From assembly GCF_000189535.1 (NCBI RefSeq), contig NC_015145.1:62001-126000 (forward strand): DNA of 64,000 bases, in the 5' to 3' direction. The position numbers and the translations under genes are program-made. The notes under the pieces were generated by a model, which made no database searches, had not been told where the DNA came from, and worked only from the letters and a program-made list of their open reading frames with translations. Every line of letters starts with the position of its first letter. The first letter of the stretch is position 1. Source of the DNA: Pseudarthrobacter phenanthrenivorans Sphe3. GTDB taxonomy: Bacteria > Actinomycetota > Actinomycetes > Actinomycetales > Micrococcaceae. Shown here piece by piece: positions 1-64,000 of this stretch.

Positions 1-1
1 G

Positions 2-268
2 GCCTCCGACCTCATGGCGCTGGGGGTCATCGACACCCTGCGCGGCGGGGGCCGGGAAGTGCCGGGGGACGTGGCGGTCGTAGGATTCGACAACCACTCC
101 CTGCTGGCGGCCAACGGACTGGGCCTGACCACGGTGACCCAGCCCATGGTGGACATGGCCGTCACGGCAGGGCAGCTACTGATCCGGGCGATCGACCACC
201 CCGAAGAGCAGCTGGAGCCGGTGATCTTCCCGGCGGAGCTCGTGGTGCGCGGAAGCACAAACGGCTGA
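2..268 (+). CDS. LacI-family transcriptional regulator, C-terminal fragment
   Basis: Only the last 88 or so residues are present; the gene begins upstream of the window. The visible part reads as the second lobe of a LacI/PurR-type effector-binding domain: a segment with VPGDVAVVGFDNH (the usual signature 'P-D-hydrophobic-GFD'), then LTTVTQPMVDMA and a terminal block ending in ELVVRGST, which matches the conserved LacI ending 'L-x-x-R-x-S'. The DNA-binding domain, and therefore its operator, cannot be seen. The stop codon abuts the stop of the convergent rsgA gene with no spacer, so the two transcripts probably run into each other. Confidence 0.85.
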   Translation, partial: ASDLMALGVIDTLRGGGREVPGDVAVVGFDNHSLLAANGLGLTTVTQPMVDMAVTAGQLLIRAIDHPEEQLEPVIFPAELVVRGSTNG

Positions 269-1426
269 TCAGCGCCACCGGCGTCCCGCCCGCTCCTTCC
301 GTTCAGCGGTCTCCCGCTCCGCCCAGCGCTGCGACTTGCCTGCGGCAGCGACCTTCTGGTGCCACTCCCGCTGGTAGGCACGCTGCGCGGCGGCATCGCT
401 GCGGCGGGCCAGGGCGGCCAGTTCCCGCTGGAGCTTCTGGTAGTTGTGCCAGCGGCGCTCCTCCAGCTTGTCCTCCTGGATCGCAGCCTGCACGGCGCAG
501 CCGGGTTCGCCGTGGTGGGCGCAGTCCGAAAACCTGCAGCGGCCGGCCAGCTCCTCCACGTCGCCGAACATTTCGCCAAAGCCGTCCTCGGCGTCGAACA
601 AACCGAACCCGCGCACACCCGGCGTGTCCATCAGGACTGTCCCGTTGGACAACGGCACCAGCTCCCGTGCGGTGGTGGTGTGCTTGCCCCTGAAATCGCC
701 GGACCTGACCTCCCCCGTGTCCTGGACCTCGCGGCCCACCAGGGCGTTGATGAGTGTGGATTTTCCTGCACCGGAGGGACCGAGCAGGACGATGGTGCCG
801 CCCGCCGGAACGTGCGCCAGCAGGTGCTCGATGCCGTCGCCGTTTTCCGCGGACGTGGTGACCACCTCCACACCCGCAGCCTGCAGGATGACCTTCCCGA
901 CGACGTCGTCCGCCACTGCGGCGAGGTCCGCCTTGGTGACAATCACCAAGGGAGTGGCCCCGGAGTCCCAGGCGGCAACAAGCGTGCGCTCCAGCCGGTT
1001 GTGCGTAAGGGGCCGGTCCACCGGCACCACCACGCCCACCATGTCCATGTTGGCCGCAAGGACCTGGGCCTCCGAGGAGTCCTCGAAGGCGCGCTTGCGG
1101 CTCAGCTCCGAGCGCCGCGGAAGGACGCCCAGGATCTGGCGCACGCCCGCCCGGTTCGGCCCGAGCCACACCCAGTCCCCGGTGACCGCGGTCTCACCGG
1201 TAAGCGGGTAGGGCAGGTGGAGGAGTTCCGCGCCGGCCGCCACCAGCAGCAGGTTGCGGTCCACCCTGACCACGCGCCCACGTTCAGTGGCGTCAGGGAC
1301 GGGATGGTTGTCGAAGTGCTCGGCGACGGCGGACGTATAGCCGTAGAGGAGGGGTCCGCTGCTGACCGGGCTGGAGCTGTTTGCAGGGATACTGCGGGCC
1401 AGGGCATGGCCTGGGGATGTGTTCAC
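269..1426 (-). CDS. rsgA: Ribosome small-subunit-dependent GTPase A (RsgA)
   Basis: A circularly permuted GTPase that acts in late 30S maturation. The N-terminal OB-fold part (about residues 45-100) is followed by the G domain in permuted order: the G4 motif TKAD comes before the P-loop GPSGAGKST, then KHTTTARE (switch I) and DTPGVR (G3). The C-terminal zinc module has the expected Cys-x4-Cys-x-His-x5-Cys arrangement (CRFSDCAHHGEPGC). Length of 385 residues is normal for actinobacterial members, with a basic tail rich in R, K and E. The first in-frame ATG is used; an internal start nearer the OB fold cannot be excluded. It is convergent with the LacI fragment. Confidence 0.95.
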   Translation of the reverse strand: MNTSPGHALARSIPANSSSPVSSGPLLYGYTSAVAEHFDNHPVPDATERGRVVRVDRNLLLVAAGAELLHLPYPLTGETAVTGDWVWLGPNRAGVRQILGVLPRRSELSRKRAFEDSSEAQVLAANMDMVGVVVPVDRPLTHNRLERTLVAAWDSGATPLVIVTKADLAAVADDVVGKVILQAAGVEVVTTSAENGDGIEHLLAHVPAGGTIVLLGPSGAGKSTLINALVGREVQDTGEVRSGDFRGKHTTTARELVPLSNGTVLMDTPGVRGFGLFDAEDGFGEMFGDVEELAGRCRFSDCAHHGEPGCAVQAAIQEDKLEERRWHNYQKLQRELAALARRSDAAAQRAYQREWHQKVAAAGKSQRWAERETAERKERAGRRWR

Positions 1427-1802
1427 TGTGATACCTCGGGGAATGTCTCCCCGGGCATCGGCCGCTACGGCCCGGGGGCCAGGCGCTCCGCGGTTAAATC
1501 GGGCGGACGGTGCGGGGGAGGGTGTGGATGATGGACGCGGAGCGCATTGGGCGCACGTTCATGACAGTCATCAAAACCACCTTCCTTTCCCGAACCTGGG
1601 CCGTTATCCGGGCCGCATGCTGTGAAGCTGACGGCTCCCGCTCGTCCCACTGTAGCCGCGGGCCCGGGAGTGCACCAGAGCCTGCGCGGTTCTCTGTTGG
1701 TAAAGGCCGCTGACCAGCGGTTTTGCCTTGGATAGTGCTCCGGCCGGGCGTAGGTTGGCTGGAGTTGCCTTTTTCTTATCCAGCCAACACTCAGGAGGAA
1801 CC
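1427..1802. other. Intergenic region between rsgA and the Nramp gene
   Basis: About 375 bases carry no convincing gene, and short ORFs on both strands here lack family resemblance. The region is the divergent promoter area for rsgA and the Nramp transporter. Its notable content is a 9-bp inverted repeat just before the Nramp ribosome binding site, listed separately. A metal riboswitch would fit this position, but I do not recognise the conserved elements of the yybP-ykoY or M-box classes. Confidence 0.5.
1754..1788 (+). promoter_or_regulatory. Inverted repeat/hairpin just before the Nramp ribosome binding site
   Basis: GTTGGCTGG at 1754-1762 and CCAGCCAAC at 1780-1788 form a perfect 9-bp inverted repeat with a 17-base, pyrimidine-rich loop. 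The Shine-Dalgarno sequence AGGAGG follows at 1793-1798 and the ATG at 1803. It could act as a 5'-UTR stem-loop that affects ribosome access, or as a protein-binding operator. The repeat is seen directly; its role is inferred. Confidence 0.5.
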
Positions 1803-3161
1803 ATGGACGATGAGGCCATGGACAGCGCCGCGCCGCGGACCAAAGCTGCGCTCAATGCGGATCAGGAGGCGTCCTTCCGGGCGGATCACGCGGACCGTAT
1901 CGATGACGACGGAGGCCGTCCCGCCAAGTGGCGCATCATTGGTCCCGGGCTGGTGGTCGCCGCCACTGGCGTGGGGGCTGCCGATATGGTGGCCACCCTG
2001 GTTGCGGGCTCCCGGTACGGCTACGGCCTGTTCTGGGCAGTCATCGTGGGTGTGGTCCTGAAGATCATCCTCGTTGAGGGAGCCGGCAGATACACCCTGG
2101 CAACGGGAAAGACCATCTTTGAGGGGTGGCGCTCCCTCGGCAAATGGACAACGTGGTACTTCGGGCCGTACATCATGATCTGGGGCTTCGTCTACGGCGC
2201 CACCGCAATGTCCTCGGCGGCATTGCCGCTTGCGGCAGTATTCCCCGTGCTCCCGCTCTGGGCCTGGGCCATCATGATGGGTTTGGCCGGGTTTGCGATG
2301 GTGTGGTGGGGCAAATACGCCACCTTCGAGAAGATCACAGCGGTCCTCGTCGGCATGATGTTCGTGACTGTGGTGGGCTTGGCCGTCATTGCCGCTCCCA
2401 ACATTCCTGAAATGCTCGCCGGGCTGGTTCCCATGATCCCTTCCACGGACGGCGGGATCTTCTACACCCTTGCCCTCGCGGGCGGCGTGGGCGGGACCAT
2501 AACGCTCGCCGCCTACGGATACTGGCTTCGCGAAAAGGGCTGGTACACGCCCAAGTGGATGAAGGTCATGCGCATCGATAACTCCATGGCCTATGTCATA
2601 ACCGGAATCTTCGTAATTGCCATGCTCATTGTGGGCGCTGAGGTTGTGCGCTCCGCGGGTGTCTCACTGAGCGCGAGTGATGAGGGTCTGCTGGACCTCT
2701 ATGACGTGCTGAAGGCAGAATACGGGGACGTTGTGGGGACCGGTTTCCTGGTGGGTTTCTGGGCCGCCTCCTTCTCCTCGATCATCGGGGTGTGGAATGG
2801 TGTTTCGCTGATGTTTGCGGATTTCTGGGGCAACATGCGGGGCAAGGAGTCCGGCCACCCCGATACGCGGGTGGGCGGCAAATACTTCAAGTTCTACATT
2901 CTGTGGCTGACTTTCCCGCCCATGATCCTTTTCGCACTGGGCCAGCCAATCGGCCTGATCCTGTTGTACGGCGCCTTGGGTTCCCTGTTTATGCCGTTCC
3001 TGGCGTTGACACTGCTTGGCCTGCTGAATGGCAGGCGGATTCCCAAGGCTTGGGCCAACAAACCGCACAGCAACATGGCGCTGGGCTTATGTGCCCTGCT
3101 GTTCGTGGTGCTGGGGATCCGGCAGTTCTGGACATCCCTCGCGCCGCTGTTCGGCGGCTAG
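1803..3161 (+). CDS. Nramp-family transporter, atypical substrate motifs
   Basis: A 452-residue polytopic membrane protein with about 11 predicted helices and the LeuT-like layout of the Nramp family (PF01566), for example the GPGLVVAATGVGAADMV start of helix 1 and the long C-terminal helices. The start is set by AGGAGG at 1793-1798; a longer reading frame starting at 1728 has no such site. Canonical metal-transporting Nramps have DPGN in helix 1 and a Met-Pro-His motif in helix 6. Here helix 1 has GVGAADM (residues 56-62), and the helix-6 region reads GGTITLAAYGYW, without the methionine. Family membership is fairly safe, but manganese/iron transport should not be assumed; a related-family role (Mg2+ or a non-metal substrate) is possible. 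Confidence 0.8.
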   Translation: MDDEAMDSAAPRTKAALNADQEASFRADHADRIDDDGGRPAKWRIIGPGLVVAATGVGAADMVATLVAGSRYGYGLFWAVIVGVVLKIILVEGAGRYTLATGKTIFEGWRSLGKWTTWYFGPYIMIWGFVYGATAMSSAALPLAAVFPVLPLWAWAIMMGLAGFAMVWWGKYATFEKITAVLVGMMFVTVVGLAVIAAPNIPEMLAGLVPMIPSTDGGIFYTLALAGGVGGTITLAAYGYWLREKGWYTPKWMKVMRIDNSMAYVITGIFVIAMLIVGAEVVRSAGVSLSASDEGLLDLYDVLKAEYGDVVGTGFLVGFWAASFSSIIGVWNGVSLMFADFWGNMRGKESGHPDTRVGGKYFKFYILWLTFPPMILFALGQPIGLILLYGALGSLFMPFLALTLLGLLNGRRIPKAWANKPHSNMALGLCALLFVVLGIRQFWTSLAPLFGG

Positions 3162-3182
3162 GGTTCCGGCGCCGGGCGGAAG

Positions 3183-3419
3183 CTACCGCTGCAGTTCAAG
3201 CGCCCGCTTCTCGCGTGCGGAAATACGTGAAACATACCCGCAATTGCTGCACGTGATCTGGTAGGACCGCGACGTGGTGAACACCGGAACGAAGAAGAGG
3301 GTGAACTTGGTGGCCCGCTCCTCGAGGTGATGGTGGGCGAACGATCGGCAGTACTGGCAGGTTGCCGGCTTGCCGGGCAGGGCTTTGAGCACTGTCTTGA
3401 AGCCAAAGAGAAGGAACAT
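3183..3419 (-). CDS. Small zinc-ribbon protein
   Basis: A 78-residue protein that begins MFLLFGFKTV, then has a CQYC knuckle (residues about 21-24), a hydrophobic stretch TKFTLFFVPVFTTSRSYQITC, and a second CSNC knuckle. Two CxxC pairs separated by a 'FFxPxF' segment are typical of the small zinc-ribbon family common in actinobacteria. Function is unknown; it may be membrane-associated through the hydrophobic segments. It is convergent with the Nramp gene and ends 21 bases from it. Confidence 0.8.
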   Translation of the reverse strand: MFLLFGFKTVLKALPGKPATCQYCRSFAHHHLEERATKFTLFFVPVFTTSRSYQITCSNCGYVSRISAREKRALELQR

Positions 3420-3565
3420 CGGATTACCCTTCCGTAGGTTTGTCCTGCTGCCTATCCGACAACCTTAGGGCCTGGACCTGGACCGCAGCCTCTCCTGACA
3501 GCTTCCCGGAGCAGTGCCATACTTGGGGTCAGCACGGTTTTCTGCATCAGGGGGACTTCGGAAAT

Positions 3566-4717
3566 ATGGCTTTGGACACCGCCACCCTCCGGATTGCTTT
3601 CGGCCTGATGGCACTGGTGCTGGTGCTCCTGTTCTACTTCTCGGCCTACCGCGTCACACGCTCGCCGTACAGCGGCTGGTGGTGCCTGGCGCTGCTGTTT
3701 TTCCTGTTCGGTTCAGCGTGTTTCCTGCTGGACGGCACGCCGCACCAGGTCTGGGCCAACCCGCTGGGAAACGTGCTCCTGGTGCATGGCGGCGTGGGCG
3801 TCTGGGCCGGTGCCCGCTCGCTGCGGACCGTGCCGCCACCAAAATGGGCGTTCACGGGCATTCCGCTTGTAGTTTTGGTGGCTTCGGTCCTGGACAATCC
3901 CGCAACCAACACCTGGTCCGGCGGGCCAGTGTTCCTCGCTGCTATGAGCCTCACCATCGGCCTGGCCTCCCGTGAGCTGTGGCGCCTGGAACCAGGGTAT
4001 TCGCGGGTCCGGATTCCCATGGCCGTGGCCGCCGGCGGGTTGTCCGTGTTCTACCTGCTCCGCTGGGCGGCTTTCATGCTGGAGGGCCAGGACGGTCCCA
4101 CCTTTGTCACTGTGTTTGGCTCCGCCGTCACCACTCTGATCACCATGCTCCTGCTGGTGGTGGTGTCCTTCAGCATGGCGGCGCTCAGCAGCGAACAGCA
4201 GACCAGGGCCCTGCGCGTGGTGGCGTCCCGTGACGACCTGACCGGCCTCCTGAACCGGAAGGCCTTCCTCAACCTGGCCGCGGAGCAACTGTCGGACCTG
4301 TCCATCACCAGGGGCGCGGGGGCGTTGGTCCTGGCCGACCTTGACCACTTCAAGGCGATCAACGACACATACGGCCACGCCGCCGGAGACATCGCCCTGC
4401 AGACGTTTGCTGATGCCTGCACCGCCACCGTGCGGTCCACGGACCTGGTAGGCCGCTATGGCGGCGAGGAGTTTGTCCTCCTCATTCCCGGCGCCAGCGC
4501 GGAAAGGGCGGAGATTATCGCCGAGGCCATCAGCCGCCGGCTGGCTTCGGCAACCACGGTGGACGGGATGGAGATGCCCACCGTCAGTTACGGGATTTCA
4601 ACGTACGACGGCGCCACAACAGACGTGGAGCGACTGATCGCCTCTGCGGATGCTGCCCTTTACAGCGCCAAGTCGCTGGGCCGGAACCGGACCGCCCGCA
4701 GCGACCGGTTGCTGTAA
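3566..4717 (+). CDS. Membrane-bound diguanylate cyclase (GGDEF domain)
   Basis: A 384-residue protein with about six N-terminal transmembrane helices (residues 1-210) followed by a GGDEF domain that would make cyclic di-GMP from two GTP. The domain starts with DDLTGLLNRKAF and carries an intact GGEEF active site (residues 300-304). RSTD at residues 291-294 lies exactly five residues before it, the position of the allosteric inhibitory I-site, so product inhibition is expected. No EAL domain is present. The start at 3566 puts the protein directly into its first helix and has a GGGGGAC ribosome site; the upstream in-frame extension (from 3440) is hydrophilic and cysteine-rich and is probably not translated. 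The sensory input is unknown. Confidence 0.9.
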   Translation: MALDTATLRIAFGLMALVLVLLFYFSAYRVTRSPYSGWWCLALLFFLFGSACFLLDGTPHQVWANPLGNVLLVHGGVGVWAGARSLRTVPPPKWAFTGIPLVVLVASVLDNPATNTWSGGPVFLAAMSLTIGLASRELWRLEPGYSRVRIPMAVAAGGLSVFYLLRWAAFMLEGQDGPTFVTVFGSAVTTLITMLLLVVVSFSMAALSSEQQTRALRVVASRDDLTGLLNRKAFLNLAAEQLSDLSITRGAGALVLADLDHFKAINDTYGHAAGDIALQTFADACTATVRSTDLVGRYGGEEFVLLIPGASAERAEIIAEAISRRLASATTVDGMEMPTVSYGISTYDGATTDVERLIASADAALYSAKSLGRNRTARSDRLL

Positions 4718-4906
4718 CCAACGGGGTTTCAGTCCACGCCACTTCAGCCGGATCGGACCACGGCCGGCACCTGTTGCCAGTCTGTGGCCTCCGGGCCGGG
4801 AGGTGTCCGCAGCAGCGGGAATGCCGGCTGATAAAATGGGCGGGTTGCAGGGCGGCCTTATTGCTGGTCCAACCAGCGCCGTAACCAAGTAAGGGACCAG
4901 ACACTC

Positions 4907-6526
4907 ATGACGGCAGGCGGGTCACACCTCGGGACTCCGGAGACTGAGCCGGGCGCACCGGCCAAATCCTCCGGCCTGGCCACCGGCCGCGCCTACCTTG
5001 CCACCATAGAAGGCTTCGTCGGCGCCCTCATGATGTTCGCCGGTTCCATCGGCACAGGCTGGATCGCCAACGGCTCGCCCATGATCCGGCAGCCTGTGGT
5101 GATCGCGCTCCGCACCGAAGGCTGGGGCGTCACAGTTTCCACCATCCTGCTGACGGTGGGCGCCATGGTCCTGATGCGGTCCTGGCTGCGCCTGGGGCAG
5201 CGGCTTGCCGATTGGGGCAAGTCGTCGCTGCGGTCCGTGGTGATCGCCATTTCCGCCTGGTCCCTGCCGCTGCTTTTCTGCGTGCCCGTGTTCTCCCGCG
5301 ATGTCTACGCCTACACAGGGCAGGGGCGCCTGGTGATGGAAGGCCAGAACCCCTACGAGGTGGGCATCTCCACGCTGAGCAACTGGTTCTCGCTGGGGGC
5401 TGACCCTGCCTGGGCGGAAAACAGGACTCCCTACGGGCCCTACTTTCTCTGGCTTGCCCGGGCCGTGGTGGGCCTGACGGGCGCCCAGCCGGACATCTCG
5501 GTGCTGCTCTTCCGTCTCCTCGCCGGGGCCGGCGTCCTGCTTTGCGTCCTCTATGTACCCAAGCTGGCGGAGCTGCACGGCATCAACGGGGCGCGCGCCC
5601 TGTGGATTTCTGTGGCCAACCCGCTGTTCCTGATCAGTTTCATTGCCAGCGCCCACAATGACGCACTCATGGTGGGCCTCGCCGTCGCCGGTGTCTATTT
5701 CGCCGCCACGCGCCGCTACCTGCTGGGCATCCTTCTGGTCACCGCGTCCATCGGCATCAAGCCCATCACTGTGCTGCTGCTGCCGTTCATCGGGGTGATG
5801 TGGGCGGGCCCGTCAGCGTCGTGGCCGCGCAAGTTCATGATCTGGGGTGCGACGGCGGGGATCAGCTTCGGTGTGCTGGCCCTCAGCGGCATCCCCTACA
5901 ACCTGGGGATCGGCTGGACATGGGCAATCATGGATCCCACGCCGGGCTACACAGGGTACTCTCCCTCGGGGTTCCTGGGCCAGCAGGTGGAGTTCCTCGC
6001 CAACGTGCTGGGACTCCCTGGCGGCACGCTGGCCACCCTGCTGCGCACCGGGATGAAGTGGGCAGCCATCGGGCTGGTCCTGCTGCTTATGTTCCGGGGC
6101 GACTACTCGCGCGCGGTGCGCCGGATGGCCCTGGCGTTTACCGCCGTCGTCATGCTTTCACCCATCATCCAGCCCTGGTATATCCTATGGTTCCTGCCGT
6201 TCCTGGCCGTCACGGGAATCCGGGACGACTGGCAGATCCGGTCCCTGTATGTGGGGGTCACGTTCTTCGTGGTGTTCGGGGCGCAGGACCAGCTCTCGGT
6301 CTGGTCCTTCGTGGAACTGCCCATCGACGCTTCCTCCCTGGCATTTATTACTGCCCTGGCATTTACGTTCTACCTTCTATTCCTCGACGTGCATACACGC
6401 AAACTGCTGATTCAGGGCAGGCCCTTGGACCTGGCGAGACGGGGTTGGAGGTGGGTCCTGGGACGCAGGGAAGCACGGCGGGCACGCATCGAGCAGCCGG
6501 GCCGCCAGCAGCTCGGAAGCCGCTGA
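4907..6526 (+). CDS. mptB: Polyprenol-phosphomannose-dependent alpha-1,6-mannosyltransferase, MptB-like
   Basis: A 539-residue GT-C fold membrane glycosyltransferase with more than ten hydrophobic segments. The block SRDVYAYTGQGRLVMEGQNPY (about residues 130-150) contains the Asp and the following conserved segment typical of the MptA/MptB lipomannan/lipoarabinomannan mannosyltransferases, which use decaprenyl-phosphomannose as donor outside the membrane. The C-terminal tail (residues 510-539) is strongly basic and probably cytoplasmic. It stands alone between the GGDEF gene and the end of the convergent ACP operon. Known of the family: it extends the alpha-1,6-mannan backbone. Inferred: the organism makes a lipomannan-like glycolipid. 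Confidence 0.82.
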   Translation: MTAGGSHLGTPETEPGAPAKSSGLATGRAYLATIEGFVGALMMFAGSIGTGWIANGSPMIRQPVVIALRTEGWGVTVSTILLTVGAMVLMRSWLRLGQRLADWGKSSLRSVVIAISAWSLPLLFCVPVFSRDVYAYTGQGRLVMEGQNPYEVGISTLSNWFSLGADPAWAENRTPYGPYFLWLARAVVGLTGAQPDISVLLFRLLAGAGVLLCVLYVPKLAELHGINGARALWISVANPLFLISFIASAHNDALMVGLAVAGVYFAATRRYLLGILLVTASIGIKPITVLLLPFIGVMWAGPSASWPRKFMIWGATAGISFGVLALSGIPYNLGIGWTWAIMDPTPGYTGYSPSGFLGQQVEFLANVLGLPGGTLATLLRTGMKWAAIGLVLLLMFRGDYSRAVRRMALAFTAVVMLSPIIQPWYILWFLPFLAVTGIRDDWQIRSLYVGVTFFVVFGAQDQLSVWSFVELPIDASSLAFITALAFTFYLLFLDVHTRKLLIQGRPLDLARRGWRWVLGRREARRARIEQPGRQQLGSR

Positions 6527-6533
6527 ACAACCC

Positions 6534-6776
6534 TCAGCCCCGACCGGCCAAGTATCCGATCAAGCCTCCCACGGTGGCCACCTGCGGGTAGTCGCTTTCC
6601 GGGATGTTCACTCCTGTGGCGGCATCAATGGTTTCCACCAGCCGCAGGAAGTCCAGCGAATCAAGTTCCAGATCCTGCCGCAGCCTTGCGTCAGCCTCAA
6701 GATCCTCCGGCTCAAGGTCGGGCGCCACCTGGTTCAGTGCCTTGTGTACGGCAGCGCGGGCATCCTGTTCGTTCAC
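6534..6776 (-). CDS. Acyl carrier protein
   Basis: An 80-residue acidic protein from a GTG start that overlaps the E2 stop codon by 4 bases (GTGA), which fixes the start; a longer frame reading upstream would lie inside E2. The motif LELDSLDFLRLVE puts the phosphopantetheine-accepting serine at residue 40. It is the last gene of the acs-E1-E2-ACP operon. An ACP after a 2-oxoacid dehydrogenase complex that has its own lipoyl E2 suggests that the acyl group is passed on to a carrier protein, or that the ACP is part of lipoate or acyl-chain chemistry; neither is shown by sequence alone. Confidence 0.92.
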   Translation of the reverse strand: MNEQDARAAVHKALNQVAPDLEPEDLEADARLRQDLELDSLDFLRLVETIDAATGVNIPESDYPQVATVGGLIGYLAGRG

Positions 6777-8221
6777 AGCTCCTCCGGTTTCTGCAGCAGC
6801 TCGTCCAGTTGTGCCAGGTAGCGGGCGCCGCGCAGGCCGTCGCTGACCCGGTGGTCCGCCGAGAGCGTTGCGGTGACCACCGGGCGTACGCCCAACATCC
6901 CGTCGTGGGCCCACGCCTGCTCCATGACCCTGCCGAGTCCCACCATGGCCACCTGCGGGGGATAGATCACCCCGAACACGCTGTCCACTCCGAGCTCGCC
7001 CAGGTTGGTGACGGTGATGGTGGGATCTGCCATTTCGGCCCGCTGCAGCCTTCCCGCCCGGGCCCGTCCAACGAGGTCCCGCAGCCGCTCCATCAGGGCG
7101 TCGACGGTCAGTTGGTCCGCGTCATGGATGGCGGGCGCCACGATGCCCCCTTTCCTCAAGGCAACGGCAACGCCGAGGTGTACCGAACTGCTGGGACGGA
7201 ACTCGTCGTCCAGGTAAAACCCGTTGACCTCCGGAACTGCTTTCGCCGCGAGGGCGGCTGCCTTCAGCAGCAGCGCAGACGGCACCAGCCGCGCGGACAC
7301 GGGGCGCTGCAGGTTGACTGACTGCATCCAAGCCATGGCCGGGCCCATGTCCAGCGTGCTGCTGAGGTAGTAGTGCGGGATGGTCTTCTTGGACTTGGAC
7401 ATCAAAGCGCCGACTGCCCGGCGCAGGCCCGCCTCGCGCTCACGGCCCTCCGCGGCGGGGACAGCCGCTACCGCCGGTGCAGGCGCTGCCTCCTGCCCTG
7501 CCTGATCCTGCCCTGCGGGTTCCGGGGGTATCTGGCCCGGTGCGGTTTCCTCGGTCGCAGTGGCGGCCTGTCCAGCAGGCTCCGGGCCAGTGGGGGCAAT
7601 GGCAGCTGGGGCCCGGAGGACGTCGTCCTCCGTAACGGCGCCGCCGGGACCGCTTCCAGCCAGCGAGGCGATGTCCAGTCCACGCTCGGCAGCGAGCCGC
7701 CGTGCACGCGGCGACGACCGCACGCGGCCGGGCCGGGCGGCTGCCGCAGCGGGCATGGCTTCCTGCCCGGCCTGCCGCGCTGTGTCCCCTGGTGCCCCCG
7801 ACGGGGCTGCGGCATGCTCCACGTCGGCACGTGTCACCGCACCATGCTTCCCGGTGCCCCGAATGGCCGCAGGGTCCACTCCCAGCTGGTGGGCGAGGTG
7901 GCGCACCGGGGGTGAAACCAGCGCGTGGTTCTCCATGCGAGCTTCCTGCGGAGCTCCAGGCGCGGGCGGTGCCGTTCCATCGTCAGGGGTTGCCGTGATG
8001 CGGGCGAGCGGAGTGCCGATCGGGACGGTGGTGCCGATGTCCACCAGGAGCTCGGCCACCACTCCTTCCTCGAAGGTCTCGATGTCCATGACGGTCTTGT
8101 CCGTGTCCACCACGGCCACCACATCGCCGCGGTGGACGTAGTCGCCGGGTTTGACCAGCCACTCCACCATCTTTCCGTGGTCCATGTCCGCCCCCAGGGA
8201 CGGCATCCGGAACTCACCCAC
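6773..8221 (-). CDS. 2-oxoacid dehydrogenase complex E2, acyltransferase
   Basis: A 482-residue lipoyl acyltransferase. From the N-terminus: one lipoyl domain with the modified lysine in [11 protein letters not shown] (Lys42); two peripheral subunit-binding domains, one at about 103-137 ([10 protein letters not shown]...GAVTRADV) and one at about 169-203 ([13 protein letters not shown]...GGAVTEDDV), where most E2s have one; a Pro/Ala/Gln-rich linker; and the catalytic domain ending with HRVSDG (catalytic His about 457, Asp 461). The GTG start at 8221 overlaps the end of E1-beta by 8 bases. The complex lacks a local E3 gene, so dihydrolipoamide dehydrogenase must come from elsewhere. The substrate (pyruvate, acetoin or branched 2-oxoacids) is not settled. 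Confidence 0.9.
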
Positions 8222-9194
8222 CCTTGCCCGCCACCTCCCGCGCAGCGGCCACGATCCGTCCGGCGGACGGCAGCGCGGCAAGCTCGAGATGCTTGGAGTA
8301 GGGCAGCGGTACCTCCGCACTGCACACCCGGCCTACCGGGGCATCGAGGTCGTAGAAGGCAGCCTCGGTAATCCTGGCACTGATCTCTGCCGAGATGCTG
8401 CCGCTGCGCCACCCTTCGTCAACCACCACGGCACGGTGCGTCTTCCCTACGGACGCGAGGATGGCCGCGTCATCAAGGGGCCGCAGCGTCCGCAGGTCCA
8501 GTACCTCCGCGTCGATGCCGTCCCCGGCGAGCTGTTCAGCGGCGTCGAGTACGGCCGGCAAGGTGCCGCCGTAGGTGATGAGGGAAACGTCGTGGCCTGC
8601 CCTGCGGACGGCCGCGGCAGTAATGTCCACCGGCCCGGCGTCGTCATCGAGTTCGCCGGGCATGTTGTACAGCGTCCCGTGTTCGAAGATCAGCACCGGG
8701 TCCGGGTCCTGCAGGGCGGTCCACAGCATGCCGCGCGCGTCCTCCAGCGTAGCCGGCGCGAGGATGCGCAGGCCCGGGATGTGGGCGTACCAGCCCTCAA
8801 GGCTGTGCGAGTGCTGGGCGCCCAGCTGTCGTCCGGCGCCGGTGGTCATCCTGATGACCAGCGGAACGTTGAACTGGCCGCCGGACATGTGCAGGAGCGT
8901 CGCGGCGTTGTTCACGATCTGGTCCAGTGCCAGGAGGCTGAAGTTCACGGTCATGATTTCGACGATGGGCCGCATTCCGCCCAGCGCCGCTCCGATGCCG
9001 GCGCCCACGAACCCGGATTCGGACAGCGGAGTGTCGCGTATCCGTTCTGGGCCGAATTCCTCGAACAGCCCCAGGCTGACAGCGAAACAGCCACCGTACG
9101 CGCCAACGTCCTCCCCCATGAGGAACACGCGCCCGTCCCGCTTCATGGCGTCGCGAATGCCAGCCCTGACGGCTTCGCGGTAGGTTGTTTTCAT
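8214..9194 (-). CDS. 2-oxoacid/acetoin dehydrogenase E1 component, beta subunit
   Basis: A 326-residue transketolase-like pyrimidine-binding plus C-terminal domain protein. It shows the family landmarks [52 protein letters not shown], the histidine-containing [11 protein letters not shown] segment and [12 protein letters not shown]. It pairs with the alpha subunit to decarboxylate a 2-oxoacid (or cleave acetoin) with thiamine diphosphate and load the acyl group onto the lipoyl arm of E2. The ATG overlaps the alpha-subunit stop by 4 bases (ATGA), showing translational coupling. Similarity to AcoB and PdhB cannot be told apart by eye. Confidence 0.93.
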
Positions 9195-10185
9195 TCCTGC
9201 ACCCGCTCGCTGTAGACAAAGCGGGTCAGGTCCTCCACAGGTTCGGGAGTCCCGGCCTCGGCGAATTCGACGGCGCCCGCCACCTCGTCGTCGGCCTCCT
9301 TCTGCAGTTCCAGCCAGCGGGCCTCGTCCAGCTGGCCCGCATCTTCCAGTGCCCGCCGCAGCAGGGTGATGGGGTCCCGCTCCAGCCACCGGGCCACCTC
9401 CGACTTCTCCCGGTAGCGCTCCGGATCGAACATGGAGTGCGCGCGGAAACGGTAGGTCCGCAGTTCCAGGAAGTGGGGACCTGCACCGGAGCGGACAGCG
9501 TCCACGGCACGGCGCGCCGCCTCGTGGACCGCCAGCACGTCCATCCCGTCCACTGCCCATGCAGCAAGCTCGTAACCGGCGGCCTTCAGGGCGATGTCCG
9601 TCTGCGATTCTGAGCGGCCCAGAGCCGTGCCCATGGCGTACAGGTTGTTCTCGCAGCAGAACAGCACCGGCAGTTGCCACAGGGCGGCGAGGTTCAGGCT
9701 TTCATGGAACTCGCCTTCAGCCACCGCGCCCTCCCCGAAGAAGCAAACGGTGACGCGGGCGCGGCCGGCCATTTTGTCGGCCAGGGCCAGGCCGACGGCG
9801 AGGGGCAGGCCGCCTGCCACAATCGCGTTCCCGCCGAAAAAGCGGGTGCCGGCGTCGAACAGGTGCATGGAGCCGCCACGCCCGCGGCAGCAGCCCTGGA
9901 CGTTGCCGTACATCTCGGCCAGGATGGCGGCCGCGGGCACACCCTGGAGCAGTGCGTGGCCGTGTTCCCGGTAGGTTGCGACGACGGCGTCCCCCGGCTC
10001 GAGCGTGTCCAGTACGCCTGCGGCGACGGCTTTCTCGCCGATATACACGTGCAGGAAGCCCCGGATTTTGGCCTCGGTGTAGAGTTCCACGCATTTTTCC
10101 TCGAGTCGGCGCACCCGCAGCATCTGGTGGAGGAGGTGCTGGGCGTGGCCGGCCGGGTGTGCGGCGAGCCGCTCGGGCAAGCTGG

Positions 10186-10189
<4 letters not shown>
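9191..10189 (-). CDS. 2-oxoacid/acetoin dehydrogenase E1 component, alpha subunit
   Basis: A 332-residue thiamine-diphosphate-binding subunit. The TPP motif runs from [33 protein letters not shown] (Gly-Glu-Gly replacing the commoner Gly-Asp-Gly, ending in Asn-Asn), preceded by [10 protein letters not shown] and a [11 protein letters not shown] loop. It forms the E1 heterotetramer with the adjacent beta subunit. The start ATG overlaps the upstream synthetase stop by 4 bases (ATGA). The pattern is closest to the AcoA/PdhA group; the acoX and acoR genes that usually mark acetoin clusters are absent here. Confidence 0.93.
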
Positions 10190-11997
<1,808 letters not shown>

Positions 11998-12032
11998 GGT
12001 CTTATCCGACGCCTGGCGCGGCGCGCAGACAA

Positions 12033-12046
12033 GGGTAGAAAGTCCT
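12033..12046 (-). promoter_or_regulatory. DosR/DevR-like box upstream of the acs operon
   Basis: On the minus strand this reads AGGACTTTCTACCC. Compared with a commonly seen form of the mycobacterial DosR site, GGGACTTTnGnCCC, it differs at two fixed positions. It lies 36 bases before the acsA start. The match is by eye, so it is a candidate only; no DosR-type response regulator is in the window. Confidence 0.4.
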
Positions 12047-12089
12047 CCTTAGGGTGGCCGGGATCACCGGGCCGGGCAGGTTCACCGCT

Positions 12090-12103
12090 GGGTCTTTCGG
12101 CAC
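12090..12103 (+). promoter_or_regulatory. DosR/DevR-like box upstream of the CU044_2847/phosphoribosyltransferase operon
   Basis: The plus strand reads GGGTCTTTCGGCAC, two mismatches from GGGACTTTnGnCCC. It lies 84 bases before the start of the plus-strand operon and 44 bases from the other candidate box. Having two such sites in one 190-base divergent promoter region is more suggestive than either alone. Confidence 0.4.
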
Positions 12104-12187
12104 TGTTGCCGGTTCTTGAGGAGGCGTGTACTGGAAGCGGGCCGGGGCAGGGCGCACCCGTCCCGCGAGAGTTTGGAGGCACTGTCG

Positions 12188-12520
12188 ATGACTGAAGTAG
12201 TCCGCTACGAAGTGGGGTCCGGGACGGTGCTGGTTGAGGTGGCAGATAACAGCTACGGGGTGGACCATCCCGGCCGCAATGAGCAGGGGATCCTGGACGC
12301 GGGCCGGCGGCTCGAGGACGCGCTCGCCGCCGTCCGCCCTGCGGCGGCAGCGGCGGTGGAGGCGATGCGGGAGATCGCCCCGGAGCACATGGAAGTGGAG
12401 TTCGGAGTGAAGCTCGCCGGAACGGCCGGGGCGGTGATTGCGCGGAACGCGGCAGATGGCCACTTCGTCCTGAGGATGTCATGGTCAGCGGCAACAGAAT
12501 TCACGCCGGAGGAAGAGTAG
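12188..12520 (+). CDS. CU044_2847-family protein (trypsin-co-occurring domain 1)
   Basis: A 110-residue protein with the pattern of the CU044_2847 / Trypco1 family: an N-terminal strand MTEVVRYEVGSGTVLVEVAD, a central Ala-rich helix with LEDALAAVRPAAAAAVEAMR, then the conserved MEVEFGVKLAGTAGAVIARNAADGHFVLRMSW. These domains occur next to trypsin-like proteases and in conflict-type gene sets; no protease is adjacent here. The start is chosen from GGAGG at 12175-12179, eight bases before the ATG. It is the first gene of the plus-strand operon with the phosphoribosyltransferase fusion. Molecular function is unknown. Confidence 0.8.
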   Translation: MTEVVRYEVGSGTVLVEVADNSYGVDHPGRNEQGILDAGRRLEDALAAVRPAAAAAVEAMREIAPEHMEVEFGVKLAGTAGAVIARNAADGHFVLRMSWSAATEFTPEEE

Positions 12521-12593
12521 GCAGGCGGGGGTCCCGGTGGAGGCGTTGCGGCTGAATCGCTGACGGCGGGTATCCAGGCGAAAAGGTGGCCTG

Positions 12594-13928
12594 ATGTATG
12601 AGTTCCTGGACAGGGTTGACGCGGGGCGCAGGCTGGGCCTGGCCCTGGAGCACCTGCGTGCGGATGACGTAGTGGTCCTGGGACTGCCCCGCGGGGGTGT
12701 GCCCGTGGCGGCTGAGGTTGCCAAGGCCCTGGACGCGCCGCTCGACGTCATTGTGGTGCGTAAACTCGGCGTCCCGTTCCAGCCGGAAGTGGCGATGGGC
12801 GCTATCGGGGAAGATGATGCCCGTGTGCTGGACCAGCGCGTGGTCTCGCTGGCCCGCGTCACCGAGGATGACCTCCGGTCTGTGGAACGGCGGGAGCGGG
12901 AGTTGCTGGAATCCCGGCTGGAACGCTACCGCAAGGGCCGCCCCCGCACGGATCTCAGGGGCCGCACGGCCGTCATCGTGGATGACGGCATCGCCACTGG
13001 ATCAACTGCCCGCGTGGCGTGCCAGGTGGCGCGGCACCTCGGAGCCGCAAAGGTGATCCTGGCCGTACCTGTCGCCCCGGCACATACGCTGGGCTCGCTG
13101 CCGGAACCGGACGAGGTGTTCTCGCTCATTTCCGCCCGGAACTTCCAGGCGGTGGGGTACTACTACCGGGACTTCTCACCCACCCTGGACGACGAGGTGG
13201 TCCAGTTGCTCGACGAGGCCGCGCTGCGGCAACGCCGTGCCAGCGCAGCGGGCGCCGGCGTTGACCAGGATGTGGAGATAGCGGTGGATGGCGTGACGCT
13301 CCACGGCGACCTCCACCTCCCAGCACAGTGCGGCGCGGTGGTGGTCTTCGCCCACGGCAGCGGCAGCAGCCGGCACAGCCCCCGCAACCGCTACGTTGCC
13401 TCCGTACTGCAGGGCGCCGGACTGGGCACGCTGCTGCTGGACCTGCTGACTCCTGCGGAAGAGGTGGACCGCGGGAACGTGTTCGACATCGCCCTGCTCG
13501 CGCAGCGCCTCATCGCGGCCAACCACTGGCTGACCGGCAGGGATGACACGGCCGGCTGCCGCGTGGGATATTTCGGTGCCAGCACCGGCGCCGGCGCTGC
13601 CTTGTGGGCAGCCGCCGAGCCGGGTGCGGAGGTGGACGCGGTGGTATCAAGGGGTGGCCGCCCGGACCTTGCCGGCCCGCGCCTGGCAGCTGTCCGCGCC
13701 CCCACCCTGCTGCTGGTGGGGGGAGCAGACACCCAGGTCCTGGCCCTGAACCGCCAGGCCATGGACCAGATGACAGCACCGGTCCGGCTGGAGATCATTC
13801 CAGGGGCAACGCACCTTTTTGAGGAGCCGGGGACGCTCACGCGGGCCGCCACCCTGGCGAAGGGGTGGTTCGCCCGGTACCTGCTGCCGGAAACCGCACC
13901 GGAACGCGCATCGGAGGTTCCGTCGTGA
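12594..13928 (+). CDS. Phosphoribosyltransferase / alpha-beta hydrolase fusion
   Basis: A 444-residue two-domain protein. Residues 1-215 are a type I phosphoribosyltransferase with the PRPP loop VIVDDGIATGST at 127-138. Residues about 225-435 are a dienelactone-hydrolase-like alpha/beta hydrolase with oxyanion segment HGSGSS (254-259), nucleophile elbow GASTG (Ser330), acid Asp379 in GGADTQV and His407 in GATHLF. The same fusion is known in Mycobacterium tuberculosis as Rv0571c, a DosR-regulon member. The real substrates are unknown. The stop overlaps the next gene's GTG start by 4 bases, tying it to the erythromycin-esterase-like protein. Confidence 0.9.
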   Translation: MYEFLDRVDAGRRLGLALEHLRADDVVVLGLPRGGVPVAAEVAKALDAPLDVIVVRKLGVPFQPEVAMGAIGEDDARVLDQRVVSLARVTEDDLRSVERRERELLESRLERYRKGRPRTDLRGRTAVIVDDGIATGSTARVACQVARHLGAAKVILAVPVAPAHTLGSLPEPDEVFSLISARNFQAVGYYYRDFSPTLDDEVVQLLDEAALRQRRASAAGAGVDQDVEIAVDGVTLHGDLHLPAQCGAVVVFAHGSGSSRHSPRNRYVASVLQGAGLGTLLLDLLTPAEEVDRGNVFDIALLAQRLIAANHWLTGRDDTAGCRVGYFGASTGAGAALWAAAEPGAEVDAVVSRGGRPDLAGPRLAAVRAPTLLLVGGADTQVLALNRQAMDQMTAPVRLEIIPGATHLFEEPGTLTRAATLAKGWFARYLLPETAPERASEVPS

Positions 13929-15250
13929 ACAAAGCCTATTCATCCGTGCCGGTACGCCACGGGCAGGAACTGGAGGAAATCCGGGGCCTGGCGCTCCCAC
14001 TCGCAGTGCCACAGGACCTGGATGCCCTGATCCGCCCAGCGGCCCGGGCCCGGTACGTCTGCCTGGGGGAAGCGTCCCATGGAACGCAGGAGTACTACCG
14101 CTGGCGCGCAGTGATCAGCCGGCGCCTGATCGAGGAACACGGGTTCACCTGGATCGGCGTTGAGGGTGACTGGCCCGACTGCTGGCGCATCAACAGCTGG
14201 GTCCGGGGGCAGGAAAACCAGGACCTTGATGCAACCCAGCTGCTCGCCGGCTTCGAACGGTGGCCCACCTGGATGTGGGCGAACTACGAGGTGGCGGAGT
14301 TCCTGGCTTGGCTGCGCGAGTGGAACCTGGCCCGCCCTGAACAGCTGCGCGCCGGCTTCTACGGCCTTGACGTCTATTCCCTCTGGGACTCGCTGCGGGA
14401 GATCTTCTCCTGGCTGGAGGCCAATGCCCCAGATGCCCTCCCCGCCGCGACGCGGGCCTGGCAGTGCTTTGTCCCGTTCGGAGAGGACCCGCACCGCTAC
14501 GCGTGGAGCAGCCGGCTGGTACCTGCATCCTGCGAGGCGGATGTGGTGGGCCTGCTGACGGAGGTGCGGCGCCGGACGCTCGGCCGGGTCAAGGACGATC
14601 CCGCCGCGTTCGACGCCGTGCAGAATGCCATGGTGGCGGCCAACGCCGAACGCTATTACCGGACCATGGTGCGGGGGGACCGGCAGTCCTGGAACATCCG
14701 TGACTACCACATGAGCGACACCATCGACCGCATTGCAGCCCACCACGGACCGGGTTCAAAGGGGCTGGTATGGGCCCACAACACCCATGTCGGCGATGCC
14801 CGGGCCACGGATATGGCCCAGGGCGGAATGGACAACATCGGGCAACTGATGCGCCTGCGGCACCCGGGGGAGGTGGTCCTGGCCGGTTTCGCGTCCTACG
14901 CCGGCTCAGTCACCGCAGCGGAAGCCTGGGGCGCGCCAGAGCAAACAATGACGGTTCCGGCGGCCAGGCAGGGAAGCCACGAAGACCTGCTCAACAATGC
15001 CCTCGGGGAACCGTCGCTGCTGGTTTTTGGCAGCCACCGTACCGGTCGCTGGCTGACGGAATGGCGCGGGCACCGGGCGATCGGCGTGGTCTACGATCCT
15101 GAGCGCGAGGCCGGCAATTACGTTCCCACCCGGATGGCGGGACGTTATGACGCGCTGCTGTGGATCCCGCACACCAACGCGCTCCGGCCCCTGCACCACG
15201 AGCAAAAGCCCGGCGAGCCGGAATTCGAAACCGAGCCCTCGGGTTTCTGA
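13925..15250 (+). CDS. Erythromycin esterase family protein
   Basis: A 441-residue Ere/SSD-type hydrolase fold protein. Motifs of the family are present: LGEASHGTQEYYRWR (first catalytic His and the Glu before it), GVEGDWPD (second Glu), and HNTHVGDAR (second His). Known members hydrolyse the macrolide lactone, but many homologues (for example the EreA-like half of M. tuberculosis Rv2030c) are stress proteins with no known macrolide activity. Start is the GTG that overlaps the preceding stop (GTGA); a longer frame would run 60 bases into that gene. The operon context favours a stress role over resistance. Confidence 0.87.
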   Translation: MNKAYSSVPVRHGQELEEIRGLALPLAVPQDLDALIRPAARARYVCLGEASHGTQEYYRWRAVISRRLIEEHGFTWIGVEGDWPDCWRINSWVRGQENQDLDATQLLAGFERWPTWMWANYEVAEFLAWLREWNLARPEQLRAGFYGLDVYSLWDSLREIFSWLEANAPDALPAATRAWQCFVPFGEDPHRYAWSSRLVPASCEADVVGLLTEVRRRTLGRVKDDPAAFDAVQNAMVAANAERYYRTMVRGDRQSWNIRDYHMSDTIDRIAAHHGPGSKGLVWAHNTHVGDARATDMAQGGMDNIGQLMRLRHPGEVVLAGFASYAGSVTAAEAWGAPEQTMTVPAARQGSHEDLLNNALGEPSLLVFGSHRTGRWLTEWRGHRAIGVVYDPEREAGNYVPTRMAGRYDALLWIPHTNALRPLHHEQKPGEPEFETEPSGF

Positions 15251-15254
15251 CGGG

Positions 15255-16535
15255 CTAGGCGCTGGCCGGCACCGCCGCGGGCTTCCGGCCGAGTTCCGCC
15301 GTCCGCTTCACGGACCACCAGAGCAGCACCACGAGGAGCACGTTGCGGGTGGTGAGGATCGCCGCCATCACCGGGTGGGCGTGGATCAGCGGCGTGTAGA
15401 ACAGGGGATAGATCACGAACGTGGTCATGGCGATCCCCATGAGCAGCGCCGCCGGAACCTTCCACCTGTTCCAGTCATGCGTGAGGCCGGCGATGATCAC
15501 CGGCGCCAGCCAGATGATGAACTGCGGGGAGCCCACCTTGTTGAACACGATGAACGCGGTGACCATCATGAGCGAGCCCTCGAGGAACAGTTCCTCCCGC
15601 TCGGCGCCGCGGTTCAGTGCGCGGACCAGCAGGACGGCTGCCACCACCGCGGCCAGGATCAGGAGCGGCTGCATCAGGAACGCTGCCGTGCCGGCACCCG
15701 GGCCGTAGACCTCCGTGGAGTTGATGGCGGTGTTGTCCGCCATCCTCGAGCCGGCGATGTTGAAGACGCTCAGCCACACCCAGGGCGTGGAGAAGGTCGC
15801 CTCCAGCTGCATGCCGCGCTCGCCCTGGTTCAGAAGGAAGTCCAGGATGTGCTGCAGCCCGCCGGACAGCCACGTCCCCAGCGACACAACGGCGGTCACG
15901 GCCACGCCGGAGAGGAGCACCTGGATCCGCTTCCGGCTGGCAATCACGATTGGCACCAGGACTGCCGCGGGCCACACCTTGATCCACGTGGCGATGCTGA
16001 GCAGGATGCCGGCCACCACCGGCCGCGTGGCCGCGTACAGCAGCGCGATCAGCACGATGGGGGCGGTAATTCCCTCCACCCGCGCGAAGCTGAGGTAGCC
16101 CATGAAGACGGTGAAGAACAACCACCACCACGCGGGCGCAATGCCGGTCACCTTGCGCGGTCCGCGGGTGAGGAAGGCGAGGCCGACGGCGTTGAGGGCT
16201 GTGATGATCAGGAACCAGGCCAGAAGGTACAGGTCCGGTCCCGCGATGCCGGCGAGGAAGATGGGGATTTGCGCCAGCACCGGGTAGACCCAGGGGCTGA
16301 TCTTCCCGTCCAGGTCCTGGGGGTTGTAACCGTCCATGGCCCACTGGCGGTACTGTTCGGTGTCGCTGAACGTCTCGCCGTGCAGGAAAAAGGACGCCAT
16401 CCAGCCCAGGAAGTAGAGATGGACGACGACGAAGCCCCACCACACGCTGGAGGGGCGGGCGAACCAGTCCACCACCTTGGCGGGGAGGACCTTGGTGCGG
16501 ACGGTGACCAGCCGGTCAAAGAACTTCGTGGAAAT
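15255..16535 (-). CDS. GT87-type membrane glycosyltransferase, second paralogue; probable AUU start
   Basis: A roughly 426-residue GT-C/GT87-like (DUF2029-type) protein with about ten helices, including a loop with GETFSDTEQYRQWAMDGYNP that holds the usual conserved acidic residue after helix 1. It is about half identical to the upstream neighbour, including SPWVYP, KVGSPQF and TTRNVLLVVL. No ATG or GTG precedes residue 21 of the alignable region. ATT at 16533-16535 starts the alignable sequence, lies one base after the upstream stop, and has AAGGAG seven bases before it. The first GTG (16473-16475) would cut off twenty residues shared with the paralogue. Substrate unknown; probably polyprenyl-phosphomannose or similar. 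Confidence 0.78.
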   Translation of the reverse strand: MSTKFFDRLVTVRTKVLPAKVVDWFARPSSVWWGFVVVHLYFLGWMASFFLHGETFSDTEQYRQWAMDGYNPQDLDGKISPWVYPVLAQIPIFLAGIAGPDLYLLAWFLIITALNAVGLAFLTRGPRKVTGIAPAWWWLFFTVFMGYLSFARVEGITAPIVLIALLYAATRPVVAGILLSIATWIKVWPAAVLVPIVIASRKRIQVLLSGVAVTAVVSLGTWLSGGLQHILDFLLNQGERGMQLEATFSTPWVWLSVFNIAGSRMADNTAINSTEVYGPGAGTAAFLMQPLLILAAVVAAVLLVRALNRGAEREELFLEGSLMMVTAFIVFNKVGSPQFIIWLAPVIIAGLTHDWNRWKVPAALLMGIAMTTFVIYPLFYTPLIHAHPVMAAILTTRNVLLVVLLWWSVKRTAELGRKPAAVPASA

Positions 16536-16536
16536 C

Positions 16537-17844
16537 TCAGGACTCCTTCAGCACGGGAGCCGCTGCGGGCGTCTTCTTGCCCAGCAGGTAGAGGCGGCGG
16601 ACGCTCCACAGGAAGAGGACCACCAGGAGGACATTGCGGATGGTCAGCACCAGCGCCATCCACGGGTTGTTGTGGCTCAGGGCGTCGTAGAAGAGGGGGT
16701 AGATGAAGTACGTGGCCACGGCGATGACGATCAGCATGGTGGCGGGGACGCGCCATTCCCGCCAGCTGTGGGCCAGCCCGACGGCGACAGCCGGGGCGAG
16801 CCACACCATGAACTGCGGGGAACCCACCTTGTTGAAGACCACGAACGCGGTGGCCAGGGTGAGGGCGCCGGCCAGGAGGAGCTCCGTGCGGTCCACGCCG
16901 CCGCTGATTTTGCCGTTATGCAAAGCCCAGAACGTCAGGCCGGCCACCAGCAGCGCGGCCAGGATCAGCAGGGGCTGCATCAGTACCGACATCAGGGCTG
17001 TACCCGGGCCGTCCACCTGCATGGAGTTGATGTCCGTGTTCATGTACATCCGGGAACCGCCCACGTTCAGGACGGACAGCCAGAGCCAGGGCGTGGTGAA
17101 GGTGGCCTCGAGCTGCATGCCGCGGTCGCCCTGCTGGGTGAGGAAGTTCAAGAGCTTGGGGACGCTGCCCACCGCAGCGGCCAGCGCAACGACGCCCGCC
17201 GTCGTCGCAATTCCTGCCAGCACCACCAGGATGCGGTTCTTGACGACGGCGAACAGGGCCAGCATGACGGCCGCAGGCCAGACTTTCACCCAGGTGCCGA
17301 TGGCCAGCAGGACGGAGGCGATGAACGGGCGGCCCACCCCGTACGCCAGGGCGACGAGGACCAGGGGTGCCGTGAGGCCGTCCACGCGGGCGAAGCCGAG
17401 CCAGCCCATCAGGAAGGTGAACACCAGCCACCACCAGCCGGCAGGGATGGCCTGGTGGTCGCGGCCCCGGCTTGTCAGCTTCAGCAGTGCCCAGCCGTTG
17501 AGGACCGTGGTCATCAGGACCCACAGGAAGAAGAAGGGGCCTGGGCCGGCGATGCCGGCGATGGCCATGGGAATCAGCGCGAGGATGGGGTAGACCCAGG
17601 GGCTGGGCCCGCCGCTGAGGTTGGCCTCGTTGAAGCCTGCCATGGCCCAGTCGCGGTAGATGAACGTGTCGCTGAAGGCCTCCCCGCGCAATGACAGCGA
17701 GGCTGCGAAGACAAGGAAGACCAGGTGCACCACGATGAAGCCGCCCAGCAGTCCCCGGCCGGTATTCAGCCGGGTCCGGGCAGCCGCAGGAAGGATGGCG
17801 TTGCGGATCCGGGTCAGATTGCCGAAGAAAGCGTCCGTGGAAAT
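16537..17844 (-). CDS. GT87-type membrane glycosyltransferase, first paralogue; probable AUU start
   Basis: A 435-residue polytopic glycosyltransferase, paralogous to the gene that follows it in the operon. Shared blocks include SLRGEAFSDTFIYRDWAMAGFN, SPWVYPILALIPMAIAGIAGPG and GSPQFMVWLAP. The reading frame could extend to an ATG at 17955, but residues in that extension are hydrophilic, His/Arg-rich and unlike a membrane protein. The region that aligns with the paralogue begins at ATT (17842-17844), with AAGGAC six bases upstream. The start is therefore uncertain between AUU at 17844 and ATG at 17955. The pair probably act in one envelope-glycan or glycolipid pathway with MptB-like chemistry. 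Confidence 0.78.
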   Translation of the reverse strand: MSTDAFFGNLTRIRNAILPAAARTRLNTGRGLLGGFIVVHLVFLVFAASLSLRGEAFSDTFIYRDWAMAGFNEANLSGGPSPWVYPILALIPMAIAGIAGPGPFFFLWVLMTTVLNGWALLKLTSRGRDHQAIPAGWWWLVFTFLMGWLGFARVDGLTAPLVLVALAYGVGRPFIASVLLAIGTWVKVWPAAVMLALFAVVKNRILVVLAGIATTAGVVALAAAVGSVPKLLNFLTQQGDRGMQLEATFTTPWLWLSVLNVGGSRMYMNTDINSMQVDGPGTALMSVLMQPLLILAALLVAGLTFWALHNGKISGGVDRTELLLAGALTLATAFVVFNKVGSPQFMVWLAPAVAVGLAHSWREWRVPATMLIVIAVATYFIYPLFYDALSHNNPWMALVLTIRNVLLVVLFLWSVRRLYLLGKKTPAAAPVLKES

Positions 17845-18185
17845 GGCAGGGTCCTTGTCAGGTCGTGGCGCACACAGGGAGTCGCGCTGATGGCATTGGC
17901 TCTGCCGCCTGTGATGGTTTCCAGGGGCAACGGAGCGGTCCGGAAACAGCGCCACTCCTTTTCAACTCTAATTGACGGCGTCTTGGCGGCCGTAATTGCT
18001 TCCACACCCGCCAGCGGGCGTGGTCCTGACCTGCGGTTACCTCTTTGGTTGATTTTTCAAGTTGCTGGCGCTGGTTTGCTGGTGGACGATGGTCAAGGCG
18101 CAAGAGTTGCGCCGCTTCGTCTGCAGCCATGGGGAGCGCAGGTGTTCGTCCGTCCGATGTCCCCGCCAACCAAGAGGCTAGTGCC
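17845..18185. other. Divergent intergenic region with a 7-bp hairpin
   Basis: About 340 bases separate the glycosyltransferase operon (minus) from a small plus-strand gene. No gene is convincing. A perfect 7-bp inverted repeat with a three-base loop, GGCGCAA-gag-TTGCGCC, sits at 18097-18113, within the likely leader of the next gene. It lacks a T-run, so it is more likely a leader structure than a terminator. Confidence 0.4.
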
Positions 18186-18389
18186 ATGAACTTTCCCCTG
18201 ACCCTGACCGTTGCAGACCGCCACAGCATGGACGCTGAGCTGGAGGCGGCAGTCACCGCTGCCAAGGCGCATGCCCTCGCCGGAAAGCGCCATGGCATCC
18301 TGGTCACCCGCCTGGGTGCCGACAAGTTCACCGTGGACCTGAGCGAGGCCGTTCCTTTCGGCCTGACCCGTGAACACCAGGCCTGGTAA
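18186..18389 (+). CDS. Small conserved hypothetical protein
   Basis: A 67-residue soluble protein beginning MNFPLTLTVADRHSMD, with an Ala-rich helix (ELEAAVTAAKAHALAG), a strand RHGILVTRLGADKFTVDLSEAVPFG, and a short polar end. The start is chosen because codon use and protein-like sequence begin here; the frame continues upstream but reads as low-quality sequence. I do not recognise the family. It looks like a small alpha/beta protein of the kind common in Arthrobacter genomes. Confidence 0.6.
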   Translation: MNFPLTLTVADRHSMDAELEAAVTAAKAHALAGKRHGILVTRLGADKFTVDLSEAVPFGLTREHQAW

Positions 18390-18431
18390 ATCCCTTTTCT
18401 CTTCCTTGTACCGGCCTTCCTCGTACCGGCA

Positions 18432-18689
18432 CTAGCCGCCGGCGGCGTTCCCGTCCCCTGACACCCGCCCGCTGCGCTGCTGCAGCCGGTCGATGTGCTT
18501 GGACGCTTCGGCCTTGCTGAGATCTGCCGGAAGTTCTTCGCCTGCCTCACGCGCGAGCGTGTCAAGGTAGCTGCGCTGCGCGGCCGTCATAGGCTCATCG
18601 CCAGTAACCCAGTCCTCCGGGTCGCGGTTGAGCCCTGCCTCCGGCTCGGGGGTGGGGCTGCCGAGGGTTTCCTTGCCGTTGTTATCCAT
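18432..18689 (-). CDS. DUF3072 domain-containing protein
   Basis: An 85-residue hydrophilic protein carrying the DUF3072 signature DPEDWVTGDEPMTAAQRSYLDTL followed by AGEELPADLSKAEASKHIDRLQ. The domain is short, about 55 residues, and of unknown function; the same helix-loop pattern with 'KAEAS..ID.L' resembles helical SAP-like or lid domains. The N-terminal 25 residues are Pro/Glu-rich and probably disordered. Confidence 0.85.
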   Translation of the reverse strand: MDNNGKETLGSPTPEPEAGLNRDPEDWVTGDEPMTAAQRSYLDTLAREAGEELPADLSKAEASKHIDRLQQRSGRVSGDGNAAGG

Positions 18690-18843
18690 GGAGAGATTCT
18701 AGGACGGGGCAGTGACAGTCCGCTGGTCCATGTGCCGCCGGTACAGCCGGAAGGGTTAGGCAACCGTGACCTTCGGTTCGTTCCCTCCCGGTGCAACGCC
18801 CAGTACTGTCGACAGCACCATCCGGGACGACGGAAGAGGCACG

Positions 18844-19131
18844 ATGAGCATCGACATCGAGATTGGTACAAGCCTCAGCAATGAGGACGCAGCGCACTTT
18901 GCGGCCAAGACGGAAGCAATTACCTCAGCGATGCAGAGGGTGCGGGAACAACACGCCGCGTACAGCTGGGTGCGGACAGATGAGATCCGGTGCCGCGGAT
19001 GCAGCGCCAGCCTTGACGTACCGCGGCTAGCCAGCACGAAGGCAAGCGCGGACAAGGCGTTTCAGGCACATCAGTCCGCGCAGCTTGATGCCCTGCTGGC
19101 TGCCGAGGGCCGCCCTGGCGCCGGATCGTGA
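18844..19131 (+). CDS. Small hypothetical protein with one CxxC pair
   Basis: A 95-residue protein starting MSIDIEIG, with a helical middle (AAKTEAITSAMQRVREQHAAYSWV) and a CRGC knuckle at about residue 52. Only one CxxC is present, so a full zinc ribbon would need a second protein or a dimer. The in-frame extension upstream (from 18766) is Gly/Pro-rich and has no ribosome site, so the internal ATG preceded by GGAAGAGG is preferred. Family not recognised. Confidence 0.55.
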   Translation: MSIDIEIGTSLSNEDAAHFAAKTEAITSAMQRVREQHAAYSWVRTDEIRCRGCSASLDVPRLASTKASADKAFQAHQSAQLDALLAAEGRPGAGS

Positions 19132-19138
19132 AGGCCCG

Positions 19139-19945
19139 CTAGTAAACGGAGCCTTCCAGCAGTTCCGACAGCCTTCCGGCGGCGCGGCGCAGTTCCGGGA
19201 CGCCCGCTTTCAACGTTGCCTCAGTGGCCGCCTCGACCGGGCTGGTGAGGGAGATGGATTCGCTCGGGCGGCGCCCTGCCCTGTTGGGCACCGCAACGGC
19301 TATGGAGAGGACACCTGTGGCCCGCTCGTCTTCCGAGTAGGCGTATTCAGCCCCGGGTTCGGGCAGCCGGGAGCGCAGCGCGGCTGCTGTCAGCCCCGAA
19401 TCCTCATGGCCGCCTGCGGCAGCCGCGGCAACCACCTGCTGAAGCTCGTCGTCGGACGCTGAAGCGAGCAGGATCTTGCCGGCAGCGCCCAGCGTGAGGG
19501 GCAGGCGCTTGCCCAGCGGAAGGTCGTAGCGCAGGGGAGCCTCGCCGTCCACACGGGCCACCAGGATCCGCTCAAAACCCAGCCTGGTATAGAGCGAGGC
19601 CGTTAATCCGGTCTGTGAGGCAACCTGCTGGAGGATTGGCCGGGCGGCGACGACGAGGGGATCGTTCTCCAGGAAGCTCCTTGCCGCCGGCAGGACGGCG
19701 GGCCCGATCCGGTAGGACTTGTCCGTCTGGCTCACCATGCCGAAATCCTGCAGCACCCGCAGGATCCGCAGGGTTGTGGGGAGGCTCATTCCGCAGGCCT
19801 TGGCCAGGTCGCTAAGCCGCTGAGGACGCTCTGCCCGCTGCAGTTCCGCAAAAACCTCCAAAGCCCGCGAGAGGGACCGCATGTTGGAGGTTTTCGGCCC
19901 CTCCTCAGCCGGGACCCCGAGAGAGGGGGTAGTCGTCGTCGCCAT
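19139..19945 (-). CDS. IclR-family transcriptional regulator
   Basis: A 268-residue IclR-type protein. The N-terminal winged helix-turn-helix (residues 23-80) has the typical LSRALEVFAELQ, LSDLAKACGMSLPTTLRILRVL and a wing ending YRIGP; the C-terminal effector domain (about 100-265) has the LPLTLGAAGKILLA and GVLSIAVAVPN blocks. It is divergent from the TctB gene and very likely controls the transporter/catabolic operon. Two near-identical 15-base sites lie in the shared promoter region, one immediately before its own start. Confidence 0.93.
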   Translation of the reverse strand: MATTTTPSLGVPAEEGPKTSNMRSLSRALEVFAELQRAERPQRLSDLAKACGMSLPTTLRILRVLQDFGMVSQTDKSYRIGPAVLPAARSFLENDPLVVAARPILQQVASQTGLTASLYTRLGFERILVARVDGEAPLRYDLPLGKRLPLTLGAAGKILLASASDDELQQVVAAAAAGGHEDSGLTAAALRSRLPEPGAEYAYSEDERATGVLSIAVAVPNRAGRRPSESISLTSPVEAATEATLKAGVPELRRAAGRLSELLEGSVY

Positions 19946-19947
19946 CC

Positions 19948-19962
19948 TTTCATTCTATGTAA
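19948..19962 (+). promoter_or_regulatory. Putative IclR operator copy 1
   Basis: TTTCATTCTATGTAA lies three bases upstream of the iclR-type gene's start codon. It matches the second copy at 20022-20036 at 13 of 15 positions. The position suggests autoregulation. The repeat is seen; the binding protein is inferred. Confidence 0.5.
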
Positions 19963-19973
19963 CTTCCTTGCGC

Positions 19974-20002
19974 TTGACAGTGGATGTGGCTCCTGTCACT
20001 AT
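19974..20002 (+). promoter_or_regulatory. Candidate promoter of the tct operon
   Basis: TTGACA (19974-19979, perfect -35) is followed after 17 bases by CACTAT (19997-20002, weak -10). It lies between the two putative IclR sites and points at TctB. The -10 match is poor, so this is tentative. Confidence 0.4.
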
Positions 20003-20021
20003 TTCTCTGTACGCAATATGG

Positions 20022-20036
20022 TTTCATTCTGTGAAA
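20022..20036 (+). promoter_or_regulatory. Putative IclR operator copy 2
   Basis: TTTCATTCTGTGAAA is a palindrome with 5-bp arms (TTTCA/TGAAA) and a 5-base centre, 41 bases before the TctB start. It is the better-formed of the two copies and probably the main operator. Confidence 0.5.
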
Positions 20037-20076
20037 TGTAACGACGCAGGGTGAAAAGAAGCAGTGAGAAGGAATC

Positions 20077-20580
20077 ATGACAACGGAGTCAGTAACGGCC
20101 GCCCCGAAGAGCGCCACCCGCGTGGCACCCTCCGTGCTGGCCGGCATCGGCGCTTTCGCCGCCGTCGGAGTCTACGTCCTGGTCAGTTCGATCGAGCTCG
20201 GACTCTGGACGTCACTGGGACCCGGCCCGGGGTTGTTCCCCTTCGCCATGGGTGCCGTCCTGGCAACGATGTCCGTCGTCTGGCTTCTCCAGGAGCTCCG
20301 CCGCCCGAGTGAAACAACGGAAGGTGTTGACCGCGGTCTGGTGATCGCCGTCGTCACCAGCCTGGTGGTCCTCGCGGCTGTGATGGATCTGCTCGGCTTC
20401 CAGCTGAGCATGTTCCTGTTCCTGATGTACCACCTGAAGCTGCGCGGCGGCAGGCGCTGGCCCTCCTCCCTGATCACCTCCCTCGCCGGCAGCGTGGGTG
20501 CGTTCTACGCCTTCAACTACGGCCTGAATGTCGCACTGCCCGTCTCGGCTTTCCCCCTGCTGAACACGATCGGACTCTGA
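20077..20580 (+). CDS. tctB: Tripartite tricarboxylate transporter small membrane subunit TctB
   Basis: A 167-residue protein with four hydrophobic segments and the TctB pattern: a first helix with GAFAAVGVYVLVSSIELG, the LGPGPGLFPFAMGAVLA motif, and a C-terminal pair of helices. It pairs with TctA in the inner membrane for secondary, binding-protein-dependent uptake of carboxylates. Preceded by AGAAGGA and followed by TctA two bases after its stop. Confidence 0.92.
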   Translation: MTTESVTAAPKSATRVAPSVLAGIGAFAAVGVYVLVSSIELGLWTSLGPGPGLFPFAMGAVLATMSVVWLLQELRRPSETTEGVDRGLVIAVVTSLVVLAAVMDLLGFQLSMFLFLMYHLKLRGGRRWPSSLITSLAGSVGAFYAFNYGLNVALPVSAFPLLNTIGL

Positions 20581-20582
20581 AC

Positions 20583-22085
20583 GTGGATATCTTCAACGAA
20601 CTTATGGGCGGCTTTGCGGCCGCCATGACGTGGCAAAACCTGCTCTTCGCCTTCCTCGGCTGCCTCCTGGGCACAATCATCGGCGTGCTGCCCGGCATCG
20701 GCCCGGTAGCAGGCGTGGCGCTGCTCATCCCGCTCACGCTGAACCTCGATGCGACCGGCGCGATCATCATGCTGTGCGCCATCTTCTACGGCACGGCCTA
20801 CGGCGGAACCATCACCAGCGTCCTGCTGAACACTCCCGGCGAGGCTGCGTCGGCCATTACCACCATCGACGGCTACGCCATGACGAAGATCGGCAAGGCC
20901 GGAGCCGCGCTGACCATCGCCGCCGTTGGATCCTTCGTTGGCGGCACGGTGGCCACCCTCGGCCTGGTGGCGGCAGCCAAACCGCTTGGCGAACTGGGTC
21001 TGCTGGTCGGCCCGCCCGAGTTTTTCGCGCTGATGGTGGTGGGCATCTCCCTGCTCGTGGCGCTCGCCGGCAAGTCCATGGTCAAAGCGGTCATCTCCGG
21101 CGCTCTCGGCCTGCTGATCGCCATGGTGGGCATCGACCCCGTCGCCGGCGCGCCCCGCTTCACCTTCGGTATGGACCGGCTCCTGGACGGCGTCAGCTTT
21201 GTGGCCGTGATCGTGGGCGTCTTCGGCCTGTCCGAGCTGCTCTCCTACAAAAAAGGCAGCACCACCCCCACCGTGCATGCCCCGAACTTCCGTTCCCTGC
21301 TTCCCACCGGCAAGGAATGGCGCCGGAGTGCACCCGCCATGGCCCGCGGCACTGGTATCGGCTTTGGCCTGGGCCTTATCCCGGGTATGACCGGTTCGGT
21401 GTCATCCCTGCTTGCCTACGGCGCGGAGAAGAAGTTCTCCCGCCACCGCAATGAACTTGGCAAGGGTGCCATCGAAGGCGTGGCCGGTCCGGAGACGGCC
21501 AACAACTCCCATGCAAATGCTGCACTGATCCCGCTGTTCACCCTGGGCATTCCGGCATCCCCCACCATCGCCGTGCTGATGGGTGCGTTCCTTCAGCAGG
21601 GCCTTACCCCGGGGCCGACCCTCTTCACCGAACACTCCGAAATCGCGTGGGCCATTATCGCCAGCCTCTTCATCGGAAACCTGCTCCTGCTGGTCCTGAA
21701 CGTTCCCCTGGTGGGCCTGTGGACCTCCATCCTCCGGGTTCCCACCACCATCCTCACGGCCCTGATCCTGCTCTTTATGGTCATCGGCGCCTACACCATC
21801 AACTTCAGCGTCTTCGATGTCTTCGTGATGATCGGTTTCGGCCTCCTTGGCCTCGCCCTCCGGCACCTGGACATCCCGCTGGCACCCATGGTGCTCACCC
21901 TTGTCCTCGGCCCCCTGATGGAACGTTCCCTGCGGGAATCCCTGGAAATTTCACAGGGCGACTTCAGCATCTTCACCAGCCGCCCCATCTCCGCGGTCCT
22001 GATCGGACTCGGCATCCTGATCGTCTTCAGCCCGCTCCTCAAGCTCCGCAAGCCCAAGGCGCTCAACGAAGACCCCGAAACCTAA
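20583..22085 (+). CDS. tctA: Tripartite tricarboxylate transporter large permease TctA
   Basis: A 500-residue polytopic permease (PF01970) with conserved LGTIIGVLPGIGPVAGVALLIPLT, AIFYGTAYGGTITSVLLNTPGEAAS and ANNSHANAALIPLFTLGIPASPTIAVLMGA blocks. The GTG start follows the TctB stop by two bases. TctA is the translocation channel; the substrate (citrate, aromatic acids, dicarboxylates) is set mainly by TctC and cannot be read from sequence. Confidence 0.95.
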   Translation: MDIFNELMGGFAAAMTWQNLLFAFLGCLLGTIIGVLPGIGPVAGVALLIPLTLNLDATGAIIMLCAIFYGTAYGGTITSVLLNTPGEAASAITTIDGYAMTKIGKAGAALTIAAVGSFVGGTVATLGLVAAAKPLGELGLLVGPPEFFALMVVGISLLVALAGKSMVKAVISGALGLLIAMVGIDPVAGAPRFTFGMDRLLDGVSFVAVIVGVFGLSELLSYKKGSTTPTVHAPNFRSLLPTGKEWRRSAPAMARGTGIGFGLGLIPGMTGSVSSLLAYGAEKKFSRHRNELGKGAIEGVAGPETANNSHANAALIPLFTLGIPASPTIAVLMGAFLQQGLTPGPTLFTEHSEIAWAIIASLFIGNLLLLVLNVPLVGLWTSILRVPTTILTALILLFMVIGAYTINFSVFDVFVMIGFGLLGLALRHLDIPLAPMVLTLVLGPLMERSLRESLEISQGDFSIFTSRPISAVLIGLGILIVFSPLLKLRKPKALNEDPET

Positions 22086-22131
22086 AACCCCTCCGCGCTA
22101 CTCCCCAAAACCCCTTCAAAGGAGAAGAACC

Positions 22132-23133
22132 ATGAAAACCCGTTTCCGCATCGCCGCCCTCGCGGCAGCATCCCTCATTGCACTCACCGGTTGCGGCGCC
22201 AACGCCGGAACCACCACCGCCGCCGGCGGCGACTTCCCGAAGAAGGGCAAGACCATAGACCTCGTGGTGGCCTTCTCCTCGGGCGGTGCCGTGGACACGG
22301 CCGCCAGGCTCATCCAGCCAATCCTGGAAAAGGAACTTGGCACCAACGTCGAGGTCATCAACAAGCCCGGCGCCGGCGGGCAGATCGGCTACACCCAGCT
22401 GACCAGCGCGGCCCCGGACGGCTACACCATCGGTGCCACCGGCTCCCCGTCCGTGGTGGTTTCGCCCCTGGACCCCTCCCGCGGTGCGAAGTACACCCGC
22501 GACAGCTTCCAGCCGCTGGGCCGCCAGGTCATCGACCCCGCCGTCATTGCCGTACAGCCGGACAGCCCGTACCAGAACCTGAAGGAGCTCCTGGACGCCG
22601 CCAAGGCAAGCCCCAAGTCCATGACTGCCAGCACCACCGGCCTCCAGACCGGTGAGCACTTCGCCATGGCGCAGATCCAGGAAGTTACCGGTGCTGAGTT
22701 CGCCCCCGTCCACTTCTCCGAAGGCGCGTCCCAGGCCACCACGGCATTCCTCGGCAAGCACGTTGACATCCTTGTGGCCAACGTCAGCGACGTGACGGAC
22801 CTGACCAAGCAGGGTAAGGCCCGCGTCCTGGGGGTCATGACCTCCGAGCGGTCCCCGTCGCTGCCGGACGTTCCCACGTTCAAGGAGTCCGGCTACGAAG
22901 TGGAAGCCGGAACGGCCCGCGGCTACTCAGCACCCGCCGGGCTGCCGGACGAGGTGGCCAAGAAGCTTGAAGCTGCCATCAAGACGGCCATCGAAGACCC
23001 TGCAGTGAAGCAGAAGATGAACGACCTGGGCCTGCAGACCAGCTACCTCTCGGGCGAGGACTACAAGCAGTTCTGGGCCGGGCAGGAAGAGGACTTCAAG
23101 AAGGTCCTGCCGCTGGTCCAGAAGACCGACTAG
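22132..23133 (+). CDS. tctC: Tripartite tricarboxylate transporter substrate-binding lipoprotein TctC
   Basis: A 333-residue Bug/TctC-family binding protein. The lipobox LTGC puts the lipidated cysteine at residue 21, as expected for a Gram-positive anchored form. The mature part has KTIDLVVAFSSGGAVDTAARLI (ligand loop), NVEVINKPGAGGQIGYTQL and the ERSPSLPDVPTFKESGY block typical of the family. It captures the substrate for TctA/TctB. Confidence 0.95.
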   Translation: MKTRFRIAALAAASLIALTGCGANAGTTTAAGGDFPKKGKTIDLVVAFSSGGAVDTAARLIQPILEKELGTNVEVINKPGAGGQIGYTQLTSAAPDGYTIGATGSPSVVVSPLDPSRGAKYTRDSFQPLGRQVIDPAVIAVQPDSPYQNLKELLDAAKASPKSMTASTTGLQTGEHFAMAQIQEVTGAEFAPVHFSEGASQATTAFLGKHVDILVANVSDVTDLTKQGKARVLGVMTSERSPSLPDVPTFKESGYEVEAGTARGYSAPAGLPDEVAKKLEAAIKTAIEDPAVKQKMNDLGLQTSYLSGEDYKQFWAGQEEDFKKVLPLVQKTD

Positions 23134-23167
23134 ACCCTCCCGCACTTACCGGACGGAAGAAACCATC

Positions 23168-23797
23168 ATGACAACCCCAGCCATCGACACCGTCGACGCC
23201 GACTTCCCCCGCCCCGACCGGGACGTTGTGGAACGCCTTGCCAAGCTTCCCGCCGCCAACATCGGTGATGCAATGGACCGGCTCGGCGTTGCTGACTCCG
23301 CCATCCAGGCCATTTGGCCGGGGGCCGTCCTCGCCGGTCCTGCCTTCACGGTGTGGACCCGGCCCGGGGACAACCAGGGCATCCACAAGGCTCTTAAACT
23401 GGCCCGACCCGGCGACGTGATTGTGGTCGCTGGCGGCGGCGACGCCTCCCGCGCCCTCCTTGGCGAACTGATTGGCGAGCGTGCCATCAACCTTGGCATC
23501 GCCGGCTTCGCCCTGGACGGAGCAGCGCGCGACGCCGAAGCGCTGGGTGAGATTGGCATGCCCGTCTTCGCCAGGGCTACTTCCCCCGCGGGCCCCTACA
23601 AGGACGGTCCCTTCCGCCTGGGGACACCGCTGGCCTTCGGCGGCGTCCCTGTCCTGCCGGGCGACGTGATCATCGGCGACTCTGACGGTGTGGTGGTGGT
23701 TCCGCGTGAGCAGGCAGCAGCCGTCGCCGAGGCCGCCGAAGCAGTCTTCGCCGACGAAACCAACCGCCGCCAGGCCATCGTCGCAGCGCGCGGCTAA
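23168..23797 (+). CDS. RraA-like aldolase/decarboxylase family protein
   Basis: A 209-residue RraA/HMG-aldolase fold protein. NIGDAMDRLG near the start, AGPAFTVWT, VIVVAGGGDASRALLGEL and the metal-site block LGIAGFALDGAARDAEAL match class II aldolases of the 4-carboxy-4-hydroxy-2-oxoadipate / 4-hydroxy-4-methyl-2-oxoglutarate group, which also decarboxylate oxaloacetate. The active-site Arg and Asp (GAARD) are present, so an enzymatic rather than RNase-inhibitor role is likely. Downstream of the TTT transporter it would split the imported acid or its product to pyruvate. Confidence 0.85.
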   Translation: MTTPAIDTVDADFPRPDRDVVERLAKLPAANIGDAMDRLGVADSAIQAIWPGAVLAGPAFTVWTRPGDNQGIHKALKLARPGDVIVVAGGGDASRALLGELIGERAINLGIAGFALDGAARDAEALGEIGMPVFARATSPAGPYKDGPFRLGTPLAFGGVPVLPGDVIIGDSDGVVVVPREQAAAVAEAAEAVFADETNRRQAIVAARG

Positions 23798-23819
23798 AGC
23801 AAGAAAGACAGAGAGAACC

Positions 23820-24599
23820 ATGACAGCAGTGACCGTTATTGGCCTCGGCGAAGCCGGAGCCACCTACGCCGCGGCACTCCACGCCGCAGGCCACAACGTC
23901 ACGGGCTTTGACCCCGTGGCTCCCACCACACCTGCCGGCGTCACCCGCGCCTCCACTGCCGCCGAGGCCTGCACCGGCGCCGACATCGTCCTGGTGATGA
24001 CGGGCGCCGCCGCGGCACGCAGCGTCGCGGAGGAGTGCCTTCCGGTCCTGGCGGCCGGCAGCTGCTACGCGGACTTCACCTCCTCATCCCCAGGTGTGAT
24101 GCGCGAACTCGGGCAGCTTCCGGGCAAGGCCGACTTCGCCGACGTAGCCATCCTTGGACCCGTCTCGGCTTTGGGGGAGAAGACACCCCTGATGGTCAGC
24201 GGACCGGGTGCGCAGGCTGTGGCGGACCTCCTCGCCCCGCTGGGCGTCGACGTCGAAATTGCCGAGGGCGAACCCGGGGCAGCCATGGCCCACAAGCTCC
24301 TGCGCAGCGTCCTGATGAAAGGCTTCGCCTCCGTAGTGGTCGAGGCCGTGACGGCCGGCCGCGCCGCCGGACTCGAAGACTGGATCCGGGCCCAGATTGC
24401 CAGCCAGCTGGCCGGTGACGGCCAGGCCGTCATCGACAGGTTCCTCACCGGCACTGCCAAGCACGCCGTCCGCCGTTCCAAGGAAATGCAGGACACCGCC
24501 AGCTACCTAGGCGACCTTGGAGTGCCGGCCGAAATGACCAGCGCGTCCGCCGCCGCGCTGTCCCGCATCGCAATGGAAACGGCACCGGCCTTGCGCTGA
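23820..24599 (+). CDS. NAD(P)-dependent dehydrogenase, 6-phosphogluconate dehydrogenase-like
   Basis: A 259-residue protein with the N-terminal Rossmann motif VIGLGEAGATYAAAL and a C-terminal helical domain like the DUF1932 part of phosphogluconate-dehydrogenase-like oxidoreductases (GAAMAHKLLRSVLMKGFASVVVEAV, where the Lys is the usual catalytic residue). The real start is the ATG at 23820; the frame runs upstream through the RraA-like gene but that part is a shadow. It probably reduces or oxidises a hydroxy-acid intermediate of the same pathway. Confidence 0.85.
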   Translation: MTAVTVIGLGEAGATYAAALHAAGHNVTGFDPVAPTTPAGVTRASTAAEACTGADIVLVMTGAAAARSVAEECLPVLAAGSCYADFTSSSPGVMRELGQLPGKADFADVAILGPVSALGEKTPLMVSGPGAQAVADLLAPLGVDVEIAEGEPGAAMAHKLLRSVLMKGFASVVVEAVTAGRAAGLEDWIRAQIASQLAGDGQAVIDRFLTGTAKHAVRRSKEMQDTASYLGDLGVPAEMTSASAAALSRIAMETAPALR

Positions 24600-24677
24600 T
24601 CGCAGGGTCCGGCAGAATCAGGAGCGGGTATTCGTGACTGACCATATAACCGGCGTCCCGCCGTCAGGAGCAGCAGC

Positions 24678-26015
24678 ATGATCGGCATCTGGGCACTCGG
24701 CGCCTACCTTGCCGTCATCCTGTTGTGGACCACCGTGCTCAAGCGCAGCGTGGGGGAAGCCATGATCCTTGGATTCCTGGCCGTGCTTCCGTTCACGGGG
24801 GCGGCAGCGGCGCAGATCGGCTGGGATGCGCTGTACTCGGCCATCACGGACGAGATTGTCTACGCCACCATGGCCTTCGTTTTCATGGGATATCTGTTGG
24901 ACAAGACCGGGGTGCTGGACCGGCTGATCGACCTGCTGAATTCCCTGATCGGCGGGGTCAAGGGAGGGCCGGCGTGGGTGTCCACGGTAGCTTCAGCCGG
25001 CCTGGGCAGCGTGGTGCACAACCAGGCCGCCATTGCCGCAACGGTGGGTTCGGTCACCATCCCCTGGATGGAGAAATCCAAGCTGGACAAGCCCGCTGCT
25101 GCCACCCTGGTGGCGGGGAACGCGGGAATGGGCATCACGTTCCCGTTCAGCGCCTCAATGTTCGTCCTGGTGGGCTCGGCCACCGTGGGGCCCCTGCTGG
25201 ACATCAACTCGCTGGTCCTTCCGCTGCTGTTCGGCGGCCTGTGGTGCTTCCTGCACCGGCTGATCGTCACCTGGCTGCTGGTCCGCAAGAGCGGCATGGC
25301 GCCGCTGGACGCCGCCCACCGGCTGCCGGTCCGGGCCGCGTTCGGCCGCGGCTGGGCCACCCTGCTGCTGTTCATTGTGGTGGCCATCCCGCTGGTCATC
25401 ACGTCGGGCGCCATCGCCAAGGCGCTCTCGGACTGGACCGGGGGAGATGTCTCCAAGTCTGTGAGCGTGATCGTCTGGATTCCCGTGGTCCTCATCATCA
25501 CCGGACTGCTGCTGGGCCGGAAAAAGCTGCCCAGCGATGGCCGGGCGTGGTGGACCCTGTTGCAAGACTCCGCGCCGCGCTTCGGCATTGTGGGCGTCAC
25601 CGTGGTGTTCGCCTTCGCCGGTGCCAATGCCCTGGCGGCCACCGGCCTGCCGAAGCAGATGACGGAACTGCTGAACGGGATGAACCTGCCGCTGTGGCTC
25701 CTGGCCATCCTGATCGGGCTGATCGTCATTGCAGTGGCTGCGCCGCTGTCAGCGACGGCGACGATGGCCGCCGTGGGAACCGTAGGCGTTGCCGCACTGG
25801 TGGCGGCCGGGGTGCCGGCAACCACGGCAGCCGTAGCCGTCCTTGTTTTCTCCTCCTGCGAGGCGGCGGTTCCTCCGGGCGGTGCTCCGCTGTACGTGGC
25901 GTGCGGCATCGCAGACGTGGACCCGATCAAAACGTTCCTCCGGCTGTTCACCCATTACGCTCTGCCGCTGCTCGGTATCGGCGTGCTGATCATCCTCGGC
26001 ATCCTGCCCATCTAA
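24678..26015 (+). CDS. TRAP-type large permease (DctM-like) subunit
   Basis: A 445-residue membrane protein with 12 or so helices and the DctM-like pattern: MAFVFMGYLLDKTGVLDRL, GSVVHNQAAIAATVGSVTIPWM, GNAGMGITFPFSASMFVLVG. No DctP binding protein and no full-length DctQ are adjacent, unlike the classical TRAP operon at 58-61 kb. The next gene is an 84-residue, two-helix membrane protein that may replace DctQ. Together they may form a minimal transporter or a separate exchanger for the cyclase/aldolase pathway. Confidence 0.8.
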   Translation: MIGIWALGAYLAVILLWTTVLKRSVGEAMILGFLAVLPFTGAAAAQIGWDALYSAITDEIVYATMAFVFMGYLLDKTGVLDRLIDLLNSLIGGVKGGPAWVSTVASAGLGSVVHNQAAIAATVGSVTIPWMEKSKLDKPAAATLVAGNAGMGITFPFSASMFVLVGSATVGPLLDINSLVLPLLFGGLWCFLHRLIVTWLLVRKSGMAPLDAAHRLPVRAAFGRGWATLLLFIVVAIPLVITSGAIAKALSDWTGGDVSKSVSVIVWIPVVLIITGLLLGRKKLPSDGRAWWTLLQDSAPRFGIVGVTVVFAFAGANALAATGLPKQMTELLNGMNLPLWLLAILIGLIVIAVAAPLSATATMAAVGTVGVAALVAAGVPATTAAVAVLVFSSCEAAVPPGGAPLYVACGIADVDPIKTFLRLFTHYALPLLGIGVLIILGILPI

Positions 26016-26026
26016 GGACTAACACC

Positions 26027-26281
26027 ATGCACACCATCCGAAGGGCCATCGAAGTCCTCTTCGTCCTCACCCTGGCAGCGCTCCTTGCCGGCGGCATTGT
26101 GTTCGTGGCGGGGCAGGCTATCGCGTTGGTGGCCGGCCAGGGCGACTGGCTCACACTGCTCAACGACACCATCAAGGCGCCCATGTGCATCGCGGCATCC
26201 ATCTGTGCCATCGCAGGATTCCTGCTTGGCTACAAGCGGAACCAGAACCAGGAACAGCCGCAGGAAGCAGCGGCGCGGTGA
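26027..26281 (+). CDS. Small two-helix membrane protein, possible reduced DctQ
   Basis: An 84-residue protein with two hydrophobic helices (about residues 8-35 and 50-68) and a short polar, Gln/Glu-rich end. The first helix begins IRRAIEVLFVLTLAALLAGG, similar in type to the first helix of TRAP small subunits. It begins 12 bases after the large permease stop and overlaps the next gene's GTG by 4 bases. Family not securely recognised; the partner role is inferred from position. Confidence 0.6.
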   Translation: MHTIRRAIEVLFVLTLAALLAGGIVFVAGQAIALVAGQGDWLTLLNDTIKAPMCIAASICAIAGFLLGYKRNQNQEQPQEAAAR

Positions 26282-27267
26282 GGCCGCTTGCCGGCGACGA
26301 AGCCTACCCGGCGTTTGCCGAACTCCTCCGCCGGGAGGGCGCATTGGCGGGGACCTCCTGGGGCCTGTTTCCGGACGCAACCCGCGGGACGCCGTCGTTC
26401 ATTACTCCCCAGGCGGTGGTGGAGGCGCGGAACTGTATCCGCACCGGCACTGCCTTTGGCCTGGACTATCCGGCCGATGCCTTCGATCCAGGCATGTCCC
26501 TGAAGCGGGGGGCGCCCCGGCACACCATCTACTCCTCGCACCCGGCCCACCGTGACGACTTCCTGGACGGCTACTACCTGCAGGGGTCCAGCCAGATCGA
26601 CGGGCTGCGGCACCGCCGGGCCGACGACGTCGGCTTCTACAACGGCACGCCCGACGAGCGGATCACCGAGGGCACCCCGGACCTCGGCATCCAGGAATGG
26701 GCGGACAGCCCCATCGTGGGCAGGGGAGTACTGCTGGACCTGGCCGGGTACCGCGCCGCGCAGGGCAACCCCATCGACCATGACGCCGGTGAGCCCCTGG
26801 GCCTTGACCTGATCGAAGCGGTGCTGGATTCGCAGTCCGTGAACCTCCGCCAGGGGGACATCCTGATGCTGCACACCGGCTGGTCCGAGTGGTTCCTGGG
26901 CCTGCCGGCGGAGGAAAAACAGCGCATGCAGGAGAGCCGGCGGGCCACGGGCGTCGCCCAGTCGGAGGAGTTCGTCGCCTGGGCGTGGGATCAACGGCTC
27001 TCGCTCCTTGCCGCGGACAATTTCGCCTTCGAATGCTTGCCTGCCCTGCCGTCCAGTCCCTACCGTGAGTCCGCTCCAAATGACCACGGCATGATGCACC
27101 AGCAGCTGCTCGCCAAGCTGGGCATGCCGCTGGGGGAGCTTTGGCGGCTCGGGCCCCTCGCACGGCACATGCGCAGCACGGGCCAGTGGGACGCCTTCAT
27201 CACCGTCAAGCCACTGAATATCACCGGCGGGACGGGATCACCTGCAAATGCCACTGCGCTGATGTAA
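26278..27267 (+). CDS. Cyclase-family hydrolase (PF04199-like)
   Basis: A 329-residue protein starting at the GTG that overlaps the previous stop (GTGA). The metal-binding block GSSQIDGLRHRRAD (about residue 95) matches the 'G-[TS]-x-x-D-x-x-x-H' pattern of the larger cyclase-family (kynurenine-formamidase-like) hydrolases, and DNFAFECLP plus NDHGMMHQQLLAKLGMPLGE are typical C-terminal blocks. Members hydrolyse cyclic amides or lactones with a divalent metal. It is the last gene of the IclR-controlled operon and may open a lactone ring to give the acid that the other enzymes use. Confidence 0.82.
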   Translation: MRPLAGDEAYPAFAELLRREGALAGTSWGLFPDATRGTPSFITPQAVVEARNCIRTGTAFGLDYPADAFDPGMSLKRGAPRHTIYSSHPAHRDDFLDGYYLQGSSQIDGLRHRRADDVGFYNGTPDERITEGTPDLGIQEWADSPIVGRGVLLDLAGYRAAQGNPIDHDAGEPLGLDLIEAVLDSQSVNLRQGDILMLHTGWSEWFLGLPAEEKQRMQESRRATGVAQSEEFVAWAWDQRLSLLAADNFAFECLPALPSSPYRESAPNDHGMMHQQLLAKLGMPLGELWRLGPLARHMRSTGQWDAFITVKPLNITGGTGSPANATALM

Positions 27268-27276
27268 GGACTGCTT

Positions 27277-28002
27277 TCAGGCCAGGCGCTGGCCGGTGAC
27301 TGCGGCCAGGTGTTCCAGGAGTTTGTCCTGGAACCGCTCGTCGCGGACGGCGGGGTGCGGCTTCTCGCGGTGCTGGTGGTACCAGTAGCCGCCACTGGTG
27401 AGAGCCGCCGGCTCATCGCTGGTGGCGAGCCATTCCTGTGTCAGGTGGCCGAGCCGGAGATCGTCTGGAGCGCCCGGGCCGCCCATCCGGGTAGGCACCC
27501 AGCCAGGATCCACCGCGTTGCTGAGGACGTCCGGCCACACGCGGGCGACGGCGGCAGCGAGGGTCGTGAGGTAGAGCTTGCTGTCCGAGTAGGTCACTGG
27601 GCGGTTGCCGCCGTCGAGACGGGTGAGGTCAGCGTGGCCGCCACGGTGCATGCCGCTGCTGAGGTAGACCAGCCGTTGCGGGCGGTCGATCAGCGCGGTG
27701 AGGAGGTACGGCGCAACCACGTTGACCTGGAAGATGTCAGGGCCGTGCAGCACGCCCGCGTTATGAATGACCGCGTCCACCGGGCCGATTCGGTTAACCT
27801 GTTCGGCCACCCCACGCGCCTGCGCCAGGTCCGCGAGGTCGCCCACCACGGCTGCGGCGCCGCGGTCCACGAGGTCCTGCACCGCAGGCAGGCGGGCTTG
27901 GTTCCGTGCATGGACGACGACGTGATGCCCCTTTTCCGCCAGCGCCGCGGCAGTGTGCCGCCCCAGTCCGTCCGTGGAACCGGTGATAAAAATACGTGGC
28001 AC
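27277..28002 (-). CDS. Short-chain dehydrogenase/reductase
   Basis: A 241-residue Rossmann-fold oxidoreductase with the cofactor motif GSTDGLG near the N-terminus, NAGV and the catalytic YSDSK. GTG at 28002 is chosen because the SDR fold starts within a few residues of it and GGAGG precedes it; the frame runs on to 28092 without a good site. Substrate unknown. It is convergent with the cyclase gene. Confidence 0.87.
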   Translation of the reverse strand: MPRIFITGSTDGLGRHTAAALAEKGHHVVVHARNQARLPAVQDLVDRGAAAVVGDLADLAQARGVAEQVNRIGPVDAVIHNAGVLHGPDIFQVNVVAPYLLTALIDRPQRLVYLSSGMHRGGHADLTRLDGGNRPVTYSDSKLYLTTLAAAVARVWPDVLSNAVDPGWVPTRMGGPGAPDDLRLGHLTQEWLATSDEPAALTSGGYWYHQHREKPHPAVRDERFQDKLLEHLAAVTGQRLA

Positions 28003-28105
28003 TGCTCCTCCAGGGGTTCCTAGTATTCCGACGGCAAATGTCCCGCCTTCCGGTTTCTTCCCCTGCCAAGGCTTTGACGTAACGGGCATCACGTCCTAAA
28101 GTTAA

Positions 28106-28117
28106 TGAATCGATTCA
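28106..28117. promoter_or_regulatory. Perfect 12-bp palindrome between the SDR and MFS genes
   Basis: TGAATCGATTCA reads the same on both strands. It lies in the divergent promoter region, about 104 bases before the SDR start and 120 bases before the MFS start. The symmetric half-sites meeting at a central CG resemble LacI-family operators. The cognate regulator is not obvious in the neighbourhood. Confidence 0.45.
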
Positions 28118-28236
28118 AAACACCGCCGCGCGGCTCCTTGCTTTGAGTAGCCCGCCCCGCACGCACCACGGCCCCTGAGATCTGTTTGGATCCAGCGGCT
28201 CCGGCTCCTTGCCAATGAAGACGAAGGATATTGCCC

Positions 28237-29592
28237 ATGACCATCACCCAAGCCACCGCTGCCCGTCCCGGCCAAGGGGCGGGAGGCGGCCCGCGGGATC
28301 CCAGGAAGGCCGCAATGAGCGGCTGGATTGGAAGCGCTCTGGAGTACTACGACTTCGCGTTGTACTCGCTCGCGGCAACCCTGATTTTCCCCACGATCTT
28401 CTTCCCATCAGAGAACCCGACGGTCGGCATCATCGCTTCCCTCGCGACCTACGCCGTGGGCTACGTTTCCCGGCCGGTCGGCGCCGTTGTCCTTGGGGCT
28501 TACGGTGACCGGCACGGGCGCAAGAGCGTGCTGGTGTTCGCGATGCTCCTCATGGGCTTCGCCACCTTCGCCGTGGGGCTCCTGCCCACCTACGGCCAAG
28601 TGGGCATCCTGGCCCCCGTCCTCCTGGTGATCCTCCGCCTGGTCCAGGGGTTTGCCGTGGCCGGCGAGCTCGGCGGGGCCAGCGCAATGATTGTGGAGCA
28701 CTCTCCCGATGCCAAGCGCGGCTTCTTCGCGAGCTTCAGCCTCCAGGGCACCCAGGTGGGCTCCATCCTGGCCACCGCCGTCCTGCTGCCGCTCGCCGCA
28801 CTCCTCCCCGCCGACCAGTTCGGCACCTGGGGCTGGCGCATCCCGTTCCTGCTCAGCGCCGTGGTGATCCTTGCCGGCTACTTCATCCGACGCCGCGTGC
28901 AGGAGCCGCCCGCCTACGCGGCGCAGTCGGGAGAAGCCAAGGCAAAGCAGCGGTTCCCGCTCGTCGACCTCCTGCGCACCCGCCCGGGCGTCCTGGTCCG
29001 TTGCATCCTCATGACCTTCACCAACGTGATCGGCATGGCCACCCTGATCTTCGGCGTCTCCTACGCCACCCAGGAGGGCTACGGCAACGGCTTTACCAGC
29101 AGCGAGTTCCTCTGGGTAACGCTCGTGGCCAACGTGGCGGCGGTACTGACCATCCCGCTGTTCGGGGCACTGTCCGACAGGATCGGGCGCCGGTCGCTCA
29201 TGGCAGCCGGCGGGCTTATGGGCGGCCTCCTCGTGGCCGGGTACCTGTGGGCGATCGAACAGGGCAGCCTGCCGCTGGTCTTCGTCTGCGTCGTCATCGT
29301 GCAGGGCATCTTCTTCCAGATGTGGAACGCAACCTTCGCCACGTTCTTCCAGGAGCAGTTTCCCATGCGGATCCGCGTTACCGGCTTTGCCGTCTCGCAG
29401 AACATCGGTCTGATGATCGCGTCCTTCTTCCCGAGCATCTTTACCGCGATCGCGCCTCCAGGCTCAACCAATGTCCCCTTCACCATCGGACTGGCCACCT
29501 TCGGCATCTGCCTCGTGTCCGCAGTGGCCACACTCCTGTCCTCCGACACCAAGGGCAAGTCGCTCGAGGACCTCGAGGCGCAGAAGGCGTAA
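28237..29592 (+). CDS. MFS transporter, metabolite:H+ symporter (MHS) type
   Basis: A 451-residue, 12-helix carrier with the MHS signatures GSALEYYDFALYSLAATLIFP in helix 1, GAYGDRHGRKSVLV after helix 2, RLVQGFAVAGELGGA in helix 4 and SDRIGRRS between the halves. Members move carboxylates, betaines or shikimate with protons. ATG at 28237 has GAAGGA eight bases upstream; a TTG two codons earlier is less likely. It stands before a strong hairpin and so appears to be a single-gene unit. Confidence 0.92.
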   Translation: MTITQATAARPGQGAGGGPRDPRKAAMSGWIGSALEYYDFALYSLAATLIFPTIFFPSENPTVGIIASLATYAVGYVSRPVGAVVLGAYGDRHGRKSVLVFAMLLMGFATFAVGLLPTYGQVGILAPVLLVILRLVQGFAVAGELGGASAMIVEHSPDAKRGFFASFSLQGTQVGSILATAVLLPLAALLPADQFGTWGWRIPFLLSAVVILAGYFIRRRVQEPPAYAAQSGEAKAKQRFPLVDLLRTRPGVLVRCILMTFTNVIGMATLIFGVSYATQEGYGNGFTSSEFLWVTLVANVAAVLTIPLFGALSDRIGRRSLMAAGGLMGGLLVAGYLWAIEQGSLPLVFVCVVIVQGIFFQMWNATFATFFQEQFPMRIRVTGFAVSQNIGLMIASFFPSIFTAIAPPGSTNVPFTIGLATFGICLVSAVATLLSSDTKGKSLEDLEAQKA

Positions 29593-29613
29593 CCAGCCGC
29601 GCTGCAGGGCGCA

Positions 29614-29643
29614 GGGAGGGGGCAGCCTAGGTTGTCCCCTCCC
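29614..29643 (+). terminator. Hairpin terminator after the MFS gene
   Basis: GGGAGGGG (29614-29621) pairs with CCCCTCCC (29636-29643), and the inner bases can extend the stem almost to a closed loop. It starts 21 bases after the MFS stop. A short T-rich tail follows only weakly, as is common in actinobacteria. Confidence 0.65.
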
Positions 29644-29697
29644 TTGTCATGAGGCCCGACGGCGGCAACAGGGATGCGCCCCCACCGCGTTGTACAG

Positions 29698-29707
29698 TTG
29701 TATACAA
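29698..29707. promoter_or_regulatory. Putative GntR operator
   Basis: TTGTATACAA is a perfect 10-bp palindrome 27 bases before the GntR gene start. TATGAT at 29709-29714 could be the -10 box. FCD-type GntR regulators often bind sites of the form TnGTATACnA, so autoregulation is likely. Confidence 0.6.
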
Positions 29708-29734
29708 GTATGATGAAGCGCGGAGGTTGCCCAT

Positions 29735-30400
29735 ATGCCCGATACATCCGGCCGGAACACCGGGGCGCACTTCGTGTACGCCGAACTGAAGCGCAAGATC
29801 CTGACCCTTGAGCTGAAGCCGGGGGAGCGCGTCTACGAGCCAGCCATGGCAGCGGCATTACACGTGAGCCGGACGCCGTTGCGCGAAGCAATCCGGCGGC
29901 TCATCTCGGAGAACCTCCTTGAGCAGCAGCCCACCGGCGGGGTGCTGGTGCCGGTGCTGGACGCGGCCACGATTTCGGAACTGTACGAAGTCCGGGCAGC
30001 CATTGAATCCCTCATGGCGCGCAACGCCTGCCTCAAAGCCACGGCGGCCGACATCGAAGCGCTCCACGCCATCCTCGCGCGCAACGCGGCGCTGGTGGAG
30101 TTCGCCGACGACGCGATGCAGCAGGGCATGGCGCTGCACGCCACGATCGCAGGGATCGCCGGAAACTCGTGGGCCCGGCGCTTCCATGACCAGATTTCCA
30201 GCCAGATGGAGCGGTACCGCCACTTCACCAACAGCAGCCAGGAACGGCGGGACCAGGCGCTCGCGCAGCACAGGACGCTGGTGGGCGCGATCGCTGCCGG
30301 AGACCCGGATGCAGCGGCGAAGATTGCCTTCGACCACGTCATGGCTGCCCGCGATGCTGCCTTGAAAGCCATCTCGGGCAGCGTCCTGGCTCTTTCATGA
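29735..30400 (+). CDS. GntR-family regulator, FCD subclass
   Basis: A 221-residue protein with an N-terminal GntR winged helix (VYEPAMAAALHVSRTPLREAIRRLISENLLEQ, residues 30-62) and a C-terminal all-helical FCD effector domain with ELYEVRAAIESLMARNACLKA and the helical histidine pattern HATIAGIAGN...H.TLVGAI typical of metal-binding FCDs. GGAGG eight bases before the ATG. Its stop overlaps the start of the following MFS gene (ATGA), so it probably controls that transporter and itself. Confidence 0.93.
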   Translation: MPDTSGRNTGAHFVYAELKRKILTLELKPGERVYEPAMAAALHVSRTPLREAIRRLISENLLEQQPTGGVLVPVLDAATISELYEVRAAIESLMARNACLKATAADIEALHAILARNAALVEFADDAMQQGMALHATIAGIAGNSWARRFHDQISSQMERYRHFTNSSQERRDQALAQHRTLVGAIAAGDPDAAAKIAFDHVMAARDAALKAISGSVLALS

Positions 30401-31572
30401 TCGGCGAACTGGGACGCCGCTCGGCCACCGCACTCCTCGTACACTCAGCCCTGATCCAGGCCGTGACGTTCCTGGTCCGCCCGGCCGCCACCTACCGGGC
30501 ACTGGAGCTGGACGTTCCCGGGTTTGCGCTGGGCCTGCTTGCCGCGAGCTACGCCGTCTTCCCCCTGCTGCTCGCCGTCCCCACGGGCGGACTGGTGGAC
30601 CGGCTGGGTGAGCGGCGGCTGATGGCGATCGGGTCCGCCGTCGTGCTGGTCTCTTCCGCCTTCCTGCTGCTGTGGGGCTCGTCGATCGTTGCGCTGGTCA
30701 TTGGCACCGCGCTGCTCGGCGCGGGCCAGCTTGCCTGTGTGGTGGGGCAGCAGGCTGTGGTGGCAAACAACGCAGCTGCCTCCCGGATGGATTCCGCCTT
30801 CGGATACCTGACCTTCGCCGCGTCGCTCGGCCAGGCGCTGGGGCCGCTGGCGATCTCCCTGGTGGGCGGCGCAGCGATCCGCCCGGACACACAGGCGATC
30901 TTCCTTCTGTCTGTCGGCATGAGCCTGGTGCTTTTCCTGGCCACGTTCGCGGTTTCGTCCAAAGTCAGCGGCGGAAAGAGGAATGCCGTTGCGTCCGGCG
31001 GCGTCAACGGCAGCGCGCTCTCGCTGCTGAAGGCGCCCGGCGTCGTCCGCGCGGTCACCACCAGCGCCACGGTCCTTGCCGTGGTGGACCTGACCATGGT
31101 CTACCTTCCCGCGCTGGGATCCGACCGCGGGCTCAGCGCCGCAACCGTGGGCGCCATGCTGACCGTCCGGGCCGTCTTCTCGATGATCTCCCGGCTCCTG
31201 CTGGGAAGGGTGTCCCGAACGATAGGCCGGATGCGGCTCCTGGTGCTGAGTCTTGCCCTGTCCACCGTGGCGCTGGCGGCTGCGGCGGTTCCCATGCCGG
31301 CCTGGCTGCTGTTTGTTGTGATGGCCGTGCTCGGACTGGGGCTCGGCATCGGCCAGCCCCTCACCATGTCGTGGCTGTCGTCGCAGGCACCGCCGGGGCA
31401 GCGCGGCCGGGCACTGGCCCTGCGGCTCGCAGGAAACCGAGTGGGCCAGGTGATCCTGCCCAGCGCCATTGGCGCTGTTGCAGCCGGTCTGGGTGCAGGC
31501 GGTGTTTTCCTGGCGTCGGCCGTTGTGGTGGGCGGGACGCTCCTGCTGCTGCGGGGCGTCCGGCTGGACTAG
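30397..31572 (+). CDS. MFS transporter
   Basis: A 391-residue, 12-helix major-facilitator protein. The loop after helix 2 has GLVDRLGERRLM, a form of the MFS GxxxDRxGRR motif, and ISRLLLGRVSRTIGRMRLLVLS is the equivalent in the second half. It is translationally coupled to the GntR gene. Substrate not predictable; efflux is as likely as uptake. Confidence 0.88.
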   Translation: MIGELGRRSATALLVHSALIQAVTFLVRPAATYRALELDVPGFALGLLAASYAVFPLLLAVPTGGLVDRLGERRLMAIGSAVVLVSSAFLLLWGSSIVALVIGTALLGAGQLACVVGQQAVVANNAAASRMDSAFGYLTFAASLGQALGPLAISLVGGAAIRPDTQAIFLLSVGMSLVLFLATFAVSSKVSGGKRNAVASGGVNGSALSLLKAPGVVRAVTTSATVLAVVDLTMVYLPALGSDRGLSAATVGAMLTVRAVFSMISRLLLGRVSRTIGRMRLLVLSLALSTVALAAAAVPMPAWLLFVVMAVLGLGLGIGQPLTMSWLSSQAPPGQRGRALALRLAGNRVGQVILPSAIGAVAAGLGAGGVFLASAVVVGGTLLLLRGVRLD

Positions 31573-31598
31573 CTAGGGGGAACCAGGGCAGGCGGGAG

Positions 31599-32171
31599 TT
31601 AGGGCAGGCGCGATGGCCGGAGGAGGCTCGGCTCGCCCGCCTGGGCCGGGTCAAGCTGAACCGGGCTGACCAGCACCGCGGGCCCGCGGTGCAGCAGCCC
31701 GCTGGATAGCGCGCGGCACCGGATTCCCCCGCGGCCGCGCATGGCAGGGTGGGCCCCCGGCGCGAGCATTTCGTTCATCCAGGTGCAGGGCTGGGCGTGC
31801 CGGCCGCCATGGAATTCCACCTGCGAGCCGCCTGACTCCAGCACGAAGTCCTGGCCCAGCAGCGGCGCCAGCTGGGCGCCCCGGAGGATCACGTTCCGGC
31901 GCGTCAGGAGGGGATCGAAGGGTCCGGCGCCCAGTTCGGCGGCGATGGCTTCGAGGGACTCGACGGCGAACAGGGTCACGGCGGCGTCCATGTGGGCGGC
32001 CTTGCCGAAGAACCGGTCGCCCACGATGCCCTTGCCGGCCACCACCTCCGCGGAGTCGGCGTCGGTGGTGGGCACGTCCGCAGCGCCGTCACGGGCCCGC
32101 CCAAAGTAGGCGTGCGCGGGGGACACGAGCAGGTGCAGGATTTCGACGTCGTACCGGAAACTTCCGCTCAT
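31599..32171 (-). CDS. MOSC domain-containing protein
   Basis: A 190-residue protein with a MOSC beta-barrel: GKGIVGDRFFGKAAHMDAAVTLF, LTRRNVILRGAQLAPLLGQDF, and PCTWMNEMLAPGAHPAMRGRGGIRCRALSSG, where the Cys (in QPCTWM) is the usual sulfur-carrying residue. MOSC proteins handle sulfur or molybdenum-cofactor-dependent chemistry. Genes for partner flavin or molybdenum enzymes are not adjacent. Confidence 0.87.
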   Translation of the reverse strand: MSGSFRYDVEILHLLVSPAHAYFGRARDGAADVPTTDADSAEVVAGKGIVGDRFFGKAAHMDAAVTLFAVESLEAIAAELGAGPFDPLLTRRNVILRGAQLAPLLGQDFVLESGGSQVEFHGGRHAQPCTWMNEMLAPGAHPAMRGRGGIRCRALSSGLLHRGPAVLVSPVQLDPAQAGEPSLLRPSRLP

Positions 32172-32192
32172 GCCTCCACCGTACGCGCGGAC

Positions 32193-34595
<2,403 letters not shown>

Positions 34596-34637
34596 CGGGT
34601 CTCCATCTGTTCGGCTGCTGGGGACAATCCTCCCAGT

Positions 34638-35057
34638 TCAGGGCTGCTGGTTGATCCGGACGGTATTGCCGGCGGGGTCGCGGAAAGCGCAGTCCCGGAT
34701 TCCGTAGGGCTGGTCCACCGGTTCCTGGACGACGTCCGCTCCGCTCGCCTCCACTTTGGCGAACGCCTCGTCCACGTTCGGCGCGGAGAGGATGACGGTG
34801 GCATAGGTGCCCTTCGCCATCATTTCGGCGATGGTGCGGCGCTCATCATCGGTAATGCCCGGGTCCACCGCCGGCGGGTGCAGGACGATGGACACGTCAG
34901 GCTGCCCGGCGGGGCCGACGGTGATCCAGCGCATGGCGCCGCGCCCCACGTCGTTGCGGACCTCGAAGCCCAGGGCGTCGCGGTAGAACGCCAGCGAGGC
35001 GTCGGGATCGGTGTGCGGAAGGAAACTTGAGCTGATGGTGATGTCCATGGCAGTCAT
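34638..35057 (-). CDS. VOC (glyoxalase-fold) protein
   Basis: A 139-residue paired beta-alpha-beta-beta-beta protein, with [27 protein letters not shown], and a C-terminal half ending [15 protein letters not shown]. The ATG overlaps the stop of the AraC-type gene by 4 bases. Proteins of this kind act as dioxygenase-, isomerase- or drug-binding-type proteins; the two metal-binding positions cannot be assigned confidently. Co-expressed with, and probably controlled by, the AraC protein. Confidence 0.85.
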
Positions 35058-35503
35058 GCTAGTTGCGGCTCCGGCGCCGGCGCTTCTTGATTCCTGACCG
35101 GTCTGGTGACCTGTTTTGCCACGCACGCCGGGATGCCCGCCGTCGACTGCTCTGCCTCCTGTCTGTAGACGCTGGGCGGCATCCCTACGAGCTCCGTGAA
35201 GCGGGTGCTGAACGTCCCCAGCGAGGAGCAGCCGACGGCGAAGCACACCTCCGTGACGGAGAGGCCACCTTTGCGGAGCAGTGCCATGGCCCGTTCGATG
35301 CGGCGGGTCATGAGGTAGCTGTAGGGCGACTCGCCGTACGCGAGCTTGAAGCGGCGGCTGAAGTGGCCGGCCGACATGTGGACTGCCTTGGCGAGTGATT
35401 CCACGTCCAGCGGCTGGGCGTACTCGCGGTCGATCCGGTCTTTAACCCGGCGCAGCTGGGTCAGTTCACGGAGGTGAGGATCCGAGGGCGGGGGGCTGGT
35501 CAC
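35054..35503 (-). CDS. AraC-family regulator, DNA-binding domain only
   Basis: A 149-residue protein that is nearly all AraC/XylS DNA-binding domain: first HTH with VESLAKAVHMSAGHFSRRFKLAYGESPYSYLMTRRIERAM, second with SVTEVCFAVGCSSLGTFSTRFTELVGMPPSVYR. There is no ligand-binding domain, so it resembles the short SoxS/MarA type. It is coupled to the VOC gene through an ATGA overlap. Confidence 0.9.
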   Translation of the reverse strand: MTSPPPSDPHLRELTQLRRVKDRIDREYAQPLDVESLAKAVHMSAGHFSRRFKLAYGESPYSYLMTRRIERAMALLRKGGLSVTEVCFAVGCSSLGTFSTRFTELVGMPPSVYRQEAEQSTAGIPACVAKQVTRPVRNQEAPAPEPQLA

Positions 35504-35719
35504 AGCTTTGATCGTGCTACGCGGCGCGGGTCTTGTCCAGAGTTTGGAAGTGCTGTCCGGCGCGTCTTTCTTGTGGGTCCGGCCGGGTCCTGCGGCGGGG
35601 TGTGATTAGGCCGTCGGCCAGCATGAGGTTCTCGCCAGACCAAGGGCTCGAGTTAACGCAGCATTCGGCAAAACCCCTTTGACTTCACTTCGAGTGACAC
35701 CGATTCCGCCGGAACCAAT

Positions 35720-36245
35720 GTGGATGTCATGGACATCCTGACTACCACCAGGACATGGTTGCACTGATCGGACTAATCAAGGGCACGGCCGATGGAACCG
35801 AGCGGAGGGATCCTGCCGACGCCCTCATTGCCGAGGGGGTGCGCCATGCCGTCGCGGAGGAAGAAGTACGTCTACCCCGCCATGGAGGACCACGTGCCCA
35901 ACGGCAGCGAGGAAGTGGAGCACGACGACATCGTCAAGCTGATGAAGCAGCTGGAAAAGGCGGAGCCTGCCGACCCGGCCTTCATGGAGACGGTCAATGA
36001 GCTCGAATCGCAGCTGACCCACCACGCGAATGACGGGGAGTCTGAGCAGTTCCCGAAGCTCTGTGCCCACCTTCCCCGGGAAAAGCTGGTGGAGCTCGGC
36101 GAAAAGGTGGAGAAGGCCAAGAAGCTTGCACCCACCAGGCCGCAGCAGCGCCCCGCATTCCGAGCTGTTCCGCAAGACTGTTGGGCCCGGCGTCGGGATG
36201 GTGGACCGCCTCCTGGACAAACTGCAGCACCGCCGGACTGACTGA
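35720..36245 (+). pseudogene. Hemerythrin-like protein, frameshifted
   Basis: Three frames together spell an actinobacterial hemerythrin-type (HHE) protein. From GTG 35720: VDVMDILT, break near 35745; then HQDMVALIGLIKGTADGTERRD through AVAEEE, break near 35868; then YVYPAMEDHVPNGSEEVEHDD to KKLAPTRP, break near 36140; then APHSELFRKTVGPGVGMVDRLLDKL to 36245. Each segment continues the family pattern where the last stops, and His residues such as those in HQDMV, RHAV, EDHV, EHDD and THH are kept. At least three indels are needed, so the gene looks inactive. A sequencing error at each break is possible but less likely. Confidence 0.8.
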
Positions 36246-36689
36246 GGCCGTCGGCGCTCCGCTGCGGTCTCTGGCCAAGTGTGCAACAGCCCGTTGCGTA
36301 ATTGCCGGGGGCTCTCTGGGGTGGCTCCTTCTCCGGCCGGCTGTCAGGTTTGACCTTAAGACCGTTCAGCGGGCATGTGCAGGAACTGTATTTCCAACCC
36401 TATTCTGACGGACTTTTCGACGCTCCCTGACGTCAGGTTGGGGTGTGCCCCAACTGCACGGACCTTTCCAGGACTAAGTTAGGCAGAAGGGCCTGCCACG
36501 CTGAACCTTGAGCTGGCTAGGCTATAAGCCGTCGTATAGGGAGGACCCAGGAAGGAGTTGGACCATCGCCGCAGTGCAAACACTGGTTGGAAGTCATCTC
36601 TCGCGTTCCTACCGAGACCTTCGCAGATCCGCGATGGTGGTCGTCAGCTCCTGCTCAGCGCAATCAATTGCACGGCGGTCGGTGGAAGC
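36246..36689. other. Gene-poor region with one hairpin
   Basis: About 440 bases between the hemerythrin pseudogene and the GNAT gene. Small ORFs on both strands have no family resemblance. At 36437-36454, GTTGGGG-tgtg-CCCCAAC forms a perfect 7-bp hairpin with no T-run. GC content here falls slightly. I see no RNA gene. Confidence 0.4.
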
Positions 36690-37178
36690 TCACGTGGCAG
36701 GCTCCAGCCGCTTTATAAAGTAGACCCGGCGAAATCCATCTTCGATGTTTCGGTGTGTTTCTTGATAGCCACGGCGCCGGTAAAAGGTCAGGTTATCGAG
36801 CATCGCCTCGTTCGTGTAGAGGCCCAGTTCATCGCGCCCCGCGCGACGGGCGAGCTGCTCGGCTTCGATGAGCAACGCTGATCCCAAACCCAGGTCCTGA
36901 ACGTCAGGGGATACGGCGAGGTTATGAATATGAAGTGCCGCGTCCTCCAAACGGGTGATAAGCATGCCGACCAACTGGTCATCGCTCCAGGCAAGGAGGG
37001 CGTCCCCGGAGGCTGCAATCGCAGCATAATCGAATGTCATCGGAGCGGGTTCCTTCCCAATCCGCTCAACGTAGATTGCGTACGCCCTGCGGGCGAGGTC
37101 ACGCATGAAAAAGCTGTCAGAGGCACTTGCAGCTGCCATTTTTATCCCTGATTTTCGGAACATCTTGGTAGTGGGCAT
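36690..37178 (-). CDS. GNAT-family N-acetyltransferase
   Basis: A 162-residue acetyltransferase. The acetyl-CoA site is in the block LAVSPDVQDLGLGSALLIEAEQLARRAGRDELGLYTNEAM (Q/D-x-x-G-x-G/S), followed by NLTFYRRRGYQETHR. The N-terminal ISDSFFMRDLARRAYAIYVERIGKEPAPM stretch is typical of small-molecule or antibiotic GNATs. Start at 37178 is the nearest ATG upstream of a plausible domain start; the frame could extend to 37232. Confidence 0.82.
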   Translation of the reverse strand: MPTTKMFRKSGIKMAAASASDSFFMRDLARRAYAIYVERIGKEPAPMTFDYAAIAASGDALLAWSDDQLVGMLITRLEDAALHIHNLAVSPDVQDLGLGSALLIEAEQLARRAGRDELGLYTNEAMLDNLTFYRRRGYQETHRNIEDGFRRVYFIKRLEPAT

Positions 37179-37255
37179 AGCCAGTGCTGGGCCCCGGCCT
37201 AGCCTTTTCTTTCCGTAACGGAGCGACCGCACCAGGCTGACCAGGCCGCTAGCCG

Positions 37256-37936
37256 TTAACTCGCCTGGACGGCGGCGTCTACTTCCCCATTGGAGTGTGC
37301 AGTGGCGGGGAGATAGGCAGCAACATGATGCGTCAGGGCATGCTCGGCCAGCTCAGGATCACCAGCTTCGAGGGCGTCAACAATTGGTCGATGTGATTCG
37401 GCTGCGTCATCTAATGGGACGTCGCTGGAGGCCATTGCCAAGATCGTCATGACCTCGATTCCCAGGGCGTTCCAGGCGCGCAGCAAAGAGGCGTTTTCGG
37501 CCGCCCGTACGACGGATCGGTGGAACGTGGTACTGGCCGCAGCGAAAACCCTGCGGTCACCCCCTTCCGCCGCTTCCTTCATAGCCTCGAAGCCTCCACG
37601 AACCTCCTCAGCGTGATTGTGATAGTTACTGGCGGCTAAGCGACCGGCTATGCCTTCAAGGGCAGAACGGATGGGCACCGCCTCAACCAAGTCCTTTTCG
37701 GCTAGTTGTCGTACACGGGTGCCGACGTGGATACGGGATTCGAGCAGGCCAAGGGCTGCGAGTTCACGAAACGCCTCACGCACCGGCGTCTGACTTGTCC
37801 CGAGCTGTGCCGCTATTTCCATCTCACGAACGGGGGCGCCCAAAGGTAGCCTTCCCTGCGCAATTTCCATGACGATGAAGTCTCGCACTTGGCTGGCGAC
37901 GGTCGTTCTCGTCAGCCGCTTAGAGGTGGCGTCCAT
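37256..37936 (-). CDS. GntR-family regulator, FCD subclass, of the sugar operon
   Basis: A 226-residue regulator. The GntR DNA-binding domain (residues about 10-75) has LPLGAPVREMEIAAQLGTSQTPVREAFRELAALGLLES; the C-terminal FCD domain has AVPIRSALEGIAGRLAASNYHNH and HRSVVRAAENASLLRAWNALG. The ATG at 37936 is preferred to an upstream in-frame ATG (38005) because the HTH begins soon after it. It is divergent from the ABC importer, with a perfect palindrome between them, and probably represses that operon. Confidence 0.92.
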   Translation of the reverse strand: MDATSKRLTRTTVASQVRDFIVMEIAQGRLPLGAPVREMEIAAQLGTSQTPVREAFRELAALGLLESRIHVGTRVRQLAEKDLVEAVPIRSALEGIAGRLAASNYHNHAEEVRGGFEAMKEAAEGGDRRVFAAASTTFHRSVVRAAENASLLRAWNALGIEVMTILAMASSDVPLDDAAESHRPIVDALEAGDPELAEHALTHHVAAYLPATAHSNGEVDAAVQAS

Positions 37937-38043
37937 GGTTCCTCGGCCTTTCTTGGAGCGCCCGGAAGGCAAGCACGAGCTTTCTAGTCTCGCCGGGCTT
38001 TGCATTCACCTTACGCGGGGCAAGGAGAAAAAGAAAGTTTTAG

Positions 38044-38059
38044 GCATTATCGATAATGC
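38044..38059. promoter_or_regulatory. 16-bp palindromic operator overlapping the sugar-operon promoter
   Basis: GCATTATCGATAATGC is a perfect 16-bp palindrome. TTGACT at 38060-38065 directly follows and, 18 bases on, TAGAGT (38084-38089) could be the -10 box of the ABC importer operon. The position, next to the divergent GntR gene, makes it the likely GntR binding site for both transcripts. Confidence 0.7.
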
Positions 38060-38166
38060 TTGACTTGGGGGTGATCGCGGTCATAGAGTTGCTGCTCGAA
38101 CAGGCCGCCGAGACGGTGCGGCTTTCCGCTTCGGCGGGTGTCACAACGAAGTGAGATGAGGCTTTC

Positions 38167-39657
38167 GTGTTAGCACTTGAAGTACGGGGAGTGAGCAAAT
38201 CATTCTTCGGATTCCCGGTACTGACCGGCGTAGACCTTGAGATAAGGCCGGGAGAGGTGCACGGGCTCGTAGGGGAGAACGGCGCCGGGAAATCTACATT
38301 GATGAAGATTCTTGCGGGAGTCTACACAAGGGACGTGGGCCGGGTTGTTCTCGGTGGCAAGGAGGTAATGTTCAGCCATCCTGTGCAGGCTCAGCTGGCA
38401 GGCATTTCCACGGTATTCCAGGAATTCAACCTGTTGCCGGACCGGTCCGTAGCCGAAAATATCTATCTCGGCCGCGAACCGCGTGTGCGAGGTTTCATCT
38501 CGCAACGGAAGATGAACGCAGCGACTGCAGAGCTTTTTTCATCCCTTGGTGTTGACTCCATTAACCCGGCAGCGCATGTGCGAACACTATCTGTGGCGCA
38601 GCAACAGCTCGTGGAAATCGCCAAGGCCCTCAGCTTTGACGCCCGGGTCATCTCCATGGACGAGCCAACCGCTGCGCTTGCGGATCACGAAGTGGAGCTC
38701 CTGTACAGCATCATTGAAAACCTCAAGAAGCGCGGCGTTGCCGTTCTCTACGTATCCCACCGATTGCGGGAAATTTTTAAGCTTTGTGACCGCATCACAG
38801 TTCTCAAGGATGGCGCCCTTGTAGCCACGAAGCCGGCAGAAGAACTCAACGAGCAGGAACTGGTCCGGCTTATGGTCGGGCGCCCCCTGTCCTCGTTCTT
38901 CCCGCCCAAGACCGAAGGAACAGTAGTTGGAGACACAGCGCTCTCCCTTCAAAACGCCGGGAACCATGTAGTAAACAACGTGACGCTGAAACTCCGTCGC
39001 GGGGAAATCCTGGGAATAGCCGGACTGCAAGGGTCAGGCCGCACAGAAGTCTTGGATGCTATCTCCGGATCGGCACCATTTACCCGCGGCGAGATACACG
39101 TCAATGGGGCAGCCACGACCATCAAAACAACCCGCCAAGCAATTCGAGCCGGGATTGCTCACGTCACGGAGGACAGGAAAGCTACGGGACTGCTCCTGAA
39201 TCAATCAGTCATTGATAACGCTCTGACAGTAATCCGAGCCTGCTATCCCAAACGCACTTCAACTGCCCGTCAGGCTGCAACCGACCTGTTTCTGGAGCTG
39301 CAACTCTCAGCACGGGGACCGGATCAGGAGATCAGGTACCTTTCCGGCGGCAATCAACAAAAAGTGATTCTCACCAAGTGGCTGCTTATGGAACCACAAA
39401 TCGTCCTTCTCGATGAGCCCACCAGAGGGATTGATGTTGGTGCGAAGTTTGCCCTGTACGTCCTAATGCGACGTTTGGCTGCCGCCGGACACGCCATCCT
39501 CATGGTTTCCAGCGAATTGCCTGAACTCATCGGGATGGCCGACAGAGTTCTCGTTATGCGTGACGGGGAACTGGTCTCCGAGCTTCCTGCCGGGTCCAGC
39601 GAAGAAAGCATTTTGCAGGCAGCGGCCGGCATAACCGACGCGGCGGTGGCAGCATGA
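38167..39657 (+). CDS. Sugar ABC transporter ATP-binding protein (RbsA/MglA type)
   Basis: A 496-residue duplicated ATPase for carbohydrate import. First nucleotide-binding domain: Walker A GENGAGKST, signature-like LSVAQQQLVEIAKAL, Walker B VISMDEPTAAL. Second domain: altered Walker A LQGSGRTEVLD, intact signature LSGGNQQKVILTKWL and Walker B IVLLDEPTRGID. The degenerate second site is usual for RbsA/MglA proteins. Start is GTG. Overlaps the permease by 4 bases. Confidence 0.93.
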   Translation: MLALEVRGVSKSFFGFPVLTGVDLEIRPGEVHGLVGENGAGKSTLMKILAGVYTRDVGRVVLGGKEVMFSHPVQAQLAGISTVFQEFNLLPDRSVAENIYLGREPRVRGFISQRKMNAATAELFSSLGVDSINPAAHVRTLSVAQQQLVEIAKALSFDARVISMDEPTAALADHEVELLYSIIENLKKRGVAVLYVSHRLREIFKLCDRITVLKDGALVATKPAEELNEQELVRLMVGRPLSSFFPPKTEGTVVGDTALSLQNAGNHVVNNVTLKLRRGEILGIAGLQGSGRTEVLDAISGSAPFTRGEIHVNGAATTIKTTRQAIRAGIAHVTEDRKATGLLLNQSVIDNALTVIRACYPKRTSTARQAATDLFLELQLSARGPDQEIRYLSGGNQQKVILTKWLLMEPQIVLLDEPTRGIDVGAKFALYVLMRRLAAAGHAILMVSSELPELIGMADRVLVMRDGELVSELPAGSSEESILQAAAGITDAAVAA

Positions 39658-40697
39658 ACGCTCACAGATTCAAGTCCACTTTGAACAACGCCCTCCGGTC
39701 CAATACAGGTTCGGTATATCTGGTCTGGATCCTCGTCCTCTGCTGCGGTGCGGTTCTCACTGGGCTCTCCGGCCGCACCTTTTTTACCGAAGGGAACATC
39801 ACCGACCTTCTGACCAGCACCACCGTCCTTGGCCTGGTTGTCGTCGGACAGACCCTCGTCATTCTCCTTGGAAGCCTTGATCTGTCCGTTCCATTCGTGC
39901 TTAGCCTTTCCAGCGTCCTGGCCGCAGGAGTCATGGCAGGACGATCAGAAAACTTTACTGCCGGTATCGTCGCAGCGGTTTTGGTATCCCTCGCCATTGG
40001 ACTCATCAACGGCCTGCTCGTCGGTCTGGTCAAGATCAATGGCTTTATCGCCACGCTCGGTACAGGTCTCGTGGTTTCGGGATACCTCTTCACCAACTAC
40101 CGCGGAAGCACTGGCAAAGCATCCCCTGAACTTGCCGCCATCGGGTCAGCCTCCTGGGGAGTGGTGCCATGGACGACAGTTGCCATGGTCCTATGCCTGG
40201 TGGCCACAGCCCTGTTTCTGAACAGGACCCGGACAGGGCTCCACATTTACGCCGTTGGCGGGGATCCCGCCGTCACAAGGATGTCAGGAATCAGGGCATC
40301 GTTACCCGCAATCGTGGCTCACTCCCTTTCCGGACTCTTCGCGGGCCTCGCCGGACTGGTCATCGTCGCACGTCTGGGCGTCGGCAGCCCCGAGGTCGGC
40401 ACCCAGGGTGGTTATGACCTGCTCTCAATTGCGGCCGTCGTGGTGGGCGGAGCAGTCCTAGCCGGCGGAAAAGGATCGATTTGGGGTTCGCTCGGCGGCA
40501 TCCTCATCTTCGCGACCATCGACAGCCTGCTGGGAATCATGGAAGTCAACCCCTACCTGAAGGAAGTAGTCAGGGGCCTCATCATCATCATCGCTGTCGC
40601 TGTCTATGCGAAAAGAAACCAACTCAAACGATCCGCGCGCTTCGACTCACTGCGGACGAAATCAACCAGTTCAATGAAGGAGGGAAGCATCCGATGA
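39654..40697 (+). CDS. Sugar ABC transporter permease 1 (RbsC type)
   Basis: A 347-residue BPD_transp_2-type permease with about 8-10 helices. LVVVGQTLVILLGSLDLSVPFVLSLSSVLAAGV and RMSGIRASLPAIVAHSLSGLFAGLAGLVIVARLG are the typical blocks. It overlaps the ATPase gene and the second permease by 4 bases (ATGA). The two permeases are different sequences of the same family and presumably form a heterodimer. Confidence 0.92.
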   Translation: MNAHRFKSTLNNALRSNTGSVYLVWILVLCCGAVLTGLSGRTFFTEGNITDLLTSTTVLGLVVVGQTLVILLGSLDLSVPFVLSLSSVLAAGVMAGRSENFTAGIVAAVLVSLAIGLINGLLVGLVKINGFIATLGTGLVVSGYLFTNYRGSTGKASPELAAIGSASWGVVPWTTVAMVLCLVATALFLNRTRTGLHIYAVGGDPAVTRMSGIRASLPAIVAHSLSGLFAGLAGLVIVARLGVGSPEVGTQGGYDLLSIAAVVVGGAVLAGGKGSIWGSLGGILIFATIDSLLGIMEVNPYLKEVVRGLIIIIAVAVYAKRNQLKRSARFDSLRTKSTSSMKEGSIR

Positions 40698-41737
40698 CCA
40701 CAATCAGGTATTCCGCCCAAAGGCAGCCCCTGTTTTCACGAACCCTGCGTTCCTTCGCCACACCCAGTGGAGCGATTTACTTGCTCCTCCTCGCCCTCCT
40801 TATCATCCTGACCTTTTACAATCCATCCCTTGCAGAACCGGACCAGATGACCCGGTTCATTGGGAGGTCAGTACCAATCGCGGTCGTGGCAATTGGCCAG
40901 TACTTCGTCATCGTCGCAGGGGAATTCGACCTGTCAATGGGCGCCGTCATCTCGGCTCAGGTCGTTCTTGCCGGAAATCTGATTGGCCAGGAGCCATCCC
41001 GGATCCCGCAGGTCATGGTGCTCATGGCGGTGCTGGGAACCGTCGTAGGTCTGGTCAACGGCGTACTGACCTCTCTACTCAAGGTACCCAGTTTCATCAC
41101 AACGCTCGGAACGGCACTGGTCCTGTCCGGACTGACTTTCTACTTCACCGGCGGCGCTCCCAGCGGAAACCCGGCCGATGCCTTCCGCGCCATTGGCCGC
41201 GGTGGACTGCAAAATGTCCCCCTTATAGGATTCGTGCCCTACTCAGTTCTGATTCTGCTCTTCGTAGCTATAGGCGCGGCCTGGCTCATGAAAAGACCGT
41301 TCGGACGAATGCTGATTGCAGTTGGTGACAATCCTGCGACAACAGCCCTTGCTGGTGCCAGCCCCTGGTGGATCCGTACTAAAGCCTTCATCCTTTCATC
41401 CACGGCAGCCACCGTGGCAGCAGTTCTCATGGTCGGCTACGCCGGTGTCAGTCCGGTTGTCGGACAGGGCTATGAGTTCACGGCCATCACGGCCGTCGTC
41501 CTCGGCGGCGTCGCCCTGGGAGGTGGACGCGGCGCAGTCCTGTCCGCGGTAGCAGGGGCATACGTCCTGGAAACCCTCGTCAGCATCCTCAACTTTGCCG
41601 GCGTCCAATCGACGTGGCGCCCTTCAGTTCAAGGCGCAATTATCATCCTCGCTCTCGGCATCCCACTGCTGCGCATGAGGCGCCCAGCATGGATGACGAG
41701 AAGGCCGGTAAACCGCAACACCCCGGATGACCAGTAA
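40694..41737 (+). CDS. Sugar ABC transporter permease 2 (RbsC type)
   Basis: A 347-residue permease like its neighbour, with GQYFVIVAGEFDLSMGAVISAQVVLAG and GVALGGGRGAVLSAVAGAYVLETL. The start ATG overlaps the first permease's stop (ATGA); an upstream in-frame extension lies within the preceding gene and is a shadow. Two permeases with one duplicated ATPase is the arrangement of ribose/allose-type importers. Confidence 0.92.
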   Translation: MTTIRYSAQRQPLFSRTLRSFATPSGAIYLLLLALLIILTFYNPSLAEPDQMTRFIGRSVPIAVVAIGQYFVIVAGEFDLSMGAVISAQVVLAGNLIGQEPSRIPQVMVLMAVLGTVVGLVNGVLTSLLKVPSFITTLGTALVLSGLTFYFTGGAPSGNPADAFRAIGRGGLQNVPLIGFVPYSVLILLFVAIGAAWLMKRPFGRMLIAVGDNPATTALAGASPWWIRTKAFILSSTAATVAAVLMVGYAGVSPVVGQGYEFTAITAVVLGGVALGGGRGAVLSAVAGAYVLETLVSILNFAGVQSTWRPSVQGAIIILALGIPLLRMRRPAWMTRRPVNRNTPDDQ

Positions 41738-41787
41738 CAAATAACAACAACCCCCTGGCCACAGCAGGCCACTTCGAAAGGAACAAC

Positions 41788-42993
41788 GTGCCTACACAAG
41801 GGACCAAAACAAAGATGTTTGCGGTGCTAGGTGCAGCCGCCATGATGATCACCGCGTGTGCTCCCGGTTCGACCGCTGGTGCGGAAACCTCTCCGGGTTC
41901 CACCACCACAACCAATGACTGGTTCAACCAGGCACAATTCGATCTGGAAAACTCGCAACGGACTGCAACCTTTGCCGGGGACCCATCCACCCCCTTTCTT
42001 CAGCACCTCGACGGGCCAATGGTAGACGCCACAGCATTCAAAAAGAACGCGCCGGCCAAGGTCTGTTTCTCCAACGCTGCGCTCAGTAACACGTGGCGGC
42101 AGACCGGCTGGATCACCATGAACGAACAGCTCAAGGAGCTGCAAAAGCAGGGTGTCATCTCGCAAATGGAAACCCGCAACGCCCAAGACAGCGACAACAC
42201 ACAGGTTGCTGACATCGACTACTTCGTGAACCAGCAATCCTGTGACGCCTTCATCATCGCCCCCAACTCGCCACAGGCAACGGCACCGGCAGTGGAAAGA
42301 GCCTGCAACACAGGAAAACCCGTCATCATCTTCGACCGTGGGGCCGGCACGGACTGCGCAACCACATTCATCCACTCCGTGGGCGGCATGGCCTGGGGAA
42401 TTGATTCAGCGACGTTCGTAACAGAAAACGTCAAGCCAGGAGGACACGTAGTAGCACTGCGTACGGCGCCTGGAGTTGACGTTTTCGAGCAGCGCTGGGC
42501 TGCTGCCCAGCACATTTTCAGCAAGGCAGGGCTGAAATACACGGACTACATCACCGGTGCCGACCCCACGAAAATCAAAGCAGTCGTGGCCGATGAACTC
42601 GCCAAAGGAACTGTCGATGCCGTTTGGGTGGACCTGGGCGACCAGTCGGTTCCAGCTATCGAGGCCTTCGAGGATGCCGGCAAGGACATCCCTGTGGTGA
42701 CCGGCGAAGACAACCTCTCTTACCTCAGGGCATGGAAGAACAAAGGGTTCAAAGGCTTCGCATCCGTGTATGACGCCTACCAGTGGCGAACTGCGCTCCT
42801 TGCGGCAGCGTCCCTCTTCCGGGGCGAATCCATCCCCAAGGATTGGGTGTTGCCGCAGGTACCAGTCACTTCCGAAGATCTCGACAAGGTACTGAAGACC
42901 AACGAGGGAATGCCCGATTCGCATTACGCAGCCTTCGGCGGCGAGGACCTTCCAGGCTTTCCGCAGGTATGGCAAAAGCGGGTCATTCCCTAA
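41788..42993 (+). CDS. Sugar ABC transporter substrate-binding lipoprotein
   Basis: A 401-residue periplasmic-binding type 1 protein. The lipobox ITAC places the lipidated cysteine at residue 24 from the GTG start. The mature domain has AKVCFSNAALSNTWRQTGWITM, the CDAFIIAPNSPQATAPAVERAC segment and VWVDLGDQSVPAIEAFEDAG. Divergence from RbsB or MglB leaves the ligand unpredicted; a sugar or polyol is likely. A strong hairpin follows the stop. Confidence 0.9.
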   Translation: MPTQGTKTKMFAVLGAAAMMITACAPGSTAGAETSPGSTTTTNDWFNQAQFDLENSQRTATFAGDPSTPFLQHLDGPMVDATAFKKNAPAKVCFSNAALSNTWRQTGWITMNEQLKELQKQGVISQMETRNAQDSDNTQVADIDYFVNQQSCDAFIIAPNSPQATAPAVERACNTGKPVIIFDRGAGTDCATTFIHSVGGMAWGIDSATFVTENVKPGGHVVALRTAPGVDVFEQRWAAAQHIFSKAGLKYTDYITGADPTKIKAVVADELAKGTVDAVWVDLGDQSVPAIEAFEDAGKDIPVVTGEDNLSYLRAWKNKGFKGFASVYDAYQWRTALLAAASLFRGESIPKDWVLPQVPVTSEDLDKVLKTNEGMPDSHYAAFGGEDLPGFPQVWQKRVIP

Positions 42994-42999
42994 CCGCAC

Positions 43000-43029
43000 A
43001 GGGAAGGGCCGGGAAGAACGTCCTTCCCT
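43000..43029 (+). terminator. Intercistronic hairpin after the binding-protein gene
   Basis: AGGGAAGG (43000-43007) pairs with CCTTCCCT (43022-43029) around a 14-base loop, seven bases after the stop. No long T-run follows, so it may be an mRNA-stabilising stem that raises binding-protein expression over the following genes, as in other ABC operons, or a partial terminator. Confidence 0.55.
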
Positions 43030-43061
43030 CCACACTTCACTTCAGTTCGAAAGGAAAATCC

Positions 43062-43589
43062 ATGGCGGCAGACAGCGCTGTTTTTTCGCCCCATCCAGAC
43101 CTATTTCCACCTGCGCGCGTCGCAGAGCTCATCGTGCTGGCAAAAGCGCTTTATCCACACCCGGACCTACGGGACGGACCTTACACCCGGACTGTTTCCA
43201 GCATCATCACACAGGCCGCATCAGACCCCGGGCTATACCGAACCCTGTCGGACGGATTAAGGGACTTGGCCCAGATAACAACTTCGCCAATCCGCGACAT
43301 GGATTCCAAGGCCATTGATTGCCTGCTGCGAGCGGTTGAGCAAACGACGTTCTTCAACACTCTGCGTCCGCTGGTTGCATTTCACCTTTACGACGACCGC
43401 GAAGTCTGGGAATTCATCGGCTACCCGGGGTCTTCGTTCGAACACGGCGGCTACCTGCACCGCGGATTCGACGACCTGGCATGGCTTCCCCAACCCCGCA
43501 TCGAAGAACCCACCGAGTCCCTCCTCCCCATCGGGCCCCTCCCAACGACGTCTCCTGACGTGACCGAATACGCAAGGACAGCCGGATGA
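43062..43589 (+). CDS. Gluconate 2-dehydrogenase subunit 3-like small subunit
   Basis: A 175-residue protein with the small-subunit pattern for GMC dehydrogenases (PF13618): HPDLRDGPYTRTVSSIITQA, FNTLRPLVAFHLYDDREVWEFIGYPGSSFEHGGYLHRGFDDLAWLPQP. It lacks a signal peptide or Tat motif, so the complex appears cytoplasmic. The stop overlaps the start of the GMC subunit by 4 bases (ATGA). An upstream in-frame extension runs into the binding-protein gene and is not real. Confidence 0.85.
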   Translation: MAADSAVFSPHPDLFPPARVAELIVLAKALYPHPDLRDGPYTRTVSSIITQAASDPGLYRTLSDGLRDLAQITTSPIRDMDSKAIDCLLRAVEQTTFFNTLRPLVAFHLYDDREVWEFIGYPGSSFEHGGYLHRGFDDLAWLPQPRIEEPTESLLPIGPLPTTSPDVTEYARTAG

Positions 43590-45154
43590 AAAAGTATGAC
43601 CTCACTGATGACGACGTCGCCGTTATCATCGGTTCCGGCCCCGGCGGTGCCACCTTGGCCCTCAGACTCGTACAGCAAGGCCTTAAAGTCGTGCTTCTCG
43701 AAGCAGGCCCATGGATCACCAACGACAAGTTCATCAACGACGAACGGGAGTCCTACAAGCAGCTCACATGGACCGACACCCGCCTGGCAACAGGATCATG
43801 GAGCCTCGCGAAGGACTTCCCCGGCAGCCCGGCGTGGAACGGAAAGGCCGTCGGTGGAACCGCGACATTCTGGACCGGACTGACACCCCGATTCAAATGG
43901 CACGAGTTCAAGACACACACGTACTACGGAGACCTGCCCGATGGGACCATCGCAGACTGGCCACTGGACCTGGACGAACTCGACCATTACTACACCGAAG
44001 CGGAAAAAGCGGTGGGAGCCTCCCACCGGCACGGCCGACCTCCACTGCCGGCGAGCAACGGCTACAAGGTTCTGGCGAACGGCGCCGAACGAATCGGATA
44101 CCGCCATTACGCAACAGGCCCCTACGCCACCAACGTTGAACCCTACGATGGCCGCCCGGGCACAGTTCAGGACGGCTTCGCCATGGCAGGCGATAAAAGC
44201 CGCGCCAAGTGGTCACCACTTGTCAGCGAGATACCAAAGGCCTTAGCCACCGGCCTGCTGGAACTGCGGACCGAAGCCCAAGCCGTACAAATCACGCTAG
44301 GCCCTGACGGCCGCGCGGACGGCGTCGTCTACACAGACACCGTCGGAAACCTGCAACGTCAACGGGCTCGCCTCGTAGCTGTAGCAGGAAACGCCATCGA
44401 GACGCCACGCCTGCTCCTGCTTTCGGCTACCTCGGGCCATCCCGACGGCCTTGCGAACTCCTCAGGCCAGGTCGGGCGCAACTATATGCGGCACACCACC
44501 GGTCTCGTCTACGCCGAGTTCCCCAACGAAGTCCATATGTACCGCGGCGAACCAATGGCAGGCATCATCAGCGACGAATCGCGGCATGACCCATCACGGG
44601 GCTTCGTTGGCGGCTACTACATCGAGATGATCGCCCAAGGGCTGCCCTCATTCAGTACCTTCATGAGCCCGGGGGAGTGGGGGCCACAATTCACAGAAAA
44701 GGTAGAAGCCTACACCCGCACAGCGGCACTTTGGATTTGCGGTGAGGACGTTCCGCAGGCATCCAACAGAGTGACCCTAAGCAACACCGTCACCGACCGC
44801 CTCGGTCTGCCCGCACCTGTCGTCCACTACGACGACCATCCCAACGACATCGCCATGCGGAACCACGGCTACGAGCAGGGCGAGAAACTCTTCAAAGCTG
44901 TCGGCGCCATCCGCACAACCAGAGCCCCGGGGATGCCCTCCGGCCACAACCTGGGAACAGCCCGAATGAGCCAGAAGCCTGATGAAGGCGTCGTCAACAG
45001 TTTCGGTCAAGCCCACGACGTACCTAACCTGTTCGTCTCCGACGGGTCACAATTCACCACCGGCGCTGCCGCGAACCCCACCCTGACAATCGTCGCCCTG
45101 TCGATGCGACAGGGCGACTACATCGGCCGGCAGCTCAGCGCGGCAGCTCTGTAG
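43586..45154 (+). CDS. GMC-family FAD-dependent dehydrogenase
   Basis: A 522-residue flavoprotein. The FAD-binding GSGPGGATLALRLVQQGLKVVLLEAG is at the N-terminus; the C-terminal SGHNLGTARMSQ and ANPTLTIVAL contain the His and Asn of the GMC catalytic pair. With the small subunit before it, the pair resembles bacterial glucoside 3-dehydrogenase / gluconate 2-dehydrogenase systems that oxidise a sugar or polyol hydroxyl to a ketone. No cytochrome subunit or signal peptide is present, so the electron acceptor is unknown. Confidence 0.92.
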   Translation: MKKYDLTDDDVAVIIGSGPGGATLALRLVQQGLKVVLLEAGPWITNDKFINDERESYKQLTWTDTRLATGSWSLAKDFPGSPAWNGKAVGGTATFWTGLTPRFKWHEFKTHTYYGDLPDGTIADWPLDLDELDHYYTEAEKAVGASHRHGRPPLPASNGYKVLANGAERIGYRHYATGPYATNVEPYDGRPGTVQDGFAMAGDKSRAKWSPLVSEIPKALATGLLELRTEAQAVQITLGPDGRADGVVYTDTVGNLQRQRARLVAVAGNAIETPRLLLLSATSGHPDGLANSSGQVGRNYMRHTTGLVYAEFPNEVHMYRGEPMAGIISDESRHDPSRGFVGGYYIEMIAQGLPSFSTFMSPGEWGPQFTEKVEAYTRTAALWICGEDVPQASNRVTLSNTVTDRLGLPAPVVHYDDHPNDIAMRNHGYEQGEKLFKAVGAIRTTRAPGMPSGHNLGTARMSQKPDEGVVNSFGQAHDVPNLFVSDGSQFTTGAAANPTLTIVALSMRQGDYIGRQLSAAAL

Positions 45155-45206
45155 ACATTCCGTTCCGCTGCCCTACCAGCCATCGAAAACAGCAACAAGG
45201 AGCATC

Positions 45207-46583
45207 ATGGCAATCGCGACCATCGACCCCACCACGGGCATCACCCTGAAAACCTTCGACGCCCATACGCCCGAAGAGGTAGAAAACCGGATCGCCCGTG
45301 CGGAAGCAGCATTCCGGTCACTGCAGAACACCTCCTTTGAAGAACGCGCCCGCTGGATGCATAAGGCCGCTGACATCCTCGAAAGCGAAGCCGACGAAGT
45401 GGCCCGTCTCATCGCCACCGAGATGGGCAAAACCTTAACGACAGCAAAGTACGAGGCCCTGAAATCAGCCACCGGCATGCGGCACTTCGCCGATCACGCC
45501 CAGCGCTACCTTAGCCCGGAAACCCCGGTCCCGGCGAAAGAGGTCAACGCCTCCAACCTCCACGTACAATTCGACCCGTTAGGCGTCGTTTTGGCCGTTA
45601 TGCCCTGGAATTACCCCCTTTGGCAGGCCGTCCGCTTCGCCGCCCCCGCACTAATGGCGGGCAACACAGGGCTCCTCAAGCACGCCTCAAACGTTCCTCA
45701 ATGTGCGCTGTACCTGGGAGACCTCTTCGCCCGCGGCGGTTTTCCTGAAGGCGCGTTTCAGACACTGCTGGTTGAAGGCAAAGACGTTATTCCCCTCGTG
45801 GATGACGCAAGGATCAGGGCGGTCACCCTGACCGGCTCCGTCGCTGCCGGTTCCGCCATTGCTGAAGCAGCCGGCAGGAACATCAAAAGGAGTGTCCTGG
45901 AACTGGGAGGCATGGATGTCTTTATCGTCATGCCCTCGGCCGATATTGAAAAGGCTGCTGCCCAGGCAGTAATCGCACGCCTTCAAAACTCGGGGCAGTC
46001 CTGCATCGCGGCCAAGCGCTTCTACGTTCACGAAGATGTCTACGACCGCTTTGAACATCTGTTCGTTACAGGTATGGCCGAAGCAGTTGCCGGTGACCCC
46101 TTGGACGAAAGCACCAGCTTTGGCCCCCTGGCCACGGAGCGAGGACGCCAGGACGTTCATGAACTGGTTAGGGACGCCCGCGAAAAAGGGGCAGCAGTTC
46201 AGTGTGGAGGAGAAATACCGGAAGGGGAGGGCTGGTACTACCCGGCGACTGTCCTCACAGGCGTAACAGAGGACATGCGCATCTACCGGGAAGAATGCTT
46301 CGGCCCCGTGGCCTGCCTCTACAAAGTGTCATCACTCCAGGAAGCCATCGCTCTCAGCAACGACTCTGATTTTGGTTTGAGCTCAAGCGTGTGGACGAAT
46401 GACGAGACCGAAGCGACCGAAGCAGCTCGATCAATCGAGGCCGGGGGCGTCTTCATCAACGGTCTGACGGCGTCATTCCCGGCGGTGCCTTTCGGCGGCC
46501 TCAAAGACTCCGGCTACGGACGTGAGCTCTCCGCCTATGGAATCCGGGAGTTCGTAAACATCAAGACGGTCTGGACCTCCTGA
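45207..46583 (+). CDS. NAD(P)-dependent aldehyde dehydrogenase
   Basis: A 458-residue ALDH of the succinate-semialdehyde dehydrogenase-like group. The catalytic Cys is in NSGQSCIAAKRF, the Glu in LELGGMD, and the cofactor loop is TGSVAAGSA. GMD in place of GKN/GND at the Glu motif is a mild deviation. It would oxidise an aldehyde formed by the cluster, perhaps glyceraldehyde or tartronate semialdehyde, to the acid. A terminator-like hairpin follows. Confidence 0.9.
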   Translation: MAIATIDPTTGITLKTFDAHTPEEVENRIARAEAAFRSLQNTSFEERARWMHKAADILESEADEVARLIATEMGKTLTTAKYEALKSATGMRHFADHAQRYLSPETPVPAKEVNASNLHVQFDPLGVVLAVMPWNYPLWQAVRFAAPALMAGNTGLLKHASNVPQCALYLGDLFARGGFPEGAFQTLLVEGKDVIPLVDDARIRAVTLTGSVAAGSAIAEAAGRNIKRSVLELGGMDVFIVMPSADIEKAAAQAVIARLQNSGQSCIAAKRFYVHEDVYDRFEHLFVTGMAEAVAGDPLDESTSFGPLATERGRQDVHELVRDAREKGAAVQCGGEIPEGEGWYYPATVLTGVTEDMRIYREECFGPVACLYKVSSLQEAIALSNDSDFGLSSSVWTNDETEATEAARSIEAGGVFINGLTASFPAVPFGGLKDSGYGRELSAYGIREFVNIKTVWTS

Positions 46584-46595
46584 CCCACCCGACAC

Positions 46596-46633
46596 GGGGC
46601 GGCGCTGGCCCTACTAACCCTCAGCGCCGCCCC
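46596..46633 (+). terminator. Terminator-like hairpin separating the two halves of the sugar cluster
   Basis: GGGGCGGCGCTG (46596-46607) and CAGCGCCGCCCC (46622-46633) form a perfect 12-bp stem with a 14-base loop, followed by TTCAACCCTTTTC. It lies 12 bases after the aldehyde dehydrogenase stop and 25 bases before the Gfo/Idh/MocA start, so the last three genes may have their own transcript or be attenuated. Confidence 0.7.
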
Positions 46634-46658
46634 TTCAACCCTTTTCTCTGAGGAAAAT

Positions 46659-47825
46659 ATGACTAAAACAGCGATTGTCCGCGTCGCCATGAATGGCATC
46701 ACCGGCCGGATGGGTTACCGCCAGCACCTGCTGCGTTCCATCCTCCCGATCCGCGACGCCGGCGGCTTCACCCTCGAGGACGGCACCAGGGTCCAGATCG
46801 AACCGATCCTGGTGGGCCGCAACGAGGCCAAGATCCGCGAACTTGCGGAAAAGCACAAGGTCGCCGAATGGACCACGGACCTCGACTCGGTCATCAACGA
46901 CCCCACCGTTGACGTCATCTTCGACGCGTCCATGACCAGCCTCCGCGCAGCCACCCTGAAGAAGGCCATGCTCGCCGGCAAGCACATCTTCACCGAGAAG
47001 CCCACAGCGGAAACCCTTGAAGAGGCCATCGAACTTGCCCGCATCGGCAAGGAAGCCGGCGTCACGGCCGGCGTCGTTCACGACAAGCTCTACCTGCCCG
47101 GCCTGGTCAAGCTCCGCCGCCTGGTGGACGAGGGCTTCTTCGGCCGCATCCTCTCCATCCGCGGCGAGTTTGGCTACTGGGTCTTCGAAGGCGACATCCA
47201 GGCGGCCCAGCGCCCGTCCTGGAACTACCGCAAGGAAGACGGCGGTGGAATGACCACGGACATGTTCTGCCACTGGAACTACGTCCTCGAGGGCATCATC
47301 GGCAAGGTCAAGAGCGTCAGCGCCAAGACCGCCACCCACATCCCGGCGCGCTGGGACGAAGCCGGCAAGGAATACAAGGCCACGGCGGATGATGCTTCCT
47401 ACGGCATCTTCGAGCTCGAGACCCCGGGCGGCGACGAAGTCATCGGCCAGATCAACTCGTCCTGGGCAGTGCGTGTCTACCGCGATGAACTGGTGGAGTT
47501 CCAGGTTGACGGGACCCACGGCTCCGCCGTCGCAGGCCTGAACAAGTGCGTCGCCCAGCAGCGCGCCCACACCCCCAAGCCGGTCTGGAACCCGGACCTG
47601 CCCGTCACCGAGTCCTTCCGCGACCAGTGGCAGGAAGTCCCGGCCAATGCCGAGCTGGACAACGGGTTCAAGCTGCAGTGGGAAGAGTTCCTCCGCGACG
47701 TCGTGGCCGGCCGCGAGCACCGCTTCGGGCTGCTGTCCGCCGCCCGCGGCGTCCAGCTGGCCGAGCTCGGCCTGAAGTCCAACGATGAACGCCGCACCCT
47801 CGACATCCCGGAGATCACCCTCTAA
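46659..47825 (+). CDS. Gfo/Idh/MocA-family oxidoreductase
   Basis: A 388-residue NAD(P)-dependent sugar dehydrogenase. The N-terminal MNGITGRMGYRQHLLRSIL is the cofactor loop; HIFTEKPTA carries the EKP signature with the catalytic Lys. It would oxidise or reduce a (keto)sugar, isomerise one through a keto form, or act on a product of the GMC enzyme. The stop overlaps the DUF993 start (TAATG). Codon use is markedly more GC-rich at third positions than in the genes before 46.6 kb and after 49.0 kb. Confidence 0.92.
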   Translation: MTKTAIVRVAMNGITGRMGYRQHLLRSILPIRDAGGFTLEDGTRVQIEPILVGRNEAKIRELAEKHKVAEWTTDLDSVINDPTVDVIFDASMTSLRAATLKKAMLAGKHIFTEKPTAETLEEAIELARIGKEAGVTAGVVHDKLYLPGLVKLRRLVDEGFFGRILSIRGEFGYWVFEGDIQAAQRPSWNYRKEDGGGMTTDMFCHWNYVLEGIIGKVKSVSAKTATHIPARWDEAGKEYKATADDASYGIFELETPGGDEVIGQINSSWAVRVYRDELVEFQVDGTHGSAVAGLNKCVAQQRAHTPKPVWNPDLPVTESFRDQWQEVPANAELDNGFKLQWEEFLRDVVAGREHRFGLLSAARGVQLAELGLKSNDERRTLDIPEITL

Positions 47826-49033
47826 TGACCTCGCTCATCCTTCCCTCCCACGACGGCGGCACCCGCGAATACCGGCTGCAGGGCGGCACCTCCTGGGCCC
47901 GCCCCACCGCCCCGCTGACTGCCCGGCGGGCCTACGCTGCCGCGCACGTCATCCCCGAAGTCCTCGCTGACAACACCCCCGGCGCCCCGGCCCGGCTCGA
48001 CTGGGAGGCGACCATGGCCTACCGCCATGAGCTGTGGTCCTACGGGCTCGGTGTGGCGGACGCCATGGATACTGCCCAGCGCGGCATGGGCCTCGACTGG
48101 GCGGCCACCCAGCAGCTCATCAAGCGGACAGGCGTCGAGGCCGCATCGGTGGTCGCAACCGGAAACGCCGCCACAGCGGGCAAGACCGTCCGGGACCTGG
48201 TTTCCTGCGGCGCCGGCACGGACCAGCTCGACATCGACTCCCTGCCGGCCGGCGAAGCGGGCATCAAGGCCGTGCTTGAGGCCTACCGCGAACAGATCGC
48301 CGTGATCACCGAAGCCGGCCCCAAGGTTATCCTGATGGCGTCGCGTGCCCTGGCCAAGGTTGCCAACGGCCCTGACGACTACCTGAAGGTCTACTCCACC
48401 CTGCTGCAGGAAGTGGACCAGCCCGTCATCCTGCACTGGCTGGGCACCATGTTCGATCCCGCCCTGGCCGGCTACTGGGGTTCGGACGATGTCGCAACCG
48501 CCACCGCGACGTTCCTTGGCCTCATCAGGGACCATGCGGACAAGGTGGACGGCGTCAAGGTCTCCCTGCTGGATGCCGGCCACGAGGTTGCACTCCGCGC
48601 GGCCCTCCCCGAAGGCGTCCGCCTCTACACCGGCGACGACTTCAACTACCCCGAGCTCATCGACGGCGACGGGACCCACCACTCCGACGCCCTGCTGGGC
48701 ATCTTCGCGGCCATCTACCCGGCCGCCTCGGTTGCCCTGCAGAACTACGACGCCGGCAACGCCGCCAAAGCACGCGAAATCCTGGACTCCACCAGGGAAC
48801 TGGGCAAGCACATCTTCAGCGCCCCCACCTTCTACTACAAGACCGGCATCGCGTTTATGTCCTGGCTCAACGGCAAACAGCCCGGCTTCCAGATGGTCGG
48901 CGGTCTGCACTCCGGCCGGTCTGTGTGCCACCTCGCCAAGACCTTCGAACTGGCCGACCAGGCGGGCCTGCTCAAGGACCCGGCACTGGCTGCCTTCCGG
49001 ATGTCTGAATTTTTGCGGATAAGCGGGATCTAG
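47825..49033 (+). CDS. DUF993 family protein, dihydrodipicolinate-synthase-like aldolase fold
   Basis: A 402-residue protein of the DUF993 family, related to the DHDPS/NAL TIM-barrel superfamily. Visible blocks: RLDWEATMAYRHELWSYGLGVADAMDTAQRGMGLDW, QPVILHWLGTMFDPALAGYWGS and the Lys-containing VDGVKVSLLDAGHE, where the Schiff-base lysine would be expected. No function is known for the family; it is often next to Gfo/Idh/MocA and sugar-isomerase genes in actinobacteria. An aldol cleavage of a keto-sugar is the natural inference. Stop TAG abuts the next ATG. Confidence 0.88.
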   Translation: MTSLILPSHDGGTREYRLQGGTSWARPTAPLTARRAYAAAHVIPEVLADNTPGAPARLDWEATMAYRHELWSYGLGVADAMDTAQRGMGLDWAATQQLIKRTGVEAASVVATGNAATAGKTVRDLVSCGAGTDQLDIDSLPAGEAGIKAVLEAYREQIAVITEAGPKVILMASRALAKVANGPDDYLKVYSTLLQEVDQPVILHWLGTMFDPALAGYWGSDDVATATATFLGLIRDHADKVDGVKVSLLDAGHEVALRAALPEGVRLYTGDDFNYPELIDGDGTHHSDALLGIFAAIYPAASVALQNYDAGNAAKAREILDSTRELGKHIFSAPTFYYKTGIAFMSWLNGKQPGFQMVGGLHSGRSVCHLAKTFELADQAGLLKDPALAAFRMSEFLRISGI

Positions 49034-50203
49034 ATGGACCTTGCCAGTCCGCGCCCGAATGGACACGCACGGGTTCTCATCGCATCAGATAAATTCAAGG
49101 GCTCCCTTTCCTCACGAGAGGTCGCCGCCCATCTCACTGCTGGTCTTCGCAGCGTGCATCCAGCCGTTCAGGTCAAACAGCTGCAGGTCGCTGATGGTGG
49201 CGAAGGCACAGTAAAAGCGGTGATCAGTGCAGGCTTCAGCAGCCATCTCGTTCAAGTCAGCGGTCCCACGGGACGTCCAGTTGTCGCAGAATTTGCAACA
49301 CGGGGCAACGAAGCCGTTATTGAGATGGCAAATGCCGCTGGCTTAGCCCTTCTCCCAGGGGGTGCCTCCGCTCCGCTGACCGCTAGTAGTAGAGGAGTAG
49401 GAGAACTCGTCTGCGCAGCACTCGACCTGGGCTGTAACAAGATCGTCATCGGGGCTGGAGGAAGCGCCTGCACTGACGGTGGGGCTGGATTCCTGGCGGC
49501 ACTTGGTGCCGAATTTCTCGATGCCAAGGGTCAACCTCTGCACGAGGGCGGGGGGTTTCTGATGGACCTCGCCTCCGTGAATCTGGACAACCTGGATAAG
49601 AGACTTCGTCGGGCGCGATTCGTTTTGGCAACAGACGTTAACAACCCATTGCTCGGTCCTGAGGGTGCAGCAGCGATATTCGCGCCCCAAAAGGGGGCTA
49701 CGAAGACCGACATCGCGCGCCTCAAAGCCGGACTTGAGCAGCTAGTCGCAAGTATGGAGCAAGAAATCGGTCCTCGGGCTATTAGAGCTGCCGCAGTACC
49801 AGGAGCGGGATCTGCGGGCGGGCTCGGTTACGCTGTCATCGCAGTCCTGGCTGCGCGAACCCAACCAGGAGTCGTTGCCTTCCAAAACATACTGGAACTG
49901 AACCACTACATCGCGGACTCAACACTCGTAATAACCGGTGAGGGAAACATGGACGAGCAAAGCCTCGGCGGGAAGCTGCCCCTGGGTATCAGTCGCATCG
50001 CTTCAGAACACGGTGTACCAGTGATTGCAGTCTGCGGAAACATCGCCCTGGACGCTTCGCAAGTTGAGCTCGCTGGTTTCACCCGGGCCTACTCTCTGCG
50101 GGAACTGCAGCCCGATCTGTCCCGATGCATCAACCAAGCTGGGCCACTGTTAGAACAAATTGGGAGCACCATCGGATCTGATCTTCACAAACTGGGTGCA
50201 TGA
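49034..50203 (+). CDS. glxK: Glycerate kinase
   Basis: A 389-residue type I glycerate 2-kinase. The N-terminal ASDKFKGSLSSREVA, ADGGEGT, and GAGGSACTDGGAGFLAALGA, the three hallmark blocks, are all present. It would phosphorylate D-glycerate to 2-phosphoglycerate. It starts directly after the DUF993 stop with no spacer. The enzyme places the pathway's exit at glycerate. Codon use returns to a less GC-biased pattern than the two genes before it. Confidence 0.93.
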   Translation: MDLASPRPNGHARVLIASDKFKGSLSSREVAAHLTAGLRSVHPAVQVKQLQVADGGEGTVKAVISAGFSSHLVQVSGPTGRPVVAEFATRGNEAVIEMANAAGLALLPGGASAPLTASSRGVGELVCAALDLGCNKIVIGAGGSACTDGGAGFLAALGAEFLDAKGQPLHEGGGFLMDLASVNLDNLDKRLRRARFVLATDVNNPLLGPEGAAAIFAPQKGATKTDIARLKAGLEQLVASMEQEIGPRAIRAAAVPGAGSAGGLGYAVIAVLAARTQPGVVAFQNILELNHYIADSTLVITGEGNMDEQSLGGKLPLGISRIASEHGVPVIAVCGNIALDASQVELAGFTRAYSLRELQPDLSRCINQAGPLLEQIGSTIGSDLHKLGA

Positions 50204-50246
50204 CGGACACGACGGGCAGGGCAGGTCGCACGTTGGAGGCAAGAAT

Positions 50247-50465
50247 ATGAGCAAATTCCAATACCTTGAGCCCGGCAGCCGAATTGAAGCATGGGACAAA
50301 ACCGGCACCCGCTGGCAAGGAACCGTTGATATGGCAGACCCTGATTTTGGCGTTATTTGGATCCACACAGACGTTGGGGAACGCAAACTCCTCGACTTCC
50401 ACGAGCATACGATCCTTGCGGCCCTGCCGGTAAATCTGCAACCTGAATCGCTCAGGCCTGTGTAA
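50247..50465 (+). CDS. Small hypothetical protein
   Basis: A 72-residue protein, MSKFQYLEPGSRIEAWDKTGTRW..., with alternating strands that look like a small SH3- or Tudor-like barrel (W-x-G-T-V-D-x-A and G-V-I-W-I-H-T-D-V). GGAGG lies seven bases before the ATG. It follows glycerate kinase by 43 bases and may be co-transcribed or belong to the next element. Family not recognised. Confidence 0.6.
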   Translation: MSKFQYLEPGSRIEAWDKTGTRWQGTVDMADPDFGVIWIHTDVGERKLLDFHEHTILAALPVNLQPESLRPV

Positions 50466-50585
50466 GACTAACGCCGATAATGGAGATTATGTAAAGTAGT
50501 AAAAAGGTTGTTCGCAATTTCTGCGAATACGTCCACTCTCGATAACGGCTTGTTTAGGCCTAGATAACGGCTGTGAGCGGCCGGT

Positions 50586-51872
50586 TTGTTTGTCTGGTCA
50601 CGGCAGGGATCCGTTCAGGTGAGCCCGGACGTGCTGCGCTGCATGTCCACAAATTGGCGTCGTATCAGGCATCCTGGGCTCGCAGTTTGCATTTTTTGCA
50701 TTCTGACTGCAAAACTTGCAGTCGGCATTGGAGGCTTCTTGGGTGATAAGTTCGGCGGTCTCGCGTTCTTGCCGCTGCCGAATCGGGAGCCGGATCGTGA
50801 CGCGTTCCTGAGCGAGGTGCTCACCGGGTGGAAGAGATCCCACTTGGCGCAGAACTTCACCCTGCAGACGACCAAGCGCCGGGTCGCCTCGGTGATGCGC
50901 CTGTCGGACTTCTCGGGCAAGTATCCGTGGGAATGGGGCCCGGTCGACGCGGATGAGCTGTTCGCCCATCTGCGCGGTGTTGAGAACCTTGCCCTTTCCA
51001 CCGTCCGGGCGTACCAGACGGACATCAAGCTGTTTTGCGAGTATGCGACCAACCCTGAATACCCGTGGAACGAGAACTGCGGGCGGCTCTTCGGGACCAC
51101 CTTTTCCCAGGTGATCACCGAGTTCAACAAGGCCCGGCACGTCCAGGATGCCGATATGGGTCCAGAGAAGCGTGCCTTCACTCTCGAGGAGCTGCAGGCA
51201 TTCTTCGACCTGGCCGACCTGGAGGTCGAACGGATCATTAATTCGGGGCGCAAGGGCGCTCTTGCCGCCTGGCGTGACGCCGTGGCCTTCAAGACCGCCT
51301 ACGGCTGGGGCCTTCGGCGCGACGAGCTTCGTCACCTCAGCCTCGTGGATTTTTCCCGCAATGTTAAGGCCCCGTACTTTGGTGACTACGGCATTCTGCG
51401 CGTCCGGTTCGGGAAGCCGCAGAAGGGCTCCCCCAAGAAACAGCGGTCCGTCCTGACCCTTCTGGACTGGGCGGCCGAGGCGGTTGATGACTGGGTCAGG
51501 CGCGGTCTTCCCCGGTATGGGCAGCCTGTCGGCGACCTCTTCCCGACTGACCGTGGCGGCCTGGTTCCGGAAAAGAACCTCCGGGCTCGGATGCGCGGGT
51601 TCCTTGATGAACTCGGCTTTCCGCCGGGGCTTGATCTTCACTCCCTGCGCCGGTCCTATGTCACGCATATGCAGACCGAGCACGGATATGACACCAAGTT
51701 CATCTCAATGCAGGTTGGCCACGAGCACACATCGACGACCACGATCTACACCCTGCCCTCCCCCGACTATGCCGCACGCGAACTCGAACGCGTTCTCAAC
51801 AGCACCCTGCTGGCCAGCAACAGCAGGGTGCTGACCAAACCCACAACGCCTTCCGGAAAGACACCACGATGA
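50586..51872 (+). CDS. Tyrosine recombinase/integrase, catalytic
   Basis: A protein of up to 428 residues (TTG start; ATG at 50643 is also possible, and the domain itself starts near residue 55). N-terminal SAM-like core-binding domain with ENLALSTVRAYQTDIKLFCEYA; catalytic domain with Arg in YGWGLRRDELRHLS (about 244), Lys-rich turn near GKPQKGSPKKQR, HSLRR (H-x-x-R), GHEHTSTTTIYTLPSPDY (His and Tyr nucleophile). All catalytic residues look intact. It is the first of three overlapping genes of the recombinase cassette. Confidence 0.9.
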   Translation: MFVWSRQGSVQVSPDVLRCMSTNWRRIRHPGLAVCIFCILTAKLAVGIGGFLGDKFGGLAFLPLPNREPDRDAFLSEVLTGWKRSHLAQNFTLQTTKRRVASVMRLSDFSGKYPWEWGPVDADELFAHLRGVENLALSTVRAYQTDIKLFCEYATNPEYPWNENCGRLFGTTFSQVITEFNKARHVQDADMGPEKRAFTLEELQAFFDLADLEVERIINSGRKGALAAWRDAVAFKTAYGWGLRRDELRHLSLVDFSRNVKAPYFGDYGILRVRFGKPQKGSPKKQRSVLTLLDWAAEAVDDWVRRGLPRYGQPVGDLFPTDRGGLVPEKNLRARMRGFLDELGFPPGLDLHSLRRSYVTHMQTEHGYDTKFISMQVGHEHTSTTTIYTLPSPDYAARELERVLNSTLLASNSRVLTKPTTPSGKTPR

Positions 51873-52213
51873 ACCGTCAGATCGACTACCAGTTTCGCGT
51901 CAAGGAGCTGATGGCACGCGCCGGGATGCGAAACAGCCGTGATCTTGTTGCTCCGCTTCGGGAGCGCGGCATTACGCTCTCCGAGTCGCAGATCTACCGG
52001 CTCGTCGGCCAGAACCCGGATCGGATCTCGTTCCAGGTCCTGGCTGCGCTCTGCGACATTTTCAAGGTCGAAGCCAACGAAATCCTCACCTACACCGCAA
52101 CGGACGCCCGCACTCAGCGCCGTCGAACCGCGGTCGGCGACGGCACGGATGTCCCCCTTCTGGCCGCCTACCGGCCGGTTCGGGCGCGCATTACCCGCCC
52201 CCATGAGCAGTGA
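51869..52213 (+). CDS. Small helix-turn-helix protein of the recombinase cassette
   Basis: A 114-residue protein with a Cro/C1-type HTH: QFRVKELMARAGMRNSRDLVAPLRERGITLSESQIYRLVGQNPDRISFQVLAALCDIFKVEANEILTY. Overlaps the integrase stop by 4 bases (ATGA) and the next gene by 11 bases. Position between two recombinases recalls the accessory DNA-binding protein of Tn554-like elements; it may control expression or guide synapsis. Confidence 0.85.
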   Translation: MNRQIDYQFRVKELMARAGMRNSRDLVAPLRERGITLSESQIYRLVGQNPDRISFQVLAALCDIFKVEANEILTYTATDARTQRRRTAVGDGTDVPLLAAYRPVRARITRPHEQ

Positions 52214-53741
52214 GTTCAAGCCGCGTGGCCGTCCCCGCTCCAACAGGACGAGCGAGGGCTGCGACCGCTGCGGAAAGACCACCGGAAAAATCCGGGTCCG
52301 TTGGCCAGACGGACGCATCTGCGGCATCTGCTTCACGAACGCAACCCACCGATACGGCCGATGCCCGCTCTGCGGCGCCGACAGAATGCTCCCCGGCCGG
52401 ACCGATACAGGCGAGGACATCTGCCGGGAGTGCGCCGGCATCACGACGAACCTCACCTGTGACAACTGCGGCCGCGAGGCTGAGCGCTTCCGCGGCGGGC
52501 ATTGCATCTCCTGCGTACTCACCACCGATCTGACCGAGCTCCTCAGGCCAAATGACCCGCCCGACCTGCGGCTAAAACGCCTGATCAAGATATTGACCGA
52601 CTCCACCCGGCCCGAGAGCATCTACACCTGGCTGCGCGGCCACGGCGGTCGATCCGCGTCACTGCTCAAGCGAATCGGCGACCGAGAGATCGAACTCTCC
52701 CACCAGGCCTTCGACGAGCTTCCGAAGACGCCGGCGGTCGAGCACCTCCGGGCAATCCTCACCCACAACCGGATCCTTCCCGCCCAGGAAGACCGTCAGC
52801 TGGCCATGTTTGAACAGTGGCTGGAAGAACGCCTCGACCAGCTCTCCACTACACCGGAAATCCACGCACCCATCGAGCGTTTTGCGCGCTGGCATCACCT
52901 CAAAAGGCTTCGGGCGGAATCGTCCGCGACGAAGAACATGAACTACGCCGTGCGCTCGGCGAAACAGGAGATCACCGAGGCGGGAAAGTTCCTCCGTTGG
53001 CTCCACGACGAGCACGGCAGGACAGCATCTTCCATCCGCCAGATGCATCTCGACGAATACCTCTCCGAGGGCACCTCGACCCGGCGACATATCCGGAACT
53101 TCATCCAATACCTCAAGCGGGAAACGCCAGGGAAGGACATCCAGGTCGCTGCGCGGTTGGCCAGAACAACACCTGTCCTCAGCCAACAGGAACGCCTGGA
53201 CCTCGTCCGCAAGCTCATCGAGGCCGACAACGTCGCCGTCTCGATCCGCATCGCGGGGCTGATCTTCCTGCTCTATGGCATCCCCATCGGCAGAATTGCC
53301 ATGCTCACCATCGACGACGTCGAAGTGACCGTCAAGGGCATGTTTCTCAATCTCGGCCGGTACCCAGCGCCCATCCCCGAGCTGCTGGCACCCATGTTCT
53401 GGGCCCACCTCCAGAACCGCGGCGGCCAGCAGACAGTCAACCGCGACACGCGCTGGCTCTTCCCGGGCGTCCGCGCAGGATCCCCCCGCTCCCCCAACAC
53501 CCACCTGCTAAAGCTTCGCGGGATGGGCGTCAACATCCAGGGCATCCGCAACGCCACCCTGCAGAGCCTGGTCAAAGAAATCGACGCGACCTCACTCGCA
53601 CGCATGCTCGGATACAGCAAGCAGACTCTGTCCCGCCACGCGGGAGCCACCAGCGCACCCATGGCAAGCTACGTCGTTGGCAAGAACCCCCACTTCACCC
53701 GAGAACGCAGCCGCGACCAACCGGCGGAAGAAACCCAGTGA
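52203..53741 (+). CDS. Zinc-finger, tyrosine-recombinase-like protein with altered active site
   Basis: A 512-residue protein. Residues about 20-110 carry six Cys pairs (CDRCGK, CGIC, CPLCGA, CREC, CDNCGR, CISC), an array of at least three zinc fingers. The C-terminal part (about 270-500) has a tyrosine-recombinase fold pattern, with RIAGLIFLLYGIPIGRIAMLTIDDVEV and LARMLGYSKQTLSRHAGATSAPMASY. The His-x-x-Arg box is replaced by GIR in VNIQGIRNATLQ, so it may be catalytically weak or rely on its partner. The start is the ATG just before the upstream stop; the frame further 5' is a shadow. Confidence 0.8.
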   Translation: MSSEFKPRGRPRSNRTSEGCDRCGKTTGKIRVRWPDGRICGICFTNATHRYGRCPLCGADRMLPGRTDTGEDICRECAGITTNLTCDNCGREAERFRGGHCISCVLTTDLTELLRPNDPPDLRLKRLIKILTDSTRPESIYTWLRGHGGRSASLLKRIGDREIELSHQAFDELPKTPAVEHLRAILTHNRILPAQEDRQLAMFEQWLEERLDQLSTTPEIHAPIERFARWHHLKRLRAESSATKNMNYAVRSAKQEITEAGKFLRWLHDEHGRTASSIRQMHLDEYLSEGTSTRRHIRNFIQYLKRETPGKDIQVAARLARTTPVLSQQERLDLVRKLIEADNVAVSIRIAGLIFLLYGIPIGRIAMLTIDDVEVTVKGMFLNLGRYPAPIPELLAPMFWAHLQNRGGQQTVNRDTRWLFPGVRAGSPRSPNTHLLKLRGMGVNIQGIRNATLQSLVKEIDATSLARMLGYSKQTLSRHAGATSAPMASYVVGKNPHFTRERSRDQPAEETQ

Positions 53742-53796
53742 CAAAGCCCGCGCCCGCGTATAGGCTCCGACCAGCTTCCATCTTCAGGGGGAATCG

Positions 53797-54306
53797 ATGA
53801 AGCATTCACGATTATGGCGAAACAGTTTTTGTCTGCTATCTCTCAGCCTGCTCATGACTTCGTGCGCGTCAGGCACCATCGACCAAGCGGCGACGGACGT
53901 CAGCACGCCTTCCCCGACCGTTTCCACGCCTCCCGCGGCGACATGCGCGTCATTCCTGCCGACCGCCGCATGTTCGCAATACGTCAGCATTTCGGCGACA
54001 TCCAACGGCGTCGACCTGCCGTGGGCTGCGGCAGGCGGGCTGAGAGTGGAACTTTATTCCGTCAACGGAGAGCTCCAGTTCGGGGCGAAAACCCCGTGCA
54101 ATCCGATCAGCGCTCCGGCGGTGATCAACGGGAACACCCTCACACTCGACAAACCCGCAGTCGGGGCGATGGGCTGCGCCGGCGAGTCTTCTGCGCAGGA
54201 GCAATGGGTCATGCAATTCCTAAGCCGGCCCATCGAAATGGCGTTCGTCCAGGACACCCTGACTTGGACCGCCGGAGCGGACACGCTCAGCTTCAAAAGC
54301 AAATAG
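53797..54306 (+). CDS. META-domain (HslJ-like) lipoprotein
   Basis: A 169-residue exported protein with lipobox MTSC (Cys23) and a Thr/Pro/Ser-rich linker. The rest resembles a META/HslJ domain: GELQFGAKTPCNPISAPAVINGNTLTLDKPAVGAMGCAGESSAQEQWVMQFLSRP...LTWTAGADTLSFK, including the paired cysteines of the usual 'GCN...CA' pattern. Function of the domain is unknown, linked to stress or heat-shock in E. coli HslJ. AGGGGGA precedes the ATG. Possibly cargo of the element. Confidence 0.82.
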   Translation: MKHSRLWRNSFCLLSLSLLMTSCASGTIDQAATDVSTPSPTVSTPPAATCASFLPTAACSQYVSISATSNGVDLPWAAAGGLRVELYSVNGELQFGAKTPCNPISAPAVINGNTLTLDKPAVGAMGCAGESSAQEQWVMQFLSRPIEMAFVQDTLTWTAGADTLSFKSK

Positions 54307-54524
54307 CAGCCCCTGGTCTGGGCGTGACCCTTCGCCCACTTGGTCTGACGCTTTGGCAGTGACCTCAAGCAGTTATCAACAACACCTTGGACTCCGCCGG
54401 GGGACAGAGAATAAGCCCCAAACTGATAACCCGCTTACCCAGTTAAAGGCTGCGTATTGCATCGAATGCATCATTTACGGCCTAGTAAAGGGGTTGCAAG
54501 CCCGCGGGGTCTGATTCGGGCCCG

Positions 54525-54827
54525 TCAGCCCTCGCACTCAATGCAGTAGGACCGGCCGTTGTCTTCGCGGGCCAGCTGGGACCGGTGCCGGACCAGGAAG
54601 CAGGATGAGCACGTGAACTCGTCCGCTCCCTGCGGGATGACCTGGACGATGAGTTCCTCGGCGACGATCTCGCCGCCAGGGGTCAGGCCTTCGTCCAGGG
54701 CGTCGGCTTCATCGAGCTCAGTGACGACGCTGCGGGCATCCGGGGCGCTGGCGGACTTCAGCGCCTCCAGGGAGCTGTCCTGAGATTCCTTGACGTCGGA
54801 GCGGACTTCGTCGTAATCGGTAGCCAC
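54525..54827 (-). CDS. DUF4193 protein
   Basis: A 100-residue actinobacterial protein beginning VATDYDEVRSD (GTG start) with an acidic middle (ELDEADALDEG) and the conserved C-terminal zinc-like part ADEFTCSSCFLVRHRSQLA...YCIECEG, two Cys pairs. DUF4193 proteins are usually core genome, about 100 residues, of unknown function. The much longer frame upstream is the reverse strand of the serine recombinase and is not real. Its presence beside two recombinase modules is unexpected. Confidence 0.88.
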   Translation of the reverse strand: MATDYDEVRSDVKESQDSSLEALKSASAPDARSVVTELDEADALDEGLTPGGEIVAEELIVQVIPQGADEFTCSSCFLVRHRSQLAREDNGRSYCIECEG

Positions 54828-55010
54828 GTTTGGCGGTTCTCTTTTCTTCTCTGGTGCCGTTTTCTTTCCTGACCAGAGAGCAACGTACACGATGGTCGGC
54901 TTGTTCCCCTGCGGGGTTGTCGTCGTGTTGCTGTCATGGGCACGAAGTGTCTTGACGTGTTCGGTATGGACGCTGACACTCGTACTCACAGGTCGAGGAT
55001 TGGAGGCGCC

Positions 55011-55577
55011 GTGGACGGTCAGCGCATCGGCTACCTGCGGGTGAGCACCGTGGATCAAAATGAGCTGCGCCAGCTCGATGGCCAGGTCCTGGACAGGGTT
55101 TTCACCGACAAAGCTTCCGGCCGGGACACGGCACGGCCGCAGCTGACCGAACTGCTGCGCTTCGTCCGTGACGGCGACACCGTCGTAGTGCACAGCATGG
55201 ACCGGCTCGCCCGGAACCTCGATGACCTGCGCGCCCTGGTCCAGGGCCTCACTAAACGTGGGGTGCGGGTGGAATTCCTCAAGGAGCAACTCGTCTTCAC
55301 CGGCGAGGACTCCCCCATGGCCAACCTGATGCTCTCGGTCATGGGTGCCTTCGCTGAATTTGAACGGTCTTTGATTAGGGAACGTCAGCGCGAAGGCATC
55401 GCCCTGGCTCAGCAGCGCGGCGTCTACAAGGGCCGGAAGAAGACCCTGACCCCGGAACGGGCAGCCGAACTGGTCCAGCGCGCCGGCACCGGCATCCCCA
55501 AAGTCGTCCTCGCCCGTGACTACGGAATCAGCAGGGAAACCGTCTACCAGTATCTACGCCACGCCCGACAGGAATGA
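55011..55577 (+). CDS. Serine recombinase (resolvase/invertase)
   Basis: A 188-residue small serine recombinase. The N-terminal RIGYLRVSTVDQN has the catalytic Ser, followed by DRVFTDKASGRDTARPQLTELL, VVHSMDRLARNLDDL, MLSVMGAFAEFERSLIRERQREGI, and the C-terminal HTH GIPKVVLARDYGISRETVYQYLRHAR. GTG at 55011 (GGAGG four bases before) gives the usual length; ATGs at 54966 and 54936 would add a tail. It is divergent from DUF4193, with a 183-base promoter region between the two starts. Confidence 0.9.
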   Translation: MDGQRIGYLRVSTVDQNELRQLDGQVLDRVFTDKASGRDTARPQLTELLRFVRDGDTVVVHSMDRLARNLDDLRALVQGLTKRGVRVEFLKEQLVFTGEDSPMANLMLSVMGAFAEFERSLIRERQREGIALAQQRGVYKGRKKTLTPERAAELVQRAGTGIPKVVLARDYGISRETVYQYLRHARQE

Positions 55578-55770
55578 CCCCGTCCACTCCCCCCGGGACC
55601 AGAAGCTCTCTTTGGGCCGTTCGTCAGGACTTTGCCGGATACCGCTGTCGTTCCCAGCCAATCTCAAGGTTGACCCGGCAGTGTTGGACGCGGAACTTCG
55701 GCCAACCGCTATTTGGCCGGAGTTTCGCCACTTCCGACCCAATCAGCCTGCAGCAGACAGCCCCTGCGCG

Positions 55771-56478
55771 TCAGCGGACAAAGGGCGGGACGGATGCATC
55801 GTTGAATGGCTCAAACCAGTCCTGGACGTTCATTGGTGCAAAGCCCAACTGCAGGTTCAGCTCAACATCGTTCTCGAAACCATCCATCGCGTTCTGGTAA
55901 AGCAGATCGCTGTCCATATCCTCGAACATCTGCTCTTCAAGTGTCCCCCGCCAGTCGTCAGCCAGGTCCAGGTCATACGAGTCCTGAATGACTTCGACCT
56001 GGTCAAGAAGGCAGCGCAGCGCCAGCTCCTGGGCGACACAGGAAGGACGGCTCCAGCCGCGGGCCATCGCACCGGTCATGTCCACCGCAATCACGACAAA
56101 CCGTTGGACGAAGCCAATGTCGTATTTGTGCGCTTGCCCGGGAGGCAACCAGGATAGAACGAAGGTATTGGCGATGTCCTCGCGATCAATGGACTGAAGC
56201 TTCCGCAAGCCGGCGAGATCCTCAAAGAGTTGGTCGATCAGGATGATCGAGGCCTCCCAAAGCGCACCCGTCAGAAGCTTCGCCTGGAACAGGCTCCTGT
56301 CCCGGCGCTCCTGAGTGATCGATTCCATCCATTCAACGTCATCGGGACCCAGCATGCTGCGCTGCTCCGCCGTCAGATCTTCCAGTCGCGGCTCGAACCC
56401 CAACTGCTCCAGGCTCAACCCGGCAAGCCCCTCCCCTACCTGCAGCAGGTGCTCCATATAGTTCTCTTCCTGACTCAT
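55771..56478 (-). CDS. Hypothetical acidic protein
   Basis: A 235-residue acidic, mostly helical protein, MSQEENYMEHLLQVGEG..., with an aromatic, Asp/Glu-rich C-terminus. Central blocks RDRSLFQAKLLTGALWEASIILIDQLFEDLAGL and FVQRFVVIAVDMTGAMARGWSRPSCVAQELALRCLLDQVEVI look like helices. The upstream ATG at 56520 would add 14 odd residues and is less likely. I do not recognise the family; no catalytic motif stands out. Probably accessory to the nearby mobile region. Confidence 0.55.
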   Translation of the reverse strand: MSQEENYMEHLLQVGEGLAGLSLEQLGFEPRLEDLTAEQRSMLGPDDVEWMESITQERRDRSLFQAKLLTGALWEASIILIDQLFEDLAGLRKLQSIDREDIANTFVLSWLPPGQAHKYDIGFVQRFVVIAVDMTGAMARGWSRPSCVAQELALRCLLDQVEVIQDSYDLDLADDWRGTLEEQMFEDMDSDLLYQNAMDGFENDVELNLQLGFAPMNVQDWFEPFNDASVPPFVR

Positions 56479-56926
56479 GCCCCCCGATGCTACCGGGAGT
56501 TGCCGCAGCCTCGACTGCACTCATCGGAGCACACCACCAGCCCGACGGAATCTCCATTATCGGCCTTTCGCTAGTTGTGCCAGGAGACGGGAACTCGCAG
56601 TGCTATGCCATATGGACTTCTTTCAACGCGCTCCTGGCCTTGTGGCTTGAACCCGCCGTCACCCCACCGCCGCTGGGAGGGTCGAGGACAGCAAGACCGC
56701 GGCTAAGGCGCTCAGGCGTCATCGTAAAGCTCTGCGCATCTCAGTAGATGAATCCATGTGGAGCTTTCCCGCGCCGCTCGGCTCTTGTTCTCCGCCAAGC
56801 CGGGAAGGCTGACCAAGGAGTACGTCTTCTTCACCACGCTCCACTGAGAAAAAATCAGGGGCTTGTGAGGCGCTCGCATTAAATATAGGCTTTAGCTGTT
56901 TCCTATATTTAGAAGGGTCTTCAGCG
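56479..56926. other. Intergenic region before the second sugar-acid operon
   Basis: About 450 bases with no supported gene. A short frame near 56760-56848 ends LTKEYVFFTTLH and could be a decayed fragment, but I cannot name a source. The right end holds the AT-rich inverted repeat listed separately. Confidence 0.4.
56880..56911. promoter_or_regulatory. 10-bp inverted repeat operator of the sugar-acid/TRAP operon
   Basis: TAAATATAGG (56880-56889) and CCTATATTTA (56902-56911) form a perfect inverted repeat with a 12-base spacer, so the centres of the arms are 22 bases, two helical turns, apart. TATATT in the right arm could be a -10 box. The ribosome site AGAAGGG (56911-56917) follows, then the TTG start at 56927. 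AT-rich arms stand out in this GC-rich DNA. The regulator is not adjacent. Confidence 0.65.
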
Positions 56927-57967
56927 TTGCATACCCATCAGTCATTTCCGGTCCCTGACCTCATCCGACTTGCCGCAGAAGTGCTGCAGGCTCGCGGCGT
57001 CCCCGACGACGACGCCCAACTCACGGCCCGCTCGCTCGTCCAAGCAGACCAGCGCGGCATCTTCTCGCACGGCCTGCTGCGCCTGCCGTTGTACGCCGAG
57101 GCGCTCCGCCTGGGCGGCATTAACCCCACCCCGGCGATGACCTTTTCGTCCACCCGGAATGCCGTGGCCGTGCTCGATGCCGACGGGGCGCTTGGCCAGG
57201 TCGCCATGCAGGCGGCGGTTCGCAGGGTCATCGACGCCGGCGGTGCACACGGTATTGCCGCCGTCGCCGTCTCCAACAGCAGCCATTACGGAGCGGGAGC
57301 CTTCTGGAGCGACCAGCTCGCCGAGGCAGGCTTCCTCTCCTTCATCACTTCGTCCACCGGCCCCGTGGTCGCACCCCACGGTGGACTTGAGAAAGTGCTA
57401 GGAACCAACCCGCTCACACTTGGCGCACCCAGTGCCGGCGGGTGGCCCCTGACTGCCGACCTCGCCACAAGCAACGGCGCGTACGGCAAGGTCATTGCTG
57501 CCCGCAACGAGGGCCGGCAGCTTCCTGAGGGGTGGGCCGTGGACTTCGAGGGCAACCCGACCACCGATCCCGAAGCTGCAGCACTCGGGTCCATGATCCC
57601 TTTCGGCGGCCACAAGGGCTCGGCTGTCTCGGTGCTCCTCGAAGCCTTCGCCTCGTCACTCACCGATGCAACGTTCGCGTACGAGACCGTCGACATCTGG
57701 TCCAACCCTGCGTCCCGGATGAACAACGGGCACCTCGTCGTCGGAATCGACGCGGCTGCATTCGGAGGCCGGGACCACACCGAGGCCCGGGTTGCAGATC
57801 TTCAGCAGCGCGTCCGCATGTCGGGACCGGCCGGCCGCACCGTGCATGCGCCGGGGGACCCGGAACGGGCACGTGAGGCGGAAGCCGCCACGTCCGTCCA
57901 GTTGCCCGCCTCCACGGCAGACCAGCTCCGACGGCTCGCACACGAACTTTCGCTCACAACCGTCTGA
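56927..57967 (+). CDS. Ldh-family (malate/L-lactate/sugar-acid) dehydrogenase
   Basis: A 346-residue member of the LDH2/MDH2 family (PF02615) from a TTG start. Landmarks: DQRGIFSHGLLRLPLYAEAL (catalytic His in SHG), VAVSNSSHYGAGAFW, APHGGLEKVLGTNPLTLGAP, and GHKGSAVSVLLE. Members reduce or oxidise 2-oxoacids, ureidoglycolate or sugar-acid intermediates such as 2,3-diketogulonate with NAD(P). As the first gene of the TRAP/enolase operon, it probably acts on a keto sugar acid. The extension after residue 320 is Ala/Glu-rich. Confidence 0.9.
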   Translation: MHTHQSFPVPDLIRLAAEVLQARGVPDDDAQLTARSLVQADQRGIFSHGLLRLPLYAEALRLGGINPTPAMTFSSTRNAVAVLDADGALGQVAMQAAVRRVIDAGGAHGIAAVAVSNSSHYGAGAFWSDQLAEAGFLSFITSSTGPVVAPHGGLEKVLGTNPLTLGAPSAGGWPLTADLATSNGAYGKVIAARNEGRQLPEGWAVDFEGNPTTDPEAAALGSMIPFGGHKGSAVSVLLEAFASSLTDATFAYETVDIWSNPASRMNNGHLVVGIDAAAFGGRDHTEARVADLQQRVRMSGPAGRTVHAPGDPERAREAEAATSVQLPASTADQLRRLAHELSLTTV

Positions 57968-58045
57968 ACAAATCAGTCGGCCAAACCAACCGAACAGGCC
58001 GACCCTAAGTCCGGCACAACACGTATTCCCGGAAGGAACCTAGCA

Positions 58046-59086
58046 ATGAAGCTTGACCACTCCACCCCTGCCCGCCGTCGTCGTCGTACGGGTGCCGCCC
58101 TGGGCCTCGCGGCCACCGCGGCTCTGCTTCTCTCGGCCTGCAACGTCGGCACTCCCGTTGACCGTGACAAGGCGGCGCAGGCCGACGCCGGCGCCAAGAC
58201 CCTCCGCCTTGCCCATGTGTACGATGCCGGCCACCCGGTTGAGAAATGTGGCATTGCCACTCTGAAGAAAGAACTCGAAGGCAGCGGACTCCAGGTCCAG
58301 AGTTTCCCCGCTGCGCAGCTGGGCAGTGAGGCGGAGTCACTGGAACAGGTTTCTTCCGGCGCGCTTGACATGGCGGTAGCCGGGCCCTCCTTCCTCGGGG
58401 TCTGGGAAAAGGACGCAGCGGTGCTGGACGGTGCCTACCTGTTCAAGGACGTGGACCATTTCGTCAAGACTGTCGAGGGCGACACCATGAAAGGCGTCTT
58501 CGACAAGCTGTACGAAAGCTCCGACCTCAAGGTCCTCTCCAGCTGGTACTACGGCACCCGCCACGTCACCGCCAACAAGCAGATCAAGAGTTCCCAGGAC
58601 TTCGCAGGGTTGAAGATCCGCACCCCCAACGCACCGCTGTACCTGGAGAACATCAAGGCCATGGGCGGTACCGCCACACCAATGGCCCTGGACGAGGTCT
58701 ACCTTGCGCTCCAGCAGGGTGCCATCGACGCACAGGAAAACCCCATCCCCACCATCGCCACCGCGAAGTTCAACGAGGTCCAGGACTACATCAACCTCAC
58801 TGGCCACATGGTCCAAGGCGTCATGATCACCACCGGCCGCTCAGTCTACGAGGGCCTCACCGATGAAGAACGCAGCGCCCTTGAGGCTGCGATGGGCCCG
58901 GCAGCCGAAGCCGCCCGCAAGTGCATCGAGGAGCAGGAACAGAGCATCCTGGAGGAATGGAAGTCCGGCGACGGCATCAAGGTCAATGAGGATGTTGACC
59001 GCGAATCCTTCGCAGCCGCAGCCGAGGAAGCAATGCTCAAGCAGTCCTGGGGCGAGCTGTACCGGGAACTCAAGGACGCCCGATGA
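58046..59086 (+). CDS. dctP: TRAP transporter solute-binding lipoprotein DctP
   Basis: A 346-residue DctP-family binding protein. After an Arg-rich start the lipobox LSAC puts the lipidated cysteine at residue 32. The mature sequence has LRLAHVYDAGHPVEKC, QVQSFPAAQLGSEAESLEQV, and the conserved GLKIRTPNAPLYLENIKAMGGTATPMALDEVYLALQQGAIDAQENP, where the Arg of KIRTP binds the carboxylate. The ligand should be an acid; sugar acid fits the operon. Its stop overlaps dctQ (ATGA). Confidence 0.95.
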   Translation: MKLDHSTPARRRRRTGAALGLAATAALLLSACNVGTPVDRDKAAQADAGAKTLRLAHVYDAGHPVEKCGIATLKKELEGSGLQVQSFPAAQLGSEAESLEQVSSGALDMAVAGPSFLGVWEKDAAVLDGAYLFKDVDHFVKTVEGDTMKGVFDKLYESSDLKVLSSWYYGTRHVTANKQIKSSQDFAGLKIRTPNAPLYLENIKAMGGTATPMALDEVYLALQQGAIDAQENPIPTIATAKFNEVQDYINLTGHMVQGVMITTGRSVYEGLTDEERSALEAAMGPAAEAARKCIEEQEQSILEEWKSGDGIKVNEDVDRESFAAAAEEAMLKQSWGELYRELKDAR

Positions 59087-59694
59087 TTCCCAGCAATTCA
59101 CGGTCGGAGGCGCTCAAAGAGAACAACATCGCCACCGGCTCCCACGTCCCGCATGAACCGGATGAGCCGGACTTCGCCGAACAGCGCAGCCGGCTGTACC
59201 GGGGACTGGTTAACGTGGAGCGTGCAGCTTCCTGCACGCTCCTGGTGGCCACGCTCGCCCTGATCGTGCTGCAGGTGGTCAGCCGGTACGTGTTCAATGC
59301 GCCCTTCAGCTGGACAGAGGAGCTCGCCCGGTTCGCGCTGCTGTGGTTCACGTTTGTCTCCGCCGGCTTTGTGATGGCCCGCCGCATCCATATCGCCGTG
59401 GACCTGCTGGCCAGCAAGCTCGGACGGACCGGCACTGTCATCCTGGATACGTTCGCTCTGACGGCTGTGGTGGTAACCGCAGGCGTGATGGCGGTCAACG
59501 GCGCCCAGTCCGCCGTCGGCGCGAACCGGCTCCTGGCTCCGGCCACCAGTCTGCCGATGAGCGTCGTCTACAGCGCCGCGGTAACCGGGTTCATGCTCAT
59601 TTTCCTCCACGCTGCCCTGCACATTTACCTCAATCTCCGCCACCCCGAGGTCGTCCCCGACGCAATGGAAAACCTCGAGCGGGAAGCGGTTTAG
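59083..59694 (+). CDS. dctQ: TRAP transporter small permease DctQ
   Basis: A 203-residue protein with four helices after a long hydrophilic start of about 45 residues. NAPFSWTEELARFALLWFTFVSAGFVMARRIHIAVDLL is the typical DctQ block. It overlaps dctP by 4 bases and precedes dctM by seven bases. Confidence 0.93.
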   Translation: MIPSNSRSEALKENNIATGSHVPHEPDEPDFAEQRSRLYRGLVNVERAASCTLLVATLALIVLQVVSRYVFNAPFSWTEELARFALLWFTFVSAGFVMARRIHIAVDLLASKLGRTGTVILDTFALTAVVVTAGVMAVNGAQSAVGANRLLAPATSLPMSVVYSAAVTGFMLIFLHAALHIYLNLRHPEVVPDAMENLEREAV

Positions 59695-59701
59695 GACTCC
59701 C

Positions 59702-60982
59702 ATGACCCTCCTCATCATGCTTATTGCGCTGCTGGCGCTGCTGGCCCTGCGCGTTCCCGTCTCGTTTGCCCTGCTGATTCCGTCGGTGGCCTACGTCATC
59801 ATGGACCCGACGGCGCGGATGGGCACGGCAGTACAGCAGACGGTCTCCGGCGTGGACAGCTTTGCGATCCTCGCCGTGCCGATGTTCATCCTGCTTGGCA
59901 ACCTGGCCAACGTCTCCGGCATCACGGACAAGCTCTACGACGCCGCAGTAGCTGCCATCGGGCATCTCCGCGGCAGCCTTGGATACGTCAACGTCGCCAC
60001 CAGCTTCGGGTTCTCCTGGATGAGCGGAGCGGCGATCGCCGATGCCGCAGCCATGGGCCGGGTGCAAGTGCCGGCGATGGTGGAGCGCGGCTACAAGCGC
60101 GAGTTCGCCCTCGGTGTCACCGGCGCCTCCAGCCTCATCGCACCAATGATCCCGCCCAGCATTCCCGCCGTCATCTACGCTGTCACAGCGGGAGTATCCG
60201 TGGGCGCCCTGTTCATGGCCGGCATCGTGCCCGCCCTGGTGCTGGTCGCCTCTCTGTGCTTCACCGTCTGGCTGCTCATGCGCAAACGCGAGGAACTCCG
60301 GCTGCCAAAGTCCAGCTGGAAGCTGCGCGGGAAGACTACGCTGGCGGCCCTGCCCGCTATGGGTTCTGCCGTCGTCATCCTCGGCGGGATCCTCAGTGGC
60401 GTCTTCACTCCCACGGAAGCGAGCGGAATCGGCGTCATCTACATCCTGGTCCTGGCCCTGGCCTACCGGGCGCTGTCCTGGCGCAAGATCTACCGGACGC
60501 TGCTCACGACGGTGGAAACCTCCGGCTCGGTTCTGCTGATCGTTGCCGCGGCGGCACTCTTCGGCTGGGTTTTGGCCCGCGAGCAGGCTCCCCAGGTGGC
60601 CGCCAACCTGATCCTGGACATCACCAACCAGCCGATCGTGTTCCTGATCCTGGTGAATATCCTGCTCCTGATCGTCGGCTGCGTCCTGGAGCCGACGGCA
60701 GCGATCCTGATCCTGGTGCCCGTGCTGCTGCCGGTGGCCGAGACCTTTGGCATCGATCCCATCCACCTTGGAATCATGGTCATCTTCAACCTCCTGATCG
60801 GGCTGATCACACCCCCGGTGGGCCTGGTGCTCTTCGTGCTTTCGAGCGTGACCCGGGCGCCGGTACCGACAGTGATCAAGGGCATCCTCCCCTTCTTCGC
60901 CCCGATGGTCCTCACCCTCCTGGTCATCACCTTCGTCCCCGCGCTTACCGTCGGACTGCCCACGCTGCTGGGCTTCCTGTAA
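59702..60982 (+). CDS. dctM: TRAP transporter large permease DctM
   Basis: A 426-residue, 12-helix DctM with classical blocks: FAILAVPMFILLGNLANVSGITDKLYDA, SWMSGAAIADAAAMGRVQVPAMVERGYKREFALGVTGASSLIAPMIPPSIPAVIYAV and LITPPVGLVLFVLSSVTRAPV. With DctP and DctQ it forms a complete sodium- or proton-driven acid importer, unlike the lone permease at 24.7 kb. Confidence 0.95.
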   Translation: MTLLIMLIALLALLALRVPVSFALLIPSVAYVIMDPTARMGTAVQQTVSGVDSFAILAVPMFILLGNLANVSGITDKLYDAAVAAIGHLRGSLGYVNVATSFGFSWMSGAAIADAAAMGRVQVPAMVERGYKREFALGVTGASSLIAPMIPPSIPAVIYAVTAGVSVGALFMAGIVPALVLVASLCFTVWLLMRKREELRLPKSSWKLRGKTTLAALPAMGSAVVILGGILSGVFTPTEASGIGVIYILVLALAYRALSWRKIYRTLLTTVETSGSVLLIVAAAALFGWVLAREQAPQVAANLILDITNQPIVFLILVNILLLIVGCVLEPTAAILILVPVLLPVAETFGIDPIHLGIMVIFNLLIGLITPPVGLVLFVLSSVTRAPVPTVIKGILPFFAPMVLTLLVITFVPALTVGLPTLLGFL

Positions 60983-61022
60983 CCCTGACTGCCTGCGCCA
61001 AAACAGAACCAAGGAACTTTCC

Positions 61023-62327
61023 ATGTCACGCATCACTTCAGTACGAACCACCGACGTGCGCTTCCCCACCTCCCTGGACCTTTCCGGCTCTGACGCCGTG
61101 AACGTGGACCCGGACTACTCCGCCGCCTACGTTGAAATAGCCACGGACGACGGCGAACGCGGCTACGGCCTCGTTTTCACCTGCGGCCGCGGTAATGAAC
61201 TCATTACCGCGGCGATGGACAGCTACGGCGAACTGCTGGTGGGACGGGACACCGACGAGCTTGTCAACAACCTGGGAGACGCCTCCCGGCGGCTGGTCCA
61301 TGATTCACAGATGCGCTGGCTCGGTCCGGAGAAGGGCGTGTCGCACATGGCTTGCGGCGGCCTTGTCAACGCCCTGTGGGACGTACGGGCACGCCGCGAG
61401 AACAAGCCCTTGTGGCTGCTGCTCAGCGAGATGCCGGTCGAGGAACTGGTCAGCACCGTCGACTTCACCCACATCGGCAACGCCCTGACACCTCAGGATG
61501 CAACTGACATTCTTCAGCGCGGGCAGGCCGGCAAGCACGAACGCATTGCCGAACTCCAGCAAAACGGCTACCCGGCCTACACCACCACGCCCGGCTGGCT
61601 GGGCTATAGCGACGAGAAGCTCGTGCGTCTCTCAAAGGAGGCGGTCGCTGACGGTTTCGGGATGATCAAACTCAAGGTCGCAGGCAGCATCGAGGACGAC
61701 CGCCGTCGTCTTTCCCTGGCACGCGAAGCAGTGGGTCCCGACGTCCGCATCGCCATTGACGCCAACCAGCGCTGGGAAGAGCAGGAAGCGATCGACTGGG
61801 TCAACCAGCTGCAGGACTTCAACCCTTACTGGATTGAGGAACCCACCAGCACCGACGACATTTTGGCCCACGCAGCTATCCGCAAGGCCGTCCACCCTAT
61901 TAAAGTGGCGACGGGCGAGGCCGTGCAGAGCCGGATCATCTTCAAGCAGCTGCTGCAGGCCGGCGCCATCGACATCATGCAGATCGACTCCACCCGCGTT
62001 GCCGGCGTCAACGAGAACATCGCCAACCTGCTTCTCGCGGCGAAATTTAACACACCGGTTTGCCCGCATGCCGGGGGCGTGGGTCTGTGCGAGCTGGTCC
62101 AGCATTTCTCGTTCTTCGACTATGCGGCGATCAGCGGCACCATGGAGGACCGGGTCATCGAATTCGTTGACCATCTCCACGAGCACTTCAATGAGCCGGT
62201 GGTGGTTACCGGCGGGCGGTACCAGGCACCTAAGCTTCCCGGCGTCGGCGCTCAGATGTTCGACGAGTCTACGGCGCGGTGGACGTTCCCCACCGGTACC
62301 GGCTGGCAGGAACTGAACGAACGCTGA
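61023..62327 (+). CDS. Enolase-superfamily sugar-acid dehydratase, L-fuconate dehydratase type
   Basis: A 434-residue mandelate-racemase-group enolase. TTTPGWLGYSDEKLVRL is close to the L-fuconate dehydratase signature; KLKV has the catalytic Lys pair, IAIDANQRW gives a metal Asp, WIEEPTS and VATGEAVQ give other metal/acid positions, and CPHAGGVGLCE carries the catalytic His. It would dehydrate L-fuconate or, through the same stereochemistry, D-arabinonate to the 2-keto-3-deoxy acid. It follows the TRAP genes. Confidence 0.9.
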   Translation: MSRITSVRTTDVRFPTSLDLSGSDAVNVDPDYSAAYVEIATDDGERGYGLVFTCGRGNELITAAMDSYGELLVGRDTDELVNNLGDASRRLVHDSQMRWLGPEKGVSHMACGGLVNALWDVRARRENKPLWLLLSEMPVEELVSTVDFTHIGNALTPQDATDILQRGQAGKHERIAELQQNGYPAYTTTPGWLGYSDEKLVRLSKEAVADGFGMIKLKVAGSIEDDRRRLSLAREAVGPDVRIAIDANQRWEEQEAIDWVNQLQDFNPYWIEEPTSTDDILAHAAIRKAVHPIKVATGEAVQSRIIFKQLLQAGAIDIMQIDSTRVAGVNENIANLLLAAKFNTPVCPHAGGVGLCELVQHFSFFDYAAISGTMEDRVIEFVDHLHEHFNEPVVVTGGRYQAPKLPGVGAQMFDESTARWTFPTGTGWQELNER

Positions 62328-62353
62328 CCCGGATCAACCCCGGAAGGATCCCC

Positions 62354-63853
62354 ATGACTGCAACCATACTGACTATCGCCACCACCCCCGAGGACGTCGA
62401 CCAGACAGCCCAGGCTGCGCACCGCGCGTTCCTGGAGGCCGCCGCTGAAACGCCGTCCACCCGGGCGGCGCGATTGAAGGCCATCGCTTCAGCCCTCCGT
62501 GACAACGCGGATGAGTTGGTGGCACTGGGCCAGAAGGATACGCACCTGGCTGAAGCCCGTCTGCAGGGCGAGCTCAAGCGTTCAGCCTTCCAGCTCGACC
62601 TGTTCGCCGAAGAGGTCCTCGCCGGCGTGCCGCTCGACGCCACAGTGGACCACGCCGACCCCCATTGGGGCATGGGCCCGAGGCCGGATATCCGCCGGGT
62701 CAACGTGCCCCTCGGCGTCGTCGGTGTTTTCGGTGCCTCCAATTTCCCGTTTGCCTTCAGCGTGATGGGCGGAGACTCGGCGTCCGCACTCGCCGCAGGA
62801 TGCGCCGTCCTGCACAAGATCCATAGCGGACACCGGCAGCTCGCGCTGCGGACGGCGGAAGTGGTGCTCGAAGCCCTTCGTGGAACCGGGGCGCCGGAAG
62901 GTCTGTTCGCAGTCGTGGACGGCCGTGCCGCAGCGGAGGCCCTGGTTGACCATCCGCTGGTGAAGGCCGTCGGTTTCACCGGATCCACTGCAGGCGGCCG
63001 GGCGCTGTTCAACCGTGCCAGCGCCCGGCCGGAGCCGATTCCGTTCTACGGGGAGCTCGGAAGCATCAACCCCGTATTCGTGTTGCCCTCCGCGTGGCAG
63101 AACCGTGCGGTGGACATTCTCACCGGGTATGCCGGTTCTTTCACCATGGGTATGGGGCAGTTCTGCACCAAGCCCGGTCTGCTGTTCGTGCCCGACACCC
63201 TCGCCGAAGAGGAGCTGCGCGCCGTGCTCGAATCCGCGCTCGCCGAGGCACCGCTGGCCGAACTGCTCACACCCGGTCTGCGCGAATCCTTCGGCCAGGC
63301 CAGGGACGAGGTAGCCGCGCTCGACGGTGTCAGGACCTTGGTGCCCGGATCCGACGATGAGGTGCCCGCCCCCGCCGTCCTGCTCACGGACGCTGACGCC
63401 GTCACCCGCGACCCCGAGGTGCTTCACCGGGAGATGTTCGGGCCAGCCACCGTCGTCATCCGCTACCGTCATGCTGGCCAGCTCCCTGAACTGGCGTCTC
63501 TCATGGAAGGCCAGTTGACCACGACCATCCATGCCGACGACGGCGATGATGCCTCCCGCCTCCTCGACACCGTCACCGGCCTTGCCGGCAGGGTGTTGTG
63601 GAACGGCTGGCCGACCGGCGTAACCGTGTCCTATGCCCAGCAGCACGGCGGTCCCTACCCGGCCACCACGTCCCGCACCACCTCTGTGGGAACAGCCGCG
63701 ATCAGCCGGTTCACCAGGCCGGTCGCCTACCAGGATGTACCCGACGCGGTGCTGCCGGCGGCCCTCCAGGAGTCGAACCCGTGGAACATCATGCGCCGGG
63801 TGGACGGACGCTTTGAGGTAATTGGAACCGAGGAAGGGAAGGACGGACTGTGA
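62354..63853 (+). CDS. Aldehyde dehydrogenase, 2-oxoglutarate semialdehyde dehydrogenase type
   Basis: A 499-residue ALDH. Catalytic Cys in TMGMGQFCTKPG, Glu in ELGSINPVFV, cofactor loop TGSTAGGRAL. The N-terminal domain and the FCTKPG form are typical of the alpha-ketoglutarate semialdehyde (2,5-dioxovalerate) dehydrogenases in sugar-acid pathways. ATG at 62354 has GGAAGGA upstream; a longer frame begins in the previous gene. Its stop overlaps the next gene's GTG start by 4 bases. Confidence 0.9.
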   Translation: MTATILTIATTPEDVDQTAQAAHRAFLEAAAETPSTRAARLKAIASALRDNADELVALGQKDTHLAEARLQGELKRSAFQLDLFAEEVLAGVPLDATVDHADPHWGMGPRPDIRRVNVPLGVVGVFGASNFPFAFSVMGGDSASALAAGCAVLHKIHSGHRQLALRTAEVVLEALRGTGAPEGLFAVVDGRAAAEALVDHPLVKAVGFTGSTAGGRALFNRASARPEPIPFYGELGSINPVFVLPSAWQNRAVDILTGYAGSFTMGMGQFCTKPGLLFVPDTLAEEELRAVLESALAEAPLAELLTPGLRESFGQARDEVAALDGVRTLVPGSDDEVPAPAVLLTDADAVTRDPEVLHREMFGPATVVIRYRHAGQLPELASLMEGQLTTTIHADDGDDASRLLDTVTGLAGRVLWNGWPTGVTVSYAQQHGGPYPATTSRTTSVGTAAISRFTRPVAYQDVPDAVLPAALQESNPWNIMRRVDGRFEVIGTEEGKDGL

Positions 63854-64000
63854 ATCTTTCTGTCAGCGCACTGCTGCCCGACGACGCCGCGGCCGCGCTG
63901 CTGGTCGGACGGCTCTGGGATCCGGAAACAGCCGGGCCCCGGCCGGTCCTGGTGGACGGCGACACCCTCGTGGACCTGTTTGGGTACGCCGCGACGGTAT
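63850..64000 (+). CDS. Fumarylacetoacetate-hydrolase-family protein, N-terminal fragment
   Basis: The visible 50 residues start VNLSVSALLPDDAAAALLVGRLWDP and continue GPRPVLVDGDTLVDLFGYAATV. The 'LLP-D-A-x-x-ALLVGR-V/L-W-DP' start is characteristic of the FAH-family dehydratases found in sugar-acid oxidation clusters (as in Caulobacter XylX), which turn a 2-keto-3-deoxy-pentonate into 2-oxoglutarate semialdehyde. Coupled to the ALDH through GTGA. It runs off the window, so the active site is unseen. Confidence 0.75.
   Translation, partial: MNLSVSALLPDDAAAALLVGRLWDPETAGPRPVLVDGDTLVDLFGYAATV

Follow-up and report, generated by a model that had tools for sequence, protein, structure and literature searches.

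The genes at 37256-50203 of the window, by which we mean the whole 64-kb stretch of DNA analysed, are best explained, in our view and with middling confidence, as a horizontally mobile operon of a soil bacterium for the non-phosphorylative use of a sugar or polyol. Here the DUF993 protein would cleave a C-C bond through a Schiff base, and carbon would leave through the aldehyde dehydrogenase AldH and glycerate kinase. The basis for this explanation is the gene content, the fold and conserved lysine of DUF993, a statistical link to glycerate kinase genes, and the recurrent assembly of similar gene sets.

The region holds one regulator gene on the minus strand and, divergent from it, ten genes on the plus strand. 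Every gene named in the initial annotation corresponds to an open frame whose coordinates equal, or lie very close to, those it gave, and all except the GMC small subunit score above curated family cut-offs. The spacing between the ten genes (-4 to 75 bp, with the Gfo/DUF993/glycerate kinase junctions at -1 and 0 bp) is operon-like. These gaps, and the presence of the whole block on six plasmid records, uphold the annotated single operon for import and catabolism. The ten genes also run in one direction as annotated, but the regulator faces away from them.

This gene set is already known from plasmid pAO1 of a related bacterium, Paenarthrobacter nicotinovorans (NZ_CP089294, 57798-70743), which carries the same eleven genes in the same order and orientation, and the same palindrome. 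Judged by sequence, the operon is the chromosomal counterpart of that carbohydrate cluster, whereas pAO1 is typed as a conjugative plasmid. The block at 37220-50496 is 96.7% identical to pAO1 DNA over 13,280 bp, and it is beyond chance because the six plasmid records carry the whole operon at 96.9% identity. The word 'uncharacterised' in the initial annotation thus fails, since the cluster lies on an annotated plasmid whose xylose catabolism has reached print in titles. One title, in Res. Microbiol. (2013), presents pAO1 as the carrier of an oxidative xylose pathway encoded on the plasmid, and another, in J. Mol. Evol. (2013), as a means by which catabolic traits spread horizontally; both are taken from the reference list of PMC6305408. 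The word 'xylose' was not found in the accessible parts of PMC10494377 and PMC6214936, both on pAO1, and our literature search returned no paper joining nicotinovorans with xylose dehydrogenase.

The homology to pAO1 stops at 50496, inside an exact match to a Xer/dif-like site (50472-50497, plus strand) that marks the right end of the shared block and of which none was expected by chance. A tyrosine recombinase gene outside the pathway adjoins the site (50586-51872, plus strand; Phage_integrase 6e-13). As the homology ends inside an exact dif-like site with a recombinase beside it, the arrangement supports a putative site-specific acquisition of the block. The genome has three further dif-like sites with up to two mismatches, namely an exact chromosomal copy and a one-mismatch copy on each of the contigs C2 and C3. 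In pAO1, the stretches read contained no annotated recombinase and no dif-like site within three mismatches, only a degenerate half-like sequence, recognized by eye, where the homology ends. No left-end dif-like site was found within the window. The 2013 pAO1 paper on horizontal transfer reportedly deals with recombination of the Xer type and with a nearly identical cluster in the chromosome of A. phenanthrenivorans.

The divergent gene (37256-38005, minus strand) encodes a GntR/FCD-type transcriptional regulator (Pfam FCD 2e-20, GntR 5e-15), listed at 249 aa; its pAO1 counterpart is annotated at 57798-58478, with a start 69 bp further in. The intergenic region carries a perfect 16-bp palindrome, GCATTATCGATAATGC (38044-38059), directly 5' of a promoter-like pair made up of a -35-like TTGACT (38060) and a -10-like TAGAGT (38084). 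Only two perfect 16-bp palindromes occur in the window. This one is identical in pAO1 (L222) and absent from the remaining comparison loci (3.2 Mb searched in all), and we consider it a candidate operator.

The first four plus-strand genes encode an ABC importer: a CUT2/RbsA-like ATPase (38167-39657; 496 aa, start codon uncertain; ABC_tran 2e-53), two permeases (39654-40697, BPD_transp_2 1e-32; 40694-41737, BPD_transp_2 1e-34, start set at the 4-bp overlap) and a sugar-type solute-binding protein (41788-42993; 401 aa; Peripla_BP_4 4e-28) with a lipobox-like leader seen by eye. The ATPase falls below the cut-offs of AraG, XylG, RbsA and other sugar models. The closest PDB match of the binding protein, 4pe6 (2e-27), is named merely 'Putative ABC transporter'. 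No relative above 62% identity occurs among 295 genomes of the family, where relatives adjoin Gfo-like and PF01261 genes, a context that gives no clear substrate. Public sequences include relatives up to 85% identical, the named ones being from Cryobacterium (76%) and from Glaciihabitans and other Microbacteriaceae (73%).

Next come the two genes of a GMC dehydrogenase. The large subunit (43586-45154; 522 aa; GMC_oxred_N/C) has as its closest PDB matches a glucose dehydrogenase (6a2u, 7e-45) and the large subunit of a fructose dehydrogenase (7w2j, 2e-37). The small subunit (43062-43589; 175 aa), given a later start in the pAO1 annotation, has no match in Pfam (E up to 0.01) or the PDB (E up to 1). 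In all 34 other places examined (L099-L127 and L128-L132), a relative 33-44% identical to it adjoins the GMC large subunit, and on this ground we recognized it. By eye, four of the five proteobacterial small-subunit relatives have an RR leader, and no twin-arginine leader was seen on the protein of the operon, a feature that was not visible to the initial annotation. The Pfam matches of the operon include no cytochrome gene, and we infer that the GMC pair is cytosolic. The large subunit has no relative above 65% identity among the 295 genomes of the family; the Micrococcaceae GMC neighbourhoods were checked for genes of this operon. At five annotated proteobacterial loci the GMC gene stands beside VOC and small-subunit genes, which was of no help on the substrate.

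Downstream lie the genes for AldH (45207-46583; 458 aa), a Gfo/Idh/MocA NAD(P)-dependent dehydrogenase (46659-47825; 388 aa; Pfam GFO_IDH_MocA; PDB 3oqb, 3e-138), DUF993 (47825-49033; 402 aa) and glycerate kinase (49034-50203; 389 aa). AldH, 100% identical in pAO1 after rounding, reaches 947 bits against the cut-off of 800 in the equivalog model NF042989. The kinase passes both the Gly_kinase family (PF02595; 400 bits, cut-off 23) and the model that assigns it to class I (TIGR00045; 356 bits, cut-off 168). With Gfo6, the single xylose dehydrogenase model listed, the Gfo protein reaches 23 bits (cut-off 350), and with the levoglucosan dehydrogenase model 76 bits (cut-off 650).

DUF993 has no assigned reaction in Pfam, as had been annotated, even though its structure 4dnh has been solved since 2012. 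The protein scores 595 bits (cut-off 24) with a profile that has at least 7,998 relatives among the matches listed, all passing. Full-text searches returned no paper naming DUF993 and nothing on PF06187, 4DNH or 3OQB; SMc04132 and SMc04133 occur in a table of PMC12542648. Structure comparison shows the TIM-barrel fold of the DHDPS/NAL superfamily, aligned over residues 34-383, and the match list includes the 2-keto-3-deoxy acid aldolase 2v8z. We base the superfamily assignment on structure; the profile comparison with four DHDPS-family proteins gave a weak result (hhalign probability 0.6, E 0.095). Lys245, on the strand at 241-247 (strand 6, the position of the Schiff-base lysine), is a lysine in 123 of 123 loci, and the hhalign register agrees, weakly, with this assignment. 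On this evidence K245 is likely the catalytic lysine. DUF993 thus has the fold and the strand-6 lysine in common with DHDPS and N-acetylneuraminate lyase. It differs in extending further than DHDPS on either side of the aligned residues and in carrying His204 (123/123 loci) at the position of the strand-5 catalytic tyrosine, in a register set by the weak hhalign alignment and strand order. Moreover, after strand 2, AQR(G/N)M replaces the GTTGE motif that binds the pyruvate carboxylate, and its Q85 and R86 are kept in all 123 loci. Of the annotated retro-aldol TIM barrel, the aldolase-type fold and a conserved lysine were found, and the lyase activity is predicted.

The neighbourhoods of DUF993 link it to glycerate kinase. 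In an even sample of the phylum, DUF993 occurs in 29 of 396 genomes, and we analyzed 26 of the 28 neighbourhoods besides that of the window, leaving out a contig-end fragment and a 23-bit match. Within 7 kb of DUF993, in genomes that are related to each other, Gfo and a PF01261 enzyme were both present in 26/26, class I glycerate kinase in 6/26, ALDH and GMC in 1/26 each, and a binding protein of the type in the operon in 0/26. Among 80 actinobacterial loci chosen as best matches, and so not an even sample, the counts were Gfo 77, PF01261 77, kinase 8, ALDH 2, GMC 1 and binding protein 0. In most actinobacterial loci, then, the importer, GMC and ALDH are not near DUF993, an observation that runs against the scheme. 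Lack of a nearby kinase also counts against it, with none within 7 kb in 20 of the 26 and 72 of the 80 actinobacterial loci and none annotated in 5 of 14 proteobacterial stretches.

Each of the 26 genomes checked has a class I kinase gene in one place or another. In the chance control, with 25 sampled genomes (one was dropped for its 6.7-kb contig), the mean of 1.48 class I kinase genes per genome leads to an expectation of 0.09 genomes with a kinase within 7 kb of DUF993 and 0.20 within 15 kb, compared with the 6 and 8 observed. These eight genomes fall in three families and six genera, and so are not eight independent events. This excess supports the annotated exit through glycerate and its kinase. 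In contrast, the annotated scheme misses the PF01261 isomerase/epimerase, a nearly constant companion of the Gfo-DUF993 pair that is absent from the operon.

We also analyzed 14 proteobacterial plasmid loci; 12 were selected manually with an eye to variety and annotation, and the binding protein led to the other two. Glycerate kinase is annotated in nine of them (7/12 without the latter two), GMC in 6/14 and ALDH in 5/14. All nine kinases match the MOFRL-class query and none the class I query; the scan for the MOFRL domain as such covered the P. pantotrophus protein. Several DUF993 loci have CoA-transferase, enoyl-CoA hydratase or acyl-CoA dehydrogenase genes that are outside the proposed scheme, which suggests another pathway at the proteobacterial loci with such CoA-ester genes.

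Similar gene sets have been assembled elsewhere. Plasmids of Paracoccus yeei and P. pantotrophus carry Gfo (58% identical), DUF993 (51%), ALDH (43-44%) and the binding protein (44%), along with an isomerase, a MOFRL kinase, importer genes and a GMC gene that, among named models, scores best with choline dehydrogenase but stays under the cut-off. With some 99% identity in the genes compared, the two loci count as one event, and since they were found through the binding protein, they have the importer in common by selection. The actinobacterial locus L194 carries ALDH, GMC, Gfo, DUF993, an isomerase and a class I kinase on one strand, after which come genes for a different type of importer and for a family 1 glycosidase. 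One and the same setting thus occurs repeatedly with kinases of different families and GMC proteins of different subfamilies, which is our strongest evidence that the DUF993 pathway would include both the formation of glycerate and flavin-dependent oxidation. The chromosome also has, at 2.45 Mb, a second Gfo-DUF993 pair with an adjoining PF01261 isomerase; its Gfo is 95-96% and its DUF993 94% identical to those of the operon. An imported importer-GMC-ALDH cassette likely captured a local Gfo-DUF993 pair.

Our model suggests that the CUT2-type importer brings in a sugar or polyol, which the cytosolic flavin-dependent GMC dehydrogenase and the Gfo/Idh/MocA dehydrogenase would convert to a keto-sugar; the substrate, the order of steps and the C3 fragment are those that we infer. 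Any isomerisation or elimination needed could be supplied in trans by the PF01261 enzyme of the second Gfo-DUF993 locus. DUF993 would then form a Schiff base through K245 and cleave a C-C bond, AldH would oxidize the released C3 aldehyde to glycerate, and glycerate kinase would feed this to glycolysis. The annotated scheme was a reasonable outline. The comparisons strengthen two parts of it, the role of DUF993 as a lyase of the Schiff-base type and the glycerate exit.

The printed title on pAO1 calls for a different reading, an oxidative D-xylose pathway with Gfo as xylose dehydrogenase, DUF993 as 2-keto-3-deoxy-pentonate aldolase or dehydratase, and AldH acting on the resulting aldehyde. 2-Keto-3-deoxy acid aldolases do share the DUF993 fold, a xylA gene is situated some 2.4 kb away from the second gene for DUF993, and the published pAO1 experiments may also favour this reading. 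However, no pentonate dehydratase is among the operon genes, both IlvD/EDD-family genes of the genome lie outside the window, the Gfo6 score is low, the genome has two xylA genes (710 bits, cut-off 447), and DUF993 has not kept the pyruvate-binding motif. Moreover, we know of no role for glycerate kinase in the Weimberg or Dahms routes. The missing dehydratase, the Gfo6 score, the two xylA genes and the kinase weaken the xylose assignment of the pAO1 cluster, and we judge this reading unlikely.

A fairly unlikely reading is that the Schiff base of DUF993 serves in dehydration, decarboxylation or isomerisation, as in KdgD of the same superfamily, and that glycerate comes from a different step, a glyceryl part of the substrate itself being one possible source. 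The altered tyrosine and GTTGE positions mean that its chemistry may differ from that of classical aldolases, but the operon has no other recognized C-C lyase gene, and its ALDH-kinase tail suggests an aldehyde from cleavage. Highly unlikely, in our judgment, is a composite island in which one substrate is handled by the importer, GMC and ALDH and a second by Gfo, DUF993 and the kinase, with recent assembly alone giving them a common promoter. DUF993 is found in 0 of 13 extended GMC loci elsewhere, the importer, GMC and ALDH are seldom near it in Actinobacteria, and its close identity and that of Gfo to the chromosomal pair differ from the family-wide ceilings for GMC and the binding protein. 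Against this, matching inventories exist in Paracoccus and, without this importer, in L194, with GMC subfamilies different from that of the operon and, in Paracoccus, a different kinase family too.

Returning to the Schiff-base lyase, we tentatively hypothesize that DUF993 defines a group of Schiff-base C-C lyases of wide distribution, whose substrates are non-phosphorylated keto-sugars made by Gfo and GMC dehydrogenases and not 2-keto-3-deoxy acids. Together with ALDH and a glycerate kinase from one of two different families, these lyases would make up a pathway from sugar to glycerate that has so far gone unrecognised in Actinomycetota and Pseudomonadota. The class of its fold, a probable catalytic lysine, a changed substrate motif and the repeated association with glycerate kinases narrow the type of reaction and cast doubt on the assignment in the pAO1 title.

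The proposed route resembles known systems in part. The non-phosphorylative Entner-Doudoroff pathway ends in an aldolase, a glyceraldehyde dehydrogenase and glycerate kinase, and the operon likewise combines an aldolase-fold enzyme, ALDH and glycerate kinase. In contrast, it has no sugar-acid dehydratase, DUF993 would replace the KDG aldolase, and the oxidations would fall to Gfo and GMC. The FAD-dependent glucose and fructose dehydrogenase complexes have a related large subunit with the gene of a small partner upstream, as here, whereas the GMC pair lacks a visible Tat leader and a cytochrome gene in the operon. Levoglucosan and 3-keto-sugar pathways (LgdA/LgdB/LgdC) combine Gfo/Idh/MocA and PF01261 enzymes with an ABC importer, according to PMC10066097. 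The operon has the Gfo/Idh/MocA enzyme and the importer in common with them, and differs in its additional DUF993 and glycerate kinase and in a Gfo protein far under the levoglucosan dehydrogenase cut-off.

Relatives of the operon's ABC importer occur in eight genomes of the family (L166-L173), where the sugar-type binding protein matches at 59-62%. Genes of PF01261, the isomerase/epimerase family that almost always accompanies Gfo-DUF993 pairs and is absent from the operon, were observed near the importer relatives L167 and L168, the two loci whose neighbours were scanned, in part. A Gfo protein resembling levoglucosan dehydrogenase is also encoded near the L168 importer; its score of 312 bits does not reach the 650-bit cut-off.

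Sphe3 carries a second Gfo-DUF993 pair on its chromosome at 2.45 Mb (positions 10927-13376 of neighbourhood L097), with 94-96% identity to the operon pair, and a PF01261 gene adjoins it. The DUF993 gene of this locus lies about 2.4 kb from a xylA gene; another xylA, at 1.87 Mb, has an equal score. Among other DUF993 loci, that of a same-genus relative (L208, G009 C1:379764-380957) matched in three separate pieces, and it is therefore probably a broken gene. Small proteins of the Dabb family are encoded close to DUF993 in four proteobacterial loci (L214, L215, L216 and L217), with CoA-transferase and enoyl-CoA hydratase genes additionally present in L215 and L216.

Within the window, an Ldh_2 (malate/L-lactate dehydrogenase-type) gene followed by TRAP transporter DctP and DctM genes (56927-60982) probably forms a distinct cluster for organic-acid uptake. 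At its right end, the block shared with plasmid pAO1 carries an exact Xer/dif-like site (50472-50497), adjoined by a tyrosine recombinase gene (50586-51872). This site has a second exact copy at chromosome position 2,064,100, and copies with one mismatch are found on contigs C2 and C3, one on each. Five Arthrobacter sp. NtRoot plasmids (AP024633, AP024635, AP024638, AP024640 and AP024642) also carry the operon; in all five, the binding-protein match ends at residue 238 and occurs in two places, and an annotated IS30-family transposase lies inside the operon span.
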